A stretch of DNA of 64,000 nucleotides, from the NCBI GenBank assembly GCA_021464415.1, contig CM038468.1, forward strand, positions 186,001 to 250,000. The letters are read 5' to 3'. Every line of letters begins with the position of its first letter. Positions within the stretch are counted from its first letter, which is position 1. Below, piece by piece: positions 1-64,000 of this stretch. A program made the position numbers and the translations under genes. The notes beneath the pieces are model-generated. The model saw only the letters and a program-made list of their open reading frames with translations. It ran no database searches and was not told the DNA's origin. The DNA is from Lonicera japonica (lineage: Eukaryota; Streptophyta; Magnoliopsida; Dipsacales; Caprifoliaceae).

Positions 1-2100
1 GTCCAATTCACACTCCTCGTGGGTCAAAACAGGGCACAAAGTAGGCCTACTGCAAAATTCCGGTCATTTGGTCGCGTTTCGGCAGAGCGCTGTCTTTGGT
101 GAATTTTTGAGAAAAATATATCCATAATTTGGTAAACCTTCCTCTTAGAAAGTTGTATATCTTTGAAATACCTTTCCGTGGACATAAAGAACGCCTCAAT
201 CGGAGTTCCGCGCGAAAAGTTATGGCCAAAACAAAAACAGTGCTTCAGAGCCCAAAATTTAAACCGCGGACCGGTATGGTGTTTTTGGCATACCGGTCCG
301 GCACCAAAATTTTGGGAAAATTGACCCCCGCAGACCGCTATTGGGTATTTTGCAAACCGGTCCACCAGTTAACTATTTCCACCGACTTAAGCAAGTTTTT
401 AAGCTATTTTTCCACCTTTTTCAACCCAACTTCAACCCAAACTCTTCCATACTCCTCTAGAGAGTTCTAGAGGGCTCTAGAGAGAGAAAGAGAGATTTTT
501 ACGCATTTCTTATCCCCAGTCGAAGAATCAAAGCTTCAAATCAATCAAACATCATTCTTCTTCACTATTCATCATCTTCTAACTTGGTTTTCTTCTAGAA
601 AAGCTCAAGCATGAGCTTTGGCTACGCGAGTTGGGGTCTATACATCATTGATTGGGGGTTTTGTTATTCTAAGGATGTGGTGAAGCAAGAGCTTGACGAT
701 TTCACCAAACAGGGCTTCGGTTTACAACTTTCTTCATTCTTTTGGTCTATATACTTGAGGTAGGGGTTATATGTTTTCCAAACTTGATGATATGATTTTA
801 TTTATCTAAAGATGAGTGATTTTATTCATATATGTTCGATATGAAGCACATACTTCTTTGTTATTGATTATACAAGAATGATTTTATACATATATGTTAA
901 TATGTTGATCATATCATTGGATATACATAAGTTTTGCGTGATTGAGTTATGATTTTACGATATGAAGCAAGATATGCCATCTAAGCTCCATAATTACATG
1001 TTATTAATTCATACGGATGTTCTTTGAATGTATATGTGTTGGTTTGACAAGAAAATGATTAGTAAAGGGTTTCGTATACACCAAAGAACATGGACGTGAA
1101 TTGGTTAGAGTTTATATGGCATATGTAATACCCCATACTTTAAATTGTAATACCCCATACTAATCAGTTGAGACAATTGTTGAGAAAATTGGTATGATAA
1201 TAATCAGTTGATGTGATATTACGGACTGTGGTCCAATCGTTAATTATTTGTTGGTTTTCACCTGAGACGGAGAGGCCATATTTTGGTTATATATGTTATT
1301 ATCTTGATACTTTTTCTCTTGAGGGCGGTCAGGCCCATTGTCATTATGATTATGAAGTTGTTCAGCTTTGGTATCTCTTGCGGGCGGTCAGGCCCAATGT
1401 TATGATTATTATGGTTCGGTTTAGCTTTGGCACTTCTCTTGGAAAGGTGGCCCACATTCTGTTCTGGTGATTCGACGTAATGGTTGACACAAAGGGAGGT
1501 AACCTAGATATGCACGAGCATGCATTGATTTTGTGAAATCATGATATTTACATGGATTGATGGTTAAGGAGTAGATTATCATCAAATTGCATTGTTTCAT
1601 AGAATTATGGTTGAAGTATAAACTATTACCAAATTAATGGTTTTGCTATTCAAACACGTTATCCCCTATATTCCCCCTTACTGAGCTGAGAGCTCACCCC
1701 GTTTTCTAACTAATGCAGGTACACATGGGACGTGTAATGTTAACAATACGGCGAGTTCGGGATCCAAATAGAAAGCTCTGATATAGATTCTTTTTTGTTG
1801 TGTATATGTTAGCTCGGGAAGCCAAGGCTAGCCCGAAGTATTGTATATTATCTTAACTTACTTAGTTGGTCTGTATAATGGTTACAAGCTTGTGTAGGAA
1901 CCTTACCATTGTTTTGACACCTTATGCTTGGTTGACACGTGACAGAAACATTAAACGTATGTAAGAAAAAGCAATCATCCTATATATCGGTGTTTGATCT
2001 GACATGTGTTATATATGTTGCTTGAACCATTTATATTTATATTTATATACTCATTTATATACTCAGTTAAATTGATAACTGAATCGAATGATGAATAAAT
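1..2100 (+). repeat. Truncated Tekay/Del-like Gypsy LTR
   Basis: The first ~480 bases align by eye with the solo LTR at 30109-30560: same order of a GTCCAATTC-type start, a 'CAGAGCGCTGTCTT' block, the 'CTTTCCGTGGACATAAAGA' block and an 'ATCGGAGTTCCG' block. Position 1 therefore lies about 320 bases inside an LTR whose start is outside the window. At 1124-1139 and 1146-1161 a 16-base TGTAATACCCCATACT motif is repeated; it resembles the TGTAACACCCC start of this LTR class and may mark a nested or duplicated LTR edge. The stretch 1680-1720 has the 'ACTGAGCTGAG...CACCCC' text typical of these LTRs. The right edge near 2100 is approximate. No coding capacity is credible. Confidence 0.6.
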
Positions 2101-2554
2101 GTTGAATACACTGTTGTTCTAACCGCACAATATGAAAATTAAACTAACCTAACAATTGTTTTAAAGAAAGAAAAAAAAATCACTCAAAAGTTCGATCGTC
2201 AGACAAGCGCAAAAGCTCCCAGAAAGTGACAATACTCTCAGCCTCTCTGCTTTATTGATTCTTAATTGTGCGTACCCTAAAATATGAAATATATGGCCTT
2301 TTATATGTCCCATAAGTGTCTCTAGTCGTGGGTTGGACGATCTTTGAAGAAACGGGTCGAAAAGAGCCAAAAACCGAAAACGAACAAAAAAAAGAGGTGG
2401 GATCGATCCTCATGTATTTTTATTTATTTATTTATTTTTCTTTTGGCTGCTTCTTTTTTTGCTCATAATGTTTTGTTCTGAACTCCGATTGATGCTCTGT
2501 TTTAGCCTATGTGTAGGTAATTTAAAGCTCTACAACTTCTATTTCTTAATATTT
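2101..2554. other. Unassigned AT-rich spacer with LTR-like fragment
   Basis: No gene is visible. Bases 2465-2554 resemble 13520-13615 in the Athila-type LTR (a 'GAACTCCGATTGA' block, then 'CTCTACAACTT' and 'TTTCTTCAAATTC'), so this is probably a small LTR scrap fused to the SIRE LTR tip that follows. The rest is simple AT-rich sequence including a TTTA run near 2420. Confidence 0.4.
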
Positions 2555-2615
2555 CTTCAAATTCTTAAGTTTTAAAAACCCTATTCCCCTATCTACGGTT
2601 GGTTTCTGACCAACA
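2555..2615 (+). repeat. End of truncated 5' LTR (SIRE copy 1)
   Basis: The stretch 'AAGTTTTAAAAACCCTATTC' and the terminal 'TTTCTGACCAACA' match the last bases of the 3' LTR ending at 6543 (TTTCTGATCAACA). Everything upstream of about 2555 has been replaced by unrelated repeat sequence. Confidence 0.75.
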
Positions 2616-2617
2616 AT

Positions 2618-2629
2618 TGGTATTAGAGG
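2618..2629 (+). other. Primer binding site, initiator tRNA-Met type
   Basis: TGGTATTAGAGG follows the LTR end after two bases. It differs by one base from the plant initiator-Met primer-binding consensus TGGTATCAGAG that starts minus-strand DNA synthesis in Copia elements. Confidence 0.75.
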
Positions 2630-2671
2630 TTTCACTCTTACTTTGATTTCACAATCTTAGAGTCTACGATC

Positions 2672-3790
2672 ATGTCTTTTTATCAAGGAACTGGCCTTTC
2701 TGAAGGTGCTTCTATTTATAGACAGCCATTATTTGATGGCAAAAACTATAGCTATTGAAAAAATAGAATGCGTACATTTTTACAAGTTAGTGATTTTGAA
2801 TAATGGAGGGTTACACGTGTTGGACCCTATGAGATTACCTAAACCAATTATAGGCTAGGGAAATGTTATTCCTAAATCGATATCCAAATATAACGAGCAT
2901 GATATCAAGAAAATTCAATTCAATGCTAAAGCTTTAAACTCATTACATTTTGCATTGACTATGGAAGAATATAACAAAATCTCTAGTTGCAAAATCGCAA
3001 AAGAGATTTGGGACAAGCTTGAGGTTGCCTATGAAGGAACCTCTCAAGTTAAAAAGGATAATATACATATACTTGTCCATGATTATGAATTATTCAAAAT
3101 GGAGCCTAATAAATCTCTTACTTCTATGTATAGTAGATTTTCTATTCTCACTAATGCTTTGGACCTTCTTGGCAAGGTTTATTCTAATGAAGAGAAGATT
3201 AGAAAAATTCTTAGGATTTTTCCAAAGAAGTGAAGGCCTACAGTGACGGCTATACAAGAAGTTAAGAATCTCAAAACTCTTAGCATGGATAAGCTCTTGA
3301 GTTTTCTTAAAACCCATGAGAAATAGTTGAAAAGAGAAAATGAAGTGAATGCAAAATCGAAAAAGACTCTAACCCTCAAAGCAAGCCAACATGAGGATGA
3401 CATTGAATCAATGGGAGGAGATGAAGACAAGGCACTTCTCTCTAGGAAGTTTAAAAAATTCCTAGTAAATAAGAAATACTCTCAAGAGAAGGTCAACTAT
3501 AATTCCTCGTCCTCAAAGAACTTCAATGATTGATCAATTCAACCCAAAATTGATAATGAGGAAGAAAGTGCTTTCATTGTCATGAAACGGGACATTACAA
3601 GTCAAATTGTCTGATTAGTAGACATGATAAAAAGAGAGAAGAAAGAAAAATTGTATAAGAGATTGAAACATGCACTCAAATGACCTTTAAGCGATTCGGA
3701 ATAAGAGGAATCCGATATCGATTCAATTGATGAAGAGATGGCATACCTTTGCCTTATGGAAAAAGATGGAAATGCATACAAATCTTTGCC
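2672..3790 (+). pseudogene. SIRE gag pseudogene
   Basis: Starting at the ATG at 2672, the conceptual product begins MSFYQGTGLSEG and contains FDGKNYSY followed by an in-frame stop. A readable central block (2955-3233) has 'YNKISSCKIAKEIWDKLEVA' and 'KVYSNEEKIRKILR', shared with the gag at 18325-18600. A zinc-knuckle remnant (CFHCHETGHYK) is legible near 3570-3600. Several stops and frame changes separate these blocks (for example after the FPKK at 3233 and the stop at 3531). In an intact element Gag would form the virus-like particle and bind RNA. Here it cannot be made. Confidence 0.8.
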
Positions 3791-3799
3791 TCATCGATG

Positions 3800-4138
3800 A
3801 TGCATACTTGGTGCTACCATTTTCTCTCCATGGCCTTGATCCTTTTTTGATGTTGCCATAGGGGGAGAAAATGTGTGTATGGTGATCAATGTTAGTAAGA
3901 CTTTTAATTGCTTTATGTCTTTAACATTGATACTTGTTTTCTTTTGAAAACTTTATTTGAGATCAAAAATGATTTTTGGTTTTGAAACTATCTTAAATAT
4001 TTGCAATACTTTTTAATTGTCATTTATATTATCTATGCATAAATTGAGGGGGAGCATATTCTATTTACTTCATATGCTATTTATGCTCATTACTGATAGC
4101 ACACATTACTTTATTGTAATCATTAGAAAGAGGGAGAT
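3800..4138 (+). other. 3' untranslated tail with multiple polypurine tracts
   Basis: Purine-rich tracts occur at about 3860-3869 (GGGGGAGAAA), 4046-4054 (GAGGGGGAG) and 4127-4138 immediately before the 3' LTR. Repeated GGGGGAG tracts before the LTR are characteristic of Sireviruses and prime plus-strand synthesis. No gene is present. Confidence 0.65.
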
Positions 4139-6543
4139 TGTTGATCTTATAGGTCTTAATCTTATTTTGATACTAATAATAACTTAATCATGTGTAATTG
4201 AAAATGTTTCTTGAATTAAGTTTATAGTTTATTTACTTGAAAATTCAAGAAGAGCATGATTTGTACAAATGAAGCATGCCACATGACAAGGATCATTCAA
4301 TCCATATCCGATCAAGTCAACATTGCACTGGACAAGTCAAGGAGATCAATTTCATCACAATGCAATTCATGAAAATCAAGATCAAAGAAATATGCAAAAA
4401 GGTTCAAAGCAAAAGCTTTAAGTGAAGTCAATTGAAGAAACAAATTGAAGCATTCAATGACTCGACTATTCGTCAATTGAGTGAGTGCTTAGGATTTATG
4501 TAAAGTGTCTTGATTGATTATTTTTATAGCTCAAACATGTTCACATATCATTCATAGATTGATTGCAAACAAGTTTGAATTTAAAAGCCTTTGAAAACAT
4601 CATTATACAAAAACCGGTTTTCAAATAATTCATATTAAATTCAATCGATCATATTTTGAGTTTTTCCGAAAATAGGTGTTTTAGGAACATATTTTTGAGG
4701 TTCCCAGAGCATTAGAATTGATTTTGGAGCTAAAATGCAAAGTCCAAAAATTGAGAGTTTTGTCCCGATGGACAGTGCCCATCAGTTGACTGATTAGCTG
4801 TTGGAAATATGACTTTTTACCATTTTTCGTACCAAACCTCTCAAACGACTATATCATCATTGGGACTATATATTGGACATCTAAGACACATTTTGACAAG
4901 CTTGAGCACATACACAAACTCATTTTTCATCTATTTATCATACTCAAGTATTCAAGCCTTTGTTTTGATCAATCATTCTTCATTGAGTTATAAATCTTGA
5001 TCAAACTTGATAACTCTATTATAAGCTTCAAATACACTTGAGAGTTATTGTATCTTGGTGTTCATCACTAAATCAATTGTATTCAACAATTTGTGAGAAG
5101 AATCACACTTGAGTTGAGTGTTGTGAGAAGAATAACATTTGTTGAGTATAGTGAGTAGGATTACACTTGTAGCAGTTTGATTTTCACTCGGAAGAAAATT
5201 GGTTTTCAGTGGAACTTCTCTGGGGCACTATTCGGGCACGGATGTATGGTCTAAACAACCAAACCGCGAGTAGGGATGGCAACGGGGAAGTTCGGGGCCA
5301 GGTAGGCATTACCCATCCCCGAAATCGTGAACTAAAACCGGCCCCAGAATCATTAAAATCGGTTCGGGTAGTGACCAGAACAGCCTGGTTCGGGTCCGGG
5401 TACCCCGCAGGTACCCACAAAATTATTTTATTTTTATTTTTTTTTAAAAAAAGGCACTTTATTTGCACTAGATTCTGATTCTCATTCCTCCTTAACAAAA
5501 GTGAAACAATAGAAAATCAATTTACTAAATATCATTATCTCATAATAGAAAATAAAGCTCAATTTACACGGCACACAGCCACACCACATATACTAGATCT
5601 CACAATCAAATCACAAATCTACAAATCACAATCAACACAACATAGAGTTCAAAAGATCTCACAATAGAAAGATCTAAACCACAAATCTACAAATCAAATA
5701 GAGAGATAGAGAAGATCGAGAAGGATCAAGAGAGCGAGAAAGTGTGTGTATATGTGTATATATATAAAGAGAGGGAGAGAATTGCAGCGTATGCCGTGTG
5801 AGTCGTGTACTCGTGTGATCTCTGTGAGAGGACACCGGAGAGGAGAGGGAGCGAGGCGGCGAGAGGACACCGGACAGGGAGTGAGAGAGCGCCGAAGAGG
5901 AGAATGAGCGAGGCAACGAGCAAACGCCGGACAGGGAGTGAGAGACTGAGAGAGCGCCAGAGAGGAGAAGGCCGGAGAGTGAGAGTGAGACTGTGATTCT
6001 GTGAGAGAGCGCCGGAGTCTGGAGATAAGAGGAAGGGAGGCGGAGTGCAGTGTGTCGAGTGTGAGAGTGTGAAGATGTGAATTGTGTAAACAGAAAACCC
6101 TATGCGGCTGCCTATTAATTTATTAAAACTAATTAGTAATTATATATTTATATATATATATATAAATATATTTTTGGGTAGGTCTTTGGGGATGGGTACC
6201 CAGATACCCGGAACCGCCCCGGACCCGGACTCGAAAAATGCTACCCGAAATAGACCCATTCGGGTAAAAACCCTTGAGTACCCGAACCCGTGGTTATTTT
6301 TGCCATCCCTAACCGCGAGAACAAAACGTCATTGGTAAATCGGTTTAATCTTTTTAACTCAAGCTATTTATTTTCTTGTTATATCATTGCTTGATCTTGG
6401 ATTTGTTTGATTTATTTGCTTGTTTGCTTGATATATTTATTTAGCTTAGTTGTATTGCTTAAACATTTTTAGAAAGCTTTTCAATTCCGTATTAAGTTTT
6501 AAAAACCCTATTCCCCCCCTTTAGGGTTGATTTCTGATCAACA
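4139..6543 (+). repeat. 3' LTR of SIRE copy 1
   Basis: Begins TGTTGATCTTATAGG directly after a polypurine tract and ends TTTCTGATCAACA, giving inverted TGTTGATC/GATCAACA ends. It is 2405 bases with a 1041-base hAT insertion plus its 8-base duplication inside, so about 1.36 kb originally, comparable with the 1560-base 3' LTR at 26842-28401. The two LTRs share order and text (for example 'GAGTGAGTGCTTAG', 'ACAAAAACCG', the Leu-rich AT text and the pre-terminal 'AAAACCCTATTC'). Confidence 0.8.
5271..6311. mobile_element. Non-autonomous hAT transposon, 1041 bp
   Basis: Terminal inverted repeats TAGGGATGGCAA (5271-5282) and TTGCCATCCCTA (6300-6311) are perfect over 12 bases. An 8-base target-site duplication ACCGCGAG flanks it at 5263-5270 and 6312-6319, the size diagnostic of the hAT superfamily. 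Subterminal parts are rich in GGTACCC/CCCGAAC text; the middle holds GAGAGAGCGCCGG-like low-complexity repeats (5820-6030). No transposase is encoded, so movement would need a transposase from elsewhere. Confidence 0.9.
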
Positions 6544-7100
6544 TTTATTTTATATAAATTAACTCCTAAGGTCATATACCAATTAACACTCTTTTAAGAT
6601 CAATTTATACACTTTTCAAAGAGCAATTTTGCATCACACCACTTAGGGTTTTAATCAAACTTCATGACAAATTTAGTGTCTTCATCAAAGAACAATAAAT
6701 CCAAAAACCTGTTATTGAAGTGTGAGGCTATTAAGGAGATCGGAACGAGTCCAAGGCGTGTGATACGTTGTGTTCTAAATCGATCGATTCGAAGAGAAAT
6801 GTGCTGCACTAGAGGTTACTTCTAGAAGTTGTTCTTGAATGATTCAAGACTGTACGCCTGTGTCAGTTAGTGATTAATTGATTATGTACCTCTTGTGTTT
6901 ATTATAATGAGATTTGCTTTTAAGGATTAGTCCTGAACTGTAGGGATACTTCGTTAATTATGGTGTTGATATTATGTTTGATTATTTGATTTACTTGACG
7001 CATGTTAGACAATATTAAATAGATTTTCCAGAATTACTTCACATTCGTAAGTTTTTCAGTTAACCCCTTTGCGCGGCTCTCACATATTTGTTAAAGTAAA
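6544..7100. other. No recognisable feature
   Basis: AT-rich sequence without coding potential, tandem structure or recognisable ends. It lies between the SIRE 3' LTR and a Tat-type LTR and is probably older repeat debris. Confidence 0.4.
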
Positions 7101-8818
7101 CAATCTGCCTTACTATACATTCCTATCTTAGGAAAAACAAAAGCCATACAATGCATTTCCTAGTGAAGAAAACCCTATAGGAACACCTCGTTACGCAGTG
7201 ATTTTAAAACATTAAGGGGATTCATGCAAGAGTTGCAAAATGAAGTGTCCCCGTTATTGTCCTAGTCTCTTTGTTTCACAAAGATCCTAGGCCGAGAGGG
7301 TTTTTGAACACCCCATTTTACGACCTTCGTAAGAATCGATTTTTTAAAAAAATGCACAGTATTTGTGTCGAGAGTGAAACTCACTAGGTCATTAAAAAAT
7401 CCTGAAAGACCTATGCATGCAACAAGGAAGTCTATAAGGGAAATTGAGGTTATACGTGTCCATAATTTTGTTTTCAAAAAGATCAAAACGGAACTGGTAG
7501 CAACCGAGTGGCAAACAAAACTTTTATGGTAAATTAACCAATCCCGTGTTATGATCCCAATCAAGGATAGACATATCCCAGCATTTTACACAAGTTCACG
7601 ATCATATCAAGCCAAATCGGGTGCATTTCATATGCGAAATGACACTTTTTAGCCGATCAAAAGCCTAGTAACAAGCTCTAGCTAGATAATCCATCCAACG
7701 AGAGAATGATATGTGGCATGAGAGCTTGTTACGACAAGTGCACTTGCCGTACGACAAGTGGTGTTTTCCCAGGTTATAAGCTATGTTGCTTGCTTTTTAA
7801 GGATTGTACAGCTATATATTGAACCCCTTCCTCTGATATTTTTCATCAATAAAGACTGGGATTTCGTGGTACACTCCAAAAAACTAGTATTCTCTCCCTC
7901 CTAGAGAGCTTTGGTATAATTTTCCATCTCCGATTTTCCTTAATTACCAGTCTTTATAATTTAGACTATTGTCTGCATAATACTATCACTGCATAGCTTT
8001 CCAAAATCTCTCTTCAAACTATTTTCCAAAATTAAAGGTATATTAAAAACCCTAATCATGTTCTAAAAATAATATGATTACTTTCTTACTTTTCAAAATT
8101 TTGAATTAGCAGTATTGTTATATTACTTTCTTACTTTTCAAAATTTTGAATTAGCAGTATTGTAATACGAAGGATCAATCATCACTATATATCCGATCTA
8201 ACTCATAAATTGCGGTGCATATGTGACAAATACTTGATAATGAGAACATTGATGCCATCTATATCGATTTAATCAATAGACTGTGGTGTACGATTGGTCA
8301 ACTAATCTCATATTATATTAGATATAAGATTCCACATTGAATTAGTTTTCGAAAAGCCAAAGCTTTACAAAATCACTGGTATTATTGCATTTACTATTCT
8401 CAAAACATATTTCCCAAATCACGTACCACACACGGATTTCCAACATCTTGGGCGAACTAGGAAACACGTGGTCTTCATACCTTTCCCAAAATCCTATTTT
8501 CTAGAGTAAGCACGGAAAGCTGTAAAGGAATAGCAATAGCACCCAAAAGCTAAATTACAAACAAGCACATATCTTAATTAAGAGACCGACAGGGCGGATT
8601 GAGTGCCTAACATCTTTGCAGTTTGTAACTTAAGACCCAAATTCTTCGAATCAACTGATTTTACATACATTATGTATAAGAGTATATTTAGTCCACAAAT
8701 ACGTCTCTTTTACACGAGACTTTTGTTTGTTTATTAAAACTGAATGACGACTCTGACACTTTTCAAAAAAAAATGAATCGCCACCCATAAGGACTGGCAT
8801 CGAGAAGACGAGTTCTCA
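7101..8818 (+). repeat. Fossil Tat/Ogre-type LTR (left edge approximate)
   Basis: Three landmarks are shared with the LTRs of Tat elements A and B. These are a block at 8581-8620 (GAGACCGACAGGGCGGATTG, then GAGTGCCTAACATC), a primer-binding-like TGACGACTCT at 8745-8754, and a terminus AGTTCTCA at 8811-8818 corresponding to GGATTCTCACA. A TATA box (7812-7820) and an AATAAAG signal near 7846 define U3 and R. No primer binding site follows the end. Instead sequence antisense to a gag begins at once, so this is a 3' or solo LTR inserted in another element. The left boundary is not resolved. Confidence 0.5.
7743..7820 (+). promoter_or_regulatory. LTR promoter with 16-base imperfect palindrome and TATA box
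   Basis: CTTGCCGTACGACAAG (7743-7758, one mismatch from perfect symmetry) overlaps a CAAGTGCACTTG palindrome just upstream. A TATA-like CTATATATT lies about 53 bases downstream at 7812. The layout repeats what is seen in Tat elements A and B with a different palindrome. Confidence 0.45.
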
Positions 8819-8819
8819 T

Positions 8820-10260
8820 AAACTCCAACAATGGTCAGTATCTTGACCATGATCTTTGTGATACGGGCAAGTCCCTCTTTCTTTTTGAGGTCTTCATTTT
8901 CCTAAGAGGATGGAGCTCTGCTTGGTCCATTTGCACGAATATTTCCCCTACAGGAACTATCAGGGGTGTGTACTGATGAGGTTTCTACTTGGCTTCAGGG
9001 TTGTTCTTGTCTTATTTTCCTTGTTCCTAGGGGATCCCTCATCCTCCTCATTTTTCCACAAAGGGACTAATTTTGAGAAGGTGGATAAATTTCTTCCTCT
9101 AAGGAATTCCCCAGCCTTGATTTGCTTGTCTAACTATTTCCTCAGGTTTGTCATATTAGGAGCTTCCTTTGCCATTGTCATTAAGCAATAAGGAGAACTC
9201 ACCCCTTTGAAAAAACTACCACTACTACCCATTCAAGTTACCTATCATTAGGCTTTCTTGATTGAACATGTGGTAGTAACTTTTCAAACTTTCTCTTCTT
9301 TTCTACTTGATAATAAAAAAAGTCGGCAAAGGGTTTGGTGTACTTTCTCCCACCAATAAAATGGGCAACAAACTTTGTTTCGAATTCTTGAAAATCATGG
9401 ATAGAGTTGGGAGGTAGGTGATTGTACCACATCTGGGCTGACCCCTTTAGTGTTTACGTTTAGAACATCCTGCTGTCCCATCAGGGTTTGGCATTACTGC
9501 CAACGATCCACGGGGTCACTTGAACCATCAAACGATTCAAACTTCAGAAGCTTGAACCTCGCTAGGACAGGGTAACTTTGGACTAAAAAAGACTAGGTGA
9601 CTCTGAGTCTTCTTCTTTTTGGACACAAAGTGGTGGCTAGGGGTCCCTCACATAGCTCTTATCATTTCTTTGATCTGGTTTTTGACCTCCATTTTAACCC
9701 TATCTTCAATCTTTTCCGTAGAGATGAAAGTCATGCCTGCATTCCCCCCCTCTATAAGAGATTCTTGCTCATTTTATTGGCCAAATAAGGTTGGAACTCT
9801 GCTATCACCCTCTACTCCTTGTATTGGGCAAGCATGGTTGGATTTTCTTTTTGAGATCCTGGACATAACAGGCTTCCTGACCTCCTGTCTCCTTTGCAGG
9901 TCTTCCTCTCCGGGTCAATCCTCCTTGATTCCTTTCTTGGTAGGATCATTGTTTCTTTGTTGAGAACGATTGTGAGACCCTTCCCTTCCACTGCCTCTTT
10001 CATGTCCTCCTTCTCCATTATCAGACCCTTGTCCGTTTGCAAAGCTGAATGAGGTGGGGGTGACCAGGCAAAGGGAAGAGTGCATCTTTATTAGGGGTCA
10101 TGTGACCTTTCGTTCCTTTTGTGTTGTCTAATAATATGTTATACGGATTCCGAGGAAGAGCCACCCTCTTCTCCTTCTTTATCTTCCTAGACACGGCCCA
10201 CCCTATGCTTCCTCAACGGTCTCTCTATTTTGTTTTGAAGGACTTGACTCGGCAAAAACA
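8820..10260 (-). pseudogene. Ty3/gypsy gag remnant
   Basis: Read on the minus strand, the best block (9432-9238) gives MWYNHLPPNSIHDFQEFETK followed by KFVAHFIGGRKYTKPFAD, the Retrotrans_gag capsid signature. Just upstream a fragment reads FKLLKFESFDGSSDPVDRW. At 8860-8835 a DHGQDTDHC remnant of the zinc-binding 'KDHGHDTEEC' region can be seen. Frames change repeatedly and stops are frequent. The gag is cut by the LTR end at 8818 and on the other side by the Athila-type LTR end at about 10270. Lineage is probably Tat; I cannot exclude another non-chromovirus gypsy. Confidence 0.6.
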
Positions 10261-11822
10261 ACACGAGTTATTACACCCAAGTGCATGTGGTCGGTCAAGT
10301 AATAAATATTCCGTAAGTCTGAGGTCGATCCACGGGGAGGAGGGTAATTCTTTGAGTTAAGAATGTTTCTTTCAAGAGGAAGATGAGAAAAATAAAGAAA
10401 AGACGAAATATGGAGAAAATGGAATGTAGATTGATAACTAAAATAACTAGTGGCAATAAAACTAAATAAAACATGCAACTAAAACTAATCCTAAAAGTAG
10501 CGAAATATTACTATGCTAAAAGAAACTAAACTAACATAATAAGATCATGGAATAAAGCTAAATAAAATAAATAATAAAAACAGCGTGCTAAATTAATTAA
10601 ATGTGTGAAAAAATTTAACTAAAATTTAGAATAAAAAGTGTTAGGGGTATCCATAACTTCCGGGCAATACAATGGGCAATTCGGTGGACCAGGAATCCTT
10701 TTTTAATTAATTTTTCTTTAAAAATCAGCCTATTATCCATGAGCTAATTGATCTCATAAAATCATATATTTCGCAATAATTCATATGTGATATAAACTAT
10801 TTGTACCAATATTTATTATGGAATCAATTGGCCTTACTTAATTTTACCGAAAACACTTGTTTATTAAAGTGAAGTAGTGCTTGACACTACAAAATATTTT
10901 ATTAAAAGTGAGTTTAGAAATATTAAGTAAAAGCCACAATTTAATTCAAAGAGGCTAAAATATGATTAAAATCAAATTTGAACTAAAACGGGTGGTGGAA
11001 ACACAAAATTGGCGATTTCGATATCAAAAGTAAGGATTAAAATTACTATCGAAAACAGCGCGCTCTAGTTTGAAATCTAAGAGGATACATAACCAATTAA
11101 TATAGAAAGTATAGACCACTCTCTAAGTCAACCGGTTAGGATTTAGCGCAAAAACAACGATTCAAACTAATTTGGTTCTTTTGCCAAATTTTTTTTATTA
11201 AATTTATTATCAAAATATGTGATTAGCATACTAAAATAATAATTTAATAAAAATCAGATTTATAATGACCTATTAACCTATGAAAAGTTAATTAGAATTG
11301 AATTCGGGTCCTAAAAATTATCGCGTCGGCATACCCGTTCCTTACGGACCCCTAACTAACGAATTAGCCAAACATATCTAATAAATTCATGCTCGATAAA
11401 ATAATTAAATAAAACAGCATGTATAATTTATAAATTAAAAATTAATAATCTAAGCATATAAATTGTACGAGATAAATTAACAATGCAATAAATAAATTAA
11501 GAACATGTAATTGAAGTACGTGCATAATCCAACAATTAAATCTGAAAATTAATCTTCAAAATTGTACTTAAATACTTCGTCTTTAACTCCAAATTAACAC
11601 AAAAAAAATAATGAAAGTGGTACAATCGAGTCCTTAATGTGTAGAAGAAAAATTGAATAAAGAAAGATAAAAAGAAAGAATGGAGAGAGAGAGAGAGAGG
11701 GACGGCTGTTGGTGTGTTGTCGTTGGCTGTTGCTGTGTGATGGTGATTTTATGATTTATATATATATATATATATATATTATAAACCTAATTTAATTAAG
11801 TGTGCCAATGGGTCATGGGCTT

Positions 11823-13313
11823 TAGGGGTGTTTTCGGTTTCGACAGGGGTAGAGAATAGGGTACCCCAAACCCTCCCCAAATTTCATAGTTCGGTTTCGG
11901 CTCGGTTCGATTCGATTTGGTTTTGGTTTTCATACATATGGAACCCAAACCCTCCCCAAATTATTCAGTTTCGGTCTAGTTCGATCTTATTCGGGGTTTT
12001 TTATGTTGCTAAATCTTTCGTTAGTTCCCTTGGTTCTTCTAAAAATGGTTCATCAATAATCTATCAATCTCTGTTCCTAAGTCCCCTTTCTCTTTCTTTA
12101 GAAAATGGTTGTCCAATAACCACTTGTCCATCATAGTCAGAGAGTTGTGATTTGGAACCCAAAATGGTTGTTCAATTTATTTTAGTCAATGGTCACAATG
12201 TCACAATTTTAACATCCTAGAAAAGATAGTGCTGACTCTTAATACAAGTATAGTATAGACAATTTCTTTTTAAAATTATTCTAGCTTTCTTTTGGCCATT
12301 AATCCATAAGCTCTAATCGGTGTATAAATGCTATAACAACATCATGGACATTACAACCCAATTAGCCAACAGTCCGTTAATGTATTAGCTTTGGTCGACA
12401 TATAAACGCTACAACACACCAGAAAAACAACAAACACAAACTAAAATCATATGAAAATGGTTTTCTTGTTCAAGACTAAGGGAAGTAAGATTAATACTGG
12501 TGGTAAATTTTTAAAAATTAAGAGAGTTATTTTAATTAATATGCATATATTTACAATGGACCTTGTCTCGTGCTTTCAGTAACCTTAGGGTTCAACCCAA
12601 ATCACAGACATATATATATACAAAGACTATTGGTAATGAAGAAGCCGTAACAATAGATACTGTTAAAACATCATATATACACATACATATATATATATAT
12701 ACAAGGGCTGTTGATTTTAGGAATTGAAAAATGAAATCATTGGCTCCGATTGATTTACACACATACGTATATGTAATCTAACACTGTTTGATGGAAGAAA
12801 TACTTCAACCTAGTTAAGGAAACTATAGAAAAATCAATCGGATATGAGTAGTATAGTAATATATATATATATCTGCAATAGTAAGTATATCTAGAGAAAA
12901 AATAAAAACCTAACGGCTAACGCTGAGGTTCGAAGGGTGTGCATTGGAAATGGCGAAGGCCGGAAAGAGAGACGCTGCTTGAGAGAGAGTGATTATAGAA
13001 AGAGGATACGCTGCTTGGGAGTGGGGAGGGACGGAGGGACGGAGGGTCTGCGGCGGAAAAGTGAGAAGAAAGGTTTTTTTTTGACCTTTTGTCAAGTTTA
13101 AGCATGGTACCATTTGCTGAGTGCCTAAGCCAGCCATTTTTTTTTAAGTTTCGGGGATTTTGGTCCAAATCGGTTTACCCGAAAATTGAACCGACCCGAC
13201 CCGAATCATTCAGTTTCAGTTTTTGATTTCGGTTTTGATTTTTTTTGGATTCGGATTATAACGGATCGGTTCGGTTCAATCGTTCGGTTTTCGGATTTCT
13301 GACAACACTCTTA
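11823..13313. mobile_element. Non-autonomous hAT transposon, 1491 bp
   Basis: An 8-base target-site duplication ATGGGCTT lies at 11815-11822 and 13314-13321. Ends are TAGGGGTGTTTTC and, inverted, TAAGAGTGTTGTC: imperfect terminal repeats of hAT type. Both subterminal regions carry many GGTTTCGG / CGGTTCGG motifs in inverted orientation (11830-11990 and 13150-13295), typical of multiple transposase-binding sites. No transposase is visible. The interior is AT-rich with TA microsatellites near 12680 and 12860. Confidence 0.85.
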
Positions 13314-13361
13314 ATGGGCTTGGCCCAATTTGAGGCTTGAAATTGATCAAAAATAAATTGC

Positions 13362-13430
13362 AACACGTGAGATTTGAACCCAAGACCATAAGGGTAGAAC
13401 TTGTCACGCTAACCACCTACGCTAGGATCT
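13362..13430 (-). repeat. tRNA-like (pol III A and B box) fragment
   Basis: On the minus strand TAGCGTAGGTGG resembles an A box and GGGTTCAAATCTC a B box, about 35 bases apart as in tRNAs. The acceptor stem does not pair convincingly, so I take it as a tRNA-derived (SINE-like) scrap in the Athila-type LTR rather than a working tRNA gene. Confidence 0.3.
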
Positions 13431-14041
13431 CATTCAAAAAAATTTTGCACCTTCAATTATTTTATTCATTCGCGTAGGAATCTGCTTCTCCAATATACTG
13501 TTCGTATTTCGGCCATAACTTTGCGTTCCGAACTTCGATTGACTCAAGGTTTTCTCCTATCCATAGCTAACTCAGAACTCTACAACTTTTGTATGTGGAC
13601 TTTTCTTCAAATTCTGCACGGATAAATACCAGAATTGGATGGAATAGAGGCGTTGCGCTTGGTGGATCTCTTCTTCATCCGAAAATTTTCCGAATTGATT
13701 CAAATGAATTTTTCTTCGCTTGGGATGATTTATCGGCTTCTCTTAGTCTCTTCCATCCAGTACTTTCATGCTTGAGCTTGGGAATTACTTCTGGTTTACT
13801 TCTTGGACTCAATTTAGCTCCGAATTTGATTGGCAATGACTAATTTCAGGAGAATTTGCTTCTAAATTCATTCTTGTTTATTTTTAACCTGGAGATCGGA
13901 TAAAATGCACTAGAAACAAACATATTATCATATTACATGATTAAAACTCAATTCTTTACAATTCAGGATAATTAGACTCAATTTCATGCATATTAAACCA
14001 TCTAAATATGTATAAAAATGCAATATTTTCACATAATCACA

Positions 14042-16134
14042 TCCCCCAACTAACGTATTACTAGTCCCTAGAAATGAAGTGATCTCTATTGTAAGCCAAT
14101 TACAAAAAAAACACGAAAAAGAAAGACAAAAAAAAAACATAATCCTAATCTTAAATAGTTGCATTAAGCGTATGCAATAAGCCTTTAAACCTCTAGGTCA
14201 CGCCTAGTAGGACGAGTTGTGTCTCGTGAGAGTTTTCAGTGAATATACCCACAAAATTCTCGATTGCAGTTTAAGCCTTGTCCCAAAGTTGCCTATCATG
14301 CATAGATTCTCTCTCAAATTGCTCAGCAAAGACTTAAACTGACTTAGTATTACATTAGCAAGAGATATACAAGAGAAATAACAATCTTAATGCATTCAAA
14401 ATACGACACAGCATAAAGATAAATCATAAATGTGCGTGTGTTGACAAATGCATTGACTTTCAACTCAAAACCAATCATAGATCCATACTCCATTCATGCT
14501 AAGCTTTGACTCAAACTCTTACTGGGCATACACTCAACAAATGAATCACTCTGAATCATGTGTATCTCTCTATATACGGGCTAGATGGAATACTTGTAAT
14601 CAAAATCAAATGTCTCACCTATTAAATGAAAAGACGCTGTAGATGAAAGAACATAAGTCTTTAGGAAAGATATTCAAGTTTTAAAAAGGCGAGAATACTT
14701 TTGTATACCTTCTCGTCATCCGAATCTCGAAACTAAGCCACTAAGGATCAAGTAGGACTTTGTTAGGTTGTAATGGGGCTGGGGGTAGTGGCTACGAAAC
14801 GAACGGGTCAATTGAGGATTCAAAAGACTCGTTTGTTTGTTTTTGTAATGCTCATTGGTTTTTCAGCTCTTTCTTTTACTTTGATAGATAACCACATAGT
14901 CATTCTATAGCATGCAACATTTAATTTTCATTTTCAATAAACATCATCATGCTTGCATATTCTTTTTTCAATGCAAACATTTCATTCTTTGCTTTTTCTC
15001 ATCTTTTTTTTTTTCAAATAAACATTATTCACTATGCCTCTAATTTTGAGCCTTTTGCGCAAACGAGCCAATGGATGTGGAATTTATGGCACTGGCTCGG
15101 GTTTAACTTTAGGTATAACAATAAAAACAAGGTTTCAGACTTCGAAAGGGCTACTACGGATAAAATGTAAGGACAGACCAAGGTTAGTGGCTAAAACAAA
15201 GAAGGCATATATCATTTCCTTAGCTTCTAGCTTCTAAATTCAGACAACTACAAGGCATTTTATGATTTAGCATCTCATGGACTTACCTTTATAAAACTAA
15301 ATTGAAATTGTAGTTTAAGAGACTCAATTGATTTGTAAAATGTGTTTCAGGAATCAGAGTTTGTGTATATAGCTCTCAGATATGAAAGAATGGCTTAAAA
15401 ACTCACGGCTATACAGTCTTCACTTTAATTTTGAACAGAGCATTTCACTAGTCAAGATTTATCAGTCTAATATCAAGCAATGCCAAAAAATGCACTGACA
15501 AATAGATTCAACTTAACATGCATTTTTTTGAATTACAAGAAGATTACGAAACTTCTCTAGTTAATAATACTACACCATATACTAAATCAATTCATGAATG
15601 CGTCGTCGCCCAATGAGAGAAAGCAAAAACAGAATTAGATGGGACGACTTAAACTTGCAATCTTATATTTTTTTTTGAAACTGAAAGAAAGAAAATAAAA
15701 ATAATGCAAAAAGACTATCTTAAGTTACTTGCATACAGGCTTTTCGAAAAAATTTGACCACAGGTCTCCCTCCCCCAACTAAAATCCAACATTGTCCCCA
15801 ATGTTACGAAACAAGCACAAAAGTATGGATGCAAGAGACTGAAATAAATGAATAAGAGAAAATATATACATGAGAGCGGTCTAATATCTCTAAAATCTGC
15901 ATGTTAGCAATAGCAAATCTACCAAAAACTAAAAATAAACAAAAAGAAAAAAAAAGAAGAAAAAGAAGAAAAATCCTAAACTAGTTACCTGACTTACTTG
16001 GTGCGTGCTATCTTTATTCCTTAAAAGTATTTGCAAAACTGATAGCTATGCAGAAATGGCTAATCACAAATATTATCATAACAATTCATAGCCAAAGGAA
16101 AAACAAAACTTACCTTTACTTTTCCATTCTTCCC
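14042..16134 (-). other. Long non-coding region of the Athila-type element
   Basis: This lies between the end of the open reading frame and the 3' LTR. At about 15770-15805, on the minus strand, there is a GGGACAATGTTGG block followed by TTTTAGTTGGGGGAGGG, a second PPT-like tract found downstream of pol in Athila elements. No env-like frame can be read. Confidence 0.55.
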
Positions 16135-17958
16135 CTAACTAAAGCTCTGCTTAGTGTCAAACAGTAATAATCGGAAGAGTTGTGGATCAACCCAATGAAT
16201 GATGGCCATCACACTAAAATCAAGAAGCTTAAGCATATAAAAGAGAACTTTTTGGACACAATGTATATCCAGGGGCAAATCCTTAGAAACCGCAACGATG
16301 AGGTCATGAAGGATAGGCAGGATAACGATATAACCTAGAACGACTAAGATCACAACACTTCTCTACACTTAGGTCTGGCTTTAGATCAGAAGAAGTGAGA
16401 GAGAAAACCACATTATGGTTGTGATGTATCTTTTCAGAATGACCCACAAGCACTGAGAAGAACTTGAGTGAAGAGCGTGGATCACTAGGTGAAATGTTAT
16501 CATGGAACAAAACATCAACACACTTCTCATTCAACAAGCATTGATTTAAAGAGAAAGAATCGTCCAGTTCTAATTGCTTAGCAATGATCTTTAGCTCGGA
16601 CCTTACATGGAGAAATCGATTAATCTGGGCCTTCAAATCATTATCATTCTCGAAATTCAAGGAATTAAGAAAAGAACTAGATTTCTGCTGAAGTTCAAGT
16701 TCATCTAAAGTGGGCACAAATTGGTCAAACTATTTAGTAAAAGGATCATACGATGGCATGAATGGAAGTGAATTTACGAAAAATTCTTCCTCGATACTCG
16801 TTTGATCAAAATCAAGATCTAAGAGGCTGATAAGATTTATCTCTTGAATTTTCGCATCTCTGTCACCGCAATCTTGATCAAACTTCTTAGGAATGGAGAA
16901 AATATTGAGTTCAAGTTTCAAGTTCCCAAAAGTCAGTTGCATCATACCATTCTTACAATTGACGAGGGCATTTGCAGTAGTTAATTGAATTTGAGTAAAA
17001 ATATTAGTCATAGGCTGAGTATCCAAAACAACAAAATCGACCGGATAGACGAAATTGTCAACCTTAACTAATATATCCTCAATCACTCCTTTAGGCACCT
17101 TGATAGAGCGGTCAGCTAACTGAATTGTGATCTTGGTAGGTTTTAGCTCACCTAGATTCAATTGTTAGTATACTGATAAAGGGAAGTAAATTCACACTCG
17201 AACCTAAATCTAGCAAAGCATGCTCAATTCTTTGATCACCAATGACACAAGAAATGGTAGGACAACCAGGATTCTTGTATTTTGCAAGCATGTTATGTTG
17301 GATAACGGAACTCACTTGATTGGCCAGAAAAGCATTCTTCTGAACTGAAACTCTCATTTTCATAGTGCATAAGTCTTTGAGAAACTTAGCATATGATGGA
17401 ATTTGCTTGATAGCATCTAACAAAGGGATGTTTATCTTGACTTGTTTGAATGTTTCCATAATCTCTTGGTTCATATCTTCCTTTTGAGGTTTCTCCAACC
17501 TTTGAGGATAAGGAGCAGGAATTTGAGATTTTGGCATAGCCTCGAACTCATTGTTTTCAGGAATATCATCACTAGAATTTGGAATGAAAGGACTTTCCTT
17601 AGGTTCTGAAGAAGACACTAGAATATCATTTTGAATGAGTTTTCCACTACGAAGAGTGGTGATGGTTCTAGCTTCTTCGAAATCAATAAAAGATGGAGTG
17701 GGATTGCAATCTATGAAAAGTTGCTCAATGGGTTTGGCTTCAGACTGCACATGGAACATTCTCTCTTCTCGAACCTCGTTGTGGGTAGCAAGTCTATCAA
17801 TGGAGCTCTTCAATTGACTCATCACTTGCAACATTTGCAAAAACATGTCATGCATCACTTTTTCTTGACCTTTCGATTATTAAGGCACATCAAGTCTAGG
17901 ATCAGAATAAGGTGGCGATGATGAAGGATTGATTGGTAATTGCTGAAAAATTTGGCTG
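16135..17958 (-). pseudogene. Athila-type gag-protease pseudogene with unknown C-terminal part
   Basis: The first readable block (17858-17148) ends in the Athila gag/protease region with GCPTISCVIGDQRIEHALLD, then LGSSVNLLP in place of the usual LDLGASVNLLP protease motif. A frame change and a TAA near 17165 interrupt it. The next block (17161-16730) continues with LGELKPTKITIQLADRSIKV and YPVDFVVLDT. One in-frame stop at 16730 separates it from a further 137 codons (16717-16304) of no recognisable domain (KSSSFLNSLNFENDNDLKAQ). Where an autonomous Athila would enter reverse transcriptase, this element runs into that unknown segment and then non-coding DNA. The product cannot be made intact. 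Confidence 0.75.
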
Positions 17959-18003
17959 AGAAGGAGGAATAGAGTGAATGATGAAATTGCGATTGGGATA
18001 CAA

Positions 18004-18103
18004 NNNNNNNNNNNNNNNNNNNNNNNNNNNNNNNNNNNNNNNNNNNNNNNNNNNNNNNNNNNNNNNNNNNNNNNNNNNNNNNNNNNNNNNNNNNNNNNNN
18101 NNN
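18004..18103. other. Assembly gap (100 N)
   Basis: Exactly 100 N, the conventional placeholder for a gap of unknown length. It separates the 5' part of the Athila-type element from the internal region of SIRE copy 2, so both 5' LTRs and the junction are unseen. Confidence 1.
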
Positions 18104-19135
18104 ATTTAATGGTAAAAATTATAGCTTTGGAAAAAATAGAATGATATTTTTTTTACAATCTAGTGATTTTGACAATGGAGAGTTGTAGTTGAAGGACCCT
18201 ATGAAATTACAAAAAGGATGATAGTGGAAAAATTGTTCCTAAGAAAATGTCCGAGTATGATGAAAATGATATTAAGAAAATTCAATATTGCTAAAGCCTT
18301 AATGCTTTAAATTGTGCATTAAGTATGGATGAATATAACAAAATTTCTAGTTGCAAAACGGCTAAAGAAATTTGGGATAAACTTGAGGTTACCTACGAAG
18401 GAACCACTCAAGTTAAAGACGATAACATAAATATGCTTGTTCATGATTATGAATTATTTAAAATGGAGCCTAATGAATCTCTTGCTTCCATGTATAGTAC
18501 ATTTTCTATTATTACTAATGATTTAGATCTTCTTGGAAAGGTTTATTCTAATGAAGATAAAATAAGAAAAATTCTTAGGATTCTTCCAAAGAAATGCGCG
18601 ACCGAAAGTGACGGCGATTCAAGAAGCAAAGAATCTCAAAACACTTAGCATGGACGAGCTTTTGGGTTCACTTAAAACCCATGAGAAGGAATTGGCGAGA
18701 GAAGAAGAAAGTGATTCAAAAGCCAAAAAGTCACTAGCTCTCAAAGCAACTCAACTAGAAGATGATGAGGAGTTGATGGTAGGAGATGAGGATATGGCTC
18801 TCCTTTCTAGAAAATTCATAAAATTTCTAGCTAAGAAGAAGAAGTTTCAAGGAAAAGGAAATAACTTTGATTCATCATCAAGAAGGAACAATGATCGATC
18901 TATTCAACCAAGAGTTGAAAATGAGGAAGAAAAGAAATGCTTCCATTGCCATGAACCGGGACATTTCAAAACAAATTGTCCAGTTAGAAGGAAAGAAAGA
19001 AGAGATAAAAGAGACAAAGCATTCAAACAAGTGAGACATGCACTTAAAGGCACTTGGAGTGATTCCGAAGAAGGTGAATCCAATGGCGATTCTAGCGACG
19101 AAGAAACGGCAAATCTTTGCCTTATGGCAAGAGAC
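18104..19135 (+). pseudogene. SIRE copy 2 gag
   Basis: The text begins FNGKNYSFGKNRM right after the gap. A clean block at 18325-18600 carries KISSCKTAKEIWDKLEVTYE and MEPNESLASMYSTFS. A frame change near 18600 (after RILPKK) moves reading to the frame that begins TAIQEAKNLKTLSMDELLGS. The zinc knuckle CFHCHEPGHFKTNC (CX2CX4HX4C) is intact at about 18937-18980, followed by a basic stretch and an acidic linker. Gag would coat the RNA; the upstream frame change prevents a full-length product. Confidence 0.85.
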
Positions 19136-20980
19136 AATGAGGTGTGCTTGAAAGCCAAAGGTAGCAAAACCAAGTGGTTCTTGGATAGTGGTTGCTCAAA
19201 GCACATGATGGGAGACAAGAACAACTTCTTAAGTCTTATTCCCAAGAAAGGAGGAAATGTGACTTTCGGGGACAACGCCAAGGGCAAAATCATTGGTATA
19301 GGTAAGGTTGGTAATAAATCTTCTTATATTGATAATGTTTTATTTGTTGACGGTTTAAAACATAACTTGCTAAGTATTAGTCAATTGTGTGATAAAGGTT
19401 ATGAAGTTATTTTTAAATCCGAATGTTGCATTGTTAAAAATATTAGTGATAATTCTATTTTGTTTGTTGCTTATAGATCAAATAACGTATATACTCTTGA
19501 ACTTGATGATTTATCTCAACAAGATGTTAAATGTTTATCTGTATTAAATGATGCTTCTTGGTTATGGCATAGAAGATTAGGTCATGCTAATATGGATTTA
19601 ATTAATAAATTATCTAAAAAGGAATTAGTTAAAGGATTGCCTAAAACTAAATTTGCTAAAGATAGAATTTGTGATGCATGTCAACTTGGTAAAAACACAA
19701 GTCTTCTTTTAAATCTAAGAAAGATATTACTACTACTAGACCACTTGATATGTTACATTTAGATTTATTTGGACCTAATTCGGTTGCTAGTTTAGGTGGT
19801 AAATTATATGCCTTTGTGATTGTTGATGATTTTTCTAGATTTACTTGGGTATTCTTTCTTGCACATAAAAGTGAAACACCTCATGTATTTGCTAAATTTT
19901 GTAGAAAAGTTCAAAATGAAAAAGGTGTTTCTATTATACATGTTAGAAGTGATAGAGGTAGAGAATTTGATAATATTGATATTGAAAATTTTTGTGATGA
20001 GCATGGTATGATCATAACTTTTCGGCACCTAGAACTCCTCAACAAAATGGTGTGGTTGAAAGGAAAAATAGATCTCTTCAAGAGATGTCTAGAACCATGT
20101 TGCATGAATATTCTTTACCGGAATATTTCTGGGCGGAAGCCGTTAACACCGCATGCTATGTAACTAATCGCGTTATTATTCGTAAAAAGTTAAATAAGAC
20201 ACCTTATGAATTATGGAATGACAAGAAACCAAATATTGCATATTTTAAAGTTTTTGGTTGCAAATGTTTTATTTTGAATGATCGTGATCACTTGGGAAAA
20301 TTTGATGCTAAATCCGATGAAGGAATTTTTCTTGGGTATGCCACTAATAGTAAAGCATATAGAGTTTATAACAAGAAAAGTTTAGTAGTACAAGAATCTA
20401 TGCATGTTGTATTTGATGAGACAAATCCTTTCTCACCCATAGTACGTTCCGATGACGATGTTGAAATTATCCAAAAGGTTTCGGATATTAAAATTTATGA
20501 TACATCTAAGGAAGAAACTTCGAGTGCTCAAGCTCCTCCTAAGGAGTTAGAAAATACAACCAAGCAAAACTCGAATGATTTGCCTAGGAGTTGGAAATTT
20601 GTTGTCCAACCACCCTATTGATCAAATTCTTGGAGATCCATCTAGTAAGGTCATGACTAGATCATCCTTAAGAAATGTTTGCAATAATGTGGCATTTGTT
20701 TTCAATATGAGCCTAAAAATATAAATGAAGCCGAACAAGATGAATCTTGGATGATGGCTATGCAAGAAGAGCTCAATCATCGATTTGAGAGAAATAAAGT
20801 GTGAACAAGACACTTGTTCCCAAACCAAATGATCATACTAAACCATTATAGGCTAAAACTAAATGGGTATTTCGAAATAAAAAGGATGAAAATGGTGTTA
20901 TTGTTAGAAATAAAGCTAGACTTGTTGCCCAAGGATACAATCAAGAGGAGGGCATTGATTATGAAGAAACATATGCACCT
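19136..20980 (+). pseudogene. SIRE copy 2 protease, integrase and start of reverse transcriptase
   Basis: The aspartic protease motif WFLDSGCSKHM lies at about 19172-19205. The GAG-pre-integrase zinc region WLWHRRLGHANMDLINKL...CDACQLGK follows (19558-19695). A frame change near 19740 leads to the integrase core LHLDLFGP...FVIVDDFSRFTWVF...SDRGREFDN (19750-19975), then another near 20030, after which VERKNRSLQEMSRTMLHEY restores the core's last acidic residue (E in VERKN). The reverse transcriptase start (RNKARLVAQGYNQEEGIDYE, about 20908-20967) ends abruptly at EETYAP where the nested element sits. At least three frame changes and one stop mean no functional polyprotein. Confidence 0.85.
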
Positions 20981-21643
20981 TGATATGATCCGGTCTAGCT
21001 CCAATTTCTATTCAACCATGGTGGCTCGTGGCATTCTAAATGATGATCCATACCTGATGAATTACAAGGATAGAGCATGGAAATTCAAAAGGAATTCCAT
21101 AGAATTTCAAGACTCCTATATTATTTCCTTTAATTATTTAGGAGTTTATTTTAGTTGTCTTATTTTATTATTCAATTAGGAATTAGATTAGTAGTTTCCT
21201 TTTTGAATAAGTTTCCTTATTATTTATTATTAATTTTCTTATTATATTAGGATTATTCTAGAAGTTATTTTCCTTTTCTAAGTAGGAATTAGTTTCCTTT
21301 TTGAATTAGAATTAAGGCTTTGTTTACTCCTATTTAAAGGAGGCACATTATTGTTTTATGATTAAGCTTTGATGATTAATAATATTGAGAGTTTTCTCTT
21401 TGTGTTCTCTAAGAACATGTTGAACATGTTGAATTGATTAATTCAATTGTTCTTGACTTATCAATCAATTCTCCACCAATTGATTGTGGCGTCTTCGACT
21501 ATACCGAGGTTCGCGCTTCTTTAAGCGTTGGGTTGAGGTTTCCGCCTTCCATCTTTCGACGTATTCCAAGGTTCTTGCTACGTTTGTATCAAGGGTTGAG
21601 GATCCATTAGCCTGGCTAGAAAAGACGATCCGGGTTCGCGTCA
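20981..21643 (+). repeat. 5' LTR of the young non-autonomous element
   Basis: 663 bases, TG...CA ends. Contains a likely TATA-type CTATTTAAAGG near 21329-21339. The LTR tail carries CTATACCGAGGTTCGCGCTT and other text identical to the 3' copy. Confidence 0.95.
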
Positions 21644-21644
21644 T

Positions 21645-21656
21645 TGGTATCAGAGG
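21645..21656 (+). other. Primer binding site, initiator tRNA-Met
   Basis: TGGTATCAGAGG begins one base after the 5' LTR end and matches the complement of the plant initiator tRNA-Met 3' end. Confidence 0.9.
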
Positions 21657-22665
21657 AGACTTTTCTATCCAGGTTTTCTATCTTAGTTTCTTGTTCTTTC
21701 AATTTCTTAGTAGATTCTTGAAACCCTAGGCCTTCATTCTTGTTAATCTTATTTCAAAAAAATTGTGTTAGGGTTTATAGATTCTGAAAAAAAAAAAAAA
21801 AAAAAAATTATTCTGATGAACAGTAGCCGTGAATAGTAATCATGAACAGTGCGCATGAACAGTAACGATGAACAGTGCGCGTGAACAGTAATCGGTGAAC
21901 AGTGCGCGTGAACAGTAATTGATGAACAGTGATTTATGAAAAAAAAAAAAAAAAAAAAAGCAGAATTCTGGAAATTGCTTCAAAACCCCATGGAAAAAAA
22001 AAAAGTGTATAGGGTTTAGTTGTTTCAAATTGGAATACATCAAAGTTTGAATATTGAAACAAAAATCCTAGGTTGTTTATTCTTCGTCGAATAGCATTTT
22101 TAATTGCTGCGAATTTGTGCGCTATTGTTGAAATTGAGGATTCCCATTGAACCCTAGAAGAATCCTAATAATATTCAATCGTTTGGGGCTTATTGATCAT
22201 TGTTGCATCTTTATTATATTTGGGATTCTTATTTTTCTGCTTTGCTCCATATAAGTCTATTTTGGTTGAAAAATCTAGAAAGCCATAGGATATTTGATTT
22301 GCGTTAATTAAGGATTTGATTGGTGCTTCTCCTTTGGAAATCTACTTGCATTTATTCTAGCAATTCTAGAATTTCGTTTGGCTCATTAATATTGCTAGAA
22401 TTTGGTTTCTTTAGTCCTTGGTATTACCTTGTTGAACGCGTCCAATTTAATTGTGGGTGTGCAATTGATTGTTGAGAACTTGTGATATTCATATTATTCA
22501 ACTTGTTTTGGAGTTCCAAAGAGAAAAAAAAAATTGAGGTTTATCATCTTTGAGTGACAAACACGAGCGGTAAAAAAAATTAGAGTGACTCCTTTGAGCG
22601 AAACACGTAAGGGAGTGTTGTGAGAAATTTATTTTCTTTATACTAATCTTTGTTTTGCAGTGAGA
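21657..22665 (+). other. 5' leader with short tandem repeats and a candidate splice acceptor
   Basis: About 1 kb without coding potential. At 21817-21932 a degenerate GTGAACAGT(A/GCGC) unit is repeated about eight times, flanked by A-runs (21787-21807, 21939-21958). Immediately before the start codon, TTTGTTTTGCAG (ending 22660) is a good plant 3' splice site, so the leader may contain an intron. Confidence 0.55.
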
Positions 22666-24732
22666 ATGTCTTATTTTAATTTTGAGCAAAGTTGGCGTGA
22701 TGAGGAGTTTGAAAGGGATAGTGCGCGAGTAAGAAATCTAAAAATTAGACAGCGCAAGTGGTTAAGTGAAACTCCTAATGGGGGAAGGAGAAAACAAAAT
22801 TTGGGTAGTAGTACGAAAAAGGCTTCCTTGTTTGATGATGAGGATTGTTCTAAGTTTAACGAACTGTTTTCCAAAACTTATGAGCAATTTAAGAGGAGGG
22901 AAAGTTTTGTGCCAAACCAAATTGAAGAGCTTGCCGTAGAAGGTGAATTGCTAGCTGAATGTGGTGACCTAAGCGTGCGAGCAAATATATTTCGAACTAG
23001 ATGCCTCGTGCAAGAGAAGGTGTGTAGTTTGATAATTGATGGGGGAGTTTACTCAAACTTTGCTAGCACAACAATGATTGAGAAGTTGAAACTGCCTACG
23101 TTCAAGCACCCGTGTCCTTATAAGTTGCAATGGCTGAATGATAATGGAGTGATAAGGGTGAACGAGCAAGTGCTTATTTCTCTTGCCATTGGAAAGTACA
23201 AGGATGAAGTTTTATGCGATGTGGTTCCAATGCAAGCCGGCCACATTATTTTGGGTCGACGATGGCAACTTGATAGGCAAGTCAATTACAACGGTGTTTC
23301 CAATAAATACTCTTTCAAGATGAATGAAAGAACCGTTACTCTTGTTCCATTGCCACCAAAGCAAGCTTATGAAGATCAAATGAAGTTACAAAAGGAGAGT
23401 GATCAAAAAAGAGAGAGTGAGCGAAAACAAGAGGAGAGTGGTGAAGGAGTGGAAAGGAAAGAGTGCGAAGATGAAAAGAAAGAAGGAGAGAGAAAAATAA
23501 AAGAGAGTAATGAAAAGAGAGAGGCTGAGGTAATAGAGAGAGAAAAAGAAAATTCAGTGATCTTTAGTGAGAATGAGTTTGAAAAAGACTTGAGTGAAGT
23601 GATGGAGATTGAGGCAAAAAAGAGTGAATCGGAGGAAGAATTTTCAAATACTAACAATTTTAATCCCGTTTTGCCTATATATATTGTGTCTTATTTGCAG
23701 GGAGTTGGAGATCAACACCAAGGAAAAGTTGAGTTGGCACATGGCCAACAAGCTTTAAAGCAAAGAGTTGGTGAGTTTTCTAAGTTGGAATTGGTAAGTT
23801 GTTCTCCGAAGAAATTATTTGGATTTAAAACAACATATGGCTTGTTTGAATGGGTAACTAATTCTTTGATTTTGAATAATGCTTTTATGAGTTTAAAGAA
23901 TCAAATTTTTGAGCCATTCTTGGGAAAAATTGTTTTGAAAGGCTTTGATCGTTGGAATGTCATACTGTCACATAGCAATAGTAGTTTGAATTGTTACTTA
24001 TCGATTAGTTGGAATGATCAATTGCTTATGATGAGTTTTGATGCACTAACCGCTAACCTCAAGAAGTGCACTCTTGGCACGAATGAGACTATGTTTCTTT
24101 GCTTTGATGAGAGTGTTGTAGGTAAGCCGGATTTAGCGGAGGAGTTGAGTAGCATGGTAGCCGTGGAGCTTGATGAGTTTGAAAAGAATTCAGAGATTAA
24201 ATGCAGAGGGGAGCAAGGAATTTCCAAGGCAGCCATGGAAGCGAGGAGGATCTTTGCAAAAGGAAGAGAAGAGATTCTAGCCAAAGAACCGGAGTTGGAA
24301 GTTGATGAAGTGGAGCATGTAGACTTCATTGGAGTGGACAAGTACGATTTCCATCCACAACATCAGCTAGGAAGTTTCTTCAATGAACTAAAGATGATCG
24401 AGTTGAAGCATCGCCTCAAGTTTGATGAATTCCATTTGTCGAAGAAGGCCAAGCAACAAACGGATAGATGTGGGTTGAATCAAGCAATGCATAGCAAAGA
24501 TTCGAGGACGAATCTTCTTGAAGAAGAGGGGTATGATATGATCCGGTCTAGCTCCAATTTCTATTCAACCATGGTGGCTCGTGGCATTCTAAATGATGAT
24601 CCATACCTGATGAATTACAAGGATAGAGCATGGAAATTCAAAAGGAATTCCATAGAATTTCAAGACTCCTATATTATTTCCTTTAATTATTTAGGAGTTT
24701 ATTTTAGTTGTCTTATTTTATTATTCAATTAG
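22666..24732 (+). CDS. Gag-protease-like protein of the non-autonomous element
   Basis: Predicted 688 aa from the ATG at 22666, six bases after a splice-acceptor-like TTGCAG. Residues 1-100 are basic and unlike known capsid domains. Residues ~115-225 form a retropepsin-like domain: VCSLIIDGG (catalytic loop DGG, as in many plant Gypsy proteases rather than DSG), then KLQWLND, CDVVPMQAGHIILGRRW. Residues ~240-330 are a highly charged E/K/R segment, likely helical. The C-terminal part has no recognised domain but carries a DSRTNL motif like those at Gypsy pol ends. The frame has no stop before the 3' LTR, so its last 66 residues are encoded by LTR sequence. No reverse transcriptase, RNase H or integrase is present. 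Role is inferred as a structural/protease protein; function without helper enzymes is doubtful. Confidence 0.8.
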   Translation: MSYFNFEQSWRDEEFERDSARVRNLKIRQRKWLSETPNGGRRKQNLGSSTKKASLFDDEDCSKFNELFSKTYEQFKRRESFVPNQIEELAVEGELLAECGDLSVRANIFRTRCLVQEKVCSLIIDGGVYSNFASTTMIEKLKLPTFKHPCPYKLQWLNDNGVIRVNEQVLISLAIGKYKDEVLCDVVPMQAGHIILGRRWQLDRQVNYNGVSNKYSFKMNERTVTLVPLPPKQAYEDQMKLQKESDQKRESERKQEESGEGVERKECEDEKKEGERKIKESNEKREAEVIEREKENSVIFSENEFEKDLSEVMEIEAKKSESEEEFSNTNNFNPVLPIYIVSYLQGVGDQHQGKVELAHGQQALKQRVGEFSKLELVSCSPKKLFGFKTTYGLFEWVTNSLILNNAFMSLKNQIFEPFLGKIVLKGFDRWNVILSHSNSSLNCYLSISWNDQLLMMSFDALTANLKKCTLGTNETMFLCFDESVVGKPDLAEELSSMVAVELDEFEKNSEIKCRGEQGISKAAMEARRIFAKGREEILAKEPELEVDEVEHVDFIGVDKYDFHPQHQLGSFFNELKMIELKHRLKFDEFHLSKKAKQQTDRCGLNQAMHSKDSRTNLLEEEGYDMIRSSSNFYSTMVARGILNDDPYLMNYKDRAWKFKRNSIEFQDSYIISFNYLGVYFSCLILLFN
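24519..24533 (+). other. Polypurine tract
   Basis: AAGAAGAGGGGTA abuts the 3' LTR and would prime plus-strand DNA synthesis. It lies inside the coding frame. Confidence 0.8.
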
Positions 24733-25195
24733 GAATTAGATTAGTAGTTTCCTTTTGAATAAGTTTCCTTATTATTTATTATTAATTTTCTTATTATATT
24801 AGGATTATTCTAGAAGTTATTTTCCTTTTCTAAGTAGGAATTAGTTTCCTTTTTGAATTAGGATTAAGGCTTTGTTTACTCCTATTTAAAGGAGGCACAT
24901 TATTGTTTTATGATTAAGCTTTGATGATTAATAATATTGAGAGTTTTCTCTTTGTGTTCTCTAAGAACATGTTGAACATGTTGAATTGATTAATTCAATT
25001 GTTCTTGACTTATCAATCAATTCTCCACCAATTGATTGTGGCGTCTTCGACTATACCGAGGTTCGCGCTTCTTTAAGCGTTGGGTTGAGGTTTCCGCCTT
25101 CCATCTTTCGACGTATTCCAAGGTTCTTGCTACGTTTGTATCAAGGGTTGAGGATCCATTAGCCTGGCTAGAAAAGACGATCCGGGTTCGCGTCA
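24534..25195 (+). repeat. 3' LTR of the young non-autonomous element
   Basis: 662 bases, near-identical to the 5' LTR, same TG...CA ends, followed by the CACCT duplication. Confidence 0.95.
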
Positions 25196-26480
25196 CACCT
25201 GTTGCACGTCTAGAAGCTATTCGCATGCTACTTGCTTATTCATGTTTTAAGAATTTTAAATTATATCAAATGGATGTGAAAAGTGCTTTCTTGAATGGTT
25301 TTATTGAAGAGGAAGTTTATGTGAAACAACCTCCCGGTTTTGAAAATCATGTTTATCCGGATTATGTATTTAAATTGTCTAAAGCTTTATATGGTTTAAA
25401 ACAAGCACCTAGGGCATGGTATATGATAGATTAAGTTCATTTTTGCTTAACAATGGGTTTGTTAGAGGCAAAATTGATACTACCTTATTTATCAAAAATC
25501 ATAACAATGACATGCTACTTGTACAAATCTATGTTGATGATATTATATTTGGTTCTACTAATGACAATCTTTGCAAAGAATTTTCTACTTGTATGCAAAA
25601 GGAATTTGAAATGAGCATGATGGGAGAAATGAACTACTTCCTTGGATTACAATTGAAACAATGCAAAGAAGGCATCTTCATTAATCAAGAGAAGTATGTG
25701 AAGGAGCTTTTAAAGAAATTTGACATGTAAGGAGCCAAATCCATGAGCACTCCTATGAGTTCAACATTGAAACTTGACAAAGACGAGAAAGGTAAAAGTG
25801 TGGACATCAAGAAATATCGAGGTATGATCGGTAGCTTATTGTATTTGACGGCCTCTAGGCCGGATATTATGTTTAGTGTATGTCTTTGTGCATGATTCCA
25901 AGCGAATCCTAAAGAATCACATTTACTTGCCGTAAAACGAATTTTTCGTTATCTTTCCGGTACTAGTTCATTGGGTTTATGGTACCCAAGAGAGAACTCA
26001 TTTGACTTAATAAGTTATTCCGATGCGGATTTTGCAGGTTACAAAATCGATAGAAAAAGCACTAGTGGCACATGTCATTTTTTAGGACACGCACTAGTAT
26101 CTTGGTCAAGTAAGAAACAAAATTCGGTGGCCCTTTCAACGGCCGAAGCCGAATACGTGGCGGCCGGAAGTTGTTGTGCACAAACTTTATACATTAAACA
26201 ACAACTAGAGGACTTTGGAATTAGTCTTAGCCACATTCCTATAAAATGTGACAACACAAGTGCCATAAGTTTGACCAAGAACCCCATACAACATTCACAC
26301 ACTAAGCACATTGAGATAAGATATCATTTTATTCGTGATCATGTGCAAAAAGGTGATGTTGATGTTGAATTCGTTGGCACCGAATCGCAATTTGCGGATA
26401 TATTCACTAAACCACTTTCGGATGATCGTTTTTGCACTATTCGACGTGAACTCGGTATGACTAGAGCTTGTGATATCTAG
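25196..26480 (+). pseudogene. SIRE copy 2 reverse transcriptase (rest) and RNase H
   Basis: Reading resumes after the insertion with VARLEAIRMLLAY and QMDVKSAFLNGFIEEEVYVK. A frame change after QAPRAWY (about 25425) leads to the active-site block LVQIYVDDIIFGSTN (25519-25563, the YVDD box). A stop follows KKFDM (25728) and another lies near 25892. RNase H is clear in a long uninterrupted block (25971-26480): SYSDADFAGYKIDRKSTSGT, VALSTAEAEYVA and FADIFTKPL at the end. Gene order and motifs are those of Ty1/copia. The lesions rule out activity. Confidence 0.85.
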
Positions 26481-26841
26481 TTTATTCTAAAAAGTTCATA
26501 AAATGGATTGATAATGCTTAATTTTGAGCATACATTATTTTATGCTTAATTTTCTTTTATTTTTATTTTATAAAATTTGCTTGCATTAACGTACACATTA
26601 TTATGAGTATTAACAAATATTTTTGCAGCTTTAGATTGATAATTACTGATTCCCTACTTTTTGATGAAGAAAAAGGGGGAGAAGTATGTGTGTGGTTATG
26701 CAAGTATTTTCATTTTAATAATTGCTTGTATATTTTTATCGATGCACCTATTTAGGGGGAGCATATTATTTATATGCTTAAAATTATTATCTTTTTATAA
26801 ACACACATTAACTCTATTGTCATCATCAAAAAGGGGGAGAT
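26481..26841 (+). other. 3' tail with multiple polypurine tracts (SIRE copy 2)
   Basis: Purine tracts AAAAAGGGGGAGAAG (about 26669-26683), AGGGGGAGC (about 26754-26762) and AAAAAGGGGGAGA (26828-26840) occur before the 3' LTR. Multiple tracts of this kind are a Sirevirus hallmark. No env-like gene is present. Confidence 0.7.
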
Positions 26842-28401
26842 TGTTGACCTTAAAGTCAATTAATCTTATTTTGATAATTACAATAAGTTAATATAGTGTT
26901 ATTTAACTCGGTTGTTCCAATGATGATAGCCATTAGACGATATCTTTTCCAACCAAGTGTGACGTCAAACCGATATAGTCAAACTCTTACACAAAGCTCC
27001 ACAAATGCTTTCACTCACAAGAAATGAACTCAAATGATATCCATGTGCTTCACAAAGAATCAAAACCAAGAAAGGATCAAGAACATCAAACAAGTAAAGA
27101 TACGCACAAGAAAATCAAGCATCACGAAGACTCGAATTATCATTAAATGGAGTGAGTGCTTAGATTTTATGTAAAGATACTTTATTGATCAAATTTCTAT
27201 AGCTCAAACATATTCATGCATCTTTTAAAGATTGATTCAAACTAGCTTGAAATTGAATTTATTTGAAAAACATCATTTTACAAAAACCGAGTTTCAAAAT
27301 AAATTCATATTAATTTTAAATGATCATATTTTAAGCTATAATAAAAATGGGTATCTTAGAAACACATATTTGAGGTTCAAAAATCATTAGAAATTTATTT
27401 GGAACTAAATTATTAAATTGAAAAAATATTTTTATTTTTCGTTTAAAATTCGCTCAATTTTTGCCCAGTTTTGATCTAACGGTGAAATGGAGGACTTCCC
27501 GAACTCCGATCATTTTGAAATTTTTACAGTAGTTAGACAACATCTTCTGGAAATTTTGACTAAAATTTGAGCATGATCCAACGGTTAAATTGGGAGAAAT
27601 TAACAAAACAAATTTGAATTTTTTTGTCAAAACTAGCTGTTGGAAAGTTTGAAAATGTATACCTTGGAGCCAAAACCTCTCTTAATCATCCCCAACGGCC
27701 ATATGATTTTGTAAGCTATAAATATGATGTCTTAGACATGTTTTAACACACTTGAATCATTCTACAAACTTATTTTACATATATACAAAGTTATTCAAGT
27801 ATTCAATTCATCTTATTGATCAAATTCTTCATTTTTGAGCTATATATTTTTGATCAATTTTGATATCTCTTAGTGTGAGCTTCATTTGTATTTTGTTATA
27901 CACAAGAGAGATATTGTACATTGGTGTTTGTCACCAAAAACTTGTTCAAATTATTTTTGTGAGAGGTGTATCTCATAGAATTAGCAAGAGGGATTTCTTG
28001 TGAGAGTATTGAGAGTGTTTCAATACTTGTAAGAGTGTGTGAGCAGAATACACTTGTAGAGGTTTGATCTTCACCCGGAAGGAGATCGGTTATAGTGGAA
28101 ATTCTCGGGGAACTAACCGAGCGCGGAGTAGGGGGAACAAGCCGAACCGTGTGGACAAAAAAAAATCTTCGACTTCAAATTGGTTCAATCTTTCTTACTC
28201 AATCTCTTTATTATTGATTGTTTAAATTGTTTGAGATTACTTATTTATTTGCTCTTATACTTGATTGTTTATTTGCTTACATTCCTTGATAAATTTGTTT
28301 AGTAAATTATTTTACTTAAACATTTTCGAAAAGATTTTTAATTCCGCATTAAGTTTTTAAAACCCTATTCACCCCCCCTCTAGGGTATTTTCTGACCTAC
28401 A
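26842..28401 (+). repeat. 3' LTR of SIRE copy 2
   Basis: Starts TGTTGACCTTAAAG after the polypurine tract and ends TTTTCTGACCTACA. 1560 bases. Shares order and text with the SIRE copy 1 LTR. Both end with an AAAACCCTATTC then a C-run just before the terminal GAC/GATC..ACA. Confidence 0.85.
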
Positions 28402-29788
28402 AAAACAATAGTATTTTAACAAATTTACTTACGATTATAACTTATTCATCTCAAATCAATCTAAACCTAGGGTTTCTACTCAAAGTTGCATATGCATGGG
28501 GCTTGGGTCAATTGCTTTGGGTAGTTTTGATAGATTTACATCATATATGACATCAATAACTATTTTAGACAAAAAGCCCTAATTGGAAGTGATTTATGAG
28601 AAAGTTTAGTATATGACCTTCAAGTACGTATACGATTATATACGCTAATCTTTGATACACTTATGTATGATGTCATATATGGGATTAAAAGTATATTTTG
28701 TACAAAGTTACATATATTGATGGTATTGTTGTTGTATTTTAAGCTATGAACCATATTTATGAGATTTTCTACTTACCTAGCCAGTCCGTAAGTATGCTGG
28801 TCAAAAACATATATATGTTTTGAATAAATTAAGTCTTTAAATCATATTGGGAGGCTAATTGGGAACTCGTATACATTGTTTTATTGTATTAGACTTGGCT
28901 TGGGACCAAATTGATGAAAGCATGTGAAAACTCCCAAACTAATGATTTTTTGGTTTCCTTTATTAACTGACGGACTTGGCGGATCTTGTTCAATTAATCT
29001 CAACAACAATACCACTACGTGTTTTACAAAGTGTATAAGTACCCATAACCTAGATGGATATATACATATATACAAGTTTTACGAATACATATAGAATGCA
29101 TGTATATTCATATCTATATATGTTGGATTTTATATTCTTATGATTTCATTGATTCGATGAGATGATTATTGTGATTTTATATCGGATGGCCACACCGTTC
29201 GTATTAGATAGATGGTGATCACCGGTAGCGTATAGCCTTGGTGGCTATGTGAGTATTATTGTATCGTGCGCCTTTATGGCGGCTTGAGGTAGCGTATGCC
29301 TGTGTGGCTGCGTGAGGTAGCATATGCCTGTGTGGTTGCGTGAGGTAGCGTCTAGGTGGACCTGGTAGGTGGTCCCTGCCTTGGGCAGAAGAAACCGATT
29401 TGCTAGCTATCTCTGTGCACAGTAGATTATGAAAATCCTAGACGTGAGTATGATATCTGTGATTGATGTGATAGATCTAGTCGCGGTGTTGTGGCATATT
29501 CAGTATGATGATGCATATATATACTTATATTGCCTTCTTATACTTTGGGTTGGGGTCATTATACATAAACATTTCACGAAAGGTTTTTCTTGCATAGGCT
29601 GCTTCATAAATATATTATATATGTATATGTACTTATATTTGTATATACAAAAAGGAATGCATTTTACCCTGAGGCGACTTATTACAGAGAAGCAGCACAT
29701 AAACTATTTTCATTAGATTGAATTGCATGGCATGCATGATTTTTAACCTATTTTCCTATACGAACCCTTATAGTTCCCATTGAGCCCG
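28402..29788 (+). repeat. Gypsy LTR fragment interrupted by Tat element A and a solo LTR
   Basis: The final text (GAACCCTTATAGTTCCCATT then GAGC) matches 32633-32655 inside the solo LTR, so this is part of a related Tekay-like LTR. At 29222-29345 a GTAGCGTATGCCTGTGTGGC unit is repeated about four times. It is cut at 29788/33160 by the insertion of element A and the solo LTR. Its remainder should lie beyond the right end of the window. Confidence 0.5.
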
Positions 29789-32700
29789 TGTAACACCCCG
29801 TACTTTCATTCCACTGTATTCACCTCCGTTCATACGTTCGTTTCACCTCGGGTGGTGAAATCATGATTTATGGAGTCCCGTAGCATTCTATCACTTCTTA
29901 CAAGTCATGTGAGTGTTCGTTTAATGATTCGGGCGGTCCGAATCGGTTTTGGTTCGTAAATTATGAGTTTTGGTCTTACGCGATTCCTTTGTTTATAGCC
30001 AACTTTTGAGCACCATAACTTCTTCATATTGTTTCTGATTTGGACTCCGTTAGTTCCACTTTCTAATTTTCATATCATTCTACAACTTTCATGTTTTGAC
30101 CGAAGTCCAATTCGCACTCCTCCTTGGTCAAAACAGGGCCCGAAGTAGGCCCATCGCTAAATTCTGTTCGTTCAGTAGCGCTTTGGCAGAGCGCTGTCTT
30201 CGGTGAATTTCTGGGAATTATTCATCCCGAATTTGGGTAAAATTTTTCTTAAAAGTTGTAGATCTTTGAATTAGCTTTCCGTGGACATAAAGATCACCTT
30301 AATCGGAGTTCCGAGCAAGAAGTTATGACAAAATTACGAACAGTGCTCTAGGTCCAAAATGCCTGTGCTAGCAGTGGACTCCATGATCGATCATGGGGGA
30401 GACCATGATCCATCATGGTACAACACTAAGTCGTGTTCTACCACTTTTACGCCATTTTAAGCCTCCTTCACCCCCATTTTTGAGCCATAACCTCAGAGGG
30501 AGTTAGAGAGAGATCAGAGCTCGTTTATGAGGATTCTTGGAGAGATTTTTACACATCTCTCACTTCAAACCAAATATCAAAACCCAAAATCATCCACACA
30601 CCTCTCCAATCATTATTCATCATCTTCCTCCTCATTCTTCCGCCATTGGAGATCGAGCTTAGAGCTAGGGCTTGGTGATTTGACTTCCGCACACCATTAA
30701 CTTCGAGATACAAATTCTCTAAGGTGGGAACAACTCTACTAAACTTATTTTTCAACTCATTACTCCTTGTATCAAATAATTTCATATAAAATAGGATTTT
30801 TACATACAAACCCTAGGTTTATAGGGCGCGTATGGGATTGGTTTGATTTAGGGCCAAATTAGTGAGGCGTATGAGTATATTATCATTTACGTATCCCTTA
30901 TTATCCATCCTCACCACGTTATGAGCTCCTCACTTGTATTTGTACATCATACGCACCCTATAGTTACATGTATGAACTAAATAGCGAGTAGACTGAGGTT
31001 TCTGAGCGTAAGGTGCCTTGTTTTGGTTTGCTACAGTTAAAGACACGTACACAATAACAATTGAGTCTAGGGTCTCGTATGGCACATGAAAAATACTTAT
31101 GGTGATAGTATATTCCCATTACCCTCTAGTAATGTTGTGAACTGTACCTTAAAGCACGTGGGTTTCCATAGTCACATGTACGCATATGACTAGGGCGTGG
31201 TAGATATATTGATAGAGCAATAACCCATATAACCAGTGATCGGTTAAATAATATAGTTGAAGGCTACAATAAGATACGAATGGGTAAAGTTAACACATAA
31301 AACTTGACATGGGAAGCTGTATATGGTATTGATACGAATGGCCACATGTGTATTGTGATGTTATATGTACATATCAGTACGGGATTGATAAAATAGATGA
31401 TTGTGTATTGATCTTCTACATACATGTGTGTATGGGATGATATGTTGTGGTGTTATATGTATTGTATGGGACGTTGTATATTATATCAATACGGAATGCC
31501 ATATGTGTGACGATTGATTTGCCTAAAGGCTTATTGCTAGCTCTAGTCCATGATAGGTCCCAGGCTCCGTCTCTAACGATTGAGACTTTAAGTTGGGACA
31601 GAGAGCCCCTGGGTGCAAGACCCGAAACCGTGCACGGAAAATAACGGGAGGCCCTGCTGCTGCGTGGTTGAAAGGCCACGAAATGCAGACCTGGTTGTAC
31701 GCTTGGACGACTACCGGTGTTACGATTAAACATTGATAATATAGAAACCAACGAGAGGCACAGCTGCCGCGTGGGTGAAAGGCCACGAAACGCAGATGGA
31801 AACGAACGGGAGGCCCTGCTACCGCGTGGGTGAAAGGCCACGAAATGCAGACTGAATTGGAAGACTATTGGTATCTTTCTAATTGTTGAGATTATATTAC
31901 TCATTGAAATACACATGGTATATCATTGAGAATAAAGAAATTATATCTCGAATGACATTTAAATGACTCGAATCTAGATGTGATGTGATGCTGATCTTGA
32001 GAAATGTTATTGCATTATATCTTATGAATAATATAAGAATGAATGCGTAGATTATGATACGAATTATAATGCACATAGGGACGCAGTGACAATCATAATG
32101 AACTAACTAGTAAAGTGGCAATTATAACTAATGCAATGGCTAATTAGGAGAAAGTTGACGTGTAACGCTAAGGGTGGATAAGCTAGTTATATAGCCTATT
32201 GGTCAGCCAAGTATGGATCCATAACGTACTATAATTAAAGAGGAAACAATGAATACTTGGCCTATAGTTACGAAATTCGATGGTATTGTGGGATAGGTAG
32301 GAATGGTGTCAATACACACCTTATAACATATCCATTCAGCATAACGAACCTTAGGAAGCTATTACTTGTGGTGAAACGGCTTTAGGCTAACAACCCTAAG
32401 GGGTTATGAAAACACGTAAGAGATTTACCTTAGAGAGAGTAGAGGGTTGAGGTCAGTAAGTTAGGTAGAGCTTCTGGTGGCTAGGATAGGAGTCCCAGCG
32501 TGGTTCAGCATGCACTTGTGCGTGGATTACATTGCATGGCATTGTTTTGAAACTATTATAATAAAGTAAGGCATTTACTTTCCATATAAACATGCACGTA
32601 CTTGCGTATGCAATGTGTACTTTCTATACAAAACCTATATAGTTCCCACTGAGCCAGGATTTGGCTCATTCCCCTTTTCTAAACAGTTTTGCAGGCTAGG

Positions 32701-33154
32701 CTTCGAGGATTGGCGCGTGGTTCACAAATTTAGAGGCCTCTGATGTCCTTAAACCTTTTAGTCCTCCTCAGGAATGATTATATTACATAATTGATTTTGA
32801 TCATGTTGCAATGTATATAAACATTCTTATAAGAACTGGATTTTGGTATTAATGTATCAAGGACATGTAATAAGGTTTATGTAAATGGTCTTCATATGTG
32901 GAGTTGATTTAAATGTGGTTTGATGTGATTCCACTTGTATGGAACGTGGTTTAAATGTTACATGACAATTTATTGATGAAATGAACTCCACATGCCGAAG
33001 TTTTCTAAATTGGGATTTCTAAAAATCATTTTTTTATTAAAGTAAAGTTTTTTTTAGTTACGATTTTATATCTTAAACCCGCCGTCGAGCACTGCATCCG
33101 TGATTAACTGGGTCCCGGAGGTGAAAATCTCAAAAAGGGATTCGGGGCGTCACA
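29789..33154 (+). repeat. Complete solo LTR, Tekay/Del-like Gypsy (3366 bp)
   Basis: Begins TGTAACACCCCGTAC and ends GGGGCGTCACA, so the ends are an inverted TGT..ACA with the shared GTAACACCCC / GGGGCGTCAC pattern. It is flanked by the 5-base duplication GCCCG at 29784-29788 and 33155-33159. No internal coding region remains, so it arose by LTR-LTR recombination. At 31639-31860 a ~50-base unit with GGCCACGAAA.GCAGA occurs three times. Its length suits the long LTRs of the Del/Tekay chromovirus lineage, inferred from the LTR start motif only. Confidence 0.85.
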
Positions 33155-33160
33155 GCCCGT

Positions 33161-34844
33161 TGTGAGAATCCGCAAATGCGACCCCCGAGTCTCGTCCCCG
33201 TTCGTTTGGTCGTCTGAAACGTCGGAAGGGATCCCGTCGTTCCATTTGCTTGGAGTTTGTGTTGATAATTCATATCGGGTGTCCCTACGTCTATTTCTAG
33301 ATGCAAAAGGGGTTCGTTCAGAGTCGCCAGTACGTTTTACGAGAAAACGGACAAAAAGGTTGTGTAAGAGAAAAGGGTACATATAAGCCTTTCTTTACAC
33401 GTTTGTCTACGAAACCAGTATTCTATAGGGTTCGGGAACTATATTACGGTTTGGGAAGGTGTTAAGCACCCATTCCGCCCTTTCGGTCTCTAGTGGTCTT
33501 ATATGTTTATTCTATGTTGAGAAACTTGGATGCTTTTACTGACAGTCTACTACTTTTCAAATGAAAACCCTAATTTTCGGGGGAAAACGGGAAAGGGGTA
33601 GAAATCTTTGTGTTCCGAGATCCGATGTTTTTATTATTGAAAGATGTAAATACAAATGACAACAACCTTTTATTTTGAAAGAGTATCCCGTATTATTTTC
33701 TCAGATAATGACGGTTTTCTCGTGTTGTGATTACTTTTGTAAAAGTTCGGATCTATATCGGGACTAATTTAATATGGAACTAGAACTCTTTGAGGGGAGT
33801 TATCAGACACGTCGCAGTCTATAGAGAAGACAGGATATGTTGATTTTAATTCCTAGATAAGTCGTTTCAGTCCGGGTTTTTGAAAACAGAATTTTATCCG
33901 GACGATAACGTACTTACTCTTCTGGTTTTGCAAATGGTTTTATCAGGGTCTTTTGTTTTGAAGATGGTAGACTATTTATAACTTGGCAATAAGTTTATTC
34001 AAATAAAACGTGGACAAAACAACAGAAATAAAACAAGTACACAGACAAACCTGATTTTCGGGCGCGTTAGAAACCTAGCACAACCACGTTGCCACTTCGC
34101 TTACCAGAAAAAATCGAATTCTAAAAGTTTACAATAAAACAAATATGCAAATATTTAATTACTAGAAGAGACTTTATTTACCTTCCCGACGAGAATAATA
34201 ATAAGAAAGAGAATATAATACGGCAGAGAGATCTCCGGCGATAATAATCTTATCCTTCTTCAGATATTTCCGAGAATTCGATTCCCGAGACTGGACACGT
34301 TGAGTGTCAAGATAGATTCGATAATTCTTCAGAAATAAGACGATAATAGAAAATACTAGACGAAAGATCAGAAAATCAGATAATAAACCCGCAATTCTGC
34401 TCTAAAACTGCTGTTTTTTGCTGTGATGTTGGTGTGTTTCAACCTTGGGTGCTGCTGGCCTATTTATAGTGCCGAAAGGTGTATGTCGCGCGACATATTG
34501 GTGTATGTCGCGCGACAATCTTGACCGTCGCGCGACATTCTACTTTAATGATGATTCTGACTCATTGCTGAGTCAGAAAGTGGAGTGGTGGGGTGTTTGT
34601 CGCGCGACATGTTCCCCAAAAGGTAGGATTGTCGTGCGACATACTGGTGTATGTCGCGCGACAATCTTGACTGTCGCGCGACAATCTTGAATGTCGCGCG
34701 ACATTCCACTTTAAAACATGTTTGTTTGGCCAATAGACGCTTCCGGGGCAGTCTCGGGTGTTCAGGTGGGTCCCGGAGTCCAGAAACAACAGTTCTCGAA
34801 GGTTGTTAGGGTTCTTGCGGGGGTCAAGAATCGGGGTGTCTATA
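33161..34844 (-). repeat. 3' LTR of Tat element A
   Basis: Minus-strand end GGATTCTCACA (33161-33171 in complement) is identical to the end of the element B 5' LTR. The GAGACCGAAAGGGCG-type block shared by all three Tat LTRs lies at 33451-33490 in complement. The start is less certain. TATAGACACCCC (complement of 34833-34844) after a purine-rich GAGAGGG looks like a mutated TGTAGACACCCC terminus, giving about 1684 bases. TATA box and palindromic boxes are inside U3. Confidence 0.65.
34460..34703 (-). promoter_or_regulatory. LTR promoter of element A: eight TGTCGCGCGACA boxes and TATA box
   Basis: CTATAAATAG (complement of 34460-34469) is the TATA box. The 12-base palindrome TGTCGCGCGACA starts at 34484, 34506, 34598, 34652, 34672 and 34692, with one-base variants at 34526 (CGTCGCGCGACA) and 34630 (TGTCGTGCGACA). 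Spacing is often 20-22 bases (about two helical turns). The same box stands upstream of both antisense genes of this element and not elsewhere in the window. Confidence 0.85.
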
Positions 34845-34959
34845 GACCCTCTCGACTCAAGCTCCTTGCTTGCAAGGAATTGAGGCGACTGGAAGAGACC
34901 ATGATCCATGGCTCCCGTATGAACTCTAAAGGAGTATGTGTATGCAACAGGTGCTCGTG

Positions 34960-35760
34960 ACTGCCTCCGGAGGGGCTTTTTGTGTTTAGTTTTGCCTCCG
35001 GAGAAGGCTTTTGTTACCTCATTGCCTCTTTCGAGGGCTTTTTGCTCCACGCGCCTCCCCTCGGGAGGGCTTTTTGCTCCACGTGCCTCTTTGGGAGGAC
35101 TTTTTGCTCCACGTGCCTCCCTGGGAGGACTTTTTGCTCCACGTGCCTTCCCCCGGAAGGACTTTTTGCTCCACGTGCCTCTCCTCGAAAGGACTTTTTG
35201 CTCCACTTGCCTCCCCCCGGAAGGACTTTTTGCTCCACGTGCCTCTCTGGGAGGACTTTTTGCTCCACTTGCCTCCCCCCGGAAGGACTTTTTGGTCCAC
35301 GTGCCTCCCCCCGGAAGGACTTTTTGCTCCACTTGCCTCCCCCTGGAAGGACTTTTTGCTCCACGTGCCTCTCCTCGAGAGGACTTTTTGCTCCACTTGC
35401 CTCCCCCCGGAAGGACTTTTTGGTCCACGTGCCTCCCCCCGGAAGGACTTTTTGCTCCATTTGCCTCCCCCCGGAAGGACTTTTTGCTCCACGTGCCTCT
35501 CTGGGAGGACTTTTTGCTCCACTTGCTTCCCCCGGAAGGACTTTTTGCTCCACGTGCCTCTCTGGGAGGACTTTTTGCTCCACTTGCTTCCCCCCGGAAG
35601 GACTTTTTGCTCCACTTGCCTCCCCCCGGAAGGACTTTTTGCTCCACGTGCCTCTCTGGGAGGACTTTTGCTCCACGTGCCTCTCTGGGAGGACTTTTTG
35701 CTCCACTTGCCTCTCTGGGAGGACTTTTTGCTCCACGTGCCTCTCTGGGAGGACTTTTTA
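34960..35760. repeat. Minisatellite array, 30-33 bp unit, about 23 copies
   Basis: The unit is GGACTTTTTGCTCCACGTGC followed by CTC and a variable CCCCCCGG or TCTGGGAG. Because unit length is mostly a multiple of three and lacks stops, several frames on both strands stay open for 200-360 codons. These are not credible proteins. The array lies between the 3' LTR and the PMD promoter of element A. Confidence 0.85.
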
Positions 35761-35779
35761 ACCTGTAAAAGAAAGAAAG

Positions 35780-36290
35780 AAAGAAAATTACCTCCGGAGA
35801 GGGCTTGTGCCTGTGGAAAGGACTTGATGACCGGTTTGCCTGTAGAAAGGGCTTATGTGAATGGATTGCCTCCAGAGAGGGCTTGTGCCTGTAGAAAGGA
35901 CTTGTGGGTGATGTTTTGCCTGTAGAAAGGGCTTATGTGAATGGATTGACTCCGGAGAGGGCTTGTGCTTGTATAAAGGACTTGTGGGTGATGTTTTGCC
36001 TGTAGAAAGGGCTTATGTGAATGGATTGCCTCCGGAGAGGGCTTGTGCCTGTGAATTGCCTCTGGAGAGGGCTTGTGTTGGTGAATTGCCTCCGGAGAGG
36101 GTTTGTGTTGGTGAATTTGCCTCCGGAGAGGGCTTGTATTGGTGAATTGCCTCCGGAGAGGGCTTGTGTTGGTGAATTGCCTCCGGAGAGGGCTTGTGTT
36201 GGTGAATTGCCTCCGGAGAGGGCTTGTGTTGGTGAATTTGCCTCCGGAGAGGGCTTGTGTTTGTGAATTGCCTCCGGAGAGCTTCTCGGG
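35780..36290. repeat. Minisatellite array, 30 bp unit with longer variants
   Basis: From 36027 the unit GCCTCCGGAGAGGGCTTGTG plus TTGGTGAATT repeats about nine times. The left part (35790-36026) has longer ~60-90 base compound units containing CCTGTAGAAAGG. The common core CCTC..GGAGAGG(A)CTT links it to the adjacent array, so both probably grew from one ancestral unit. Confidence 0.8.
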
Positions 36291-37020
36291 GTCTAATCGG
36301 GATGTCCATTTCCCTGTATCTTTCTGAACTTTACTCTCATGTTTTCCTCGAGTGAAGATACTTCACTCAGAAGGCAGTTTTCGGATTTCTGTGCTCTCCG
36401 CAGAGTGATGGTCCGAGGTTTTCCAAATCATCTCTTATGTATCTTGCTGAAAAGAAAATTTGTTTGAAAGTTCAATCTCTGATCTCTATTATCTTCTTAG
36501 TTTTCTCTTTTTGGTGGGCCCACATCGTTTTCTGTTTTTCGATGCCTTTATTTCTCCCTCTTTTGGGAAAGACTTTTCCTGGCCTTTTCTATTTTTCACC
36601 AGGAGTCTTTTCATCCCTTTGTCGTGATCAGGAGCCTTACCCACCCAAAACGAAGCCATGAGCTGGTTTTGGCCTAGCTGTCACTTTTGGTGTGGCTCTC
36701 CCTGTCACTCTGCATTTCTGTTTCTCCCGCTCGCTCTGGGCGCTCGTGCGGGTTCTTTCTCTTTTCTACTCTTTCAATTTTTTCTATTCCCGTCTTAATC
36801 TGATATATTGCTTTCTCTCATCGACGGTCTCGGTCTTCTTGGGAGATCAGAGATTACTTTTAAACTTTGTGTCTTGTTCTCGCTTTTTCGGAGAGATGAT
36901 TTGGAAGTCCTTCCTCGTGTTCTCATCTCGGGTGTGCGGTTTTTAGCAATTTTTTTCGAAAACTGCTTCTCGGAAGTCCTCCTGCAGGAGATAAAATCAG
37001 ACAAAGGTCAAAAAAAATCA
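36291..37020. other. Unassigned element A sequence
   Basis: No gene or repeat recognised. It is pyrimidine-rich on the plus strand (for example 36540-36600 and 36690-36780), so on the minus strand it is purine-rich. It lies upstream of the PMD promoter. Confidence 0.4.
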
Positions 37021-37035
37021 GGGGAGGACACTGAT

Positions 37036-37120
37036 TGTCGCGCGACACCTCGTGAGAGGGCTCTTTGTCGCGCGACAATGATGCCATTTGTCGCGCGACA
37101 TTTGGTTCCACTATATAACC
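37036..37120 (+). promoter_or_regulatory. PMD gene promoter of element A: three TGTCGCGCGACA boxes and TATA
   Basis: Perfect palindromes at 37036-37047, 37066-37077 and 37089-37100, then CTATATAACC at 37111-37120. The ATG of the PMD gene is at 37264. The box is the same as in the element's own LTR and DUF7745 promoter. Confidence 0.85.
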
Positions 37121-37263
37121 CTCTTGCTGAGCTCATTCCAGCTCATTCTCTCCTTCCTCTTTCTCTCTCTAGCTTCTCTTTCTCTCTCTTTCTCTCTTCT
37201 CCTAAGCACGGAAGCCCTGCTGTTTTCCCGACTTTCTCGTTTATTCCACTCATATATATACAG

Positions 37264-40200
37264 ATGGATCCTCCAGAGCCTGATAGATTGGAGGGTGACC
37301 AGGAGGAGATTACTTTCACAGACGCGCAGGGCGTTCTTCGGTGTAGTCCTCATCACGATGACTGGGAGGACTTGGATTGGTATGCCGAGGATGGGGTGGA
37401 CCGCAGTCGGGCGGTGGTCTACCGAGATGCTACCCGGGCTGCTCCAGTCCCGGATATTCCATGGCTCTTGATGGAGCCTGCTTCCCATGAGATTCGTCGA
37501 CGATCTTTGGTATTTTTTCTTGAAATTCTATCTTCTTTTGATTTATTTCTGCCGTTTCCTGCACGTATTTTAAACAATTCATATTTAGCATACATGTCTG
37601 CCTAGGAATAGCGTCCGATTTTGTGAGTCCGTACTTTTACTTGTGATACCTTTTAGGTTTTTAGAAAATTACATAACGTACCCCTATAACTCTATAACTC
37701 TCATAATTACACCAAAGTACCCTAAGGTTTGGAAAATTACATAATTTACCCCTATAACTCCATATCTCTCATAATTGCACCAAAGTACCTCAGGTTTGGA
37801 AAATTACATAATTTACCCCTATAACTCCATATCTCCCATAATTACACCAAAGTACCCTCAAGTTTGGAAAATTACATAATTTACCCCTATGACCCTAAAA
37901 CTCTCATAATTACACCAAAATACCCTCCGGTTTTGGAAAATTACATAATTTACCCTTATATCCCTATAACTCTCATAATTACACCAAAATACCCTCAGGT
38001 TTGGAAAATTACAAAATTTACCCTTATAACCCTATAACTCTCATAATTACACCAAAATACCCTCAGGTTTGGAAAATTACATAATTTACCCTTATAACCC
38101 TATAACTCTCATAATTACACCAAAATACCCTCAGGTTTGGAAAATTACATATTTTACCCTTATAACCCTATAACTCTCATAATTACACCAAAATACCCTC
38201 AGGTTTGGAAAATTACATATTTTACCCTTATAACCCTATTACACCAAAATACCCTCAAGTTTGGAAAATTACATAATTTACCCTTATAACCCTATAACTC
38301 TCATAATTACACCAAAATACCCTCAGGTTTGGAAAATTACATAATTTACCCTTATAACCCTATAACTCTCATAATTACACTAAAATACCCTCAGGCTTGG
38401 AAAATTACATAATTTCCTATAACCCTATAACTCTCATAATTACACCAAAATACCCTTAGGTTTGGAAAATTACATAATTTACCCCTATAACCCTATAACT
38501 CTCATAATTACACCAAAATACACTCAGGTTTGGAAAATTACATATTTTACCCTTATAACCCTATTACACCAAAATACCCTCAAGTTTGGAAAATTACATA
38601 ATTTACCCTTATAACCCTATAACTCTCATAATTACACCAAAATACCCTCCGGTTTGGAAAATTACATAATTTACCCTTATAACCATATAACTCTCATAAT
38701 TACACTAAAATACCCTCAGACTTGGAAAATTACATAATTTCCTATAACCCTATAACTCTCATAATTACACCAAAATACCCTCAGGTTTGGAAAATTACAT
38801 AATTTACCCCTATAACCCTATAACTCTCATAATTACACCAAAATACACTCAGGTTTCTTATATCCATATCTCCATTTGGTTTGCAGTGGGTTGGCCGAGG
38901 TTGGGGTTCTCTCAACACTATATCTTCGGAGTGGCGACGGGCACAGGCCCCTGTCTAGGAGTTGCTCCTTGCGACTCCTTTTGGCTCCCTCTTCGACGCC
39001 CTCCCGGAGCGAGTTTCTAGGTCGACGGTTTTGGTGTCGGCACTGGCTTGCCATTGGTGGGATACTACTCATACCTTCCATTGGAGCTGGGGTGAGATGA
39101 CGATGACACCCCTCGATCTTTTTGCTCTGACTGGGATATCTTCAGGGGGGTCCCTATTCGGATTGACGTCCCTTTGCGTCTGACGGCGGAGGGCATTGTG
39201 GGCGCACTTGGGTGGTTCCCCGAGCGACGAAGTTCGGGTGATACGATTCCTCGGGGTGTCTTAGTTACGCGACTAGCCACAGAGAGAGCTCGACTAGTTG
39301 CTTCAGGGGTGCCGATGACCCGTCAGGAGGCGCGTCAGTATGCCCGCGTCCTTCTCCTACTGACACTCCATGACCTATTCGAGGCCCGTGGGGGGGACAC
39401 GGCCCATCTTTGGTGGTTGCCCTATCTTCGGGACTTCAGCCTCATGTTTGACTATGACTAGGGCGGCTTCATTCTCGCAGTCCTATATGATGCCATGGAC
39501 CAGGTCTCTCGCCATTTAGCCTTGAACCTCAAGGGCTTCTCTTTACTATGGGAGGTACTTACTTTTGTCCCTTTATCTTTGCTTTGGACCTTCATATATT
39601 ACCTGTAGATTATTGCTAAAATCCTTTATCTTTCTTTTCCAAAGTTGGTTTGTGGCATACACACGTCTGGGCCTGGCCCAGGTGGATCTCCTCGTTGAGA
39701 ACGAGGATCAGTTTCCCCTTCTCCGCCGATTCATCGCGGGGAACTATAGGGCTCCTTATGTATACCGGATTAGGGAGACTGGAGCTGCTGCTGTCCACGA
39801 CCTGTTGGAGGAGCAGGTAAATATGTTAATATTTTTTCAATAAATAGTAATATAAAATATGAATTACTAAAATAAAATCTTATTCTCTTTTCAGATTGAG
39901 TGGGCCCCCATTTTGGATATGGCCGTGCTTTGGCTGCTTCGAGGACCAGGCGGCTCATCAGAGACGAGTACGGCTTTCACTTCTACTTGGGTGAGAGAGT
40001 TATTCGCCAGCATTCGCCTGCCCAGTGGCCTCGGGTTCCTTTATTCCCGCCAGTTTAGATGAGGCGGACCGGTGAGATTGACTCTGTGATGGTGCAGTCC
40101 CTTATAGGCGGGCTCGACTTTCAGAGGTTTACTGAGGAGGAGGATTATGCCGTCTTTGCTGCCCGTTATCTGATGAGGGAGCCGAAGGGGACTCGGGGAC

Positions 40201-41394
40201 GGGTCTTCTACGAGAGGTACCGGGCGTTGGGAGGTGATCCCAACTACATACGAGGGCAGACTCACTTGTCCAGGACTGTCCCTGGTTACTTGCCGCCTAT
40301 CCCTGATCAGAGGGATAACATTTTGGACTCTGATGATGATGATCCGGATGGCGAGAGGGACGTCCCTGCTGGTGCTGAGAGAGGTGGTGATAGACCCGAG
40401 GGTGCTGATGATAGGCCCGAGGGTGCTTAGGGAGGTGGGACGGCGGCGGTTCCAGAGCAGTCGTCTCCGACTGTACCGACAGAGGGACAGCATACCGAGA
40501 GAGAGAGGGGTGATTTCTCTGAGCGGTCCTGGGAGCCTGCAAACCTTGGATTTGGTTACGAGCATTTTGGGCGGACTCCTTCTACTACTGCTGCTACTTC
40601 TAGTGGGGTCCAACCTTTGAGGGAGACGGCTGTTGTGGACCCTCCTGGTGTTCGTACCTTCGCCACACTGACTCCTCTTCCGTCTGCTGTCATGGGTCCT
40701 CCGGTCAGATCTACAGGTCTTGGTGGCTCGTCTTCTCGTCCTCCTTTGTTCCCGATTTATGAGGAGGGCGGGTCTACTTCTGCTGCTATGTCAGGGAGTT
40801 CGTCCATTCATCCAGTAGATCTACCGTCACTCCCTCGAGACTTCTCCTATGTTGGTGCTGGCTTACGTCGATATGCAGTGCCTGAGTATCCTCTCCCTGG
40901 AGACACGTTTGACTACTTGGGTGGCCGTTCTGGTGATGAGGTATGTGCTTTTCTTCCTTCGATATCTTTTCATATCCATGCTTGCTTATTTTATCGGTGC
41001 TGATTCTTCTTTCTTTTCTTTTCAGCGGGTGAGCGTGCGAGTGGCAGATCTGAGGGCTTGGCACTCCCAGTACCTTTATAGCTGGAACCTGCTCCAGTAC
41101 GTTGGTCGAGACCCTACGACATACATGCGGGACTATTAGAGGGCGATCGACGTTTCCTTACGGGCAGATGACCCTCTGTCTTCCTCTCGCGCTTGGACGG
41201 AGTCTCGGAGGAGCAGTAGCCGGACTTCCAGGCGATCTCGATCCTCGGTGATCCGGTCCACGGCTCCGGTCCAGCCGACAGGGCCTTCGCAGGCAGCGGC
41301 TCCTTCTACATAGGGCGTCCCAGAGGTTGATCCTACTCCCGAGGAGGGTTCGGGTGATAGTGGGAGTGTGTCCAAACGCTCCCGATTATATTAG
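37264..41394 (+). pseudogene. Plant mobile domain (PMD) gene of element A, five exons, broken
   Basis: Exons by homology with the intact copy in element B: 37264-37509, 38887-39554, 39645-39816, 39895-40940, 41026-41394, all with GT-AG borders. Exon 1 gives RCSPHHDDWEDLDWYAEDG and LMEPASHEIRRRSL. Exon 2 has the PMD signature HTFHWSWGEMTMTPLDL and HDLFEARGGDTAHLWWLPYL. Exon 4 has the YLMREPKGTRGRVFYERYRA and GGDPNYIRGQ block, then a Ser/Pro-rich acidic tail. Lesions are TAG at 38956-38958, a frame change at the G-run 39144-39149, TAG at 39459-39461, a frame change in early exon 4, TAG at 40056-40058 and 40428-40430, and TAG at 41137-41139. Several look like CAG or TGG to TAG changes, as expected from cytosine deamination. 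The gene is antisense to gag-pol. PMD proteins in plants act in gene silencing and transposons; a role here is inferred. Confidence 0.85.
37650..38860. repeat. Minisatellite in PMD intron 1, ~70 bp unit, about 18 copies
   Basis: The unit contains TAATTACACCAAAATACCCT, CAGGTTTGGAAAATTACATA and ATTTACCCTTATAACCCTAT, with a few truncated units. It enlarges intron 1 to 1377 bases, against 179 bases in element B. It is AT-rich and non-coding. Confidence 0.9.
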
Positions 41395-41701
41395 CTTTCC
41401 TTCCTGCATTTAGTTAGTCCTGACAAATATGTAGTTTTTATTCTTAGACTTTTAGACAGGGTTTTTTTGTAGAAAAACTGTTCTTTTATTGGTTTTATAT
41501 ATATATAAAAAAATCTTCATTTGTGTCTGATGATGATAATCACATGAATTGATAATTTTCGGAAATGTACCTTTGTTATGGCATAATACTTAAGGTCCCT
41601 GCAAAAAAACAGAGTGAGTACAAGTACACAAAAGTGGATCTTTTGGCAAAACCGACTCTTACGTGTAAGAAAAACTCAAAACAAAGCACACCCAGGGAGT
41701 T

Positions 41702-41780
41702 TGTCGCGCGACATTCCCTCCCGGACATGGGTTTGTCGCGCGACAAACAGGTACAGGAGCCCTCTTTTTTGCTATAAATA
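41702..41780 (+). promoter_or_regulatory. DUF7745-like gene promoter of element A: two TGTCGCGCGACA boxes and TATA
   Basis: Perfect palindromes at 41702-41713 and 41734-41745 (32 bases apart), then TATAAATA at 41773-41780 and the ATG at 41820. Confidence 0.85.
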
Positions 41781-41819
41781 CACCCATCTTCCTTCCTTCA
41801 TCCTCACACCTTTCTCACA

Positions 41820-43028
41820 ATGTCCTCTTATCTCACAAATTCTGATTTTTCTTACTTTGAAGCCCGAGATGCTCTGATATCTTCTGAGAATGGCTTGAAC
41901 TTTGGTGTATTCAGTCCTTTAGCAAGCTGGTGCCATCGTCCTGTAGATTTCTCCTTTTTGCTTGGCGCTCTGTACTTTTGGAGTCCTGCCGATCATCTTT
42001 TCCGTTTCGGACTAGACGAGCTCTGCCCGACTTATGAAGAATTTTCTTGGCTATTGCGTTCTGACGTTCGCGTTTCGATGGCTATTCTCGTAGAAGAAAT
42101 CGGTCCTCGAGAGATGCTGATTGCTCTGCTAGCCATTCCCCAAGCGGCTTGTGATGGCTTCATTACTGACGGACTCCTTGACCTCCATAAAATGGTGAGG
42201 TTCTTTCATCGCTATGAAGAGAGAGCTTTTTATAGTGCGGGACGTACTGTGGCAGCCTTGATTTGTCTGGTTTCTGATATGCTACTGGTGACGGGCTCTT
42301 CCCGTGTTGATCCGACTATTCTGAGTCTGATTTATCATGCTAGGAATAGGGAATCCATAGTGCCCATAGTTCTAGCCGAGACTCTGAATGGTCTAGATGA
42401 TCTCAAAAGGGGAGCTTCACCCTTCTTCAGGGGAATTCCACGCTTGCTATATATGTGGCTATTGGAGCGTTTCCGATCAGTGGGCTTTAATGGGGTTCAG
42501 CTTGACAACCCGACATTCTTCTTCCGTCGTCCCCTCTTTGGCGCCTTGACCATGTCCTCCTCTGATTGGACGGTATGGTTTTCAGAGAATTCTAGGGCCA
42601 TTCGGTGGAACATTCCTTGGTGGAAGCTGAGGGCGATAGTGCTTAGTACCGGGGGGCAGCATTACATTCGACTCCGTGGACTCTGGTTCACTTCTTTTTA
42701 TCTCCCAGGACGTCTTCTTCGGCAGTTTAACATTCCCCAGGGCATTCCCCTTGGCCTGCACAACTTTTCTTCTGAGTCTAAATATTTGACCCAGCATATT
42801 TCTTCATCGATGGAGAGAATGTGGTGTGCTCGACTGACTCGTCAGTTCAACCCTGCCTGTTTTGGTATTTCCAGGCCCCTCCGGGCTGACATCATCCGTT
42901 CTCTTTGGGGTTCTCTTGAAGATGAGTTGATCGATGACCCCTTTCAGATGGAGTGGTTTCGATTCATGAATTCTGAGCCTACAGAAGAAAGCATTGTCTC
43001 TGCGTACCAGATTCTGGACGAGGCTTGA
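41820..43028 (+). CDS. DUF7745-like protein of element A (402 aa), antisense to pol
   Basis: Single uninterrupted frame from the first ATG, 40 bases after a TATA box. Recognisable blocks shared with the element B copy are FSFLLGA..FW.P.DH.FR.GLDELCPT.EEF, then FAETLNGLD-type text (VLAETLNGLDDLKRG), LYMWLLERFR, FSENSRAIRWNIPWW and TSFYLPGRLLRQF. This pattern is the plant retrotransposon-associated DUF7745 family, placed from memory of the family text and not by search. No signal peptide or clear membrane segment; it is rich in Trp and Arg. Biochemical role is unknown. It remains intact although the neighbouring PMD gene and pol of this element are broken. It ends 255 bases from the converging pol stop. 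A role in regulating the element or its silencing is inference. Confidence 0.8.
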   Translation: MSSYLTNSDFSYFEARDALISSENGLNFGVFSPLASWCHRPVDFSFLLGALYFWSPADHLFRFGLDELCPTYEEFSWLLRSDVRVSMAILVEEIGPREMLIALLAIPQAACDGFITDGLLDLHKMVRFFHRYEERAFYSAGRTVAALICLVSDMLLVTGSSRVDPTILSLIYHARNRESIVPIVLAETLNGLDDLKRGASPFFRGIPRLLYMWLLERFRSVGFNGVQLDNPTFFFRRPLFGALTMSSSDWTVWFSENSRAIRWNIPWWKLRAIVLSTGGQHYIRLRGLWFTSFYLPGRLLRQFNIPQGIPLGLHNFSSESKYLTQHISSSMERMWCARLTRQFNPACFGISRPLRADIIRSLWGSLEDELIDDPFQMEWFRFMNSEPTEESIVSAYQILDEA

Positions 43029-43282
43029 ATCGACTTGGCTAATGAGGATCCAGCTTGGCCAATCCCTAGGGATTAGTTTCTTTTTGTGTGATGTACCTCC
43101 TTTGTAACCTTCGGTGTTCTGAACCACCTTAATAATAAACAAGGGACTTTTATTGCTTCATAATGTTTAAACCGGGCCTGAAGTCACTTCTCAGGTTGCC
43201 TACGTTCCCCTTTTGATTTTTCCAAAAACATAACTTTGAGTTGGGGCTCAGGTTTACGTAGTTCTTATCATACATGTTACAT

Positions 43283-46200
43283 CTATTGATAATACTTCTT
43301 CAGTCGATCCATGTTGACTGGAGAATGCAGTAATTGTCCATCCAAATCAGCGAGTATAGCGGCACCCCCTGTATCAATCTCTTTGACGATGTATGGCCCT
43401 GTCCACTTTTGCCCGAACTTCCCTCTTGGGTCTCTGGCTGGTTCTCGAATTTCTTTCAACACGATGTCGTTCTCATTGATACCCCGAGTCTTTACCTTTT
43501 GATTAAATGCCCGAGCGATTCTCCTCTGATACCCTTGGTGGTGATATGCGGCTTTCAATCTTTTCTCATCTAACAATGCCAACTCGTCGTAACGTGCCTG
43601 GACCCATTCCAGCTCATTAACTTGATTCTCTAACATTACTCTGAGAGAGGGAACCTCTAATTCAACAGGGAGGACTGCTTCCATCCCGTATGTAAGTGAA
43701 AATGGTGTTGCCCCGGTAGAGACCCTTTCAGTGGTGCGGTATCCCCATAATGCGTATGGTAATTTCTCTGGCCAGTCCCGACAGGTGTCGGTCATCTTGC
43801 TCAGGATATTCTTCAGATTCTTGTTGGCGGCTTCAACTGCCCCATTAGTTTGCGGTCGGTATGGCGAAGATCTGTGTCGGGTAATACCGTATTCTTCTAA
43901 GACTGTATTAGCTTCTCATTCAAAGTGGGTGCCGTTGTCCGAGACGATCTTGTGTGGGACCCCATACCGGCAGACGATATTCCTTTTGATGAATCTGTCA
44001 ACTTTCTTGGCATCCAAGGTCTGGTAAGACTCGGCTTCCACCCATTTGGTGAAGTAGTCGATGGCCACTAGTATGAATTCATGGCCGTTGCTGGCTTTGT
44101 GCGAAATCTTCCCAATGACGTCGATTCCCCATGTAGGGAAGGGCCAGGGAGCAGTCATGTTGTACAACTCTTTCGGAGAAAGTTTCTGAGACTTAGCGTA
44201 AATTTGGCACTTGTGACAACGGCGTACGTGGTTAATGCAGTCGTTTTGTAGGGTAGACCAAAAATAACCTTGTCTGATGATTTTGCGGGCAAGTGTATGA
44301 CCGCTCATATGAGGTCCGCAATCGCCTCCATGTATCTGATCCATCATTTTGACTGATTCTTTTTCGGTGAGACATTGAAGATGGGTCCTGTCGTAGTTCC
44401 TCTTATACAGCCTTCTGGCACAAAGTATGAACCCGGATGCTAACCTTCTGAGTGTGACCCGCGTTTTCTTATCTGTTTGCTCGGGATACAGATGATTTTT
44501 CAATAAGTTCCAGATGTCATAAAACCAAGTAGTCGAGTCCCCCTCTTTTTCGTTCTCTACCTCAAGGGCCATGCAGTGTGCTGGCCCTGATTTCCTTTGT
44601 ACCGTAAGAGTAATTTCTTCCATCCCCTCCGGGATATCGATCATAGATGCCAAGGTTGCCAGTGCGTCAGCAAAACTGTTCTGTGACCTGGGGACATAGT
44701 AAAACTCTGCATGCTCGAACTTTCCTGCGACATCCTCTAGTCGGGTGAGGTAAGGGACTAATTTCTCATATCTGATCTTCATTCCTTCAGAACTTGGTGG
44801 ACCACCAGTGCTGAATCTCCGTATACCTGTATTCTCTGTATACCCCTTTGGAGCGCGATTTCCAACCCAAGTATGCAGGCTTCATATTCGGCCATGTTGT
44901 TGGTGCAAAGAAATCTAAACGATACGATACCGAGGAGTGAGTTTGATCTGGAGAGACCAAAAGGATGCCTATCCAGTTTCCGTTTCGATTGGCGGCCCCG
45001 TCGAAATATAATTTCCAGTCTTCATCGATCTCGACATTCATGATAGTTTCATCCGGGAACTCGACTTCTTCTAGCATGTCCCCCAATATCGGATTGTGGG
45101 CCAGGTAATCAGCTATGATCTTGCCTTTGACTGCCTTCTGGGTCATGTAGGTGATGTCAAATTCGGAGAGCATGAATAACCACTTTGCCATACGATTCGA
45201 GAGAGCTGGTTTCTCGAAGAGGTATTTTAGCGGATCAATTCGTGATGCCAGGATGACTGGAAAGACTAACATGTAGTACCGTAATTTCTGTGTTACCCAG
45301 ACGAGAGCGGCGCATGACTTCTCTAGCGGTGTGTAGTTTATCTCAAATGGGGACACTTTTTTGCTGATGTAGTAGATAGCTTGTTCTTTTCGAGTATCAA
45401 CTACATGTTGGGCTAGCATAGCTCCTGCAGCTGAATTCATAACCGTTAGGTATAAGATTAGTGCCAGTCCGGTCTGTGGTGGGGCTAATACTGGGGGATT
45501 GGAGAGATAGTCCTTGATTCTATCAAAAGCCTCCTGGCACTGTTCGTCCCACTCTCCCGGTGAAGATTTCCTCAGGAGTTTGAAGATGGGCTCGCAGGTC
45601 TGAGTGAGCTGAGAGATGAATCTACTGATGTACTGCAAGTTACCCAAAAACCCCCGGACTTCTTTCTCGGTACGAGTCTCAGGCATTTCTTGGATAGCTC
45701 GAACCTTGGCAGGGTCTACCTCGATTCCTTTCTTACTAACAACATAACCTAAGAGTTTTCCCTTGGTCACCCCGAACACACACTTTTGCTGATTGAGCCT
45801 CATCTGGTACTGGTGGAGGCGGTCAAAAAAGGCTCGTAAGGCTGGTACATGGCCTTCCCTTTCTTTTGATTTGATTATCATGTCGTCCACATATACTTCT
45901 ACTTCTTTGTGGATCATGTCGTGGAAGATAGCTGTAGCTGCCCTCTGATATGTTGCCCCAGCATTCTTCAGCCCGAATGGCATAATAGTGTAGCAGTATG
46001 TTCCCCATGGCGTGATAAATGTTGTTTTCTCTTGGTGATCTGGGTGCATCTTGATCTGATTATACCCGGCAAAACCGTCCACAAATGACTTCAAGGCATG
46101 GTTGGCAGTATTATCCACTATCAAATCAATGTTGGGTAATGGGAAATCGTCTTTTGGGCAGGCTTTATTGAGATCTCGGTAATCCACACACATGCGGACC

Positions 46201-46983
46201 TTCCCATTTGCCTTCGGAACGGGCACAATGTTGGCTAACCATAAAGGGTATCTCGTGCATGACTATTTGGCTGTTTAAACCTGGCATATCAGCATAGGAC
46301 AAGGCGAAGATATCCACGTACTCATTTAGAGTTTGTGTGAATTCTTCTCTTTCTGTCTCATTTAGACTTGCCCCAATACGGACTTCCTTCCTTTCCTCTT
46401 ATGTTCCAAGGTTAATTATAAGAGTGTCTCCTTCTTCGCTTTGTATACGCTGACCCTCCCGTTCAGGGTGTTCATTTAGTCTTTCCAACTCCATATAAGC
46501 AATTACAGAATTGGAACTAACAGGATAACGCAAAATAGAGTCTTCCTCATTAATGATAGTGCTTACAGGTACAAGTTTGAAAAGTAAATTTAGGAAAGAC
46601 TCTTCCCTACCCTTTCCCCCACTCTTATCTTTCACCCTTACAATTTCACTTTTTTCCCCCTCTTTCTGGTAATCTGGATCAGCGTGTATTAGGTGTACAG
46701 GGTCGTCTCTTGGCTCGTCATCCCCTAGAGCCATGATATCGAAGAGATTTCCGGTCATTTCTTCCTCTTCCTTGTCTTCACTTTCTTTTCCTGGTCCGAT
46801 CGTCAATTTGGTAGAGAAGTTGTGCATAACGTTTTCCTTGATATAAAGGTCCTCTTCATAGAAGATTTCCCATCCCGGAAGGCTATCTCCATCACTGTTT
46901 CTCCAAGGCTCTTGAAAGCCACAAAAGGGGAAATCCTCTCCTTCTTTGACAAAAAACCCATTCAGAGAGCTGAAACTCAGATA
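43283..46983 (-). pseudogene. Tat element A pol (RT, RNase H, second RNase H, integrase), broken
   Basis: Reads on the minus strand after a single in-frame TAG that closes gag-protease. Blocks: KEGEDFPFCGFQEPW leader; reverse transcriptase with KANGKVRMCVDYRDLNKACP, FGLKNAGATYQRA and VEVYVDDMIIKS; RNase H (QAIYYISKKVSPFEINYTPL); second archaeal-type RNase H (YFDGAANRNGN) marking the Tat lineage; integrase zinc region (GPHMSGHTLARKII...CHKCQIYA) and core (WGIDVIGKI...FTKWVE...SDNGTHF...NGAVEAANKNL). Lesions: TAA near 46396, a ~130-base deletion near 46240 that removes the segment before the RT, a frame change near 44910, and a TGA near 43914. It ends with LPVNMDRLKKYYQ-type text (as HSPVNMDRLKKYYQ). 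Confidence 0.9.
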
Positions 46984-48849
46984 CTAATGCCCTCGGCTCA
47001 TTTTCTCTTGGTCGTCCTCTCCGGTGTGTTGATACCCCAAACCTTCCCTTTCAAACCTCAGTATCGGTTCTAAAGCCTGAAGTAATCCTGATTGTCTCGT
47101 TCCCAAACTGGCTCCAGGTAAGTATTTCATCTTTCTCAACATATTCGTGATCTTGGTGCTGAGACCGGGGATATTATCAGGGGGTAGATACTCGATTCTC
47201 TGGGTGGTGAGAGCTTGTACTTGAGGCTCATAGGAAAAGCCCCCCAACTGTATGCTCTGACTACCGATGCCCAAAACAGGTAACTCCAGATCTGCCAAGG
47301 TCCTTTCAGGATATCCTTGGATGGTGATTACGTTCCCATCGAATGGTATCTTGATCTTCTGGTGTAAGGAGGAGGGGAGTGCTCCTATGTCGTGTAGCCA
47401 TGCTCTTCCCAACAGTAGGTTGAAACTGGAGGGAATGTCTATGATTTGGAACTCGGCCGAAAAGCTTCCGGGACCGACCATGAGATCAAGCTTCAAAGAA
47501 CCCAGAACGGCCCTCCTGGTGTTGTCATAGGCCCTGACGGTTACGGCTGATGGAGAAAGTTCTGAATCCAATATACCCAGGCATCTGGCGGTCTTCAGGG
47601 GGCAAACATTTATAGTCGACCCGTTATCGTTGAGAACTTGCGGCAGGATTTTTCCTCGAGTCCGAACAGTGATGTGGAGAGCCAGGCTGTGTTTCTTCCC
47701 CAATGGAGATAAGTCTTCATCTGAAAATGACAGACTTCTTTGAACTATAAGTGACCCAATCATGCTTGGCAGTTGTTCGGGCGTGGAGTCTGGCGATATG
47801 ACAGCCTCATCTAGGAGTTTGATGAAAGCGGTCTTGTGAGGTTTGGAGGCGACCAGGAGGCCCCAAATGGTGATGTGGGCCTGGGTTTTCTTCAACTGTT
47901 CCAATACTCGATCTTCTCCTACTTCCTTAGGAGGTGGTGTTTTCTCGGCGTCCATTAGCGGTGGATGATATACCCTTCCCGAATGGGTAATTTGCTGTAT
48001 CCAAAGGGATGCTGGGTCTGATCCCTCTGAGACTTCCGGTGATTCTGGTTCTGTTGACCAACTGAAGGGTTTGGGGGAGGATTCTGTCATACAGATTGTC
48101 TCCTTGGGAAGGCCTCGGGGATTCCATGGTTGTTTCTTCCTGTCTTGGGTCCATCCTATCCCAGCTTTTTCGGGATTGGTTTTGATTGAAAGTGGCTGTG
48201 AGATCCCCTGATTGGTTCTTCCTAAACCCTGCCCGGGCAGAAAGTTCATCTTAGCCATCCATTGGTCGATTATCGGATTAAGGCCTGGCGCCATTTGAGC
48301 CTTTGCTGGCGGTACGACGGGTGCCTTGCAGGCTGGGTCATCTCGAATGAGTCTTACGAGGTCAAAGCCTTCTTCATCAGTGGTCAAGGCATTAATTCCC
48401 GCAGGTGGAGCATGGTTGGGAAGTGGGTTGTTGGTAACATTGGGCCCGCCAGGTGCGGGAATGGTTCCGGCTTCAATGAGGTCCTGCATACGGTGACGAA
48501 GAGCCAAGCAGCGTTCCGTGTCATGGCCTGCTGCTTGATGGTATGCACAGTTTTCATTCATCCTCCAAGTAACGGGAATAGGACTTGGTGGAGGACGTGG
48601 GTTGAGTGGGGTGATTAGTCCAGCTTTTCGGAGTAGTTCCAAGCTTTTGACCAGGGTAGTGGGAAGAGTACAGAAGTTCCTTTTTCTCCTGACTTCAGTG
48701 CTCGAAGAATCTCCTTGCGCTGGCCAATTCATCGGGGGTGCTTGTTGTGACTGCTGAAACGGATTCGGTTGGTACGGGTACTGTGAACACCCCAATCCAC
48801 GACTCTCGTGCGAATACTGATTTTCTTTAAGCATCCTGCATTTAATCAT
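46984..48849 (-). pseudogene. Tat element A gag-protease, N-terminally truncated
   Basis: A 621-codon open frame that starts where the gag of element B is at about residue 470. Seen: a zinc-binding-like segment NENCAYHQAAGHDTERCLAL, a first G-patch-like region (FLPGQGLGRTNQGI...AGIGW), a linker, the protease block ILPQVLNDNGSTINVCPL (DNGS active site as usual for Tat) and NLLLGRAWLHDIGALPSSLH, then a second G-patch-like region (YLPGASLGTRQSGL...REGLGY). It ends at a TAG in frame with pol. The capsid domain is missing because element B is inserted near 48850. The upstream minus-strand text includes a TTAAATGCAG acceptor-like sequence, so the visible ATG is probably not a real start. Confidence 0.85.
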
Positions 48850-49039
48850 GAATCATCATACATGTAGAAAGACTGATAGGAAAGACTCCAATTTTGGACG
48901 CGTTGGGAGTCTAAGATAACCCTTGTTGCCTCTTCGCTTACTAAGACGGGGATCGACCTGCCCGGTCAGGTCGCGAGGTGCGGGGCAGCGCCCCGTTAGA
49001 AAATTTGGTTTTTTCCGAGCGCTCCTGCACATTTTTTTA

Positions 49040-50153
49040 TGAGCCAGCCGCACCCCCCTGTCGCACGCCCAACCGTACGGCTACCTGCCAACCGTACGGT
49101 TGGCACCTCCTAGCCGCACCCCCCTGTCGCACGCCCAACCGTACGGCTACCTGCCAACCGTACGGTTGGCACCTTCTAACCGCACCCCCTAGTCGCACGC
49201 CCAACCGTACGGCTACCTGCCAGCCGTACGGCTGGCACACCCTGTCGCACGCCCCAGCCGCACCCCATGCGGCTACCCCTGCGGTTGGCCTCTTTTGGAG
49301 CGTTTTTGGCGCAAATGTTGCTATAAATAGGACCCTTGGGATCCCATTCTTGGGGCATCAAGATTGAATAGTATTTTGGGTAAGAAGGAGCTTTGTCAAA
49401 GTATCTAGAAAGTCATTTTTAGAGAAATTCTGAGAGAAGGCTAGTGAGAGAAAGCTCTAGAGAGAGAAAGCTTTAGAGAAAGAAGGAAGACAAGGCAAAG
49501 TCCTCCTATCTTCTGCAAGCGCAGCAGGTATAACTTTCTACCAAATCCTTAATTTCAGTACTGCATTTAATTTCGTTTTTAATATAGAAAATTAGATAAC
49601 TTGCAAAGAAGTTCACTGCTTTCAAAACAAATCCTTTCTAAGTTTTACAAGAAATCTAAAACCTGTTTTGACACGTTTTCAAAACAAACAAAAATACAAA
49701 AACAGTTTCCAAAAGAAAGGAACTACGAGACTCTGATTTCATTCTACGAATGAATACGTAGGCGCTCGCAAAGCTCGAGTCTGATTTCAAAATATTGTTT
49801 TAAACTAAATTTATCCGGAAAGGACTATTCTAAAAAACCATTCGAACTACTTGCAAGATATCTAAAATAGGAATTAAATACATGATCCATTAAGAGACCG
49901 AAAGGGCGAATTGGGTGCCTAACACCTTCCCAATTCGTAATGTAGTTCCCGAACCCTAGCAAAGTCAATTTTCAAAATAAATCTCTGGTTTCAAACGTAT
50001 GAAAGATAGTTCGTTTTCGAATCATCCTTCGTACGACCTTTTGTTTGTTTTCTCGTAAAACAAACTGGCGACTCTACAAAACACGTTTTCAAAGAAAACC
50101 GAGAAAGGACTACTCTTTTCTCCTTCTCGGGGGTATGGGTCCGGATTCTCACA
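49040..50153 (+). repeat. 5' LTR of Tat element B (left edge approximate)
   Basis: The end GGATTCTCACA (50143-50153) matches element A and is followed directly by the primer binding site. U3 holds the palindrome array and TATA box at 49321. The 49894-49935 block (GAGACCGAAAGGGCGAATTG, GGTGCCTAACACCTTC) is shared with the other Tat LTRs. A TGGCGACTCT 10-mer at 50066-50075 repeats the primer binding site sequence inside U5. A donor-like CAGCAG|GTATAA lies at about 49527. Confidence 0.75.
49073..49330 (+). promoter_or_regulatory. LTR promoter of element B: six CCGTACGG palindromes and TATA box
   Basis: Palindromic cores CCGTACGG at 49073, 49092, 49139, 49158, 49205 and 49224 (8 bases each). They form three pairs 19 bases apart inside a 66-base tandem repeat. 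The most symmetrical copies extend to CCAACCGTACGGTTGG. CTATAAATAG lies at 49321-49330. The same box precedes both antisense genes of element B. Confidence 0.85.
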
Positions 50154-50154
50154 G

Positions 50155-50171
50155 TGGCGACTCTGCTGGGG
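50155..50171 (+). other. Primer binding site of element B
   Basis: TGGCGACTCTGCTGGGG begins two bases after the LTR end. This is the Tat/Ogre-type site, reported for the lineage as complementary to a tRNA-Arg 3' end. Confidence 0.8.
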
Positions 50172-51193
50172 ATAGTAGAGAACTAAGCTCTGACATAATG
50201 GATCATATATTTAATTCCTGTTATTTATTAGGTTTAGGTCTTGTAAGCCTTAGTTCTAGGATAACATAGAAACGATTTAGGTGGATACCCTGATGCCTTT
50301 ATTTGCTAATTATGTGAGGAAGATCTTTTTCATAATTAAAATTGTGTAAATTACAGTAACAAACCCTAAAGAATTGATCAATAATGAACTGCCATATTGT
50401 TATTTTGCACGCACTCACGTCTTATCATGCATTTTCGCGAGTATGAATTTACCCTATCAACCTCGGGACCAGAGTCGTGACTAGGCCGTGGACTTGCGGG
50501 TCTGCACTAGCCAAAAGCGCCTGGGACCACTCTCCTTGGCCAAGTACTTACCGAGGTATATAGAGTGACGAGAACACTCACGTACCCGGGATGTATATCA
50601 AAAGGTTCTTACACGTACCTGCGCTCTTGAGGTATATCGTAAGACCTGCCAAATAGGAGGGAGCCTTAAACCTTACCCTCTTCAGCCACGCTTGCATATA
50701 GGGGAGTCAGCTTAGAACACAAAGATTTTATGCATGGTTTTAATGACCAACAGTCGTGAGAATCTAGTGAGCGGAAGCCCTGATTCCATGAACAAAGCAA
50801 CTCATGAGGAGAGACCTTCCCATATTTTTCAAATGATTTTTCGAAAAAAAAAAACTCTTTTCAAAATGATTTCCCAAAACTATAGACGGTCAGGGAACCC
50901 ATGGAATTCTATTCCTACCCTACCGCTATACGGGACTCTCAAGTTGTTGCCGTTGGTCTGTTTTCAATCTCACCTAAAGAAAAACTTTTTTGTGTGTTTA
51001 TTTTCGTCCCGATCGATGTATTTCTGGATAAGGTCCGGCAATTTCTAAATGATATATTGTTGTTATTTTCCGGGGGAATGCACGCGATCGAATTTGTCCT
51101 TTTTTCCGCAAGCAGCAGATATTCATCCTGGCCTCTGTGTGGGCTGGAAGAGATAGCACCGGGAGACTCGTCAGACCAGATTCCTCTGAAAAC
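50172..51193 (+). other. 5' leader of element B
   Basis: About 1 kb between primer binding site and gag without a credible gene. It contains several short upstream ATGs and an A-run at 50845-50854. Confidence 0.5.
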
Positions 51194-54100
51194 ATGGATC
51201 AGAATACCCCGAACCGGAATGTGAACAACCAATTGAACAATGCAGCGGATCCGCCGCCCGGTCCTTTTTACCCAAACCCGGGAATGCCGCAGAATAATAC
51301 TGTTGGGGGTCAGCCGCTACATCATACTCCATCCTTGAATGTTGATCCAAACCTAGCCAGTTCAAGCGGAAACATGAATGCCCCGTTACCGAATCCCGAA
51401 GATATGTATCGAATGTTGATGAATTTGAACCAAAGCATGACCATGTTATTAAGTGACAATAAAAATACTCGTGCCAAGTTGGACGAGTTGGCTAAAGGGC
51501 GCATGACAGAATCACCAAGAGAAACTCCGGTTATTCTACCACCACCACCGCCACTCTCAGTTCATACCGAAGTACCACCGCCATATGAACAGTTGAACCA
51601 ACCCAAACCCATGCCTGATCCGGTCGGCAATTGGTTACAACAGGACCTGACCAATCAAGCCCCTCCACAGATGCAACCGGTCCATGAACCATACCACGAT
51701 CCGTATTATGACCCAATGAGAAGGCCCATGAGTATCCAAGGGGAGGGCCCCACGCCAATAGAAACTCACCGGGGGGATAGAGACTTGTCTGAGCTTAAGG
51801 AGCAGTTGAAAGCACTTACCCAAAAAGTAGCTGAGAGTTCGAACGATTTAACCCAGATGCAAAGCTACAACTTATACCCTGAGGCTCGTTATCCCGTGGG
51901 TTTTAAGATGCCCTCCATCCCAAAATTTACAGGCACTACACCACCAGAACTCCATCTGAAATCTTATGTCCGTTCAATGAGAATTTATGATCTCGGTGAG
52001 GCTGAATTAGCCAATTCCTTTCACCTCACTTTGGCAGGACCAGCCCAGAGTTGGTTTTTGAACCTTGAAAAGCATCGTGTTAGATCATGGTCCGCCATTG
52101 TCCAAGAGTTTGTGTCACAGTACAAAACTAATGAGGAACTTAAAGTTACAAGGAAACATCTAGAGATGGCTAAGCAGAAGGAGAATGAGAGTATTAGTGA
52201 GTTTGTAACAAGATGGAGGGAACTGGCCGCCCAAATGGTGGAGCGCCTAGATGAAGAGGAACAACTCGGAATGATTGTGAAGAATTTGAAACCAGATATT
52301 CGGACCCAAATGGGACACCAGTTCTTTGGCAGGTTCAAAGCCTTACTCCACGTAGGCAACGAAATTGAGGAGGAATTAGCCAAACAGGCTGAAATCAAAA
52401 AATCCGCTTCACAGTACAAGAAGACTTCCACGTCTGCCATCAATCAAGTTACGTCTTCTGGGTCCTACGGTCGGGGGTATTCCGGCAACCCCTTTGGTCA
52501 AAACTCTGTGAAAAACATTGGGGATTTGGGATATCGTAACAACAACAACAGTAATCTCAGGACATTTGATCAGAATCGCTCACGAGATAGACATTTTTCG
52601 CAATTACCGGGACCATTGGGAAAGGTTTTCGAACAACTGAAAGAAGCCGGGATTATGTATCCCATGAATCCAAGGCCATTACCACAACAGATACCACCTC
52701 ATTGGAACATGAATGAACATTGCGAATATCACCAAGGCTTCGGACACACTACCGATAGTTGTATGGCCCTGCGGCATGCTATCCAGAACTTAATTGATAA
52801 CAAAAAGATTCCTGACCCGTCAGCCCCGAATGTTGCAAGGAATCCCCTCCCCAATCACCGGATAAATGCTATCGAGGAGGATTCAGATTTACCAGATCCT
52901 GTACTCTTGATTAAACCCGCCGGGAATACAGAAAATGTTGAAGTTTGGAAATTCAGCTGTCCAAAGCCTTCCCCCACAGTCATTCAATATACTCCACCGA
53001 GGTCCCAGAAATCCGTTGAAAAAGTCGAGGATGAAACATTGTTGGCGTTATCCGTTGATGAAACATGCACCATGCAGTCACAAGAGATGGTTAGCCCAAA
53101 AGTTATGGGCTGGATGAAACAAATGCAGTTCATACCAGGTTTTGGGCTCGGTAAACAGAATCAAGGGATCGCCCACTTTCCACAGTTTAAAGGCAACCCG
53201 AGGCGACAAGGGCTCGGGTATAACCAAGGAAAAACAATAAAAAAGAACACCCATCCAAGAAAGAATTGCTCACAGATAAACATGATCACCTTCAACTGGA
53301 ATACAGTTTCGCAAGTCAATGAGGGGCCACCTTCAACTCCAGTTGAAACACCTGAAGGGGCAAGTGATCCGGTCGCGACATGGGTCCAACAATTGACCCG
53401 TTCTGGGAGAGTGTACCAACCGCCAAATACCAAGCAACCTATTGATGTCGCTCTTCCCAACGAACCTGCAAAAAACCCGGAAGAAGGGCGTGTTGTTGAA
53501 CAATTAAAGAAAACACAAGCCCAAATTTCAATCTGGGGACTCCTGGTAGCATCCAAGCCACATCGTATGGCACTAATGAGAATGTTAGATGAATCGGTTG
53601 TTCCTCTTGAAGCCACCCCAAATGAGTTAACAGCGATGATCGCTTCAATGGGGGTACAAAAACAAGTTCTTGGGTTTTCTGATGAAGATTTATCACCACT
53701 GGGTCGGGATCATAACCAAGCTCTACATATCACCGTTGTTGCTTATGGAATGTCTATACCGTATGTGCTTGTCGATAACGGCTCTACAATTAACGTATGC
53801 CCGTTGAAAACTGCTGTTCGTTTGGGTATTGATTTAACTGCCATGGAAGAATCACCAGTCACAGTACGAGCATACGACAATACCAAGCGGGAGGTATTAG
53901 GTTCCGTCATGCTGAGTATGCAAATAGGACCGGCTTCATTTACCACTGAGTTTCAAGTCATAGATATCCCTTCAAGCTTTAATTTGTTGTTGGGACGAGT
54001 TTGGTTGCATGAGGTTGGCGCACTGCCTTCTTCCCTTCATCAAAAAATGAAAATACCCTTCAACGGGGATATCATCATCATCAAGGGAGATCCTGAAAGG

Positions 54101-54417
54101 ACAATAGTCCCAAAAAACTCGCCAGTATTGGGAATCGGAAGCCAAGATGTCCAACTCGGGGATTTTCGTATGAGCCAAAGGTGCAAACTCTTACCATGCA
54201 GACTGTGAATTATCTGCCCCCTGATGATATGTCGACCATGAATACGCAAGTAATAAAGATGATGAGGAAAATGGAATTTTTACCGGGGATTGGTTTGGGA
54301 AAATATCAAGCCGGCATTGCCCAAATGATCGAACCATTCCAACAACCGAGTCCTCTTGCCGGGTTGGGATATGTGGGAGATTTTAGCCGAATGAAAAGTT
54401 GCCGTATCTGCCGATAG
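51194..54417 (+). CDS. Gag-protease polyprotein of element B (one frameshift near 54167)
   Basis: ATG at 51194 (MDQNTPNRNVNNQ) chosen as the first Met after a stop-free but unconserved stretch. Pro/Asn-rich N-terminus (residues 1-190); coiled-coil-like LSELKEQLKALTQKVAESS; capsid (Retrotrans_gag) about 230-400 with AQSWFLNLEKHRVRSW and EFVTRWRELAAQM; zinc-binding-like NEHCEYHQGFGHTTDSCMAL; first G-patch (FIPGFGLGKQNQGI...QGLGY); protease with VLVDNGSTINVCPL and NLLLGRVWLHEVGALPSS; second G-patch (FLPGIGLGKYQAGI...AGLGY). A one-base loss near 54167 moves the frame between protease and the second G-patch, so the uninterrupted product ends at 54208. Gag assembles the particle; the protease matures it. 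The frame change may be a real lesion or a sequence error. Confidence 0.85.
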
Positions 54418-57400
54418 TTCGTTAAACGGATGGTTCATAAAAGAGGGTGAAGACTTTCCTTACTGCGGGTTTCAGGAACCATGGGTAAATGAAGAAGGGA
54501 AAAGACAACCGGGATTAGAAATTTTCTATGAAGAAGACTTATATATCAGTGAAGGATTTACTCACACCTTCTCATCTCGGTTAAAGATTACCCGGCCACC
54601 TGTCGAGCCACTGGAAGAGGAAGATATGCTGGGTAATATGTTTGAGGTCATGGCAATTGAGGAAGATTACCTTGGGGATCCTGTGCATCTTATACGCCCT
54701 ATCGAAGGAAAGAAGAAGCAGAGAGAGAGAAATATTGATAGAAATGTACGAAATTTAGAATGTATGCTATCTGTGCAAAGTGATGTTTCTATCAATAAAA
54801 TTGCCAATCTTTTCCCTTACTTTGATTCTTGTGATGTTGAAATTATGAATGAAAATTTGAATGATGAGCAGCGAATACAACCCATTGAAGGAGACACGGT
54901 CACAATAAATTTGGGAACAACCGATGATATAAAAGAAATAAAAATTGGGGCCGAATTAAGCCATGATGAAAAAACAGACTTAGAAAATTTGTTGAAAGAG
55001 TTTGTTAATGTTTTCGCTTGGTCATATGCTGATATGCCGGGTTTAGATGCCACTATTGTGATGCATGAAATACACACTAAACCCGAATGCAAACCTGTCA
55101 AGCAAAAGTTAAGAAAACTAGTACCTGAGTGGTCACTCAAGGTAAAGGAAGAAGTCACAAAGCAATTGGATGTCGGATTCATACGGGTTGTCGAATACCC
55201 TACTTGGTTGGCCAATATAGTACCGGTACCAAAAGCCAATGGCAAAGTACGGGTTTGTGTTGATTATCGCAATTTAAATGCTGCATGTCCAAAAGATGAT
55301 TTTCCACTGCCAAACATTGATCTCATTGTCGACAACACTGCAAATCATGCTTTAAAATCATTCGTCGATGGGTTCGCCGGGTATAATCAAATCAAAATGC
55401 ATCCTGATCATCAGGAAAAGACGGCCTTTATCACACCATGGGGTACTTATTGTTACACCGTCATGCCATTTGGGTTGAAAAATGCCGGGGCCACATATCA
55501 GAGAGCCGCAACTACTCTATTTCATGATCTGATTCATAAGGAAGTAGAAGTGTATGTCGACGACATGATCATCAAATCATTAGACCGGGCAAGTCATGTG
55601 GAAACTCTTCGTATCTTCTTTGAACGGCTTATGCAATTCCAGATGCGTTTGAATCCTCAAAAATGTGTATTCGGGGTCACCAAAGGCAAGATGCTGGGGT
55701 ATATAGTCAGCAGAAAGGGAATCGAGGTTGATCCGGCAAAGGTTAAGGCTATTCAAGAAATGCCAATCCCTAAAACTGAAAGGGAAATTCGGGGTTTCCT
55801 CGGGAGGTTACAATTCATCAGCAGATTTATTTCACAATTGACTCGAACATGTGAACCAATTTTTAAGCTACTCCAAAAAAGTTCAGATGGGCAGTGGAAT
55901 GAGCAATGCCAGGAAGCGTTCGATAAGATCAAGCAATATTTATCTAATCCGCCAGTCTTAGCACCTCCCCAAGTAGGCATTCCATTGATACTATACATGG
56001 CGGTCAATGACTCCTCAGTTGGAGCAATGTTGGCACAGCATTTGTTGAAAACAAGAACTGAGCAGGCAATATATTACCTCAGTAAAAAGCTTTCTCCGGG
56101 AGAACAAAATTATACAGCTTTAGAGAAATCATGCGCTGCGTTAGTTTGGGCTACCCAGAAGTTGCGACATTATATGTTGGTATTTTCCGTGATCTTGATC
56201 TCTCGTCTAGATCCCTTGCGGTACTTGTTCGAAAAGCCGATGTTGACTAATCGAATGGCTAAATGGATGTTCCTGCTTTCAGAATTCGACATTTCTTATG
56301 TCACTCAAAAGGCCGTCAAAGGGCAAGTCATAGCAGATCACTTAGCAGGCAATCCAATCATTGATGCCGAGCTACAGGATTTCGAATTTCCCGATGAAAG
56401 TATCATGGAGATTACCAAAGACGATGAATGGAAAATGTATTTTGATGGGGCTTGTAATCGGAATGGGAATGGAATTGGGATCCTGTTAATTTCGCCAGAC
56501 CAGACACATGCACCTATGTCTTTTCGATTAGAATTTCCCTGTACCAACAATATCGCCGAATACGAAGCTTGTATTGTCGGGTTAGAAATTGCTTTGCAGA
56601 AAGGGGTTCGTAAAATTCAGGTGTTTGGGGATTCCGCTCTCATTATTCATCAGATCTTGAAAAAATGGAAGATCAAAGAGGAAAAACTTGTGCCCTTCTT
56701 AACCCAACTCGAAGAAACTTCTGAGAAATTTGACTGCATTGAATTCTTCTACATCCCGAGAACACAGAACAATTTTGCTGATGCCTTAGCTACTCTGGCC
56801 TCGATGATTGAAATTCCGGGGGAGAAAGAAGAAATTCAGATTCAGATTCAAAGGCGAATAAATCCGGTATTTTGCCTATCACTCGGTGTTGAACGTGGAA
56901 ATGAGATCGATCAGAAGGTTTGGTACTATGATATCTGGCAATTACTCAAGCATAATGAATACCCATCACATGCTGACAAAACCACTCGGGTCACGCTTCG
57001 CCGCCTAGCATCCCGGTTTATCATTTGTGCCGGAAAACTATACCGAAGAAATGATGACGGTATACACCTTCAATGCCTCGATGAAGAAAAATCCCGAGCA
57101 ATGATGGAACAAATCCACAGTGGAGAGTGTGGCCCACATATGAGCGGTCATACATTGGCACGAAAGATAGTTCGTCAAGGGTATTACTGGTTAACGATGC
57201 AAAAAGATTGTTTTGAATACGTCAAAGGGTGTCACCAATGTCAAATATACGCCAAGGCACAGAGGCTCCCTCCAAAAGAATTATACCCTATGACATCTCC
57301 TTGGCCGTTTTCCATCTGGGGTATTGACATAATCGGTAAGATCTCGCCAAAAGGAAGTAATGGGCATGAATACATCCTAGTAGCTATCGACTATTTCACC

Positions 57401-58165
57401 AAATGGGTTGAGGCCGAGTCTTACAAGGATTTGAATGCCCGAAAAGTGGCACGATTCATCCGACACAACATCATATGCCGATACGGGGTACCGCATGAGA
57501 TAATATCCGATAATGGTACGCATTTTGAGGGTGAAGCCAACAAAATCATGGAAGAATACGGAATCAGACGCCACAAATCCTCACCATACCGCCCACAAAC
57601 TAATGGGGCCGTGGAGGCTGCTAATAAGAATTTGAAGAATATCATTAGCAAAATGGTTAAATCCGGTAGAGATTGGCCCGAAAAGCTCCCGTACGCACTT
57701 TGGGGATATCGAACTACTGAGAGGGTTTCTACGGGATCAACGCCTTTTTCACTTACATATGGCATGGAAGCGGTTTTACCAGTGGAAATGGAAATACCTT
57801 CTTTACGGGTTATCCTGGAAAATCAAGTTACTGAGAGTGATTGGGTAAAGGCTCGGTATGAAGAGTTGGCAATGATTGATGAAAACCGATTGAGGGCTTC
57901 ATATCAACATCAAGGGTATCAAAAACGTATTGCCAAAGCCTTTAATAGAAAAATCCGAGACAGAAGCATCATAGTTGGAGACCTAGTCCTCAAAGAAATT
58001 CGTGAACCAGCCCGAGACCCAAGAGGAAAATTCTCGCCAAAGTGGACAGGCCCTTATATTGTTACTAAAATCCTATCCGGGGGTGCCGTTCTCCTTACCG
58101 ACATTGATGGCCAAGAGTTAAACTTACCAGTCAACCTCGACCGATTGAAAAAATACTATCAGTAA
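54416..58165 (+). CDS. Pol polyprotein of element B (RT, two RNase H, integrase)
   Basis: Open for 1249 codons without a stop. The homologous start NGWFIKEGEDFPYCGFQEPW precedes the first ATG at 54626, so translation probably continues from gag by frame shift, readthrough or splicing. Domains: reverse transcriptase (VPKANGKVRVCVDYRNLNA, FGLKNAGATYQRA, VEVYVDDMIIKS), RNase H (QAIYYLSKKLSPGEQNYTAL), archaeal-type second RNase H (YFDGACNRNGNGIGIL...NIAEYEA...FGDSALI), integrase HHCC zinc region (GPHMSGHTLARKIVRQGYYW...CHQCQIYA), D,D,E core (WGIDIIGKI, SDNGTHFEGEANK, NGAVEAANKNL), ending LPVNLDRLKKYYQ. The duplicated RNase H defines the Tat lineage. All catalytic residues I can check are present. 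Confidence 0.92.
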   Translation, partial: SSLNGWFIKEGEDFPYCGFQEPWVNEEGKRQPGLEIFYEEDLYISEGFTHTFSSRLKITRPPVEPLEEEDMLGNMFEVMAIEEDYLGDPVHLIRPIEGKKKQRERNIDRNVRNLECMLSVQSDVSINKIANLFPYFDSCDVEIMNENLNDEQRIQPIEGDTVTINLGTTDDIKEIKIGAELSHDEKTDLENLLKEFVNVFAWSYADMPGLDATIVMHEIHTKPECKPVKQKLRKLVPEWSLKVKEEVTKQLDVGFIRVVEYPTWLANIVPVPKANGKVRVCVDYRNLNAACPKDDFPLPNIDLIVDNTANHALKSFVDGFAGYNQIKMHPDHQEKTAFITPWGTYCYTVMPFGLKNAGATYQRAATTLFHDLIHKEVEVYVDDMIIKSLDRASHVETLRIFFERLMQFQMRLNPQKCVFGVTKGKMLGYIVSRKGIEVDPAKVKAIQEMPIPKTEREIRGFLGRLQFISRFISQLTRTCEPIFKLLQKSSDGQWNEQCQEAFDKIKQYLSNPPVLAPPQVGIPLILYMAVNDSSVGAMLAQHLLKTRTEQAIYYLSKKLSPGEQNYTALEKSCAALVWATQKLRHYMLVFSVILISRLDPLRYLFEKPMLTNRMAKWMFLLSEFDISYVTQKAVKGQVIADHLAGNPIIDAELQDFEFPDESIMEITKDDEWKMYFDGACNRNGNGIGILLISPDQTHAPMSFRLEFPCTNNIAEYEACIVGLEIALQKGVRKIQVFGDSALIIHQILKKWKIKEEKLVPFLTQLEETSEKFDCIEFFYIPRTQNNFADALATLASMIEIPGEKEEIQIQIQRRINPVFCLSLGVERGNEIDQKVWYYDIWQLLKHNEYPSHADKTTRVTLRRLASRFIICAGKLYRRNDDGIHLQCLDEEKSRAMMEQIHSGECGPHMSGHTLARKIVRQGYYWLTMQKDCFEYVKGCHQCQIYAKAQRLPPKELYPMTSPWPFSIWGIDIIGKISPKGSNGHEYILVAIDYFTKWVEAESYKDLNARKVARFIRHNIICRYGVPHEIISDNGTHFEGEANKIMEEYGIRRHKSSPYRPQTNGAVEAANKNLKNIISKMVKSGRDWPEKLPYALWGYRTTERVSTGSTPFSLTYGMEAVLPVEMEIPSLRVILENQVTESDWVKARYEELAMIDENRLRASYQHQGYQKRIAKAFNRKIRDRSIIVGDLVLKEIREPARDPRGKFSPKWTGPYIVTKILSGGAVLLTDIDGQELNLPVNLDRLKKYYQ

Positions 58166-58202
58166 AAATTTGTATCCATGAACTACGAAGACCTGAGCCC
58201 CG

Positions 58203-58234
<32 letters not shown>
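58203..58234 (+). repeat. Poly(A) tract of 32 A
   Basis: An uninterrupted A-run lies 38 bases after the pol stop, between two convergent genes. Its position 3' of pol and near the DUF7745 stop suggests a simple repeat rather than a processed tail, because no poly(A) signal precedes it. Confidence 0.8.
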
Positions 58235-58236
<2 letters not shown>

Positions 58237-58456
58237 AACGGGGAAACGTAGGCAACCTGAATATCAGGCCCGGTCTATTCATTGCAATAATATTCATTCA
58301 TTTGGACGCAAGAAGAAAGGCAGAAAGAGATTTTCCATACATCAAAAAGTTCTTTCGTACAAGATAACCTACATCAGTTCTTACATACTTTCCCTATATA
58401 TTTTACCTACCTAATACCAGAAAGCTTTCATAAAGAAGCTGCCTACCACACCTAAC

Positions 58457-59692
58457 CTAACCATCATCAGCAGAATATAAGACCCTCTCTCGATCCATGG
58501 TCTGATACGAAGCAAGCACTGTCTCATCAGTCACCGGTGAATCTGCAAACCGAAACCACCTCATCATCATAGGCTCATGCTCAATGGTCTGCCGAACTCG
58601 ACGCCAAATATGCAGCACGATATCAGAACGGGTCACCTGGGTAATGCCAACCTCTCCTCCATGAAATCGCCGCACAAAGCGGGTAGACCAAAGACCTCGT
58701 AGGGTCGTCTCTAGTCTCGGGGTAATAGGAAGAGCGATCGAAGAAAAGTCTCTCAGCGGAAGGGGTATACTCAGGGGAACACCGAACTGCCTCGTCAGCC
58801 GTCCGGGGATGTAGAATGATGTCTCTCTCAAACCACGAAACCGAAGATAGTTCTGCCCACCCATACTCATGATCATGGTCCTCATACGCCACCATGGAAC
58901 CTCCCAACGAATCGAAGAAGAGGACTCAGAAAAACGAACAGCCCAATCATATGATGACAGACGATGAATCTGGGCGTAATCAGGACGCTGGAAGAAGTGC
59001 CGAGAATCCCAGGGAAGCCGAGTCTCCAGATACCGAAACCTCTCAGTAACCCACATGTACAGTAGATATGGGCTACCTCGAAAATGACTAAGTCGAGACT
59101 GAACCACGGCATCCAAACCATTCAGTGTCTCCGCCAGTAAGATGGGAGTCACCAAATGGCCGCGTCTAGCCTCAGATACAACTCGGATAATCAGAGGGTC
59201 TACCAGAATAGCATCATCGGTAACCAAGAGCATCTGAGAAAAAGCAAAAATCATACAAGCAGAAGTCCGACCTGAATAATAAGCCGGGTCGTCGCCATGA
59301 TGAAGGAAAAAGTCTGCCAAATGACGCAGATGGAGTCGCCCGTCAACTATCATAGGCCGGCACTCACTCTCCCGCAGACCCAGAAACTCCGCCAGCATAA
59401 CACGAGGACTCCTAGCATCTCGTAAGGAAGCCAGTGGCCATGAAACATCCTGCCGCATCAGTAGTGTGAACTCCTCGATCGTCGGACACAACTCGTCTAA
59501 ACCGATACGGAAACAGTGGTCCTCAGGATCCCAGAACTCAGCAATACCAAGCAAAAAAGAAAAATTGATATCATGAGAACACCAGCGATGAAGGTGGCTC
59601 AGATCGCCCCAGTTGAGACCACAGTCGGCCTCAGCCATGGACACGAAATCAGACAAAAGGGAGAAAGAAGCATGGGTATGAAAGGTAGACAT
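58457..59692 (-). CDS. DUF7745-like protein of element B (411 aa), antisense to pol
   Basis: Single-exon frame from ATG at 59692, about 70 bases after a TATA box (complement 59764-59773). Shared with the element A protein: INFSFLLGIAEFWDPEDHCF, FRIGLDELCPTIEEF, LAETLNGLDAVVQSR, LYMWVTERFRYLE, FSESSSSIRWEVPWW, TSFYIPGRLTRQFGVP, and the C-terminal MMRWFRF..S.VT.E. The two proteins differ at perhaps half of positions yet align almost without gaps, a sign of constraint. The stop lies 292 bases from the converging pol stop. Same family identification and same limits as for the element A copy: function unknown, with a regulatory or anti-silencing role proposed from its promoter. Confidence 0.8.
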   Translation of the reverse strand: MSTFHTHASFSLLSDFVSMAEADCGLNWGDLSHLHRWCSHDINFSFLLGIAEFWDPEDHCFRIGLDELCPTIEEFTLLMRQDVSWPLASLRDARSPRVMLAEFLGLRESECRPMIVDGRLHLRHLADFFLHHGDDPAYYSGRTSACMIFAFSQMLLVTDDAILVDPLIIRVVSEARRGHLVTPILLAETLNGLDAVVQSRLSHFRGSPYLLYMWVTERFRYLETRLPWDSRHFFQRPDYAQIHRLSSYDWAVRFSESSSSIRWEVPWWRMRTMIMSMGGQNYLRFRGLRETSFYIPGRLTRQFGVPLSIPLPLRDFSSIALPITPRLETTLRGLWSTRFVRRFHGGEVGITQVTRSDIVLHIWRRVRQTIEHEPMMMRWFRFADSPVTDETVLASYQTMDRERVLYSADDG

Positions 59693-59763
59693 GGTAATAA
59701 AGAAAGAAGAAGCTATAGGGTGAATAGTAACTTTGATGATGGAAAAAAGGACAAATTCGCGCT

Positions 59764-59857
59764 CTATTTATAGTATAACTGCACATGCCAACCGCACGGT
59801 TGGGCCCCAACCGTACGGCTGGCTGGCCAACCGTGCGGCTGGCTCCCAACCGTACGG
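59764..59857 (-). promoter_or_regulatory. DUF7745-like gene promoter of element B: four palindrome boxes and TATA
   Basis: On the minus strand CTATAAATAG (complement 59764-59773) is preceded by palindromic boxes at 59792-59799 (CCGTGCGG as read on minus), 59811-59818 (CCGTACGG), 59831-59838 (CCGCACGG on minus) and 59850-59857 (CCGTACGG). Spacing is 19-20 bases as in the LTR. Confidence 0.85.
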
Positions 59858-59899
59858 CTATCCCATGCGGGTGGGGCGTGCGGCTGGCTCTCCCCATTT

Positions 59900-60378
59900 G
59901 GTTAAAATCTTCCATTTTTCAAATCATCTTTACAATACATCATGATACGAATATTGCCAGACTTTGTTCAGGAAGAACGATCCATCATAGCATGCATATA
60001 GATTTGATAATTACTTGCCAACATATGTACTTAACCATTTTTCGCAATTTAACTTGATTACACTTAATCGCATTCTTTCAACGCATAATTAAAAAGGTAA
60101 TAATTTCGCCACCACATAATTACTTTTCAATTGCACTCACAAATAACATTTACATCACATCACACACAAACATATTTTCAAAATAAACATAAATATTTTA
60201 TTCATAAATTAAAACCGAACACATCGATAAACCAACATTTTTCTTAACAAATAAAACATATTTAAATTAACCACTAAATTAGAATAAGTTTTTTCTAAAA
60301 ATAAAATACACCTAAGTTAACTACTTAATTTAAAATGTTTCTCTCAAGAAAACACAAAACGCCGAGCCTTCAGAACCA
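59900..60378. other. AT-rich spacer, likely 3' region of PMD gene
   Basis: No gene. It lies between the DUF7745 promoter and the PMD stop, and is AT-rich from 59930 on. Confidence 0.4.
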
Positions 60379-63300
60379 TCAACGCTGAGGAGAAGGGGGA
60401 GGATCCATCGTCCGCGGGCGCTTCGCTTCTGTCTCTCCAGCACCCTCCGCTGGACTCTCTGAAACCGTGCGACCTGCGCCCTGGTGAGAAGGAGCAAGCC
60501 GGGAAGTGCGCCTCGACTGCTGAACCGACTGAGAAGGAACCGCCGATCGGGACCGCGAACGTGACGGATGGTAGGTAGCAGTCGTATCGCCCGCCAAGCG
60601 TCTGCTGTACCGCCCCATGTACTCCACCGGGAAAGGAGCCGCAAACGTCAGCAGTCCGTACATGTTGAAATAGCTCCTCAGTAACTCAGCCACCTCGCGA
60701 AGTAGGAACGAGCCCCTCTGCCATAACCAAATTACCAATCAGTAACATTCATAAATCAACACATATGCTTAACTGTTTAAAAGAAACCTTACCTCCTCGC
60801 CCGAGACGTGTGCTAAGACCCCCATCCGCTCATCGCCCTCAGGTATGTCAGGGATCCGGTATTGCTTGGGTAGGCCGAAATCCAAGTAAGGGATATCCCG
60901 AGGGTACTCCGGGATCGAGTACGACGCCAACGCCCCACCCTCCGGAGCCTGTGATGGACCAGCTCCGCCAGCGCCGCCTACCGGGGGTATGTCCTCCCCG
61001 GTGTCCTCTCCCGTCTCCGACTCGGGCGCCACCGCCTTCCCTTTCCCTTTGTCGCCACCTTCACCCACCGGAGTCTGGCCTATGCCTGCTTCCGCCCCTA
61101 ACTGCGCCTCCCTCTCTCCTAGCTCCCGGAAGACGATCCCACGGGCCGCACCTGATGATGGGGTCGACAGAGAGTACGGCCTCAATCCCACCGACCCGGC
61201 ACCTGGCGACCCGACAGGCGTGCGCAGCAACGGCGAGAATGACACATGATGCACCCAATCCATGTCGCCCGCCCCATACACGGGTGATGATCCCGACATC
61301 GACCCACGCCCCCCGGGTGTCTGCGCCGACTCCAGCATCTGCCGTATATCCTCCGACGACAACTGCGGTGTCCTCCCCATGGCCGGTGAGATAGGTGGCC
61401 TAGACACGGGACTCCGCCCTCCGACCGGACTCCTCCCACCCCTGGTCGCCCTACCTCGTCCAGGCGAAACCGTGGCAGTCAGCTCCTCCCCTACTCCCCC
61501 GCCGGGCCCTACTGGGGGCGCCCCACCGTTGCCCCCTCCCAACGGAACCTCCTCCGAACCCTCGTCATCCTCCTCCTCCACCTGCGGCGGCTCCACGTCC
61601 CTCTCGCCATGCGGATCCTCATCATCCGAATCTGCAATCCCCTTGGCCCTCCGGTTCGGCGCTGGTGCGGGCTGCTGTGGGACCCGCTGCGAGATGTACA
61701 ACTGTCCCCGGATATACATCGGGTCTCCCCCGAGGGCCGCATACCTCGCATATATCACCCTGCCTCGCACCCCCTTCATCTCCCTCATCAGGTACCGGTG
61801 CGCAAACGTCCCGTACTCCCCCTCCACCAACAGACCCTCCATCGGTACGCCTCCCAGGAACAGAGCCCTCTCCTCCGCAGTCAGCATGACCGGCCGCCTC
61901 ATCGCCACTGGGGGCCATGCCGGAACCCGGAATCCCAACCCAGGAGTATGCTGCCGCACCACGCGCTCCCCCAGGTAGAACGCCGCGCCATACTCATGCA
62001 CGAATAAACGCCTCGAACGTGCCGCAGCCAACGCATCCGCATACCCCCACTGCTGCGTCACGTATGCCGGCCATGGGCTCCACTGAACCTGCCACGTCAC
62101 ACATACACCAGGAATAACTTAACTGTTCTTTTTCAGAAATAATTTAAATTTCAAATAATTTAATTTCATACCTGGTCAAGCTGTAGCCCAGAAACGTCGC
62201 CTGCACTGACGTCCGGGGTCAGATATCGATACACCCCAACTATGTTCCCGCTGTAGTATCGTCGGAAAAGCGGGAACTCATCTACGAAAGTCGGGTGCAG
62301 ATGGATCTGACCAATACCCTGGTGGGTATGCGCAATAAACCACATCTGTCACAAATCATCATACTCGTTAAAATTATAGAACCGGCATTCTTTTAAATCA
62401 CGAGTTTTTTTTTCCAAAATACAGTGAGGGTTTAAATTATTACTTACCTCCCAAAGCGTGACCAGTCCACGATGGTTCAGCTCCATGTGACGGCACACTA
62501 GGTCCATCGACTCATACAGCACCGCCAATACGTACCCTCCCCAGGCAAAAGTGTACAACTGGTCGAAGAACCGCAGATAAGGCAGCCACCATAACCGTAG
62601 GTTGTCGCCGCCCCGCGCATAGAAGAAATCATGCAGCACGAGCAGCAGAAAGCATCGGGATAGCTGCCGCACCTCCTGGCGTGTCATCGGACCATCGCCA
62701 AACCTCCCACTCTCGGCCTCGATATGCTGCACCATCGCCGTGTGGGGTATCCCATCTGCCACAATCCTGCTAGGCCTCCATCCTAGTGCCGCTCCCATAC
62801 CATCTAGAGTAATGCGTACGCGGGGGTTAGGCACCAGAGCCTCCCCCCCGAAAGGCAGCCCTGTCAGCACGAACACATCCTCCGGTGTCAACGTCATCTC
62901 CCCCCAACTCCAATGGAATGTGTGCGTCGTGTCCCACCATCTCTCCCCTAACACCGTCGGAAGGCTCACTGACCGCTGAAACTCTCCGCCTGGCAGCACC
63001 TCGATAAATCGTCCGAATGGGGTCGCACTCAAGTATGCTCTCACCAGCGGCGGAAGCTGATCTCGAAGCTCAGGCGCAGCACGCGTGATGCCACGGCAAC
63101 GTCCGATCCTCTGTTACATCACCAATTTTTACAAAGCTCACTAACAAACTTTTTTCAAAAAATAAATAATGTTGAGTATATATCTATTATGGCAAGTAAT
63201 TATTAAATTTATCACATTTCATGCATATCTCTTCATTTGCATCTTTTTCAAAAAAAATCACATAATTCAATACAATAATTAGAGCATACCCTAGTCCGGC

Positions 63301-63595
63301 GGCGGATCTCGTGTGCCGCAGGCTCCATCAACAGCCACTCTCGCCCCTCTCCCGGCGAGATCAAGGGTACGTCCCGGTACATCGCCCGCTGAAGCGATCC
63401 GTCTGCCCCCAGTGGCCCCTCCCAGGCCACACCCTCCCAGTCGTCATGATGTGGCGCGCAGATCAGGCGCCCATCCATCATCGCGGTGATCGACTCCACC
63501 TCGTCCCCCGGGAGTAGCTCCGGCACCTCCCCTCCCTCTGGTGGGCCTCCCATCATCATGTACACGAAGATCGAAAGTAATCTCGCAAATGCCAT
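60379..63595 (-). CDS. Plant mobile domain (PMD) protein of element B, five exons, 925 aa, intact
   Basis: Exons on the minus strand: 63595-63290, 63110-62448, 62345-62172, 62088-60793, 60717-60379, total 2778 bases. Each intron (179, 102, 83 and 75 bases) has GT..AG ends and phase 0, and the joined frame has no stop until 60379. Exon 1: CAPHHDDWEGV and LMEPAAHEIRRRTR. Exon 2: PMD core with WWDTTHTFHWSWGEMTLTP, LTGLPFGGEAL and FYARGGDNLRLWWLPYL. Exon 3: MWFIAHTHQGIGQIHLHP and FPLFRRYYSG. Exon 4: YLMREMKGVRGRVIYARYAA, GGDPMYIRGQ, then a long acidic, Pro/Gly/Ser-rich disordered part with GKGKA. Exon 5: Arg/Ser-rich tail with KRPRT, a candidate nuclear signal. PMD proteins are linked to transposons and transcriptional silencing in plants; the element-level role is inferred. 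Antisense to the LTR transcript. Confidence 0.85.
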
Positions 63596-63704
63596 CGCTC
63601 ACACTCGTCTCAAATACCCACTAAATGTTTTTGAAAAATCAGATATTTATATGCTAGAGAGAGAGATCGCAAGAAGAAGTGACGAAAATGCTTTGAACGG
63701 GCCA

Positions 63705-63789
63705 CTATTTATAGAAAATAGGGGCCAGCCGCAGGCTAGCCAACCGTACGGCTAGCCCCCAACCGTGCGGTTGGCTGCCAGCCGTACGG
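63705..63789 (-). promoter_or_regulatory. PMD gene promoter of element B: palindrome boxes and TATA
   Basis: On the minus strand CTATAAATAG (complement 63705-63714), 110 bases before the ATG, is preceded by boxes at 63744-63751 (CCGTACGG), 63763-63770 (CCGCACGG on minus) and 63782-63789 (CCGTACGG), 19 bases apart. Degenerate GCGGCTA-type repeats continue to about 63880. Confidence 0.85.
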
Positions 63790-63901
63790 CTGGGGGGTCA
63801 AACCCTGCGGCTACCTCGTGCGGCTATCCCCAACCGCATGCTCCCAACCGCACGCCCTGCGGCTACCCCGTGCGGCTACCCTCATTTTTGACCAGTTTGA
63901 C

Positions 63902-63940
<39 letters not shown>
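63902..63940 (+). repeat. Poly(A) tract, then purine-rich run
   Basis: A run of about 39 A followed by GAAGGAGCAAGACAAG. It could belong to the polypurine region before the unseen 3' LTR, but no LTR start was identified. Confidence 0.55.
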
Positions 63941-63942
<2 letters not shown>

Positions 63943-64000
63943 AGGAGCAAGACAAGTTCTGAATCAACTCTTCCCAAGACACAAGAGGACCAAGACTCAC

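Follow-up and report, generated by a model that had tools for sequence, protein, structure and literature searches.

Introduction

Among the closest described parallels to the locus reported here is the sequence-specific anti-silencing of VANDAL elements, which are Arabidopsis MULEs (Hosaka 2017, PMC5735166; Sasaki 2023, PMC10398659). In the available passages of the 2017 paper, the short motifs on which VANC proteins act differ between sister VANDAL families; these motifs are family-specific and often form tandem arrays in noncoding DNA.

Further parallels come from LTR retrotransposons. The Ogre lineage is marked by its RT phylogeny and a tRNA-Arg primer site, and Ogre/Tat elements with plant mobile domain (PMD) extra ORFs were reportedly described by Steinbauerova in 2011, and Gomez-Orte is said to have described, in 2013, an antisense gene of the maize Grande element that has a promoter of its own and whose product is nuclear. 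According to excerpts of a survey by Neumann (2019, PMC6317226), the Tat clade is defined by an additional RNase H between RH and INT, and PMD extra ORFs occur in 57% of the Ogre elements surveyed. Excerpts of another study (Vicient 2025, PMC11963269) describe Retand elements that carry TRP28 genes in antisense. As for the domain itself, the PMD-A1/A2 clades are described as exclusively Gypsy-encoded and PMD function as unknown (excerpts of PMC5418596, and of PMC9289625 and PMC8616336, respectively). Expression of a gene set with enrichment of a 'DOWN' motif in its promoters depends on the cellular PMD proteins MAIN and MAIL1, and the available text offers two hypotheses, one of which is direct recognition (Nicolau 2020, PMC7156037).

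Results

One palindrome precedes the three promoters of element A

In the 64-kb window (the whole stretch of Lonicera japonica DNA analysed), the 12-letter palindrome TGTCGCGCGACA occurs as 11 exact copies between 34484 and 41745, with 0 expected from 100 dinucleotide shuffles. When up to two mismatches are allowed, 13 copies are found against a shuffle mean of 0.49, the two extra ones (at 34526 and 34630) having one mismatch each. In an unbiased count, it is the commonest perfect 12-bp palindrome after AT runs and the N gap. All 13 boxes belong to a single Tat-type LTR retrotransposon, element A (Table 1), and sit upstream of three of its TATA boxes, with eight in the LTR (six exact, two with one mismatch), three before the antisense PMD gene and two before the antisense DUF7745-like gene, exactly as a sequence-only reading of the locus had counted them. 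The flanks of seven non-tandem sites (two of the eight LTR sites and all five internal ones, the six tandem LTR sites being dropped) show 26.5% pairwise identity, against 100% for the box itself. The LTR copies fall in tandem duplications.

Table 1. Positions of the features of elements A and B and of the third LTR (C) in the window
Feature	Positions	Strand	Remarks
C LTR, degenerate Tat LTR	7731..7760	+	two overlapping 20-bp near-palindromes, second centred on CGTACG
A LTR from TATA downstream (R-U5)	33320..34468	-	ends approximate
A LTR (U3)	34484..34703	-	eight A boxes; upstream of LTR TATA 34461-34468 (minus strand)
A boxes of PMD gene	37036..37100	+	three exact (37036, 37066, 37089), before TATA 37112
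A antisense PMD gene	37264..41400	+	stop-interrupted; end approximate
A boxes of DUF7745-like gene	41702..41745	+	two exact (41702, 41734), 32 nt apart, before TATA 41773
A antisense DUF7745-like gene	41820..43028	+	open, 402 aa (P0001)
A gag C-terminal part, RT-RH, INT	43283..48849	-	interrupted
B 5' LTR (U3)	49041..49300	+	six CCGTACGG-centred boxes, carried by three tandem units of 66 bp, and further half-sites; TATA at 49322 downstream
B gag and pol	51137..58165	+	two open frames
B antisense DUF7745-like gene	58457..59692	-	411 aa (P0002)
B boxes of DUF7745-like gene	59790..59859	-	four (two CCGTACGG, two one-mismatch cores), before TATA 59765-59772
B antisense PMD gene	60382..63595	-	modelled: five exons, GT-AG introns, 925 aa
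B boxes of PMD gene	63742..63877	-	four (two CCGTACGG, two one-mismatch cores) and half-sites, before TATA 63706-63713

Element B shares the layout and the Tat-type assignment

Near element A lies its sister, element B, whose genes follow the same order and whose three promoters carry ARCCGYRCGGYT boxes; this bears out the earlier claim that both elements are equal in gene order and promoter logic while carrying different boxes. The U5 segments at 33426-33491 (A) and 49893-49958 (B) are 91% identical. The 14 B sites listed are matches to CCGTACGG with at most one mismatch inside B promoters, six other one-mismatch matches elsewhere in the window being uncounted. A PBS-like TGGCGACTCTGCTGGGGA begins at 50155. 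In element A, a 68-bp minisatellite (about 37.65-38.86 kb) takes up the first intron of the PMD gene; the gag N-terminal part and the 5' LTR were not found within the 64-kb window and were probably cut off by element B.

The B pol carries RT_RNaseH at 453-554, RVT_3/RNase_H at 602-724 and an integrase zinc-binding domain from 820, and thus has the second RNase H between RH and INT that places it in the Tat clade (Ogre/Retand type) of Ty3/gypsy; a MULE DNA transposon is ruled out by the gag, RT, RH, INT and LTR segments. Against the curated PF10536 (plant mobile domain) cut-off of 34.9 bits, a B PMD exon piece scores 82.7 and the open A PMD piece at 38959-39180 scores 38.7, while both DUF7745-like proteins fall below it (25.9 and 26.9). 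With DUF7745 (PF24924, cut-off 26), the B protein scores above (40 bits) and the A protein below (18.9), the two being 42% identical over 403 columns. Transposase_28 (TRP28) gave no match at E 0.01 in the antisense ORFs scanned (both DUF7745-like genes, the B PMD exon pieces and six open A PMD pieces), which sets these genes apart from the Retand-type TRP28 antisense ORF. Structure prediction gave a poor model for P0001, with a mean pLDDT of 57.5; no PDB entry matched it at E <= 0.001 and no DNA-binding fold was found, so that we draw no conclusion on DNA binding from it. PDB sequence searches gave weak matches only, at E 0.24 or worse.

The two boxes differ in full and share a core

Neither full box is present in the other element. 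Each of the three A promoters carries the half-site TGTCGY at 50-67 per kb, compared with 0.35 per kb outside them. In each of the three B promoters, ARCCGY reaches 64-72 per kb; its density elsewhere is 0.92 per kb, and it is 0 in A promoters. A centred CGYRCG is nevertheless common to both, being found in 13/13 A boxes and 14/14 listed B sites (in B partly by construction), and 35 of the 47 CGYRCG occurrences in the window fall in seven promoter stretches totalling 1098 bp, stretches that were chosen after the boxes had been seen. Moreover, the B LTR holds three A-like half-sites, TGTCGCACG. The earlier description of the boxes as unrelated is contradicted by this common core and these half-sites, and exclusivity to one element holds for the full boxes and not for the core. 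The third LTR, C (U5 match at 8577-8628), has yet another palindrome on this core; its near-palindromes precede a TATA-like TATATAT (7813) by about 50 bp. Across two elements and one LTR, all in the 64-kb window, the shared CGYRCG core is no more than suggestive. In five of the six promoters, the distance from the end of the nearest box to the TATA is 11-28 bp; in the B LTR it is 88 bp.

Outside the boxes, the promoters of each element show no similarity to one another: unmasked, all six same-element pairs match at E 0.01, and once boxes are masked 0/3 A and 0/3 B pairs do, with the B masking also taking half-sites and leaving short pieces. Matches lost in this way include that of the A LTR (34591-34648) with the A DUF7745-like promoter (41695-41752), 74% over 58 gapped columns, and that of the B LTR (49135-49296) with the B PMD promoter (63740-63887), 69.5%.

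Apparent boxes in a Lonicera macranthoides relative

Besides one close full-length relative, protein searches returned ten that were distant or partial and came without DNA. The close one, P0003 of Lonicera macranthoides, LguiA_007186, is 87% identical to the A DUF7745-like protein and extends into what corresponds to its promoter region. The residues of this extension are compatible with an A box at each of two places 32 nt apart and with the TATA, and incompatible with the B box; among 200000 shuffles, 0 had two A-box sites and 303 had at least one. Encoded spacer residues differ between P0003 and A while the box spacing is constant. Judged from this protein record, both A boxes, their spacing and the TATA appear to be kept, which agrees, for the one relative covered, with the expectation that boxes should not vary freely among near-identical proteins. 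No relatives of P0001, of alignment A1, of the B PMD exon or of B pol were found in a viral contig collection, nor of B pol in a genome contig collection, neither of which is a plant genome collection.

Divergence between A and B

The A/B dN values are 0.55 for the DUF7745-like protein, 0.43-0.52 for PMD pieces, 0.43 for gag, 0.15 for RT-RH and 0.19-0.23 for INT. The antisense proteins have thus diverged about 3-4 times faster than RT, and also faster than INT; gag is also fast, so that the antisense genes are not alone in their speed. Synonymous sites between A and B are saturated or unreliable, which means that the noncoding DNA has turned over; the box difference alone is no sign of especially fast change.

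Discussion

The sequence-only reading had likened these elements to VANDAL elements, and the likeness is apt: in both cases a clustered short noncoding motif differs between sister families, whose proteins have diverged. Unlike VANDAL, we deal here with an LTR retrotransposon, PMD/DUF7745 proteins and boxes that are palindromic, rich in CpG and placed directly in front of three TATA boxes; the resemblance is one of sequence, and the motif binding and demethylation that mark the VANC system are putative here. Ogre/Tat elements with PMD ORFs are alike in their Tat-type pol and extra PMD ORF, and the available passages on them do not mention a shared promoter box (PMC6317226). Retand elements likewise have tandem repeats, a proposed regulatory role and antisense genes located between pol and the 3' LTR, and differ in the protein family, their excerpts mentioning no box code (PMC11963269). 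The MAIN/MAIL1/PP7L pathway also has PMD proteins acting on genes with a common promoter motif; it differs, in the text available, in concerning cellular genes, having no known motif reader and being required for TE silencing as well (PMC7156037). Searches on antisense Tat/Ogre genes, retrotransposon PMD, palindromes, retrotransposon anti-silencing and PMD DNA binding brought up no such boxes in titles, abstract openings or available passages; the box letters gave no transposon paper by title among the matches listed, and 'DUF7745' had no mention in the literature searched.

The observation of the earlier reading is confirmed and its interpretation partly supported. We favor, at about an even chance, a self-directed regulon: the box would be read by a PMD-family protein encoded in the element itself, with co-activation or anti-silencing of all three promoters as the outcome. 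A PMD/DUF7745-family protein from the antisense genes would enter the nucleus and bind, probably as a dimer, palindromes with a CGYRCG core, the outer bases conferring family specificity. With arrays at the LTR and at each antisense promoter, it could act together on the genomic RNA and on the element's two regulators, the effect presumably being to turn them on or keep them open against silencing. Should the specificity of the reader shift, boxes at all three sites would have to shift too, so that related families would end with different boxes. We put forward more tentatively a wider proposal: PMD proteins of retrotransposons would be sequence-specific DNA readers, co-evolving with the CGYRCG palindromes that stand in the LTR and antisense promoters of the same element, and would be for LTR retrotransposons what VANC is for VANDAL elements, with a different protein family. 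If true, gypsy PMD genes would gain a function, and cellular MAIN/MAIL1 may share motif reading with them. The box shared by the LTR and both antisense genes is a concrete candidate target for PMD-type proteins. Should these prove to bind the palindrome of their own family but not that of the sister, self-specific regulation would have a separate origin in retrotransposons, and the PMD silencing genes of flowering plants would gain a DNA-level hypothesis.

The main rival, which we consider unlikely, is that cellular factors fire all three promoters and that each family adopted a different host transcription factor. A's TCGCGCGA, which we take to resemble E2F-like and CGCG-type sites, speaks for it. 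So does GTAC, the core bound by SBP/SPL proteins according to excerpts of PMC2662457, which is present in 10/14 B sites and in the C palindrome; it is absent, however, from the four other B sites and from all 13 A boxes, and the conserved palindromes, at 12-20 bp, are longer than SBP/SPL, E2F-like or CGCG-type cores. Clearly less probable is that the same element-encoded PMD-family reader acts with the opposite sign, repressing LTR and antisense promoters for copy-number or latency control. Boxes so close to the TATA form an autoregulatory layout, and TE silencing needs MAIN and MAIL1 (excerpts of PMC5418596 and PMC7156037), but an eight-site array upstream of a TATA would look more enhancer-like, and MAIN/MAIL1 are also needed for the expression of 'DOWN'-motif genes (PMC7156037, same excerpts). 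Least probable, by a little, is that boxes, functionless and without a reader, were copied from the LTR into the antisense promoters through duplication or template switching: tandem duplication of the LTR copies and the unmasked promoter alignments favor this, but the matches vanish with the boxes, the flanks of the seven A sites are dissimilar, and the L. macranthoides boxes appear kept at constant spacing between different encoded residues.

Apart from the regulon proposed above, some properties of the arrays were recorded. The CpG ratio is high at the A LTR boxes (1.62) and not raised at B (0.95), and was left unused; a helical-phase test of box spacings gave a hint of about two turns and was also set aside, since tandem copies are not independent. 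The spacings themselves are 20-23, 30, 32 and 72 for A boxes and 19-20 and 47 for B boxes.

One palindromic box is common to three promoters in each element

Elements A and B, the two Tat-type LTR retrotransposons in the window, each carry a plant mobile domain (PMD) gene and a DUF7745-like gene antisense to gag and pol, in the same order, as had been read from the sequence alone. A second RNase H is present between RH and INT, the additional domain by which the Tat clade is defined, as described in PMC6317226. At 48850-49041, where the oppositely oriented LTR of B starts, A is without the N-terminal part of gag and the 5' LTR, and because this gag part is absent at B's start, B is probably nested in A, with the far side beyond the window. 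A GC-rich 20-bp near-palindrome lies in this junction, at 48954.

Features of elements A and B and of the degenerate Tat LTR C
Feature	Position	Orientation	Remarks
A, LTR	about 33.3-34.7 kb		both antisense genes lie between pol and this LTR
A boxes, LTR	eight sites upstream of TATA 34461-34468	minus strand
A, PMD gene	from 37264	antisense	interrupted; 68-bp minisatellite in first intron
A boxes, PMD gene	three sites upstream of TATA 37112
A boxes, DUF7745-like gene	two sites (41702, 41734) upstream of TATA 41773
A, DUF7745-like gene	41820-43028	antisense	open, 402 aa
A, gag C-part, RT-RH, INT	43283-48849	minus strand	interrupted
B, gag and pol		plus strand	open
B, DUF7745-like gene		antisense	411 aa
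B, PMD gene		antisense	925 aa, modelled with five exons
B boxes, exact			LTR six (66-bp tandem units), DUF7745-like promoter two, PMD promoter two
C, LTR	7731-8760		recognised from 52 bp that match the U5 of B at 85%

The 12-bp palindrome TGTCGCGCGACA (A box) is found in 11 exact copies in the 64-kb window vs 0 in 100 dinucleotide shuffles and, in an unbiased count over the whole window, it is the commonest perfect 12-bp palindrome after AT runs and the N gap (a 100-N assembly gap at 18004-18103). Allowing up to two mismatches gives 13 sites, the two added ones having one mismatch each, and all 13 fall within 34484-41745, in groups of eight, three and two each upstream of a TATA, confirming the three-promoter layout previously proposed. 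Among the seven non-tandem sites, compared in promoter direction with the six tandem LTR sites excluded, the 12 box bases are 100% identical vs 26.5% for the 40 flanking bases. Unmasked A promoters align around the boxes (e.g. LTR 34591-34648 with 41695-41752, 74% over 58 columns); in the masked-promoter control, 0 of 3 pairs match at E 0.01. The conserved unit between the A promoters is the box alone, without a larger block. Minisatellites also occur in A, with 32-bp and 30-bp units at 34961-36280, between the LTR and the PMD gene (this region has 12 copies of CTCCGGAG), and about 17 copies of an AT-rich 68-bp unit filling the first PMD intron at 37653-38862.

The B box, CCGTACGG, has ten copies in the window, all in element B, and its one-mismatch forms CCGTGCGG/CCGCACGG add two more at each B antisense promoter; the window has six other one-mismatch matches outside these sites, including one (41156) within A's PMD gene. 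Each of the three B promoters has the half-site ARCCGY at 64-72 per kb, compared with 0.92 elsewhere and 0 in every A promoter. TGTCGY reaches 50-67 per kb in each of the three A promoters, compared with 10.7 in B's LTR, 0 in B's two antisense promoters and 0.35 elsewhere. By these half-site and box counts, the full A box is absent from B and the full B box is absent from A. The private code that the sequence-only reading gave to each element thus holds for the full boxes but not for half-sites, as B's LTR tandem unit has the A-like TGTCGCACG three times (49059, 49125, 49243).

The boxes differ around a common core

Both boxes are centred on CG-YR-CG, with different arms (TGT-CGCGCG-ACA in A, ARC-CGYRCG-GYT in B). 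This core, noticed post hoc, is present in 13/13 A and 14/14 listed B sites, partly by construction in the case of B. Of the 47 CGYRCG in the window, 35 are inside seven promoter stretches (total 1098 bp) that were selected because boxes had already been observed there. In C, the third Tat LTR, two overlapping 20-bp near-palindromes, ACGACAAGTGCACTTGCCGT and CACTTGCCGTACGACAAGTG (7731, 7741), the second centred on CGTACG, precede a TATA-like site by about 50 bp. Shuffling the 210-bp upstream region of C gave at least one such palindrome in 156/20000 cases and two or more in 1/20000, a comparison in which the two observed palindromes share bases. In tblastn against the window, the two DUF7745-like proteins and three PMD exon pieces of B matched A and B only. 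The boxes had been called unrelated, which the common centre contradicts; we correct this because a conserved core with family-specific arms is suggestive of a family of related readers, which it fits better than unrelated signals.

A protein of a second species is compatible with the A promoter

LguiA_007186 of Lonicera macranthoides (Caprifoliaceae) has 87% identity to A's DUF7745-like protein, and its annotated sequence starts with an N-terminal extension of 41 residues, which resembles promoter read through as protein. On back-translation, exactly two positions in the extension allow an A box; their spacing of 32 nt equals that in the window, and TATAAATA fits 38 nt past the second box (39 in the window). 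No position allows the B box. Among 200000 shuffled extensions, 0 accommodate two A boxes and 303 accommodate one or more. The residues separating the boxes differ from those that the window would encode. The A boxes and TATA are therefore described as compatible with these residues, on the basis of a protein record, not DNA. The resemblance also points to a honeysuckle or a close relative as the probable source of the window.

A proposed common reader as the simplest cause

Each of the two related elements has its own box at three dispersed promoters and, because their pol genes are related, at least one lineage switched its box at all three places. The simplest cause of the shared boxes would be a common trans-acting reader, binding the box in the nucleus as a putative dimer and activating or anti-silencing the promoters that bear it. 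The DUF7745-like protein gave a poor structure model (pLDDT 57.5), which had no structure match at E 0.001 and so is evidence neither for nor against DNA binding.

The element protein could instead act as a repressor; in five of the six promoters the nearest box ends 11-28 bp from TATA, the distance being 88 bp in B's LTR. A host factor could also read the boxes, as GTAC, given in PMC2662457 as the SBP/SPL core, is in 10/14 B sites and in the C palindrome, but it is in 0/13 A boxes. Passive spread is possible given the 69.5% alignment of B's LTR and PMD promoter, but this match depends on boxes and half-sites.

A common reader would have published parallels. MAIN and MAIL1 are required to express a gene set enriched in the promoter 'DOWN' motif, whose direct recognition is one of two hypotheses put forward (PMC7156037), and TE-borne PMDs may serve counter-silencing, according to a review (PMC8616336). 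As reported in PMC5735166, VANC21 binds YAGTATTAY and VANC6 targets are marked by AGTTGTCC/AGTTGTAC; the likeness to VANDAL elements suggested earlier is sound at the level of logic, the boxes here likewise being family-specific motifs that a reader would bind. VANC codes were already known, as were the antisense genes of Retand (PMC11963269) and the additional PMD ORFs of Ogre elements. What appears new is one palindromic box at the LTR and both antisense promoters, with sister families differing on a common core; no report of such an arrangement turned up in the openly available literature searched.

Antisense proteins diverge faster than RT

The dN values of A against B are lowest in RT-RH (0.15), followed by the two INT pieces (0.19-0.23), the gag C-part (0.43), three PMD exon pieces (0.43-0.52) and the DUF7745-like gene (0.55). 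The dS values are saturated or unreliable and, because of this saturation, the A/B split is considered old. The antisense proteins diverge at roughly three to four times the rate of RT, which would be expected of readers whose specificity is changing, but gag diverges nearly as fast.
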